27,876 bases of DNA, from the IMG/VR virus record IMGVR_UViG_3300037517_001164, positions 1 through 27,876 of that record. One strand, given 5' to 3'. Source of the stretch: a virus. The notes under the pieces are model-generated. The model had not been told where the DNA came from and did no database searches. It saw only the letters and a list, made by a program, of their open reading frames with translations. The position numbers and the translations under genes were made by a program. The first letter of the stretch is position 1; every line of letters starts with the position of its first letter. This document shows positions 1-27,876 of this stretch, one piece after another.

Positions 1-273
1 AAATTAATACTTAACTTGTATGCCTACGTAGATGGTAAAAGGGTAGTAGTTAATGTTGGTACTGGTAGAAGCTTTAACTTTGATACTGAGTACGAGTTCT
101 CAATTAAAAACGACTTATTAAATAAGTTAGCAGTTGTTACTATTAATGGTCTTACAGTTAGTATACCATTCTCTAAAAGCCCTACAGCGGGTTATGTCTT
201 AAAACCATACTTTGGTGGTGATTGTGATGCGCCACAAGATATGTATATTAAATTAGTTTATAATGTATCATGA
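1..273 (+). CDS. C-terminal fragment of a beta-rich phage protein, possibly lectin or polysaccharide-lyase-like
   Basis: The frame is open from the first base of the window, so this is the last 90 codons of a longer gene and the true start lies upstream. A TTG at 16 is only an internal leucine codon. The residues alternate hydrophobic and polar and include GTGRSFNFDTEYEF, LAVVTINGLTVSIPF and GYVLKPYFGGDCDAPQDM. This resembles the last strands of concanavalin-like jelly rolls found in PL7-type lyases and phage carbohydrate-binding proteins. It stops with TGA at 271-273, overlapping the next ATG (ATGA), so it is translationally coupled to the lysis genes. A role in tail or head decoration and glycan binding is inferred. 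No catalytic residues can be assigned from the fragment. That it is coding is clear, but the fold is tentative. Confidence 0.6.
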   Translation, partial: KLILNLYAYVDGKRVVVNVGTGRSFNFDTEYEFSIKNDLLNKLAVVTINGLTVSIPFSKSPTAGYVLKPYFGGDCDAPQDMYIKLVYNVS

Positions 274-521
274 GCCAAGTTAGTATAGATATGTCTTCAT
301 TTCAAGGATTAATATCAAGTGTAATATTTATTACGCTAGCACAGGTTTTTGCTGTTATGTCTTTCTTATCTGTCCTTCAAGGGATATCATACTTCATGGC
401 TATATTAATAGCTGTTGATACCTTAACTGGTAATCCCATTAAAAGTTGGGCTACTAAGTTAATTAAAAAGTTTAAACATGCACGTAACAAAAGTAAGTCA
501 ACAGGGCCTAAATCTAATTAA
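270..521 (+). CDS. Small membrane protein, probable holin
   Basis: This 83-aa protein has two hydrophobic stretches, about residues 11-33 and 35-53, and then a strongly basic tail (KKFKHARNKSKS). Holins make the inner-membrane lesion that times lysis and releases the endolysin, and the length and topology fit. The DTLTG at residues 50-54, at the end of helix 2, recalls the D-x-x-TG element of the Cph1/TcdE-type holin family, although this protein is shorter than typical members. The start ATG overlaps the upstream stop as ATGA. The 3' end overlaps the endolysin gene by 44 nt in another frame, which suggests coupled expression. A second two-helix protein follows the endolysin, so which one is the holin and which an antiholin cannot be settled here. 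Confidence 0.6.
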   Translation: MSQVSIDMSSFQGLISSVIFITLAQVFAVMSFLSVLQGISYFMAILIAVDTLTGNPIKSWATKLIKKFKHARNKSKSTGPKSN

Positions 522-933
522 ATATTTAGAAGGCTTTAGATCTAAACCATACTTATGTGAGGCAGGTGTGCCTACTATTGGTTATGGCTTTACTAGGTAC
601 CCTAATGGTAAAAGAGTTACTTTACAAGATACTCCTATAACAGAGGAGTGGGCTGAGGTAATGCTTTTAAAACTATTAGATCATTATGAAAGTGGTGTAG
701 ACTCTTTAACTGTAGATACATTAACTCAGAATCAATTTGATGCTTTAGTATCATTTGCTTTTAATGTTGGTTTAACTAACTATAAGAACTCTACGCTAGC
801 TAGAATGGTTAATAAGAATCCAAATGATCCAGCTATAGCTGCGCAGTTTGGTAGGTGGAAATATGCTGATGGTAAGGTCAGTAGAGTATTATTAAGAAGA
901 AGAAAATTAGAAACAGAATTATATTTTAGGTAA
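478..933 (+). CDS. GH24 endolysin (phage lysozyme, P22/P21 type)
   Basis: This 151-aa lysozyme would cleave the MurNAc-GlcNAc bond of peptidoglycan during lysis. The N-terminal region carries the family signature LIKYLEGFRSKPYLCEAG followed by PTIGYGFT. The catalytic pattern E-x8-D/C-x5-T is met by Glu18, Cys27 and Thr33, so the middle position is cysteine, as in the P21-type enzymes, rather than the aspartate of T4. The middle and C-terminal parts (NQFDALVSFAFNVG, then GRWKYADGKVSRVLLRRR) match the conserved family core: F-N-x-G, then W and the G-L/V-x-x-R-R element. The length is normal for a single-domain enzyme. There is no signal peptide or signal anchor, so export would need the holin. 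It starts inside the end of the holin gene and ends TAATG with the next gene. Confidence 0.93.
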   Translation: MHVTKVSQQGLNLIKYLEGFRSKPYLCEAGVPTIGYGFTRYPNGKRVTLQDTPITEEWAEVMLLKLLDHYESGVDSLTVDTLTQNQFDALVSFAFNVGLTNYKNSTLARMVNKNPNDPAIAAQFGRWKYADGKVSRVLLRRRKLETELYFR

Positions 934-1280
934 TGAAATTAATAAGGTGGTTTAAGAAAACTTTTGAATATCGCGGAAAACCTTCCGCTAGGAAAGTTAC
1001 TGTCTTTACCGCCTTTGTACAATTTAATGTTGGGTATATCGTCCACCTCTATACTGGGGTAGCCATACAAGAGATCTTCTTGTATATCCTAGCAACTATA
1101 ATATTATTAGGTTTAGGGTTCTTAACTGCAGAGAACCTAGTAGATATAATTAAAGGTAGATTTGGTGCAGGAGCTACATTTTTTGGAGATTATGAACAAG
1201 ACATTGATATTAATAAGCGCAATAGGATTAACAATCCTGACCTCATGCAGGACGATCCCAACAAGATGGGAGAAGGTTAA
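933..1280 (+). CDS. Two-helix membrane protein of the lysis cassette (second holin or antiholin candidate)
   Basis: This 115-aa protein has a basic, amphipathic N-terminus (KLIRWFKKTFEYRGKPSARK), two predicted transmembrane segments at about residues 22-40 and 46-64, and a hydrophilic, asparagine- and aspartate-rich C-terminal tail of about 45 residues. It starts at the TAATG junction with the endolysin gene. Its last 89 nt are shared, in another frame, with the start of the lipoprotein gene at 1192. Small two-helix proteins next to an endolysin are usually holins or antiholins, and that is the likely role. The sequence shows no catalytic motif. Translation is expected to be coupled to the endolysin above and the spanin candidate below. 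Confidence 0.6.
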   Translation: MKLIRWFKKTFEYRGKPSARKVTVFTAFVQFNVGYIVHLYTGVAIQEIFLYILATIILLGLGFLTAENLVDIIKGRFGAGATFFGDYEQDIDINKRNRINNPDLMQDDPNKMGEG

Positions 1281-1680
1281 TTACGTAAGTAAGGATACTG
1301 TAATCTATAATACTTCGTACAAGGATACAACTATCTATATACCAGAGGTTATAGCCTCTATAGATGGTGTAGCGGTTAGTGTGGATTCCTTAGGTAAAGC
1401 ACAATTAGATGAAGTACAAGTACGTAATGATCGTTCTAAGGTTGAGGTTAAGATAGTTGATGGTAAGCTTACAGCTAAGAGTATATGTGCTGAAGATAGC
1501 TTAAAGCTATTATTACAACAAAGGGATACTTACATAACATCTCTAAAGAATAATGATAAAGAGAAAGTAGAAGTTAAGACTGAGAAACCTGTTAAATCTT
1601 GGTATAATATATTAGCTTTACTCGGTGCTTTCACTGTTGGATTTGTTGTTTCAAGACTCATGAAAATTTTTTCTAACTGA
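1192..1680 (+). CDS. Lipoprotein with C-terminal membrane helix, candidate unimolecular spanin
   Basis: I take the start at 1192, not the in-frame ATG at 1162. From 1192 the protein opens with a classical lipoprotein signal (MNKTLILISAIGL, lipobox LTSC, acylated Cys19), and GGAG lies just upstream; the earlier start would bury the signal. The 162-aa product then has a periplasmic region that looks beta-strand-rich (SYKDTTIYIPEVIASIDGVAV), a helical stretch (SLKLLLQQRDTYITSLKNND), and a hydrophobic segment at about residues 138-154 followed by RLMKIFSN. An outer-membrane lipid anchor plus a C-terminal inner-membrane helix in one chain is the layout of unimolecular spanins such as T1 gp11, which fuse inner and outer membranes in the last step of lysis of Gram-negative hosts. 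Its position directly after holin and endolysin genes supports this. The call rests on topology and context, not on sequence similarity. Confidence 0.72.
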   Translation: MNKTLILISAIGLTILTSCRTIPTRWEKVNYVSKDTVIYNTSYKDTTIYIPEVIASIDGVAVSVDSLGKAQLDEVQVRNDRSKVEVKIVDGKLTAKSICAEDSLKLLLQQRDTYITSLKNNDKEKVEVKTEKPVKSWYNILALLGAFTVGFVVSRLMKIFSN

Positions 1681-1701
1681 CAATCAACTAATTAGAAAAA
1701 A
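1667..1701. repeat. AT-rich perfect inverted repeat between lysis genes and the next unit
   Basis: TTTTTTCTAA (1667-1676) and TTAGAAAAAA (1692-1701) are perfect 10-nt inverted arms around a 15-nt loop. The left arm covers the last codons of the spanin candidate and the right arm ends just before the promoter. The A/U-only arms give a weak stem, so this is not a textbook intrinsic terminator. Its place between two transcription units makes transcript-end formation or an operator plausible. Confidence 0.4.
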
Positions 1702-1704
1702 ACA

Positions 1705-1737
1705 TTTGGATTTTCAATAATTAGTTATTATCTTTGT
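1705..1737 (+). promoter_or_regulatory. Bacteroidetes-type promoter (TTTG, 20 nt, TATCTTTGT)
   Basis: TTTG occurs at 1705-1708 and TATCTTTGT at 1729-1737, separated by 20 nt. This matches the -33 TTTG and -7 TAnnTTTG elements of the Bacteroides primary sigma factor. It is the only sizeable intergenic gap in the window, and the phosphoesterase ATG is 20 nt downstream of the -7 box. Transcription would begin a few bases past 1737 with a very short leader, and could run through the structural genes because no later gap of comparable size exists. Confidence 0.8.
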
Positions 1738-1756
1738 AGTAAACAAAATTAAAACC

Positions 1757-2833
1757 ATGAGAAATAGAGAAACAAAACAACAAGTATTGAGGGATTGGCT
1801 AATCAGCCACCCAGGACATTTAAAGACTTCTTACGCTAAACTAGCTGATAGATTTAGCTTATCATACGAAGATGTTCGAGATATTATTAAAGAAGTAAAG
1901 GACTACTTTAAAAGAGGAGAACTCTTAGATAGAGGTAGTTCAAATTATAATAACTTTATTAGCAGCAACAGAAAAGTTGTAAAAGTAAGATTAGATTCAA
2001 ATACACCAATACCAGTAGTTAAGTTTAGAACTGGTAATGCTCAAGAGGATAGAGAGTTGAACTTACAACTCCTCAATCAACTACTTCAGATGGGTGTATT
2101 TGATGAGCAAAATGATGCTATTAAAGTTGATCTGCAGGAAGAGAAGATTGAACCATTTCTAACGGGCGATAAGAATAACGTATTGGTCATTGGAGATACC
2201 CACATACCTTTTGAAAGGAAAGGGTATTTAAAGTTCTGCAGAGAAGTTCAAGAAAGATTTAATTGTGGTACAGTAGTACATATTGGTGATGTAGTTGATA
2301 ATAACTACTCATCATATCATGAGACTAATCCTGATGGTCATTCAGCTGGTGATGAACTAGCTTTAGCTATCAGTAAATTAAAGTCTTGGTACTATACATT
2401 CCCTGAAGCACATGTTTGCTTAGGAAACCACGATCAGATAATTCAACGTAAGGCATTTACCTCAGGTATGTCTAAGCGTTGGATCAAAGGATTAGCAGAG
2501 GTACTTGAAGTACCTAATTGGAAATTCGATCTCGAACACCAGATTCAAGGTGTTATCTATACTCATGGTACTGGGACTTCAGGTGATAGGGCCGCTTTTA
2601 ATAGAGCTTTAAATCGCAGATTATCTGTGGTTAGTGGGCACTTACATACTACAGCGTCTATCACCTGGAACGTCTCTGAGATAGATCGGATATTCGCAAT
2701 GCAAGTAGGATGTGGTATTGATGATGCGCAATACAGTTTTGATTACGCTAAAGCTTTTAGTAAAAAATCAATTGTATCATGCGGAGTAGTATTAAATGGA
2801 AAATTACCTATAGTAGTTCCAATGGAACTATAA
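1757..2833 (+). CDS. Calcineurin-like metallophosphoesterase with N-terminal HTH-like region
   Basis: This 358-aa protein has all the metal-binding motifs of the calcineurin-like phosphoesterase superfamily: GDTH at residues 146-149, GDVVD at 177-181, GNHD at 223-226, THG around His270, and GHLH at 294-297. It should therefore bind a dimetal centre and hydrolyse phosphomono- or phosphodiesters; the substrate is unknown. Residues 1-60 (KQQVLRDWLISHPG, then SYAKLADRFSLSYEDVRDII) look like a winged-helix or HTH DNA-binding region, and about 80 linker residues follow. DNA or a nucleotide is thus a reasonable but unproven target. It is the first gene after the Bacteroidetes-type promoter and heads the structural gene series. 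Nuclease, polynucleotide phosphatase and nucleotide phosphodiesterase are all possible activities. Confidence 0.9.
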   Translation: MRNRETKQQVLRDWLISHPGHLKTSYAKLADRFSLSYEDVRDIIKEVKDYFKRGELLDRGSSNYNNFISSNRKVVKVRLDSNTPIPVVKFRTGNAQEDRELNLQLLNQLLQMGVFDEQNDAIKVDLQEEKIEPFLTGDKNNVLVIGDTHIPFERKGYLKFCREVQERFNCGTVVHIGDVVDNNYSSYHETNPDGHSAGDELALAISKLKSWYYTFPEAHVCLGNHDQIIQRKAFTSGMSKRWIKGLAEVLEVPNWKFDLEHQIQGVIYTHGTGTSGDRAAFNRALNRRLSVVSGHLHTTASITWNVSEIDRIFAMQVGCGIDDAQYSFDYAKAFSKKSIVSCGVVLNGKLPIVVPMEL

Positions 2834-2970
2834 ATCATTGGATAGGAGATCCCTTTGAATGGGATGATGATCTTTTTTCAGATCCTTATTATAAAAATAT
2901 AAATGACTACATTAAATCAAATAATATACGACTTAAGAAATATACTAAGAGGAGGGGCTTTAGTAAGTGA
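2779..2970 (+). CDS. Doubtful small ORF spanning the phosphoesterase/tail gene junction
   Basis: This 63-codon ORF overlaps the phosphoesterase gene by 55 nt and the next gene by 68 nt. Only the middle part (NHWIGDPFEWDDDLFSDPYY), which fills the 69-nt gap between those genes, looks protein-like; the ends are out-of-frame readings of neighbours. No start codon lies inside the gap in this frame, and no family is recognised. It could be a genuine overlapping peptide, or the gap may simply be a leader for the gene at 2903. It is kept because it is the only coding candidate for that gap. Confidence 0.2.
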   Translation: MRSSIKWKITYSSSNGTINHWIGDPFEWDDDLFSDPYYKNINDYIKSNNIRLKKYTKRRGFSK

Positions 2971-3595
2971 CGATGATCCAATCAGCGATAGACAGTTGGA
3001 ATTCTGGGTGCACTCTACTAGAGCCACTCTCATTCGTAGGCAGATCGATAAAGGTCAAACCTTAAGTGAGAATATAATACAATCACTACCATGTGTAGAG
3101 GTTGAGCAAGTAGATGCATCTGAGAACCCTGAACTTATATCAGGGTGTTACTTGGTTAAAACTAAGTTACGTGTACCTAAGTTTATTGAATCTGCTGAAG
3201 AGGATATGTTACTTAAGGTTAGTACACCTAAATTAGGTTCTATACCTTATTCAATATTTCCTGTAGCAGCTATGCCTTATGTGAACTATAATAAGTTTGG
3301 TAAGCATACTGTTAAGGCCTTTTTAAAGGAGGGTTATTTATACTTAATGAATACCCCATTTATTGAACATATAAATATTACTGGAGTATTTGAAGACCCT
3401 AAGGAGCTAGCACAATTTAATGATTGTTCTAATGCTCCTTGCTTCACTTCTGATAGTCCCTATCCTATATCTAATCAAATGTTAGATACATTAAAAAGGT
3501 TAATCATAGATACTCACTTTAAGTTCTTACAGAAACCTCTTAGTGATAATACTAACAATGCGCAGAATAATTTAGAGGAGCAACAGGCTAAGTAA
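2903..3595 (+). CDS. Connector/ring-type tail protein (structural module)
   Basis: This 230-aa protein begins with a helical segment that is typical of phage head-tail adaptor and tail-tube-region proteins (LNQIIYDLRNILRGG, then DRQLEFWVHSTRATLIRR). A mixed beta middle follows (VKTKLRVPKFIES, KLGSIPYSIFPVAAMPYVNY, EGYLYLMNTP), and the C-terminus is helical, ending in an Asn/Gln-rich tail (NNAQNNLEEQQAK). The D-x-x-I-s-D-R-Q-l-x-f-W arrangement near the N-terminus is also seen in spirit in the protein at 4104. I read both as ring or adaptor subunits below the portal of a short-tailed virion, as described for crAss-like phages. Its stop overlaps the next start (TAATG). The specific subunit name cannot be given from sequence alone. 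Confidence 0.6.
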   Translation: MTTLNQIIYDLRNILRGGALVSDDDPISDRQLEFWVHSTRATLIRRQIDKGQTLSENIIQSLPCVEVEQVDASENPELISGCYLVKTKLRVPKFIESAEEDMLLKVSTPKLGSIPYSIFPVAAMPYVNYNKFGKHTVKAFLKEGYLYLMNTPFIEHINITGVFEDPKELAQFNDCSNAPCFTSDSPYPISNQMLDTLKRLIIDTHFKFLQKPLSDNTNNAQNNLEEQQAK

Positions 3596-4104
3596 TGAAA
3601 GTATTAAGTAGGAAAGGTAAACCAAACAAAGTAGTTTCAGACTACACACTAAATGATGTGTATAAGAACTATATTAAACTTTTTGATTTCCCTAAGACAA
3701 GTGGAAAATATTTAGGTAACTCAGAAGTACAACCAGTTAGTAAATCTGTTTTTAGAGCTGTTAACATGCGTTTGTACTCCTTAATGTTTGAAGCTATACT
3801 GCTTAAATCTTATACTGTTGTACTCCCATTTAAACTAGGAGAGCTTAGAGTACAGAAGAAGGAAATGCCTATTAGCTTACTTAAGACTAAGGGAAAACTT
3901 AAGATGGACTACAAATACTGGAGAGAAACTGGTAAGCTTAAATATCATTTAAATGAGCATAGGAACTATTTTAGATATAAGTTATATTGGGCATTTGCTG
4001 ATGTATCTAATATCAGATCTTACAGGCTTGAGCCAATTAGACATTGGCATAGAAAACTAGCCAATATATTACAAACAAATCATTCTATAGACTATTTCGA
4101 ATAA
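3595..4104 (+). CDS. Conserved-looking structural-module protein of unknown function
   Basis: This 169-aa, strongly basic protein has clustered Lys/Arg/His and aromatic residues (YWRETGKLKYHLNEHRNYFRYKLYWAF in the middle, RHWHRKLANIL near the end). The central VVLPFKLGELRVQKK, the tyrosine-rich section after it and the final basic helix recall a small protein often seen between tail-tube genes of crAss-like phages; I know no assigned function. There is no membrane segment, signal peptide or recognisable catalytic motif. TAATG junctions on both sides place it firmly in the tail-assembly operon. The basic charge would suit nucleic-acid contact in or near the connector, or a scaffold/assembly role. 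Both are guesses. Confidence 0.55.
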   Translation: MKVLSRKGKPNKVVSDYTLNDVYKNYIKLFDFPKTSGKYLGNSEVQPVSKSVFRAVNMRLYSLMFEAILLKSYTVVLPFKLGELRVQKKEMPISLLKTKGKLKMDYKYWRETGKLKYHLNEHRNYFRYKLYWAFADVSNIRSYRLEPIRHWHRKLANILQTNHSIDYFE

Positions 4105-4913
4105 TGCAGTTATACAAATACACTTCTTTAAAAGAAGTAATATTAAAAATATATAGGGACTCAGGTGCCGATCGTGATTTAAATATTGATGATCTAGCAT
4201 ACTGGGCCTATGAAGCTTTAGAGGGTGTAGCTTCCCCGCTAGTATATGAGTCTAAGATATACGGTCATAAGGAAGATGAGACATGGGACTTTGATGGGTT
4301 TAAAATTAAATTACCTAGTGACTTCCATAAGCTAAGAGCATTATCAGTAGATGGTATTACAGCTATTCCTTCAACTAATACTTACCATGAAATGTTAGAT
4401 GGTACTTGTTGTGGTTGGGATAGTGTTAGTAGCTCAGCTATAGAAACATACTATGATAACTTTGGTAATGCGTTCTCGCCTTCAGCTGAACCTATTACCC
4501 CACCAACAAAGCAAGGATTAGAACCTATCACATTTAACATAACTAATAATCATATTACATTCAATGTTAAGTCTGGTAAAGCTTGTATGGCTTACTGGGC
4601 TTTCCCTATTGATGATGAGGGTTTCCCTAAAGTACCAGATGAGTATGTAATCAAACAAGCTGTGTCAGCATACATTTTAGAGCGCTTAGACTGGAGATTA
4701 TTTAGAAAAGGTATTATCAGTGGTGATGTTTATAAAGTATCATTACGTGAACGTAATTGGGCTATGGCTGCAGCTTACGCTTTAGCTAGAACTCCAGATG
4801 AACATCAGATGGAGACTATGAAGAATATATCATTGAAGATGGTTGTCCGTAAGGATGAGTATCTATCAGCATTTAGAAATTTAGGTAAACAAGGACAGAG
4901 AGGTAGATATTAA
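4104..4913 (+). CDS. Tail-tube/ring-type structural protein
   Basis: This 269-aa protein has the layout of phage head-tail adaptors and P22 gp4-like tail proteins. An N-terminal helical pair (SLKEVILKIYRDSG, then DDLAYWAYEALEGV) leads to a beta-rich centre (FDGFKIKLPSDFHKLRALSVDG, ITFNITNNHITFNV, CMAYWAFPIDDEGFPKVPD). The C-terminal part is helical (EYVIKQAVSAYILERLDW, RERNWAMAAAYALARTPDE) and ends in a basic tail. The PDEYVIKQAVSAYILE segment preceded by a Y/W-rich strand is characteristic of the crAss-like ring/tail-tubular group as I remember it. It sits immediately before the giant tail protein, with TAATG overlaps on both sides. The role as a tail-tube or ring component is confident; the exact position in the virion is not. 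Confidence 0.65.
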   Translation: MQLYKYTSLKEVILKIYRDSGADRDLNIDDLAYWAYEALEGVASPLVYESKIYGHKEDETWDFDGFKIKLPSDFHKLRALSVDGITAIPSTNTYHEMLDGTCCGWDSVSSSAIETYYDNFGNAFSPSAEPITPPTKQGLEPITFNITNNHITFNVKSGKACMAYWAFPIDDEGFPKVPDEYVIKQAVSAYILERLDWRLFRKGIISGDVYKVSLRERNWAMAAAYALARTPDEHQMETMKNISLKMVVRKDEYLSAFRNLGKQGQRGRY

Positions 4914-7900
4914 TGTTAATACCATTAAAAAATAATTTAGGTGGGAATATGAATCAGGATATTTCTAAGGCTCTGTTAAAACCAGACTTAGTATATAATT
5001 CTGAGAATTTCCGTGTAGTTACTACTAATGGTGCTACAACATTATCACGTACTAACATTCGTGGTAATAAGTTTGATTCAGTTATTCCAGATATTAATTC
5101 TGTTTCTAAGATAGAAATTAACACTGAGTACTTATCACACTTATCACTTGGTAGTATATATTCTATCGTAGTAAATATTGATGGTACAAATTTACCTGCT
5201 TATCAATTTACTTATACTTCCCTAGCTGACTTATTAACTGGATTAACCTCTCATATAAACTCAAGCTTTGGTACTACTGTAGCTACTAGCTATACTGATA
5301 GTATTCATATATCCTCATCTGCTGTAACTAATGTATCTATAACTAGCTTTACATTTGTTAGTGGTGGTACTGGTTTAGTTAACTACAATCAGTACTTAAC
5401 ATTACCTAGAGTTGCTGGTGCTAATACTTTAAATTCATGGGTTGCTACTGATAGTGGTGGTGCTGGTATTGCTTATAGTAATCACCCTACATTTGTTAAC
5501 ATAGGGGGTCTAATGCAGTGGGTAGCTAATACTGAAATAAGTAATGGTCCTGCTTCATGGCATGAGGTTACACAAACAATACCTAAGACATTACCAACTG
5601 GTAATTACACTATAAATTTAAAGTACAAGACTGGGGCTATACAAAACACTACAGCTTATATATCATTAGATTTAGGTGGGGTTACTCCAATGTCTTATGC
5701 TCTTAGTGGTGGTCAAGATTATAGTGGTGTAGCTGGTGCCTCAGTTAGAACAATAACAACACCTATCACCCCTACTAATAATGATATAACTATTAGATTA
5801 GATTTCACACCTACTTCAATTACTCCTCCACCTACTACAGCTGCTGTAGTTTGGATTGTTGGTGTAGACTTGTACGGTCCTGGGATGTATAGTCAAATCT
5901 TTAATGTTACTAATAACTACATTTCTGGTGTAGCTAGTGCGCAGATAATTGGTTGGGTTACATTAAGAGATGATATTTATTTATTTACAACCTCATGTAC
6001 AGATCCTGATCCAGGTGGTGTAGATCCAATTAGTAATGGTCAGATATGGAAGTTTACTTATGATAGAACTGCTGACCCCAATGTAAATATAAATTCAACA
6101 TTAACTCTAATATACAATAGTGAGTTAAATTTTAGTACACAACATCCAATATTAAATCTTGGTAGAGTTGAAGCCAGGTATGAGAATGAAAACATTCAAA
6201 AGATATACTGGACGGATAATTTTAATCCTCCTAGATATATTAATGTCGCAGATCCCAATGTAGCTAGTTTAGCTCCCTCACAATTACTTTTAACACCAGC
6301 AATTGACTTTGATGTGTTAAACTTAACAGGTATCGTTAAAGGCGGTAATTTGAAGTCAGGGATGTATCAGTATGCATATAGGTTAAAGCGTAACAATGGT
6401 GCAGAGACTAGGTTCTCTATGCCATCAATATTAGTACCATTAACAGTACAGGATGAGTCTACCACAAATTGGATAGACTATTATGCTGTAGATGCTGGGG
6501 TAACTGTTGATAAATCTATTCAATTAGAAGTATCTAATATAGATACAAACTTTGATAGAATTGAGATAGCCTTCATTTACTATGGTACTAAGAATACAGC
6601 ACCTGAGATTAAAGTAATTTCAGATAATGTTATTACAGGATCTACAATGACTTTCCTACATACTGGGGAAGAAGATTCTGATTACCCAATTAGTATAGAT
6701 GAGCTTACAGCTTTCTCAACTAATATTGTTAGAGCTAAAGCTATGGCTACTAAGAACAATATATTATTCCTATCTAATGTTAGGACTAATACTTTTGATG
6801 TAGACTATGATTCAAGAGCTTATAGGTTTCCTTTAAACTCTACTACCACTACCTTATATGATGCACAAGGTACACCATACACTTTAACTAAGTCTGGTAA
6901 TACTTGGCAGATCACTGCTATAAATGGTTCAGCTGTAACACCTTATGATGTACCTGAGACATTTGATGCTATACAAGACTATGGTAATCAATCACCATTA
7001 AGTACTAATAACTTATTATACAAACCAGGTTCTGTATCAGCTAGTACCCTAACTAACCTAGGAGGTCAAGGACCAAATGTTAGTTATGAGTTTTCTAGCT
7101 TTCCTATATTAGCAGATGAGAAACAAATAGGTAATAGCTTTTCACCAGGATCATATAATGGAGCTCCTTATAGGAATATAATTACAAAGACTAATACTAT
7201 TATATCATTAGGTGATAGAGATCATACTAATGGTAATTTTTATGATTGTTTTGTTTCACCATTCTATGCACCATTAATGGCTGGCTATCAGCGTGATGAG
7301 ATGTATAGATTTGCTGTTGTATTCTTTGATGATCTTGGTAATCCTAGCTTCCCTAAATGGATAGCTGATATACGTGTACCACATGTGTACATGCCTAATG
7401 GTACAGCTAAACATCAAAGATTCTTAGCATACCCATTAGCTACTTATGATTCTACTAATGTGAAAGCTTATACAAATCAAATGTATTTGAAGTTTTCATT
7501 AAGTAATATACCAACTGAAGCTACTGGGTTTCAGATAGTAGTAGTACCTAGGACTGATAATGATAAACATATTGTTGGTCAAGGTGTATTTAACTTTGCT
7601 CAGAAAGATTACTCATCAGTAATAAGTGGTACAGCATTTTACTTATCACATGACTCTGCTACAGGTTTAGGTGGTAGTAATTATTACCCAGTTAACCTTA
7701 GGTCCGATTCTTTATTATGGCATAATGTAGGATCAATTAAATCTCCAGACTTTGACTTTAGAGGATTCCCAGGATTTCAAACTGGTGATTCAATAGACTT
7801 CGTTGGTATCTTGGGTACCAATCAAAATAGCTTTGTTTATGGGCAAGATTGTGGTAATGCTTTAGATGGTAATAACATACCATGTGAAGATGTAGCTTGG

Positions 7901-9979
7901 ATTATAAGTAAATACTACTCACATATAGATACAGCTAATTCTCCTTATTGTATTAAGGATAGTGCAGCTGATGGTCCTATATACCCAGTCCACGAATCAT
8001 TTCTAGCAGGACATAGTTCAACATTTGGTGCTTATAACCCATCAACATTATTAGTTTATAATACTAATGCTAGAGTAGGTAATTTCTCACCAAGCAATAG
8101 TAATACAGGATTTGTAACAAGATATTCAACAGGCTCTAATAGAGCTGCTATTATATTTGGTGGTAATAAACCTACTTCAGGTAACCTTAATGGCTCAGTT
8201 GATTTCTTAACAACAACATTCGGTGGTAGAGGATATGCTGACTTAGATAGTTGGACTTCTCAAGGTGGTAGTTCTTTATATAAATATATTGTAAACTACA
8301 ATAGAACATTGAATGCTCAATACAATGGTAGTTCATATGCTCAGCGTAGTACTAACACATACATACCAGTATCTAACTACTTTAAAGTAACAGGCGTTAA
8401 TATGCCTAACTTACTTATAGCTGGTGGTGATACTTACACACAAGTCTACGATACTATCATGGATTTTCCAGATTGGAAACGTAGGGTTGGTGATAGTGCA
8501 ATATCAGTTATGGACCCTAGTGGTGCTGGAGGTGGTGATAATAGTATATTGATTGGAGAAGCTGGTGGTATAACTTTATGTGTACCACTTGAAAGTACTA
8601 TTAATACTGAACTACGTGGTAAAGATATTTTACCAGCAGCTATACCTAATTACTCTGATCCTTTTGGTCAAGGTAGTAGTGGTGCAGTTGATACTGTAGA
8701 ATCATTTGAAGCAACAACCTGTGACTTGTTTAGTTGGAATCCCTACTATATGGTTCACGTTGCTAAACCATTAAACTATCAAAACATTAACGAGTATGAT
8801 ACACGGACCTATAAGTCGGAGACTAAAACTAACAGCGAAGATATTGATTCATGGACTACATTCTTACCTGAAGCTTACAAAGACGTGGATAGCAAGTATG
8901 GGCCTATTAACAATCTTATTGTATTTAAGGATAAGTTATTCTATTTCCAAGATAGAGGATTTGGTTTATTCCAGGTTAATGCACAACAACTTATACAAGA
9001 CGCTACCAGTACTTCTGAACTTGTTCTAGGAACTAGTGGTGTACTTGAAAGATATGATTATATATCAACTATTGTAGGCTCTAAGAATCAATCAGGGTTT
9101 GCTGTAAGTGATGATTCAATAGTATTCATTGATGTCTTGGGTAGGAAAATATTTAAGTTTAGTGCTCAGGGTACTGAACCATTAAGTGATATCAAAGGAC
9201 TTAATGCTTTCTTATACAGGAAGCTAGATGGTTTAATACAATCAACTGATAACCCTATAACTGATAATGGTTTTGTTTGTACATACGATCACAGATATAA
9301 TGAGTTCTTAATATCAATGCTTGATAAGAATGAAGAGGTTGGTACAGGTGATTACTTTACTATAGCTTACAGTGCACTCACAGATGGCTTTACATCCTTC
9401 TATTCTTATTACCCAAGATTATACATTAACGATAGATTAAATATCTTTACTGTCCCTGGTAATACTAATAGTGATGGTGGTTATATTTACTTACAAGACT
9501 ATGGTCAATATGGTAAGTTCTATAACAAGCCAGTTGTAGATAGTAAGGTTAGCTTTATAGTTAATCAGGAATCAGATAAAGAAAAGATACTAACTAACTT
9601 TGAATTTGTTACTGAGTCTTATCAGGATATAGGTATATATGATATATATAATCCTATGTCAGTACCAGTACCTTATGATTTCTTTAAATCAATTAGGGTT
9701 AGTAATACTTATCAGAATACAGACTACATACTATGTTCTGAAACTGCTAAGCGTAGAAAAACATTATGGAATGTACTAGTACCTGGTAACAGGGTACTTT
9801 ATAACAATAAGGATATTGTTGATATCTTTGATACATCTAATATCTCTCAAACCAGGTTAGCTTTAACTCAACGTATGAAAGATCGTTGGTTCTTAGTTGA
9901 TGCTGTATACGATAATAGTAATAACTATAGGTTTGTGGTTACTAACTCAAACTCTTTAGTTATGTTAAATACCAGATAA
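4913..9979 (+). CDS. Very large tail protein (muzzle or P22 gp10-like tail stabilisation protein)
   Basis: This 1,688-aa protein is rich in Asn, Ser, Thr, Tyr and Gly and looks almost entirely beta. It has no membrane segment or signal peptide. The N-terminus, LIPLKNNLGGNMNQDISKAL followed by YNSENFRVVTTNGATTLSRT, has the pattern of phage tail nozzle proteins (T7 gp12, P22 gp10 and crAss-like muzzle), which open with a short strand, a Gly-Gly turn and an N-F-R-V-x strand. Strands and turns recur through the middle, and the C-terminal half (VFKDKLFYFQDRGFGLFQV, VFIDVLGRKIFKFS, YDHRYNEFLISMLD) shows the propeller-like blade repeats expected in such proteins. The length is large compared with T7 gp12 but in keeping with the oversized muzzle of crAss-like virions. 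It likely forms the distal tail tube that gates DNA release. It starts by a TAATG overlap and ends one base before the next ATG. Confidence 0.75.
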   Translation: MLIPLKNNLGGNMNQDISKALLKPDLVYNSENFRVVTTNGATTLSRTNIRGNKFDSVIPDINSVSKIEINTEYLSHLSLGSIYSIVVNIDGTNLPAYQFTYTSLADLLTGLTSHINSSFGTTVATSYTDSIHISSSAVTNVSITSFTFVSGGTGLVNYNQYLTLPRVAGANTLNSWVATDSGGAGIAYSNHPTFVNIGGLMQWVANTEISNGPASWHEVTQTIPKTLPTGNYTINLKYKTGAIQNTTAYISLDLGGVTPMSYALSGGQDYSGVAGASVRTITTPITPTNNDITIRLDFTPTSITPPPTTAAVVWIVGVDLYGPGMYSQIFNVTNNYISGVASAQIIGWVTLRDDIYLFTTSCTDPDPGGVDPISNGQIWKFTYDRTADPNVNINSTLTLIYNSELNFSTQHPILNLGRVEARYENENIQKIYWTDNFNPPRYINVADPNVASLAPSQLLLTPAIDFDVLNLTGIVKGGNLKSGMYQYAYRLKRNNGAETRFSMPSILVPLTVQDESTTNWIDYYAVDAGVTVDKSIQLEVSNIDTNFDRIEIAFIYYGTKNTAPEIKVISDNVITGSTMTFLHTGEEDSDYPISIDELTAFSTNIVRAKAMATKNNILFLSNVRTNTFDVDYDSRAYRFPLNSTTTTLYDAQGTPYTLTKSGNTWQITAINGSAVTPYDVPETFDAIQDYGNQSPLSTNNLLYKPGSVSASTLTNLGGQGPNVSYEFSSFPILADEKQIGNSFSPGSYNGAPYRNIITKTNTIISLGDRDHTNGNFYDCFVSPFYAPLMAGYQRDEMYRFAVVFFDDLGNPSFPKWIADIRVPHVYMPNGTAKHQRFLAYPLATYDSTNVKAYTNQMYLKFSLSNIPTEATGFQIVVVPRTDNDKHIVGQGVFNFAQKDYSSVISGTAFYLSHDSATGLGGSNYYPVNLRSDSLLWHNVGSIKSPDFDFRGFPGFQTGDSIDFVGILGTNQNSFVYGQDCGNALDGNNIPCEDVAWIISKYYSHIDTANSPYCIKDSAADGPIYPVHESFLAGHSSTFGAYNPSTLLVYNTNARVGNFSPSNSNTGFVTRYSTGSNRAAIIFGGNKPTSGNLNGSVDFLTTTFGGRGYADLDSWTSQGGSSLYKYIVNYNRTLNAQYNGSSYAQRSTNTYIPVSNYFKVTGVNMPNLLIAGGDTYTQVYDTIMDFPDWKRRVGDSAISVMDPSGAGGGDNSILIGEAGGITLCVPLESTINTELRGKDILPAAIPNYSDPFGQGSSGAVDTVESFEATTCDLFSWNPYYMVHVAKPLNYQNINEYDTRTYKSETKTNSEDIDSWTTFLPEAYKDVDSKYGPINNLIVFKDKLFYFQDRGFGLFQVNAQQLIQDATSTSELVLGTSGVLERYDYISTIVGSKNQSGFAVSDDSIVFIDVLGRKIFKFSAQGTEPLSDIKGLNAFLYRKLDGLIQSTDNPITDNGFVCTYDHRYNEFLISMLDKNEEVGTGDYFTIAYSALTDGFTSFYSYYPRLYINDRLNIFTVPGNTNSDGGYIYLQDYGQYGKFYNKPVVDSKVSFIVNQESDKEKILTNFEFVTESYQDIGIYDIYNPMSVPVPYDFFKSIRVSNTYQNTDYILCSETAKRRKTLWNVLVPGNRVLYNNKDIVDIFDTSNISQTRLALTQRMKDRWFLVDAVYDNSNNYRFVVTNSNSLVMLNTR

Positions 9980-9980
9980 T

Positions 9981-12443
9981 ATGCCAAGAACAAATAGAGC
10001 GCGTGTCAGTGGTGACACTTCAAAACCAGTAGAACCTATATATACTAGTGACCCTAATGATCCTAGACTTAAAGCTTATCAGGATAGTTTAAATGTGTAT
10101 AACGATTTTGTAAAAATAAAAAATTTATTAGATAAAAAATATTCATCTAATGATTTTATTAAAAATAAAGAAGACTATCCTAGAAATCCTGATGGTAGTA
10201 TTTGTTATGCTTGTATAAAAAAAGAAGCTGAAAGAAAAAAAGCTAAAGAACAATTTCGTACTGGGGATTTAAATCAACTTGTAGATCCTAATATAAACCC
10301 CAGCGGTTATATAAATTATTTAAAAGATAATATAGTTTTTGATGAGAGTGTCGCTAAAATACAAGATTATTCCAATGCAAAACCAGTACAACCAGTAGTA
10401 TACAGAAAACCTGAAACAGGTAATACTAATATAATGGGTGATGCTGTGTTAGGTAGTGGTAATGATTTTAGACATCAACCAGGTGGAGTATTTTACGATC
10501 CAGAACCATCTACACCTAAACACCCAACTACACCAACTATGAAAAAAATGCCTATGCGTGGTATGCCTAATACTAATGTTAGTGCTGAACCTATTGGGAC
10601 TACTCCTAAGAGTACTAAAGGTATGTTACTACCATTATACTTAGATAGTCGTGGTGAATGGGTAGATGCTCCACAAACAGGTCAGAACTATAGCCCAGAA
10701 CAATTACGTAAGATGGGTTATAGATTTAATGATGGTGTAAAGAATAGGGCTACAATTAATAAGTATGGTGGTGGAGGAATTGTTAAAGAAAAAAGCATGC
10801 TTGCTAATCCTGTAGAAAGCATATATGATAAGAAAGGAAATCTTATAGGTATTCAAAATACTGAACAAGGCACATCTGATTATGGCACTATGGAAGATTT
10901 AGATGTTAATAATTTGGATAATATAAAAGCTAGATTACAAAAAGAAATATATGCACGTAGATCTTCTTATTTAAGAAATAGTGCAGGACCTACAAATTAT
11001 CAGTTTATAGAAAATGAGGGATTAGATCGCCAGTTCTTGAATAGACTTAACACTCAGTCTATTTATCCTAAAAAATATGACTTTGGTGGTTTAGTTGACT
11101 ACTCAACTACTAGAGATGCTAGAGCTAACTCTTTAGCTAGTATGGGTGCAAGAGCATCAAGAGAAAGAAATAGTTCAAAAAATTATAAAACAGGTTTTGG
11201 TAATTATTTAGCTGACACTGGTTTAGGTCTGGCAGATACTGCTTTAGCTGTGGTTGGTTTAGACAATGTAATAAATTCTGATACATACTCAACTAAACTT
11301 GGTGCTAATCAATTTAATAAGGCAGCACAATTAAGTAGTAAAGTATCTGAGATAGTAGCCCCGCTAGTTCTTAGTGCTGTAGGTGGACCATTAGCTGGTG
11401 CTGCATATAGCGCTGGTAGATCTGCTCTTGAGGGAAATGTTAACCCAAACACATTTAAACATGGTGGACAAGCAATGAAAACACAAATTAATATAGAAGG
11501 TTCTAGGAAACAAATTGGAACCATACAAGACATGAAGAAGGGAGAACTTAGAGTTGATCTCTTAGGTAATGTATTACAGAATTACGCACCATTTAATCCA
11601 CACCCAACTAACGGTATGGACCCATCAAGTACAGTTACTGTAAATGAAGGTGATGCTATTATACCTAAAAAGAAATCAGTTGATTTCAAAAACTCTAATA
11701 GGAGAGATCGTCAAATGATGATTATGTCTTTGATATCTAAGCAGAAAGCTAAGGAGAGAAAATCAGGTATACCTATGGCTGAAGATGGTTGGGCTAGTAC
11801 CTCATTAAAAAATTGGACTAGTATATTATCACCAGATCAAATGCAAGCTGATATGGCTAAGGGTACAGGTGGTGGTAATGGATTTAAGTGGAGTTCTTTA
11901 GCTTCTAAAGCTCCAGAGATCTTAGGGTTACTTAGTCCTGCAGCTAAGGTTGGTAGAGGGTTGTTTGATAGGGTAGAGAATATAAATGCCTCTGACTATA
12001 CTGTACCTACTAACTTAAAGCCTAGCTTAATAGATGATAAGGCTAGTCAGATGATGATTAACGATGCTACTAATGCTGGGTTAGCTTCACTTCGTAGAAT
12101 CAACTCTTCACCAGCTTCGATGGTTAACATGACAGTTAACTCAATGAAACAGAAGTGGGGAGCTAGACAAGAAACAGATAGAGCTAATGCTACATCTATA
12201 ATGAACACAGATCAGTTTAATCAACAGTCTAGAATATTTAATTCTCAAACAGGATTAAAGATTAGAGATATGAATGATATGAATAAGTCTGCTAAACGTA
12301 ACATGCTTATGGAAGGTATTAATGACTTTAGTAAGTATGGTAATCAAAAGAGATATGATAATGCTTTCTTTGAAGCCTTACCAATGATGGGTGATAACCC
12401 ACAGTTTCAGGCATGGTTGAAGAAGAATGGTTATTCAAAATAA
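9981..12443 (+). CDS. Large virion protein, probable internal cargo protein
   Basis: This 820-aa hydrophilic protein has one long weakly hydrophobic, Ala/Gly/Leu-rich stretch at about residues 405-490 (GLADTALAVVGLDNV, then VAPLVLSAVGGPLAGAAYSA), flanked by short glycine motifs (YDFGGL near 364, FKHGGQAMK near 495). After these comes TQINIEGSRKQIGTIQDM and VTVNEGDAIIPKKK, an E/G-rich beta element that I associate with large structural proteins of Bacteroidetes phages. Position after the muzzle-like gene and before the RNA-polymerase giant matches the internal cargo proteins of crAss-like virions, which would be ejected with the DNA; the amphiphilic stretch would suit membrane insertion. The first ~200 codons use AAA almost exclusively for lysine, unlike the rest, which suggests a recently exchanged N-terminal part. 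It starts 2 nt after the previous stop. The function is inferred. Confidence 0.6.
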   Translation: MPRTNRARVSGDTSKPVEPIYTSDPNDPRLKAYQDSLNVYNDFVKIKNLLDKKYSSNDFIKNKEDYPRNPDGSICYACIKKEAERKKAKEQFRTGDLNQLVDPNINPSGYINYLKDNIVFDESVAKIQDYSNAKPVQPVVYRKPETGNTNIMGDAVLGSGNDFRHQPGGVFYDPEPSTPKHPTTPTMKKMPMRGMPNTNVSAEPIGTTPKSTKGMLLPLYLDSRGEWVDAPQTGQNYSPEQLRKMGYRFNDGVKNRATINKYGGGGIVKEKSMLANPVESIYDKKGNLIGIQNTEQGTSDYGTMEDLDVNNLDNIKARLQKEIYARRSSYLRNSAGPTNYQFIENEGLDRQFLNRLNTQSIYPKKYDFGGLVDYSTTRDARANSLASMGARASRERNSSKNYKTGFGNYLADTGLGLADTALAVVGLDNVINSDTYSTKLGANQFNKAAQLSSKVSEIVAPLVLSAVGGPLAGAAYSAGRSALEGNVNPNTFKHGGQAMKTQINIEGSRKQIGTIQDMKKGELRVDLLGNVLQNYAPFNPHPTNGMDPSSTVTVNEGDAIIPKKKSVDFKNSNRRDRQMMIMSLISKQKAKERKSGIPMAEDGWASTSLKNWTSILSPDQMQADMAKGTGGGNGFKWSSLASKAPEILGLLSPAAKVGRGLFDRVENINASDYTVPTNLKPSLIDDKASQMMINDATNAGLASLRRINSSPASMVNMTVNSMKQKWGARQETDRANATSIMNTDQFNQQSRIFNSQTGLKIRDMNDMNKSAKRNMLMEGINDFSKYGNQKRYDNAFFEALPMMGDNPQFQAWLKKNGYSK

Positions 12444-12452
12444 GAAGAAGAT

Positions 12453-14741
12453 ATGGGAATAAATAGATACGATAAAGCACCAGAATGGAACCCAGGTGTA
12501 TTACCATATGAGCTGATATTAAAAGCAGCTGATATGACACAACAACGTTGGGATAAAGCTAGGGCAGAATCAGATCAGGAAGTATCTGACATATTTAAGA
12601 ATGTTAGAACTGTACCTCAAAGTCAAGATGAGTTAGGTAATTTACCAGCTATTAGATCTAAGTATAAGGAGTTACAGAATCAGTTAATTACTGATCCTGA
12701 TATGAATCCTACTAAATACTCTATGGCTATAAATAACTTTGTATCAGAGAGTAAACCTCTGTTAGATCGTATGACTAGCTTAGCTGATTTATACAAAGCT
12801 AACAATACAGCTTTAGCATCTAAGATGATGGACCCTGACTTCAGGGCTGATAATAAGTTGTTACCTTGGTTACAATTTAATCCACAAGATGTAGACTCAC
12901 GTAGTCAAGATCCTTGGGAAGCTAATATGAATTATAAGTTTACTCAAAACTGGGGTACACATATAGAAGGTAAGTTATTAAACAAATGGGTTGGTAGCGC
13001 TATTAATCCACAAGCTATGATAGACCCAACAACTGGAGCATTCACTACAGAGTTCGGTAAGACTATAGCTGACTTAGAAGAGAAAGCTAATACTGGTGCT
13101 GTAAACTATATGCAGTCTGAAAACTTTAATGATTTTATCAGTGGTGATAGGGAACTATTAGGTACTGTACCTGATGATGTACTATCGCAATTAGGTGGTA
13201 AGACTTACTTTGATGGTAAAGCTATGTATGAGTTAACTCCCTACGAACAAGCTAAAGCTATGATTATGCTTACAGGTGCTGAGCAAATAAATAGTAAGGT
13301 TAACATAGCTAAAGGATTAGCTAGTTCTAGTGATGGTAAAACTGATAAACCACAAATGCAAGCTCCTGTTAATGCTTATGTTGCTTCTGACCAAGTTACT
13401 CCTAAAGACTTTGCTGCATTCAATGGGTTACAATTACAAGCTAATGGTACAGTAATTGTTGATGCTACAGATCAAGGTATAACACAATTTGGTAATAGGG
13501 GATTAACTAATGAGCAAGAAGTTAAAGAAGCTAATTACAATACTGTACAAGAAGAGAATATGGCTAAGCTTGGTTTAAGTGCCCCTATAAAAACTATGTA
13601 TACTTTAAGTGAGAAACTTAAACAAGCTAGAATACAAAATAGAGCATTCCACTTATTCGATGATAATAACTATAGTGTAGAGAAGCGTAACTTCTTTAGT
13701 TCTATATTAGACTTACCTTCTGGTATGACTGATAAAAACTTTACAGAATTCTATGTAAACATGACTAAGGAATATAAAGCTGCTACAGATGAGTTAGCTG
13801 CTAGTGTAGCTAATCTTGATACATCATCGCCTGAATGGTTAGCTATACAAAATGCTGCATTAGAGATGGGTGAAGTTATTACTAAGCCTAGTGATGTTGT
13901 AGCTTTAAATAATAAGTTATTAAAAGCTCAATTAGATAAATCTGCTAAGATGACTGAAGAAGAAATGATTCAGGAAGTTAGAAGCAAGATGGGTTATAAG
14001 ATAATGAATTCTGGTGAAGCTCCATTTAGAGTAGCTACAGGAGAAAAGAATGTAGTTAGTGTAGATGATAAGAGATTCATTAAGGGTTATATTACATTCG
14101 GACCAACAGTTACAGATGATGGTAAAGAAGTATTATCTGCAGAAGAAAACTTTGTAAACTACATGGAAAGAGTAGCTCCAGATATGTTTGATATGTCACC
14201 ATTAGATAGTGGTACTTACGGTTCCTTTGGAGAATTCTGGGAAGATATAGGTAGTAAGATAATGAAAGTTAATCCTGGAACTAGGGGTGGTAGTTCATTT
14301 AGTTTACAATACTATTTACCTGAACAGATTAATACTCCTATAAAAGCTCAAAGCTTTAATAGGCAAGCTGCTGGTGTTGGTTCTACATATGATGCTAATC
14401 AGGATGCTTGGAATAGTCAATACCCAGAAGTACTTATGCAGTTAAATGAGACTAGGGTAGCTGACAACATAGCTAAAACTAAAGGTGCTGCTACAGCAAT
14501 TAGTTTAACTATGCAGAATGTATTGAATAACAAGCGTACTCCTAAAGCAGTATCTAATGTATTGTTACCTTTGTTAAAGCAATACAAAGAGTCTAATGAT
14601 TACAAAGGACTTGCTAGATTGAATATATTAATACGTGAGGGTATAGCCTCTGGATGGCCTGCAGAAATTGTAGATGGTATATCTGGAAACCCCACTCAAC
14701 CTCAGGGACAGCAGGGCAATCCACTGGGGGGAATACGATAA
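12453..14741 (+). CDS. Internal virion protein, 0-frame product (762 aa)
   Basis: This 762-aa, helix-rich, soluble protein has no signal peptide or membrane helix. The N-terminus (GINRYDKAPEWNPGVLPYEL, then ADMTQQRWDKARAESDQEV) and regular heptad-like stretches suggest an elongated virion protein. It lies between the cargo-like gene and the polymerase giant, so it is probably packaged or tail-associated. It ends with GQQGNPLGGIR and TAA at 14739-14741, a low-complexity Gln/Gly/Pro tail that looks like a linker rather than a natural C-terminus. Exactly there, a G GGG GGA heptamer allows a -1 shift into the transglycosylase-like frame. That would give two products, 762 aa and a 924-aa fusion, analogous in logic to internal virion proteins that carry a peptidoglycan-degrading domain. 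The gene call is certain; the role is inferred. Confidence 0.7.
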   Translation: MGINRYDKAPEWNPGVLPYELILKAADMTQQRWDKARAESDQEVSDIFKNVRTVPQSQDELGNLPAIRSKYKELQNQLITDPDMNPTKYSMAINNFVSESKPLLDRMTSLADLYKANNTALASKMMDPDFRADNKLLPWLQFNPQDVDSRSQDPWEANMNYKFTQNWGTHIEGKLLNKWVGSAINPQAMIDPTTGAFTTEFGKTIADLEEKANTGAVNYMQSENFNDFISGDRELLGTVPDDVLSQLGGKTYFDGKAMYELTPYEQAKAMIMLTGAEQINSKVNIAKGLASSSDGKTDKPQMQAPVNAYVASDQVTPKDFAAFNGLQLQANGTVIVDATDQGITQFGNRGLTNEQEVKEANYNTVQEENMAKLGLSAPIKTMYTLSEKLKQARIQNRAFHLFDDNNYSVEKRNFFSSILDLPSGMTDKNFTEFYVNMTKEYKAATDELAASVANLDTSSPEWLAIQNAALEMGEVITKPSDVVALNNKLLKAQLDKSAKMTEEEMIQEVRSKMGYKIMNSGEAPFRVATGEKNVVSVDDKRFIKGYITFGPTVTDDGKEVLSAEENFVNYMERVAPDMFDMSPLDSGTYGSFGEFWEDIGSKIMKVNPGTRGGSSFSLQYYLPEQINTPIKAQSFNRQAAGVGSTYDANQDAWNSQYPEVLMQLNETRVADNIAKTKGAATAISLTMQNVLNNKRTPKAVSNVLLPLLKQYKESNDYKGLARLNILIREGIASGWPAEIVDGISGNPTQPQGQQGNPLGGIR

Positions 14742-15226
14742 GAGATAAGTTCAAGTCTGCCCTAACAGTTCCAGAAGGAACTAATAATAACTATGCTGCA
14801 GTTAATCCTAACAGTAGTGCTCGTGGAAAATACCAAGTATTATGGAAAGCGCATTCTGATGCTATAGCTAAAATAACTGGTGTAAAGAAGGAGGAAGATT
14901 ATTTGAAAAATAATGTAGCTCAGGAACAATATATGGATTACTTATTCGATTCATATAGTAAGAATGTACCAACATTAAAATCTAAGTTTCCTGGAGCTAG
15001 TGATGAAGTCTATATGGCTATGGAACACTTCTTAGGATTACCTGATACTAACTTATACCTACAAGCTTATCAAAGCGCTAAGCGTAATAACTTAGGAGAC
15101 ATTGAAGCACATAGTACAGCACAACAAGCTTTAAATCAAGCTTATTTAAAACGGTATGGTAAAGTTTATAAGAACTCTACTGTATTAGATTACCTAACAC
15201 AATTCGCAAACACATTCAATAAATGA
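14654..15226 (+). CDS. Transglycosylase-like peptidoglycan hydrolase domain, probably reached by -1 frameshift from 14732
   Basis: The conserved-looking sequence begins at 14732 (NTIRDKFKSALTVPEG, then NYAAVNPNSSARGKYQV). It follows the lytic-transglycosylase pattern: Glu, a short Asn-rich loop, A-V-N-P, then G-x-Y-Q and a helix. The candidate catalytic Glu is in VPEG (residue 41 of this ORF, 775 of the fusion). The remainder is helical (EEDYLKNNVAQEQYMDYLF, EVYMAMEHFLGLPD). The only ATG in frame, at 14654, would add 26 residues (MACRNCRWYIWKPHS...) that are an out-of-frame reading of the upstream gene and look unlike any domain leader; no GTG or TTG lies between. So the domain lacks a credible start and is most simply expressed as the C-terminal part of a 924-aa fusion. 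Its TGA overlaps the giant gene's ATG (ATGA). Alternatives are a rare ATA start at 14738, a real start at 14654, or a homopolymer sequencing error. Confidence 0.65.
   Translation: MACRNCRWYIWKPHSTSGTAGQSTGGNTIRDKFKSALTVPEGTNNNYAAVNPNSSARGKYQVLWKAHSDAIAKITGVKKEEDYLKNNVAQEQYMDYLFDSYSKNVPTLKSKFPGASDEVYMAMEHFLGLPDTNLYLQAYQSAKRNNLGDIEAHSTAQQALNQAYLKRYGKVYKNSTVLDYLTQFANTFNK
14726..14732 (+). promoter_or_regulatory. Candidate -1 ribosomal frameshift site G GGG GGA
   Basis: In the frame of the upstream gene the codons are CTG GGG GGA, so G14726 plus GGG GGA forms a perfect X XXY YYZ heptamer (X and Y = G, Z = A). Slippage by one base moves ribosomes from the 762-aa frame into the transglycosylase-like frame at AAT (14732), two codons before the 0-frame stop. 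The six-G run stands out in this AT-rich genome. Confidence 0.6.
14767..14782 (+). other. Small hairpin downstream of the slippery site
   Basis: AGTTCC (14767-14772) pairs with GGAACT (14777-14782) around an AGAA loop. It starts 34 nt after the heptamer, further than the usual 5-9 nt spacing of frameshift stimulators, so its involvement is doubtful unless it forms part of a larger fold. Confidence 0.35.
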
Positions 15227-18200
15227 GACCAGAAGTATTAAAATACTTATTAACAGGACAAACGCAGACAGGTGTAAATAATACACTTGATGCAATGCAA
15301 GCAACTAACAATGTACCGTATTATTCAGGACCTTCACCTGAAGGATTTACTACAGACCCAGGTTTAATTCAAGATAGCTGGTCACAGGATAATACTCTCA
15401 ATACATTCTTAAATGCTATGGCTAGTATAAATACTGGATCATCAAAAACTCAACTGCGTAATCTTAACTACAACAAGATGAAGCAGATGGAGGAGATTTA
15501 TGATTTACAGGATCGTATGCAGAAGGCTTCTGAGAATAATGATTTAGTAACAGCTGCTTCATTACAAGATGAGTTAAGTAGAGCTAAACAAAAAGCTCAA
15601 GAGTTTGACCAGGAAACTGCTACGAAAACTATGGAGCTAGAAGAGGATATTAAATACGGTTCTGGTTTAACTGGTTTAATTGCTGGGGGTGAAGAAGATA
15701 TAGCTCGTAGAAATAAGGATATAGATTTAGAGTTTAAATTACTCTCTGATATGTTCCAGCGTGATGCTAACACTTCAGCATTCAATGCTTTTAAGTATGA
15801 GTTTGGTAAAGACTTTGGTAGCTCCTTTGGTACTTTAGGTGCTACAGTTGCTGCTGCATTTACTCCTAAACTTATTAAGGCTGCTATAGCTAGATTAGTT
15901 ACAGCTGAAGCTGCTGGTTCTATGGCTCCTGGTATAGGTAATGCTGTAGCTGCTGGTGCTACGTTAGCTGTGTTAGCTGGTGATCTGGCTGTACAATGGA
16001 AAGCTCGTGTACAAGAGACTGAGGCTGAAGAGAATGATGCATACGAGGAAGCTGTTTCTTTACTTACCCAAGATTACATGCTCAAGAATAATATCCAGGA
16101 TATGGCTGAGCTTGAAGATCCTAAACACCAAAGAGAGTTAAATAAACTTTCAATGAAAGCCCATGAAGAATTAGAAGGTTTGCGAACTAAGAACATGGGA
16201 TTAATGTTTGGTGATGTATTACAATCTATACTTGCTGTTACACCTTTTACTAAGGTAGGTAACATAGCTTTGGGTACTAATCGTTGGATGCGTACTGGAT
16301 TAAAGATTGGTGCCTTGACCTTGAATACCAATATGGAAATGAACGAGGAGGGTAGTCAATGGTTATTCACTAGACAATATTTAGATAAGGTATTAGGTAA
16401 GGACACAACAGGATTAAAGGATACTACTAACTATAAAGATGATAGCTTCTTAGGTTTACTTAGTCAAGCTTCCCAGTTAGCAAGTGATAGATTTGAAGTA
16501 GAGAAGGCTATCTTTGGTAATGGTAACTCTTCATTGTATACTAACAGCGAGTTTATATCAGCTGTAAATGCTGGTGCTCTTGCTGCTGGTCCTATGATGA
16601 CTTTACCACAAGCTGCTAGTATTATTAGCGATCACTATGGATATGCTAAAGCTAAATCGTATTTAGGTAGAGCTGCTAAAGAGCAAGCTAATGGTGAGTA
16701 CTTAAGATTTAAGTATGACACTTATGCTAAGTATATTGATAATGATAAAGAGGATTACTTCATAGATTCTATTAGATCATTATCTAAAATCGAAGGTAGT
16801 AATATTACCCCAGCAGATGCTGAGAAAGAAGTATTAAGATTTAAGAAAGCTAAGGCAGAGTTTAATAAGATAGATGATACACAATATATTTTCAATCTTA
16901 TTGAGAAGTATGACTTTAGAGGTATTAGTAAAGATGATCGTAAGAGAGCTATTAAGAATAGCTTAATGATTGGTGAGTATACTGAGCAGATAGCTGATTT
17001 ATTCTCACTTAAGAATGATGAGATTAATCCTTACAGAGCTATCATAGATGAGCCTACTGATAATGAGGCTAGAACTAAATTACTAAGTAAAAGAAAAAAG
17101 TTATTTGATTCATTATTAGATCCTGAAAAGGCTAAGAATTTAAATCTTAATGAGATCTATGATGATCTTGATATTCCAATTATACTTAAAGAGAGAGCTA
17201 TAGCTAGACTCTTAAAAGAGAATGAGCGTATAGCTTCAGGAGAATTCAGTAAAGAAACTAGAGAGAATAATAAGCTAGCTAGATTAGGTACTGAAGCTCA
17301 GAAGTCTGGTTTGTCTTATAAGTATGGAGACCAATATGTTAAGAATTCTAACATGGTTGGTATGGATAATAGTGTGAAAGGTGAGAAGGAATATATCGAG
17401 TTCTTAGAAGATCTCGAAGAAACCTCATTGCTTAGAGACACTGATAAAAGAAGTAACGTACAACGTATGTTAGATCTTGAGGTACTACCTCAGGAGATAT
17501 TAGCATATGCTGAACAAGTTAAAGCTCCTATAACTAAAGAGCAGAATGATGAGATAGTAAAACGTATAGGATTAAAAGCTTCAGAAGTATTTAATAAAGC
17601 TTCAGAGGTTGAAGATTCTCTTGGGGATAAGAATAAGATAACTACCATTGATGAGTTAAACGATTTAATGGATAGTGCTTATATTGAAGATCCTGATTAC
17701 TATCAGAAGCTTAAAGCTTTACGTGAAGAGTATACTGATGCGTTAAAGCTACAAGATAGGTTACAAGAAGCTAATTTAATTAGAGAACCTAAAGGTATAT
17801 CCACTTCAAAGGTAGATAAAGAAATCACATTCGTATGGGATCGTTTCTTAAAAGAAATGGTTGGTGAAGTTGATAAAGCTAATACTGATAGTGATTACTT
17901 AGATGATTCTGTAATAGCTGCTTTAGAAAAGAAACTTAAATGGCTTAAGGAAGTATTAATAGAAGAGAAACAATTATATACTAATCCTGATAAAAAGATA
18001 TCAGTGGAGTTAAAGAATGCTATTGAGCAACTTGAACAAGACTTAGCTAACGCTAGAAAAGCTATTAGAGCTAGACTTGCTGATAAGGAATTAGCTCAAG
18101 AAGAATCTTATACCATAGCTACTACGAATACATTAATACCTATGGGTATTACGTATACACCTAGTACTGATAAAGATGCGGTTGTAAAATTCAATTTACC

Positions 18201-21200
18201 TTTAACTGATGCTATTAAAGACGCTTTAAAAATATTCATTGATAGTGTATTAGTACAAGATGCTACTGGTAAATATTACTTACATCACAGCTATGCTATA
18301 GCTATGAATGAGTTTGTTTATAGCTCAATGACAGATCCTAATGACCCAGTTAAATATTGGAATCAGCTAATTGATTTTAGAAATGCTAAGATTGATGATC
18401 TGTATTTATATTGTAAAACTAAGTTTGAGGATTTAAATTTATATGGTACTCCTTTTCATTTAGATAAGGCTTTACTAGCTAAAGATCCTGAAACATTCTT
18501 AACTCAATATTTACTTTCTGTTTATAGAAGTACCTTCTTGGATATATCACATCCAATTAGTCAGTATATAAACACTAAGGATATAACTATTATAAATAAA
18601 GCTTCTGATGATTCTTTAATCAATCCTGAAGATGGTACTGAGAGTACACAACAGATAGCTGACTTACGTAATCTTTTCTACATGTTAAATGTAGTTAAGA
18701 ACATACCTGGTAATTATAATAATCCTGCAGTTAATACTAAGGATATGTTATTGAGTGAGGTAAACTTATTCTCTACTATCACAGAATATATACCAACCAA
18801 ACAACAACTTGTAACATTACGAGAGTTAGTTAATTGGTATAAAGGTAATCCATTAACTGGTCCTGTAGCTGTTGTACTTGGTTATGCTGGTAGTGGTAAG
18901 ACACAAGTTGTTACTAAGTTATTACTTAAGCTATTAAATATTGATAGTACTAAGATAGTATCATTAGCTCCAACTAAATCTTCTAATAAGAACTTAGCAA
19001 TAGCTTTAGGTAAATCAGACCCTAATGATGCTAATCCGCTTGAGACATTCTTAAATACGGATTCACAAGTACTAGCTGACTCACCTATCATTATAATTGA
19101 TGAGGCTGGGTTGTTATCTGATGAACAATTAGACAAGATTAATAGAAAGATACTTGAAGCTCAAGCAATAAACCCAGCAGTAAAGGTTGTAATGATGGGC
19201 GATCCAACACAGTTATCTACTTTAACTATACCACCATTTATCGCACAACCTATTGGTGAATATCCTTCTAAAGAGTTTATGTCACCATTAACGATTACAT
19301 ATCGTACTGATGATATTGATATAATTAGAACACAGAAAGAATACCGTAATAAGGTAAGTGTTGTTGATAAGGTAACTACTGCATTAACTTCAGATAAAGC
19401 TAATGGTAGCTTTGGAGTTAATAGTAAAGTTGACTTATACAATATGCTTATCGCTAATCGTGGTAAAGGTAGACATCAATTAGTTATTGTTAACTCAGCT
19501 AAAGAAGTACAAGAAGTAACTAAAGAGTTAGCTGACTTGGGTGTAACTAATGTTGATGTGCTTGAGATACATGAAGCTCAAAGCCATACTGTAGATGAAG
19601 TATATGTTATGCTAACACCTACTGGTAAGTTAGCTCCTAGACATGATGGTACCGTAGCTATGTTTAACAAAGCTATGTATGTAGCTACATCTAGAGCTAA
19701 GAACTTAGTAGTTATACATTCACCTACAACTAAGTTTACTAATGATAATAAAACTTTAATAGCTGCTGAACAACGTAAGGCACCTACTAAGGATGAGATT
19801 AGTAACTTTGTTGGTGAGCTACAAAAACAATATGATAATATATCTAACAGTAATCTAAATGCTAATTTAAAAGCTGCTGTAGTTAAACCAGCTGCTAATG
19901 ATCCAGCACAAACTAATTCTGCTAATCCAACTAATCCTAAGCCTGCAGATCCTGATAATGAGGGTATTGTAGCTGATGATGATATGGATCAGGATAATGA
20001 TACTGTTGATTTAGCTAGGGAAGAATTAAATAAGCCTGAAGATTTTCCTATAGAAAATACGCAGGAACCACAAGTTATAATTAATACTCATAACTTGAAG
20101 TATCCACAATACTTCTCTATTAAAGATAAGGATAAAAAGATTACAACAGGCTCTCAAGTACAATATGTAAAGTACTGGGATAAGGCTAACAACAGAGCTG
20201 GTCTAGCTATCATTGCTCAGGGAGCTGATGGTTCATGGTATCTGATTGGTGTAATAGGTAAGGATGATATAAATGAAATAGGTAAGTATAAATTACCTAA
20301 GGAAGTTGTAGATGCTATTACTAGCCCTGAGTTTCAAACTAGGGATGCTGATGATATTGAGTGGTCTGAATTCAAGGGTAAGGAAGGAAAATTAACTACA
20401 GATCTGGGTGATAAGAATCCTCCATTGCTTGTAGGACAAATTGGTAATGCTACACCTAAGTTCTTTAAGTGGGGTCCTTTAAAAGACTTTAGAGAGTTCT
20501 TAGATACTATGTATGTAAAGATTATGAGTACATACTATAGTGATAGTGGTAACTTAGAATCATTTAATCCTATTGACGATAAATACAATTGGGAATTAAA
20601 GATATATAATAATGCTGAGATAATTAAACAAGGATTAAATCCTCGTGTAGTTAGACCTGGTGTACCTTACCAAGTAATTAAAATTACTCATAAGAGTGGT
20701 AAAGAAGAAGTATTGTATGTACCATTAACTACTAGAAGATTAAACTTAAATTTAGATTCTTCTGTTAATGAGTTACGTGGCTTCTTAAATAACATAAAAG
20801 ATATTCATAAGATACTATCTGTATTAGATGGTGATACTAAGATACGTTGGGGTGGACTAAAGGTTGTACCTGGTTATGACTATGTTAATAAGTCAACTGG
20901 TAAGACTATTGGTAGAACTCAAGCAGAGATATTCTCTAAGTTACTTAATCCTAAGTCTGAGATTTCTAAGAAGGTAATAGAAGAGCTTACACGTAAAGGT
21001 GTTGATATAGCTACCTATAATAATCTTATTAAGAGTATTCGTACTGGATTATTTAACCCATTAGCTTTACACGAGTATGGTTATGATCCTAACAATGCTG
21101 TTATAAATGATGAGGGTACTGATGAGGATTTCATGTCTAAGTATTTTATTACTGGAGACAAAGGTTCTAGAAGAGCAGTTGAAGGTCCAGTAAAACTTGG

Positions 21201-24200
21201 TGAGAATAGTTATACAGCACACCCTACATTAAAAGGATTCTATTTAATAGAGAAGGGTAATAAAGGATTAAAGGTTTGGCGTAAAGTTTATAACTTTAAA
21301 GGCTTACATATTAAGATTGATATACCTGTAGATAAAGATCTTGCTACTGGTAAAGAGCGTATGCCTGTATATGAAATACACTCACAAGAGTTTATAGATC
21401 AGAATGGTGGTAAACGTAATTACAAACGTATACTAGATGGTGGTACTAAAGTTGAATCTGGTATTATCCATAATATGGATATTGATCCTTCACAATATGT
21501 TGAAGAGTTAGTTATTGATGGTTTAATTAATGAGCGTGGTAATCATGGTCCTGCAGCTAAAGCATTTGATTCTATAGCTAGGGCTAACTCATCTGTGTTC
21601 ATTGGTGATAAAAGAATATACTTAAGACAGACTAAACAAGAATATAAAGATGGTGTAGCTACTGGTCATAAGTATTTCTCAGGATTAAACTTATTATATA
21701 ACCCTGGTAATGGCACTAAGGCTCATTACATACACAGCCATAGACCTACTAAAGGCGAACCATCTGCAGTAACTGTAGTTGAGGAATTAGATCCTATCAC
21801 TGAAGAAGTATTAGATGCTTTAGTGGGAGATAATGCTTTTGATAATAATGGTGATAGTATGGTTAATAGTGGCTTTGGTTTAAGATTACCAATGCATACT
21901 AAAACTGTAAATAGGTTTCCTACTGAAACTGAACAAGGATATAAACAAAGAATTCAAGATGATCTGATAGATGATTTTGAAACTTCATTAATGGGTATTG
22001 AACCTACTAGTATTACTATTAACAATGTTAAGCCACCAATTAAAGAAACTCAACCTATAGAATCTAAAAAAGCTGATATAGAAAGAAGAAGACAAGAGGA
22101 GTTAATTAAAGAAGTGAGGGGATATGATTATGAAATAAAGTATAGACCTGATGTAGCAGCAAGATATGATAAAGCTTTACAAAACTGGATTGATATTGCT
22201 GATATAACTATTGAAGGGAGAAAAAAAGGTTTGTATTCAAATCCAGAAGCTAATAAAGGTTATGTAGATAGTAGAGAAGAAAATATTGAAGCAAAAAGAA
22301 AATATTTAGAAATTAATGCTAAATATGATGCAGAATTAGCTGCTTTAGAAGGTGGTGTTTCTACAGATGCTAAAGCTGATATAGAAAAAAGAAGACAAGA
22401 AATATCTTCATTTTTTAATAAAAATGATTATACAACAGAAGTTACTCTTGAAAATGATGAGTATACATTAAAAGTATATGATAAAAAAAGTACTTTCTCA
22501 AATGTTCCGATATTCAAGTTTCAAGGAAATATAATAGACATAGATGGTAAAAAATATATTAACGTTTATGAAGTAAGTACTAAAAAGGAATATCAAAATA
22601 AAAAAATAGCTACTAATTCATATAAGTATATATTAGAAAATTTACCTTCTGGCGTAAAAGGTTTATACTCTTTTTCAGAAATGAGAAAAGGTGTAATGGT
22701 ACCTAATATATATAAAACTTTAAGTAAAGATTATACTGTTACTACGGACTCTAAAGGAAATATTCTTGTTAACTATGATGCAGAACTAGCTGCTTTAGAA
22801 CAATCTATCCCTAATGATGTAGCTCATGTACCACAAGATCCTAGACCTGCTAATGATTTCGCTGCTGATGGTAATGATATTGATTTAAGCTGGGATGATG
22901 ATACTGATAGTTTTGATTGGACAGTACGTGATACTACAACTCCTACTAATTGGGTTACACCTAGTTTAGTTAGACAAGCAGCATCAGAAATATTTGGTAA
23001 GGACTTTGCTTCAGATCCTGATAAATTATTATTCTTATCTAAAGCTGAAATGATTAGACGCTTTGGTAAGGATGTGTGGGGTAGATATGAGAAGGGAGTT
23101 ATTTACTTAATGACTAATGCTCAAGGTGAAGCTTCAATAGATGTATTGAGACACGAGGCTTTCCATAGAGTAACACATGCTTACTTTAATGCTGAGCAAC
23201 GTAAAGAGATATATAAGTTAGCTATACAAGCTAACCCATTATTAAAGGATAAGACTAACCGTGATATTGAAGAGTGGTTAGCAGACTCCTTTATGTCTTA
23301 CCTAAGACAGCCAAACTTTGTTAGTAGGCTATTACATAGTTTCTTCAGGAAGATAAAGAGTATATTTAATATTCAATTATCTGCTCAAGATAAGATTGAA
23401 AGTTTCTTTGATCGTATACAGAAAGGTAACTTTACTTATGAGACTGCTAATGAAGCTGTTGAAGGTACTGGTTTAAATAAATTACTTATACATGCTTGGT
23501 TTGGTACTCCAGAAAGACAGTACAAGGATTCAGCTGATAATTATAACTTAGCTCAAGTAGCTATATTAAAATCATTAGCTAGTAAAATATCCCCAGACTC
23601 TCCTAGGAACGATCAGTCTAATGGTATAGCAATGTCTATTAGAACTGGGGCTAATGGTAAGGTATATTACAATGGAGCTACTATGACTCCAGAGGATGCT
23701 AAGTTTGCTGTATATGCGGATTTGAAAGATCAGTTTAATAACTTAAAAGATAAAGCTCCAATATGGTTAAAGATATTGGTTGGCGGTATAACTGAGAAGG
23801 AAGTTAAACGTGCTAATATGATATACAATAATGTATATGATTACTTAGTACAAAGTACTGATAGTATTAACTTAGATAATTCTGACGAGACATTTGGTGA
23901 TGATCCTTCTTTAAAGGATGAGATCGAAGAGTCTTGGCGTATAAATTACGAGTCACAGTTACTTGCTTCTGTTAAAAACTTAATGTCGGCATTGTTTATT
24001 AAACAATATGATGCTGAAGGTAATGTACTTTTAAAAGAATATATTCCTAGAAGAACAGTATTCTATATAAGTTTAAAACTCCTTAAAGGTATTGAAAACT
24101 TTGATATGAATGCTATTCAAGCTATGTCTTTGAATGCTACTAAGCTTGGTTGGAAAGATGACTCTGGAGATCCTAAAGTAGGTAGAGTGTATGACTTCTT

Positions 24201-27200
24201 AGTTGATATAATTAGAAGAGCTGAGAATGATAAATATACTAGTGAGGTTACTACTGAGGTAAAGAATGGTGTATCAAGATTAAGATACAAAAAAGCCTTC
24301 TTACCAAGTAACCTTAAAATAACTCAACGTGGTTTTAAAGATGGTGGTTTATATTATAACAATAACTTAGTTGTTGGTACTATCAAAGGTGTAGACTATA
24401 AGTTTACTCGTAGGGATGCTAATGGTGTTAAGGATGCTAATGCTAATAATTATATTAAGAGATTAGTAGCTATGACATTAGCTTTAGATGAGCCATTGTT
24501 ATTTGATATACAAGGACAGTTAGTTCCTTCTAATAAATTTACTGAACAACAGTTGGCTAATATGTATGCTACATTATTAGCTAGAGAAGAAGCTAGAAAC
24601 TTAAGTGCTGGTATACAAGCTGGGATATCCTCGTTAGTAGAACGTCACCCATACATGGGATTGACAGATGTTATATTAGAAGAAGCAGAAGATCCTAACT
24701 CTAGAGAAAAGCCTATAGTTACATTAAAGACTAGATATATTCCTAATTCTGTATTAGGTGGTGAACAAGCTGTTAAATTATCTATTGAGGATGGTATTCT
24801 ATCTGTATTGAGAGATGATCCCCAAGGAGCTATAATTAGACAAGCCCAAAGCTTATTAGAACTTGTAAACAAGTCTACTGATGTAAAGGCTAATAAGATT
24901 AGTACTAATAGAGAAACTGTTTCTAAAGTATTTAATATGTTAGGATTAGGTAAGTTTAAAATCTTTAACTTAACTCCTATACAGAATGAGATAATTATTA
25001 ATGCTTTAAATGGTATATTAAATAATATAATAGGCTTTGTAGATAAGAAAGAATCTTTAGAAGCTATTGAGGATGCATTAGCTAACGATAACAATAATCG
25101 TATTAAAGAGATTATGGATACTTTAGCTATCTCTCAAGGCTTTGGTGAGAACAGTAGATATTTAGATTCTAAGAACAGAAGTAGTTATAAATTTGTTAAG
25201 GGTAGTTTCTTAACTAGAATGTTTGAGAAGTTCAGAAGGAATCTTGATGAGACTGGTGAGACTGGATTTAAAAGACCAGATCATATTGATCCTGAATCTA
25301 TTGGATATAAGTTGTATTATAAATACAATCCTTTCCTTAGATCTAAAGGTAGAGTCATTAGAGAACTGATTACACAAGAAGCTTTAAAACAACGTTATAA
25401 GAATAACGTTATGTTTGAAGATGCTGATACTGCTACACCTTACAAGAATGAGGGTATTAGTGGTTGGGTAGTTAGAACATTAGTGTTTGGTTTCTACAGT
25501 ACTATGTTAAAGTCTGATAAGAACCCAACATATATACAATCACCATATACACCATCTAACAAACCTCAGAATATGTCATTTAGAATTCCTGCTAGTAATA
25601 TTAAAACTATGAGGGAAGATATAAAGAGTGCCATATTACAACAGGTTGAAAGATATAGATGGTATGAAACCTTAGCTAAAGATCATAACATATTTATAAA
25701 AGGTATACCTTTGAAAGTACAAGTACTTGAAAATGGTACATATAAGTATGTGTGGACTGGTAAGTTAAAGGGTGGATTTACTTACTTAGCTGATAATAAA
25801 GTACTAGATCAGGAGTCTTTAGAAAGAGTAGTTGATAAAGTAATTGATGATCTTGATACTAGAGCTTATAAATTTTATGAGCGTATTGTAAACAATAATG
25901 CTTTAGTAGCTAAGTTAAAGCGTGGTCTTGGTGATAAGAATTATATTGAACCTTACGAGGCTAAGAGCTTTATAAGTTACTTAGAAAGAGTAGGTTTATT
26001 AGATGATGCTAAGATTGATAGTCTAACTAAGATATTCAATAAGAACTATAAGTATAATGCTAGTTCTAAATACTCTCCTGAAATTGATAGAGAATATAAT
26101 TTGAATTTATATATCATTATAGCTGAGGCATTTAAACAGAACTATGTTAATGGTCACTTCTTGAATCAGTTTCAAATGTCTGATAGATCTTTGTATGCTA
26201 ATCCTACTACACAAGTTAAGAGAGCTAGTGGAGGAATATCTCCTGGTGATTCACCAAAGGTAGATACTTCTAAATCTGGTAATGGTATGGTTGATAACTT
26301 TAATATCATTGTAGCATCAGATCAGCATGCTGTATTTAATATTTATACAGATGTAGCTAAAGCTTATAATGGTTTATATGGCTTACAGATAGATAAGACT
26401 GATGCTCAGATGTACTACTTACCTAAGTGGAAAGAGGAGCTTGAGAAAGGATATGGATATGAGTATGGTATTAAGGGAGTTTTAAAACCTGTACTGTACT
26501 TTATTGATAAGTATGGTGTTACTAGATTTAGTAAAAACTCTGGTATTGAGTTATCAGATAGTTTATGTGCTAGGTTTCCTGAGTTAGCTGATCTCCGTAA
26601 AGATATGGAAGACAATAACATTATGGAGTTTCATCATAGTTCAGCATTCAAAGTAGGAGCTCCTGCTCGTTTATTAAAGAATGGCGAGTCTATATCAGAT
26701 CACATAGCTACAACTACTAGACAAAATGGTAATGGTATTATAAATGTACCTTCTAAATATTATAGTATACAATCTAACCCAGCAAGTTCTGAGGGTGATG
26801 TAACTAACTTTAGTCAGTTAACTTATTTCTTAAACGTTAATAAGTTAAATACTGAAGCTACTAAGATGGTATATGATATTGATGCCTTGATAATGCGTAC
26901 TAACTTTAATGCTTACTTAAGAAAGTTAGGTAAGTATGTAGGTAATAAGTTTGAGATTAACGAAGATAAAGTTAGAAATGTATTAGCTGAAGCTGTATCA
27001 GGTATGGCTGGTTATGAAAGGTTTGAGGAGTTTATTCGTGCTAAAGATGGCAGAGGTAATTACTTGATTAGCTTAAACTTCCCAGCATTACGTAATAGGG
27101 TTGAGATAAGCTTAATGAGTGGTGCTGCTAATAACTCTGTAAAGTCTATTGTAGGTAGTGGTAATAAATTAGTATTACAAGCTGATCGTGGAGTTTCAGT

Positions 27201-27876
27201 ATTTAGAATTGGTGGTCAGGTTAAGTTATTTAATGATTTAACAGAAAGTGAGAAGAAATCTTTTGATGCTTTTAAATTATTACCCTATCATGTTAAGGAA
27301 GTTTTAAAGTTAAAAGTAAATTCTTATTACTTAAATAATAACTCATATACTCACTGGGAAAGTCATAAAGATATGACTATGGAGTATACCGCATTATCTG
27401 ATAGTGAGAAAGAACTTATTGATACTCTTAATACAGATAGGATGTTAATTCCTACTAGATTAAATATGGTATCAGATAACTCTACTATGGATGGTCGTAT
27501 AGCTGAAGTTATAGCGCCTGCTTGGTGGAAACAATATATGAAAGCTAAGGGTAGTGAAGTTGATACTGGTGATATTGTTCTAGTAGATGACTTCTTAACT
27601 AGGTTTGCTTTTGGTGTACGTATCCCTACTACTGGTATTCACTCTGCAGTACCATTTAAAATTGTAGGATTTACTGACAGTAAGAGTAACATCTTAGTAG
27701 CCCCAATGGAACTTGTAGCTTTACACGGATCTGACTTCGACGTCGATTCCTTGTTTGCTATTCACGTTGAGGTATTAGTTGATCCTAAATCAAGTTTGAA
27801 GAAGACTGGTGTTAGGAAAATGATTGAGTTAAAAGATCTGAATGGTAACGTTATAATTAAAGAAGGACAAAGACTT
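15223..27876 (+). CDS. Giant polyvalent virion protein: SF1 helicase, zinc metalloprotease and crAss-like RNA polymerase (3'-truncated)
   Basis: One frame runs from ATG 15223 (ATGA overlap with the previous stop) to the window edge, at least 4,218 codons. I translated it throughout and found no stop; the gene continues beyond the window. Approximate order by residue: coiled coil 76-137; hydrophobic Ala/Gly-rich segments 200-260 and 447-468; long charged helical region to ~1,180; SF1 helicase ~1,187-1,510; acidic Asn/Pro/Asp linker ~1,545-1,620; unassigned beta/alpha region ~1,627-2,280; two repeat-bounded cassettes 2,283-2,526; acidic linker; zincin protease with HEAFH 2,644-2,648; pre-polymerase region ~2,740-4,100; RNA polymerase double-psi-barrel with DFDVD 4,171-4,175. 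Virion RNA polymerases of crAss-like phages (phi14:2 gp66 is the studied case, about 2,180 aa) are ejected with the DNA and transcribe early genes; this product is roughly twice that length or more. Packaging and injection are inferred from that precedent. Confidence 0.93.
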   Translation, partial: MRPEVLKYLLTGQTQTGVNNTLDAMQATNNVPYYSGPSPEGFTTDPGLIQDSWSQDNTLNTFLNAMASINTGSSKTQLRNLNYNKMKQMEEIYDLQDRMQKASENNDLVTAASLQDELSRAKQKAQEFDQETATKTMELEEDIKYGSGLTGLIAGGEEDIARRNKDIDLEFKLLSDMFQRDANTSAFNAFKYEFGKDFGSSFGTLGATVAAAFTPKLIKAAIARLVTAEAAGSMAPGIGNAVAAGATLAVLAGDLAVQWKARVQETEAEENDAYEEAVSLLTQDYMLKNNIQDMAELEDPKHQRELNKLSMKAHEELEGLRTKNMGLMFGDVLQSILAVTPFTKVGNIALGTNRWMRTGLKIGALTLNTNMEMNEEGSQWLFTRQYLDKVLGKDTTGLKDTTNYKDDSFLGLLSQASQLASDRFEVEKAIFGNGNSSLYTNSEFISAVNAGALAAGPMMTLPQAASIISDHYGYAKAKSYLGRAAKEQANGEYLRFKYDTYAKYIDNDKEDYFIDSIRSLSKIEGSNITPADAEKEVLRFKKAKAEFNKIDDTQYIFNLIEKYDFRGISKDDRKRAIKNSLMIGEYTEQIADLFSLKNDEINPYRAIIDEPTDNEARTKLLSKRKKLFDSLLDPEKAKNLNLNEIYDDLDIPIILKERAIARLLKENERIASGEFSKETRENNKLARLGTEAQKSGLSYKYGDQYVKNSNMVGMDNSVKGEKEYIEFLEDLEETSLLRDTDKRSNVQRMLDLEVLPQEILAYAEQVKAPITKEQNDEIVKRIGLKASEVFNKASEVEDSLGDKNKITTIDELNDLMDSAYIEDPDYYQKLKALREEYTDALKLQDRLQEANLIREPKGISTSKVDKEITFVWDRFLKEMVGEVDKANTDSDYLDDSVIAALEKKLKWLKEVLIEEKQLYTNPDKKISVELKNAIEQLEQDLANARKAIRARLADKELAQEESYTIATTNTLIPMGITYTPSTDKDAVVKFNLPLTDAIKDALKIFIDSVLVQDATGKYYLHHSYAIAMNEFVYSSMTDPNDPVKYWNQLIDFRNAKIDDLYLYCKTKFEDLNLYGTPFHLDKALLAKDPETFLTQYLLSVYRSTFLDISHPISQYINTKDITIINKASDDSLINPEDGTESTQQIADLRNLFYMLNVVKNIPGNYNNPAVNTKDMLLSEVNLFSTITEYIPTKQQLVTLRELVNWYKGNPLTGPVAVVLGYAGSGKTQVVTKLLLKLLNIDSTKIVSLAPTKSSNKNLAIALGKSDPNDANPLETFLNTDSQVLADSPIIIIDEAGLLSDEQLDKINRKILEAQAINPAVKVVMMGDPTQLSTLTIPPFIAQPIGEYPSKEFMSPLTITYRTDDIDIIRTQKEYRNKVSVVDKVTTALTSDKANGSFGVNSKVDLYNMLIANRGKGRHQLVIVNSAKEVQEVTKELADLGVTNVDVLEIHEAQSHTVDEVYVMLTPTGKLAPRHDGTVAMFNKAMYVATSRAKNLVVIHSPTTKFTNDNKTLIAAEQRKAPTKDEISNFVGELQKQYDNISNSNLNANLKAAVVKPAANDPAQTNSANPTNPKPADPDNEGIVADDDMDQDNDTVDLAREELNKPEDFPIENTQEPQVIINTHNLKYPQYFSIKDKDKKITTGSQVQYVKYWDKANNRAGLAIIAQGADGSWYLIGVIGKDDINEIGKYKLPKEVVDAITSPEFQTRDADDIEWSEFKGKEGKLTTDLGDKNPPLLVGQIGNATPKFFKWGPLKDFREFLDTMYVKIMSTYYSDSGNLESFNPIDDKYNWELKIYNNAEIIKQGLNPRVVRPGVPYQVIKITHKSGKEEVLYVPLTTRRLNLNLDSSVNELRGFLNNIKDIHKILSVLDGDTKIRWGGLKVVPGYDYVNKSTGKTIGRTQAEIFSKLLNPKSEISKKVIEELTRKGVDIATYNNLIKSIRTGLFNPLALHEYGYDPNNAVINDEGTDEDFMSKYFITGDKGSRRAVEGPVKLGENSYTAHPTLKGFYLIEKGNKGLKVWRKVYNFKGLHIKIDIPVDKDLATGKERMPVYEIHSQEFIDQNGGKRNYKRILDGGTKVESGIIHNMDIDPSQYVEELVIDGLINERGNHGPAAKAFDSIARANSSVFIGDKRIYLRQTKQEYKDGVATGHKYFSGLNLLYNPGNGTKAHYIHSHRPTKGEPSAVTVVEELDPITEEVLDALVGDNAFDNNGDSMVNSGFGLRLPMHTKTVNRFPTETEQGYKQRIQDDLIDDFETSLMGIEPTSITINNVKPPIKETQPIESKKADIERRRQEELIKEVRGYDYEIKYRPDVAARYDKALQNWIDIADITIEGRKKGLYSNPEANKGYVDSREENIEAKRKYLEINAKYDAELAALEGGVSTDAKADIEKRRQEISSFFNKNDYTTEVTLENDEYTLKVYDKKSTFSNVPIFKFQGNIIDIDGKKYINVYEVSTKKEYQNKKIATNSYKYILENLPSGVKGLYSFSEMRKGVMVPNIYKTLSKDYTVTTDSKGNILVNYDAELAALEQSIPNDVAHVPQDPRPANDFAADGNDIDLSWDDDTDSFDWTVRDTTTPTNWVTPSLVRQAASEIFGKDFASDPDKLLFLSKAEMIRRFGKDVWGRYEKGVIYLMTNAQGEASIDVLRHEAFHRVTHAYFNAEQRKEIYKLAIQANPLLKDKTNRDIEEWLADSFMSYLRQPNFVSRLLHSFFRKIKSIFNIQLSAQDKIESFFDRIQKGNFTYETANEAVEGTGLNKLLIHAWFGTPERQYKDSADNYNLAQVAILKSLASKISPDSPRNDQSNGIAMSIRTGANGKVYYNGATMTPEDAKFAVYADLKDQFNNLKDKAPIWLKILVGGITEKEVKRANMIYNNVYDYLVQSTDSINLDNSDETFGDDPSLKDEIEESWRINYESQLLASVKNLMSALFIKQYDAEGNVLLKEYIPRRTVFYISLKLLKGIENFDMNAIQAMSLNATKLGWKDDSGDPKVGRVYDFLVDIIRRAENDKYTSEVTTEVKNGVSRLRYKKAFLPSNLKITQRGFKDGGLYYNNNLVVGTIKGVDYKFTRRDANGVKDANANNYIKRLVAMTLALDEPLLFDIQGQLVPSNKFTEQQLANMYATLLAREEARNLSAGIQAGISSLVERHPYMGLTDVILEEAEDPNSREKPIVTLKTRYIPNSVLGGEQAVKLSIEDGILSVLRDDPQGAIIRQAQSLLELVNKSTDVKANKISTNRETVSKVFNMLGLGKFKIFNLTPIQNEIIINALNGILNNIIGFVDKKESLEAIEDALANDNNNRIKEIMDTLAISQGFGENSRYLDSKNRSSYKFVKGSFLTRMFEKFRRNLDETGETGFKRPDHIDPESIGYKLYYKYNPFLRSKGRVIRELITQEALKQRYKNNVMFEDADTATPYKNEGISGWVVRTLVFGFYSTMLKSDKNPTYIQSPYTPSNKPQNMSFRIPASNIKTMREDIKSAILQQVERYRWYETLAKDHNIFIKGIPLKVQVLENGTYKYVWTGKLKGGFTYLADNKVLDQESLERVVDKVIDDLDTRAYKFYERIVNNNALVAKLKRGLGDKNYIEPYEAKSFISYLERVGLLDDAKIDSLTKIFNKNYKYNASSKYSPEIDREYNLNLYIIIAEAFKQNYVNGHFLNQFQMSDRSLYANPTTQVKRASGGISPGDSPKVDTSKSGNGMVDNFNIIVASDQHAVFNIYTDVAKAYNGLYGLQIDKTDAQMYYLPKWKEELEKGYGYEYGIKGVLKPVLYFIDKYGVTRFSKNSGIELSDSLCARFPELADLRKDMEDNNIMEFHHSSAFKVGAPARLLKNGESISDHIATTTRQNGNGIINVPSKYYSIQSNPASSEGDVTNFSQLTYFLNVNKLNTEATKMVYDIDALIMRTNFNAYLRKLGKYVGNKFEINEDKVRNVLAEAVSGMAGYERFEEFIRAKDGRGNYLISLNFPALRNRVEISLMSGAANNSVKSIVGSGNKLVLQADRGVSVFRIGGQVKLFNDLTESEKKSFDAFKLLPYHVKEVLKLKVNSYYLNNNSYTHWESHKDMTMEYTALSDSEKELIDTLNTDRMLIPTRLNMVSDNSTMDGRIAEVIAPAWWKQYMKAKGSEVDTGDIVLVDDFLTRFAFGVRIPTTGIHSAVPFKIVGFTDSKSNILVAPMELVALHGSDFDVDSLFAIHVEVLVDPKSSLKKTGVRKMIELKDLNGNVIIKEGQRL
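15448..16626 (+). other. N-terminal coiled-coil and amphiphilic region of the giant protein
   Basis: Residues 76-137 form a charged heptad-like helix (KQMEEIYDLQDRMQKASENN and onward). Residues ~200-260 then hold Ala/Gly-rich hydrophobic stretches (TLGATVAAAFTPKLIKAAIA, GIGNAVAAGATLAVLAGDLA), and another lies at ~447-468 (AVNAGALAAGPMMTLPQAAS). They are less hydrophobic than classical transmembrane helices but resemble the amphiphilic segments of ejected phage proteins. A role in passing through or docking at the inner membrane is inferred. Confidence 0.45.
18781..19752 (+). other. SF1 helicase domain inside the giant protein
   Basis: All main superfamily 1 motifs appear in order: motif I GYAGSGKT (residues 1219-1226, Lys1225), motif Ia SLAPTKSSNKNL, motif II IIIIDEAG (Asp1293, Glu1294), motif III VVMMGDPTQLS (Asp1327), motif IV ITYRT (Arg1361), motif V LEIHEAQSHTVDEVYV, and motif VI YVATSRAKN (Arg1491). 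The pattern is closest to RecD2/Dda-type and viral SF1 helicases, so ATP-driven 5'-3' unwinding or translocation is expected. The glycine usual after Gln in motif V is Ser-His here. The domain is complete and should be active. In this context it may help pull or melt the incoming genome for the polymerase. Confidence 0.9.
19861..20085 (+). other. Low-complexity acidic linker after the helicase
   Basis: The reading frame here gives a Pro/Asn/Asp/Ala-rich stretch (KPAANDPAQTNSANPTNPKP, then DDDMDQDNDTVD) with no predicted fold. It separates the helicase from the next globular region and is a natural site for flexible tethering or proteolytic cleavage. Confidence 0.6.
22069..22350 (+). repeat. 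Cassette 1 of two, bounded by repeat A (KADIERRRQ) and repeat B (YDAELAALE)
   Basis: Repeat A1 is at 22069-22095 and B1 at 22324-22350. They enclose 76 codons of charged helical sequence (IDIADITIEGRKKGLYSNPE and onward) of no recognised family. The boundaries are nearly identical at DNA level to those of cassette 2 (26 of 27 bases for each repeat). Everything stays in frame with the giant ORF. The DNA is richer in A-runs than the surrounding gene. Confidence 0.75.
22372..22800 (+). repeat. Cassette 2 of two, same boundary repeats, unrelated payload
   Basis: Repeat A2 is at 22372-22398 (KADIEKRRQ) and B2 at 22774-22800 (YDAELAALE), 21 nt after cassette 1. The 125-codon payload differs completely from cassette 1. 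It has beta strands followed by YEVSTKKEYQNKKIATNSYK, LENLPSGVKGLYS and VPNIYKTLSKDYTV, which loosely recalls the acetyl-CoA-binding half of a GNAT acetyltransferase; that reading is weak. Lysine codons across the cassette, including the boundary, are 16 AAA to 3 AAG, against about 2 to 8 in the protease region just downstream. Confidence 0.7.
22930..23382 (+). other. Zincin-type metalloprotease domain inside the giant protein
   Basis: Residues 2644-2648 read HEAFH, the HExxH zinc-binding helix (DVLRHEAFHRVTHAYF). Some 35 residues later, EEWLADSF (2683-2690) offers the third, glutamate ligand on a following helix, as in gluzincin-like phage proteases. An amphipathic basic segment (LLHSFFRKIKSIFNI) follows. 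Such domains recur in large polyvalent phage and conjugative-element proteins. The protease could process the giant protein itself or cut host proteins after entry; the sequence does not decide which. Confidence 0.82.
27541..27777 (+). other. RNA polymerase active-site region (double-psi beta-barrel, DFDVD)
   Basis: Residues ~4,126-4,181 read FLTRFAFGVRIPTTGIHSAV, then IVGF, NILVAPMELVALHG and SDFDVDSLFAIHVEV. DFDVD at 4171-4175 is the DxDxD triad that holds the catalytic magnesium in the QDE-1-like single-chain polymerases, including the crAss-like virion polymerase (DFDID there). The preceding G-x-R-x-P-x-x-x-x-x-S element is the expected partner strand of the barrel. The part after the active site lies outside the window. 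Confidence 0.87.

Follow-up and report, generated by a model that had tools for sequence, protein, structure and literature searches.

How could a hydrolase-like reading frame that has no credible start codon of its own be translated? The question arises in a 27,876-nt stretch of DNA (hereafter the window; IMG/VR record IMGVR_UViG_3300037517_001164, positions 1 to 27,876) that comes from a crAss-like phage, at the junction between the gene for a putative cargo protein and a giant ORF (Table 1). The giant ORF runs off the end of the window, overlaps with its ATG the stop codon of the hydrolase-like frame (ATGA), and contains GSDFDVD, which we take to be the virion RNA polymerase motif. Gene overlaps are frequent in this operon. 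The 820-aa ORF upstream matches nothing in Pfam, not even the cargo 1 domain. An annotated phage collection gave no match for this ORF, for residues 1-2000 of the giant ORF, or, by DNA search and tblastn, for the 762-aa protein. When viral contigs were scanned with single proteins (the hydrolase-like domain, the 762-aa protein and the first part of the giant ORF), only two near-identical contigs were found.

Table 1. Features of the window around the frameshift junction (+, strand as given)
Feature	Position	Strand	Basis or remark
Muzzle protein (crAss001 gp44 equivalent)	4913..9979	+	Pfam crAss_MUZ, 4e-158
820-aa ORF, positional counterpart of cargo protein 1 (gp45)	9981..12443	+	Position alone
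762-aa C2 (cargo protein 2, gp46 place), 0-frame product	12453..14741	+	Position; N-terminal profile match
ATG, the only one in the -1 frame 5' of the slip, probably unused	14654..14656	+	Non-coding score to 14731
AGGG, SD-like, ends 9 nt 5' of the heptamer	14713..14716	+	
Slip heptamer G GGG GGA	14726..14732	+	Two codons 5' of the C2 stop
-1-frame extension, 164 aa + stop, probable lytic transglycosylase	14732..15226	+	tblastn, alignments, coding signal
0-frame stop TAA of C2	14739..14741	+	
Weak 6-bp hairpin, -6.3 kcal/mol, 34 nt 3' of the heptamer	14767..14782	+	
Giant ORF, putative virion RNA polymerase (gp47 place)	15223..27876	+	Position, size, GSDFDVD motif by eye

The preliminary description had called the 762-aa product a virion protein, which can now be sharpened: it is the positional equivalent of cargo protein 2 (C2, gp46) of crAss001, whose gene likewise lies between those of cargo protein 1 (gp45) and the virion RNA polymerase (vRNAP). 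Over its N-terminal 130 positions, a 16-row profile of the C2 proteins of the clade described below matched gp46-place proteins of the Suoliviridae with 95.9% probability. Against the Steigviridae, the crAss001 group, the match was weak (19.6%), and the link between the clade C2 and the crAss001 gp46 proper is a weak one. Gp46 of crAss001 is reported among the virion proteins detected by mass spectrometry (PMC10172136). The phage of the window is known from contigs alone.

The C2 ORF ends in CTG GGG GGA ATA CGA TAA, as first read, with its G GGG GGA in X XXY YYZ phase. A -1 shift at this heptamer joins 760 residues of C2 to 164 residues of the -1 frame, giving the 924 aa calculated earlier. 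Two details of that account changed. The downstream frame does stand in the -1 relation to C2, but it is open already from 14639 instead of opening at 14732, and the Gln/Gly/Pro linker assigned to the seam is present but sits on the 0-frame side. A seventh G would have made one continuous gene; six Gs are found in all three assemblies compared (contig level), namely the window and the IMG/VR contigs 3300042860_000924 and 3300044911_000947, which are >99.9% identical to it. The window contains a single G6 run where about 1.4 are expected by chance (order-1 simulations), so the run by itself is unremarkable. The remarkable part is the switch in coding signal, together with the related phages.

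Over positions 14654-14731, the mean codon log-odds is -0.68 in the -1 frame, a non-coding value, as compared to +0.18 in the 0 frame, and from 14732 onward the -1 frame becomes coding (+0.35). The ATG at 14654 thus looks like the out-of-frame shadow that it had been taken for, and a start there was rejected on the coding scores and the start-codon scan. After the slip, the frame continues for 67 codons without ATG and for 57 without ATG, GTG or TTG, in agreement with the earlier view that it has no credible start. Another word in X XXY YYZ phase, A AAC CCC at 14687, is present in the 103-nt overlap of the two frames; it was rejected as a slip site because the -1 frame is non-coding over 14654-14731.

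To find relatives, the muzzle protein was used as the query; the source loci were the best 80 of 170, many of which end before the junction, and C2 was chosen by position in each junction record. The junction between C2 and the next gene was measured in 44 crAss-like records. In 37 of them (36 in one measurement, plus L018 with 12 nt), the ORFs overlap or lie at most 22 nt apart; these are not all independent, as L024 and L041 (identical muzzle) and L030 and L132 (near-identical) were retained. Near-duplicates (L013, L075, L078 and L092) and L036, which has no annotation, were excluded, and L116 was not counted, as it was not possible to identify its C2. In the other seven junctions, of which the window is one, the gap measures 364-1991 nt and holds an extension of C2 in the -1 frame, with a perfect heptamer 0-21 nt before the C2 stop: G GGA AAG in four, A AAA AAG in two, and G GGG GGA in the window. 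The comparison of related phages proposed in the preliminary description speaks for it: six divergent relatives retain both a slip heptamer and the -1 frame relation, although the heptamer and the hydrolase vary.

Each of the seven extensions looks like a peptidoglycan hydrolase, with four or more kinds among them, and they are full domains with no internal stops and the codon bias of host genes. The coding signal changes frame at the slip in all seven. In the six extensions that have an ATG, the stretch between the slip and the first ATG is coding, and the extension frame of L085 has zero ATG, GTG or TTG after the slip. An ATG just before the domain in homologues had been named as a counter-sign; L010 and L066 do have one bordering the domain, but the stretch between the slip and this ATG already scores as coding in the -1 frame. 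The sequence itself thus demonstrates the heptamer, the frame relation, the coding switch at the slip and the homology of the extension, and the architecture recurs in six other phages that have other heptamers and other hydrolases.

The seven cases all fall inside one 17-row clade of the muzzle tree, in which some members have no extension and three relatives carry a hydrolase-like C2 extension in frame (the tree labels these three and L116 'no'). In-frame heptamers occur in the background 302 times per 41,247 codons, and the product of the seven chances is 1.8e-7, a probability that is not fully blind because scans that print heptamers were how five of the seven sites came to light; the sites of L076 and L088 turned up only once their contigs had been extended. 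Among the -1 overlaps scanned, 353 pairs had a possible start, 14 of them with a heptamer, and 10 pairs had no possible start, 5 of them with a heptamer. Start-less pairs that lacked a heptamer (L009, L039 twice, L053 and L067) were not counted as cases, nor was an A AAA AAA pair of L132, which is located upstream of the muzzle gene. No C2 extension was found in eight named phages that were scanned or, from annotation only, in seven further named phages outside the 44 (gaps of 1-12 nt), whose scan gave in-frame stops, presumably recoded. A scan of a genome collection yielded five muzzle relatives, and L143, the sole one with the C2 place covered, lacks an extension; the C2 of L010, used as a query, matched only itself.

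A compact hairpin (-9.9 kcal/mol or lower, 2-10 nt 3' of the heptamer) is present at five of the seven sites. The corresponding numbers are 11 among 302 other heptamers, 9 among 280 random positions in C2 and none among 20 stops of extension-less C2 genes. This test alone was used, because 27% of 110 control heptamers reach -9 kcal/mol when hairpins of up to 75 nt are allowed; a 71-nt stem lies downstream of the L085 site. In the window, there is no hairpin within 10 nt downstream of G GGG GGA. The weak hairpin farther downstream is probably too distant for a classical stimulator, and the AGGG is a possible stimulator; SD-like words occur upstream at some of the sites only and were excluded from the evidence. 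The window is the odd site of the set, with a heptamer that is neither mixed nor A-rich and with no near hairpin.

We consider it very probable that the 3' end of the C2 gene is a programmed -1 ribosomal frameshift site, which would yield a minority C2-hydrolase fusion for DNA entry. Most ribosomes would terminate at the TAA and produce plain C2. On G GGG GGA, a minority would slip back by one base, re-pair there and read on in the -1 frame, so that their C2 would end in a lytic transglycosylase. Particles would take up both forms as cargo, and the small number of copies with the enzyme would cut peptidoglycan as the ejection proteins exit the particle, in a manner resembling T7 gp16. The efficiency of the shift, the packing and the role in entry are inferred, as is ribosomal rather than transcriptional slippage at the G run of the window.

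With regard to the latter, a polymerase that adds a G on the six-G run would also lead to the fusion, by normal translation of the slipped mRNA. The pure G run that a slipping polymerase needs and the absence of a near hairpin fit this alternative in the window, but G GGA AAG, the word at four of the other six sites, is no homopolymer, and hairpins lie downstream of five of the six. Both G GGA AAG and A AAA AAG are rated as highly shift-prone for E. coli ribosomes in the text of PMC5009743, which for bacterial transcriptional slippage mentions runs of nine As or Ts. We regard slippage of the polymerase as unlikely. Still less probable is a separate hydrolase gene, coupled to C2 termination and started at ATG 14654 or at an unusual codon. 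The presence of that ATG, the ATGs at the domain edge in L010 and L066, and the overlapping genes of the operon would suit such a gene, but the frame is non-coding 5' of the slip and coding from the slip onward in all seven phages, also ahead of the first ATG and in L085 without any candidate start, and a separate start leaves the heptamers unexplained. Sequencing or assembly error in a truly continuous fusion gene is hardly credible: homopolymers are error-prone and in-frame C2 fusions do occur in the clade, but three contigs agree on the six Gs, and errors in the same direction would be needed in seven phages, at most 21 nt before the stop and in four of them within the mixed G GGA AAG. Equally implausible is a decaying fusion gene, in which an indel severed a hydrolase that is no longer made; hydrolases come and go on C2 within the clade, but the extensions are intact, stop-free domains with host-gene codon bias, and it is unlikely that seven genes would each have decayed at a perfect heptamer, with hairpins nearby.

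The extension of the window, earlier termed transglycosylase-like, is probably a lytic transglycosylase similar to phiKZ gp144, as judged from homology and motif alignments. By tblastn it leads to a homologue in Lbo-JY46 (2e-6), which in turn matches the phrog_4067 transglycosylase (2.9e-4) and 3bkh (0.015); searched directly against Pfam and PHROG, the window domain gave no significant match. The predicted catalytic Glu is probably residue 15 of the extension. It is aligned in 5 of 13 rows, those clearly reaching this position, and A-x-G-K-Y-Q-x-L-W is invariant. In the model of the domain, residues 14-30, around the catalytic Glu, have a pLDDT <50. VIA-align placed MltF best (Z 5.8), with T4 lysozyme and phi6 lysin at 5.1 each, intermixed with unrelated helical chains, and Foldseek gave no fold match (almost every one of the 50 rows shown was a globin, and E was above 0.001 throughout). 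The L010 extension, modelled without an alignment, gave no usable fold (pLDDT 39.6).

The ejection protein gp16 of T7 has a transglycosylase domain that presumably opens the peptidoglycan. It is encoded by one continuous gene and carries the enzyme at its N-terminus. The predicted fusion resembles gp16 and other ejected transglycosylase-bearing proteins in placing a peptidoglycan-cutting domain on an ejection protein, and differs from gp16 in that the enzyme is C-terminal, reached by frameshifting and exchangeable. As in the G/GT tail assembly chaperones of lambda, a morphogenesis gene would give a longer, minority product through a -1 shift close to its 3' end. However, gpG and gpGT are described as absent from finished virions and as guiding tail length (PMC5009743), whereas the product here would be virion cargo of a short-tailed crAss-like phage, and the added part an enzyme. 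G GGA AAG, the word at four of the seven sites, is also listed there for the g-t genes of an archaeal virus. The Ig-like domains of coat and tail proteins in T3, A2, A118 and PSA are likewise described as exchangeable C-terminal domains that a minority of copies gains by frameshifting, and that other phages join by in-frame fusion (PMC5009743). They are a surface-displayed fold; here, an internal ejection protein would carry peptidoglycan hydrolases of diverse kinds.

In all seven phages, the next start is no more than 52 nt away from the stop of the extension (the two overlap as ATGA in the window). A tentative reading, which we rate as possible rather than probable, is that the junction of C2 and vRNAP is a recombination socket ruled by frameshifting. 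Unrelated hydrolases would be swapped in behind a slip site that is retained, in most cases together with a hairpin, and that would set the number of enzyme copies per particle; because the next start is so close, shifted ribosomes could also tune the amount of virion RNA polymerase against C2. Gene callers would list such hydrolases as truncated or start-less. By term count, the word 'peptidoglycan' is absent from the text of the virion structure paper and of an order-wide review. The fusion is a candidate answer to how some crAss-like phages cross the peptidoglycan, and it would mean that the virion domains added by frameshifting include enzymes as well as Ig-like folds, with one slip place serving interchangeable enzymes.

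Loci spanning the junction between cargo protein 2 (C2) and the next gene were collected by muzzle-based scans, one of which gave the best 80 of 170 loci, and by contig extension. In the 37 junctions without an extension (36 measured together, plus the 12 nt of the related locus L018, taken from its extended contig), the next ORF overlaps the C2 stop codon or starts at most 22 nt after it. The gap reaches 364–1991 nt in seven junctions, the window included, and in all seven C2 is extended in the −1 frame behind a perfect slip heptamer that lies 0–21 nt before the stop codon and directly abuts it in four. The −1 relation and a slip heptamer are conserved in six relatives, with differing heptamer types. 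C2 itself is highly divergent, with 12–20% identity between the window protein and those of 15 relatives.

Features of the window and of related phage loci (L numbers)
Locus	Feature	Coordinates	Match or remark
Window	Muzzle ORF	4913–9979	Pfam crAss_MUZ, 4e-158
Window	820-aa ORF	9981–12443	next after muzzle ORF
Window	762-aa ORF (C2)	12453–14741	carries slip site
Window	Heptamer G GGG GGA	14726–14732	
Window	−1-frame stretch	14732–15226	between 762-aa and giant ORFs; transglycosylase-like
Window	Giant ORF	15223 to beyond window end	virion RNA polymerase place
L010	G GGA AAG, extension		PHROGs: endolysin 8e-21, tape measure 8e-18, tail injection transglycosylase 5e-13
L066	A AAA AAG, extension		PHROGs: unknown function 8e-18, endolysin 9e-13, tail lysozyme 1e-5
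L085	G GGA AAG, extension		PHROG endolysin 3e-7; ChiX 0.012
L111	G GGA AAG, extension (662 aa)		Peptidase_M15_3 1.4e-4, narrowly fails cut-off
L076	A AAA AAG, extension		Phage_lysozyme2 3e-18
L088	G GGA AAG, extension		Phage_lysozyme2 1.4e-29; NlpC/P60 1.5e-7
L010	Gene directly 3' of muzzle	14820–17882	in-frame Phage_lysozyme
L018	Gene directly 3' of muzzle	5815–11046	in-frame Phage_lysozyme
L068	Gene directly 3' of muzzle	15466–18291	in-frame SLT

The heptamer of the window, its phase and the −1 relation are as the preliminary description gave them, and a −1 shift yields the fusion of 760 + 164 aa proposed there. The same six Gs are present in two other IMG/VR contigs, and the heptamer holds the one G6 run in the window (1.4 expected). 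Over 14654–14731 the codon score is +0.18 in the 0 frame versus −0.68 in the −1 frame, and from 14732 onward the −1 frame scores +0.35. Because the signal favours the 0 frame until 14731, the ATG at 14654 is an unlikely start for the extension, as expected of the out-of-frame shadow it had been called. The coding signal changes frame at the slip in all seven cases, most weakly in L076, where the 0-frame and −1-frame scores of the last 30 C2 codons are −0.04 and −0.39. In all six extensions having an ATG, the stretch from the slip to that first ATG reads as coding in the −1 frame; the extension of L085 contains no start codon anywhere after the slip.

In-frame heptamers have a background of 302 per 41,247 codons, and ten of the three types used were found there, every one A AAA AAG. 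Multiplying the seven chances gives 1.8e-7 when any heptamer counts and 1e-17 when only the three types do, the former being fairer because the types were named only after being seen. Scans that print heptamers gave the first sight of five sites out of the seven, which bears on both figures. The scan of −1 overlaps covered 363, counting near-copies of the window. Of these, 353 have a possible start, and 14 of them contain a heptamer, the window and its copies belonging to this group; of the 10 lacking a possible start, 5 do. A −1 overlap upstream of the muzzle gene in L132 (6286–7352) has A AAA AAA six nt before the stop; it is probably ordinary, since the stop is followed 48 nt later by an ATG.

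At five of the seven sites a compact hairpin reaching −9.9 kcal/mol or better begins 2–10 nt downstream; the same holds for 11/302, 9/280 and 0/20 of three control sets. L085 has a longer stem instead. The window lacks such a hairpin, which is the main weakness of its own site. Transcriptional slippage at the G run of the window is a less likely possibility. For the set as a whole, −1 tandem slippage is best supported, because G GGA AAG (four sites) and A AAA AAG (two sites) are highly shift-prone in E. coli (PMC5009743).

The virion protein of the preliminary description can be placed by gene order: crAss001 has gp44 (muzzle), gp45, gp46 and gp47 in succession, so the 762-aa protein occupies the gp46 place. 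In the crAss001 virion structure paper, gp46 is named cargo protein 2, and gp45 and gp46 are expected to help form the ejection channel (PMC10172136). A C2 profile built from the clade matches, over its N-terminal part, Suoliviridae gp46-place proteins at 95.9% probability; the match to the crAss001 group is weak (19.6%). We take the giant ORF (15223–27876) to be a putative virion RNA polymerase from its place, its size and a motif read by eye, GSDFDVD near the window end, presumably polymerase-like. Ahead of that motif the ORF contains GYAGSGKTQVV, by eye presumably a P-loop helicase-like stretch. The extension stop and the ATG of this ORF overlap in ATGA (15223–15226), and polymerase translation may therefore be coupled to shifted ribosomes.

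The window domain drew no significant match of its own in Pfam or PHROG, and its transglycosylase-like assignment is supported through a homologue. A tblastn match (54 residues, 44%, 2e-6) maps to the C-terminal portion of a 495-aa protein of Leptolyngbya phage Lbo-JY46, an ordinary gene (L035, 3870–5357) whose neighbours look, by eye only, like crAss-like cargo genes. That homologue matches the phrog_4067 transglycosylase (2.9e-4), Pfam Transglycosylas (0.0011, failing the family cut-off) and the gp144 lytic transglycosylase structure 3bkh, presumably of phage phiKZ (0.015), and has in common with the window domain the motif N-P-N-S-S-A-x-G-K-Y-Q as well as the Glu presumed to be catalytic. 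The predicted structure of the window domain is all-helical (pLDDT 79) and unsure at residues 14–30, the site of the Glu; its best matches include MltF (Z 5.8), T4 lysozyme (5.1) and phi6 lysin (5.1), all middling and interspersed with unrelated helical chains. The extension is probably, not provably, a lytic transglycosylase.

Minority frameshift products are known in phages, as are Ig-like domains added to coat proteins by frameshift (PMC5009743). Among the matches listed by full-text searches, with most preprints and subscription papers outside their coverage, no title or abstract concerned frameshift-added hydrolases or frameshifting in crAss-like virion genes; this silence is not proof of absence.

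In a muzzle tree of 44 rows, which differ from the 44 junctions (L116 in, L143 out), all seven cases fall inside one 17-row clade (SH-aLRT 100) containing none of the eight named phages in the tree. The extension label requires at least five changes, as few as in 30 of 500 shuffles; thus either repeated gain or loss of the trait has occurred or the labelling is incomplete. The muzzle gene itself is split into overlapping frames, without start or heptamer, in L009 (4177–8954) and L067 (5315–10395), probably through assembly errors, possibly something else. L044 (bajarodcaudo virus 1, 2050–6137) has its major capsid gene annotated as four fragments, between which lie small ORFs and annotated intron endonucleases.

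Within the clade, C2 is fused in frame to a hydrolase-like domain in L070, L082 and L101. The first two, whose domains look lysozyme-like by eye, match phrog_14527 (function listed as unknown), as does the L066 extension; L101 matches the phrog_2649 endolysin (0.0012) and, weakly, VanY, the three giving nothing further in Pfam. The post-muzzle gene is another place for a hydrolase in these phages: L018 and L068 have a lysozyme or SLT domain there instead of on C2, and L010 has one in addition to its extension. No hydrolase domain was found among the proteins scanned of L073, L103, L081 and L102. Hydrolases thus change place among the ejection genes, with frameshifting as one route of attachment. 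By analogy with crAss001 and T7, the fusion would be a minority form, packaged in the virion and active at entry.
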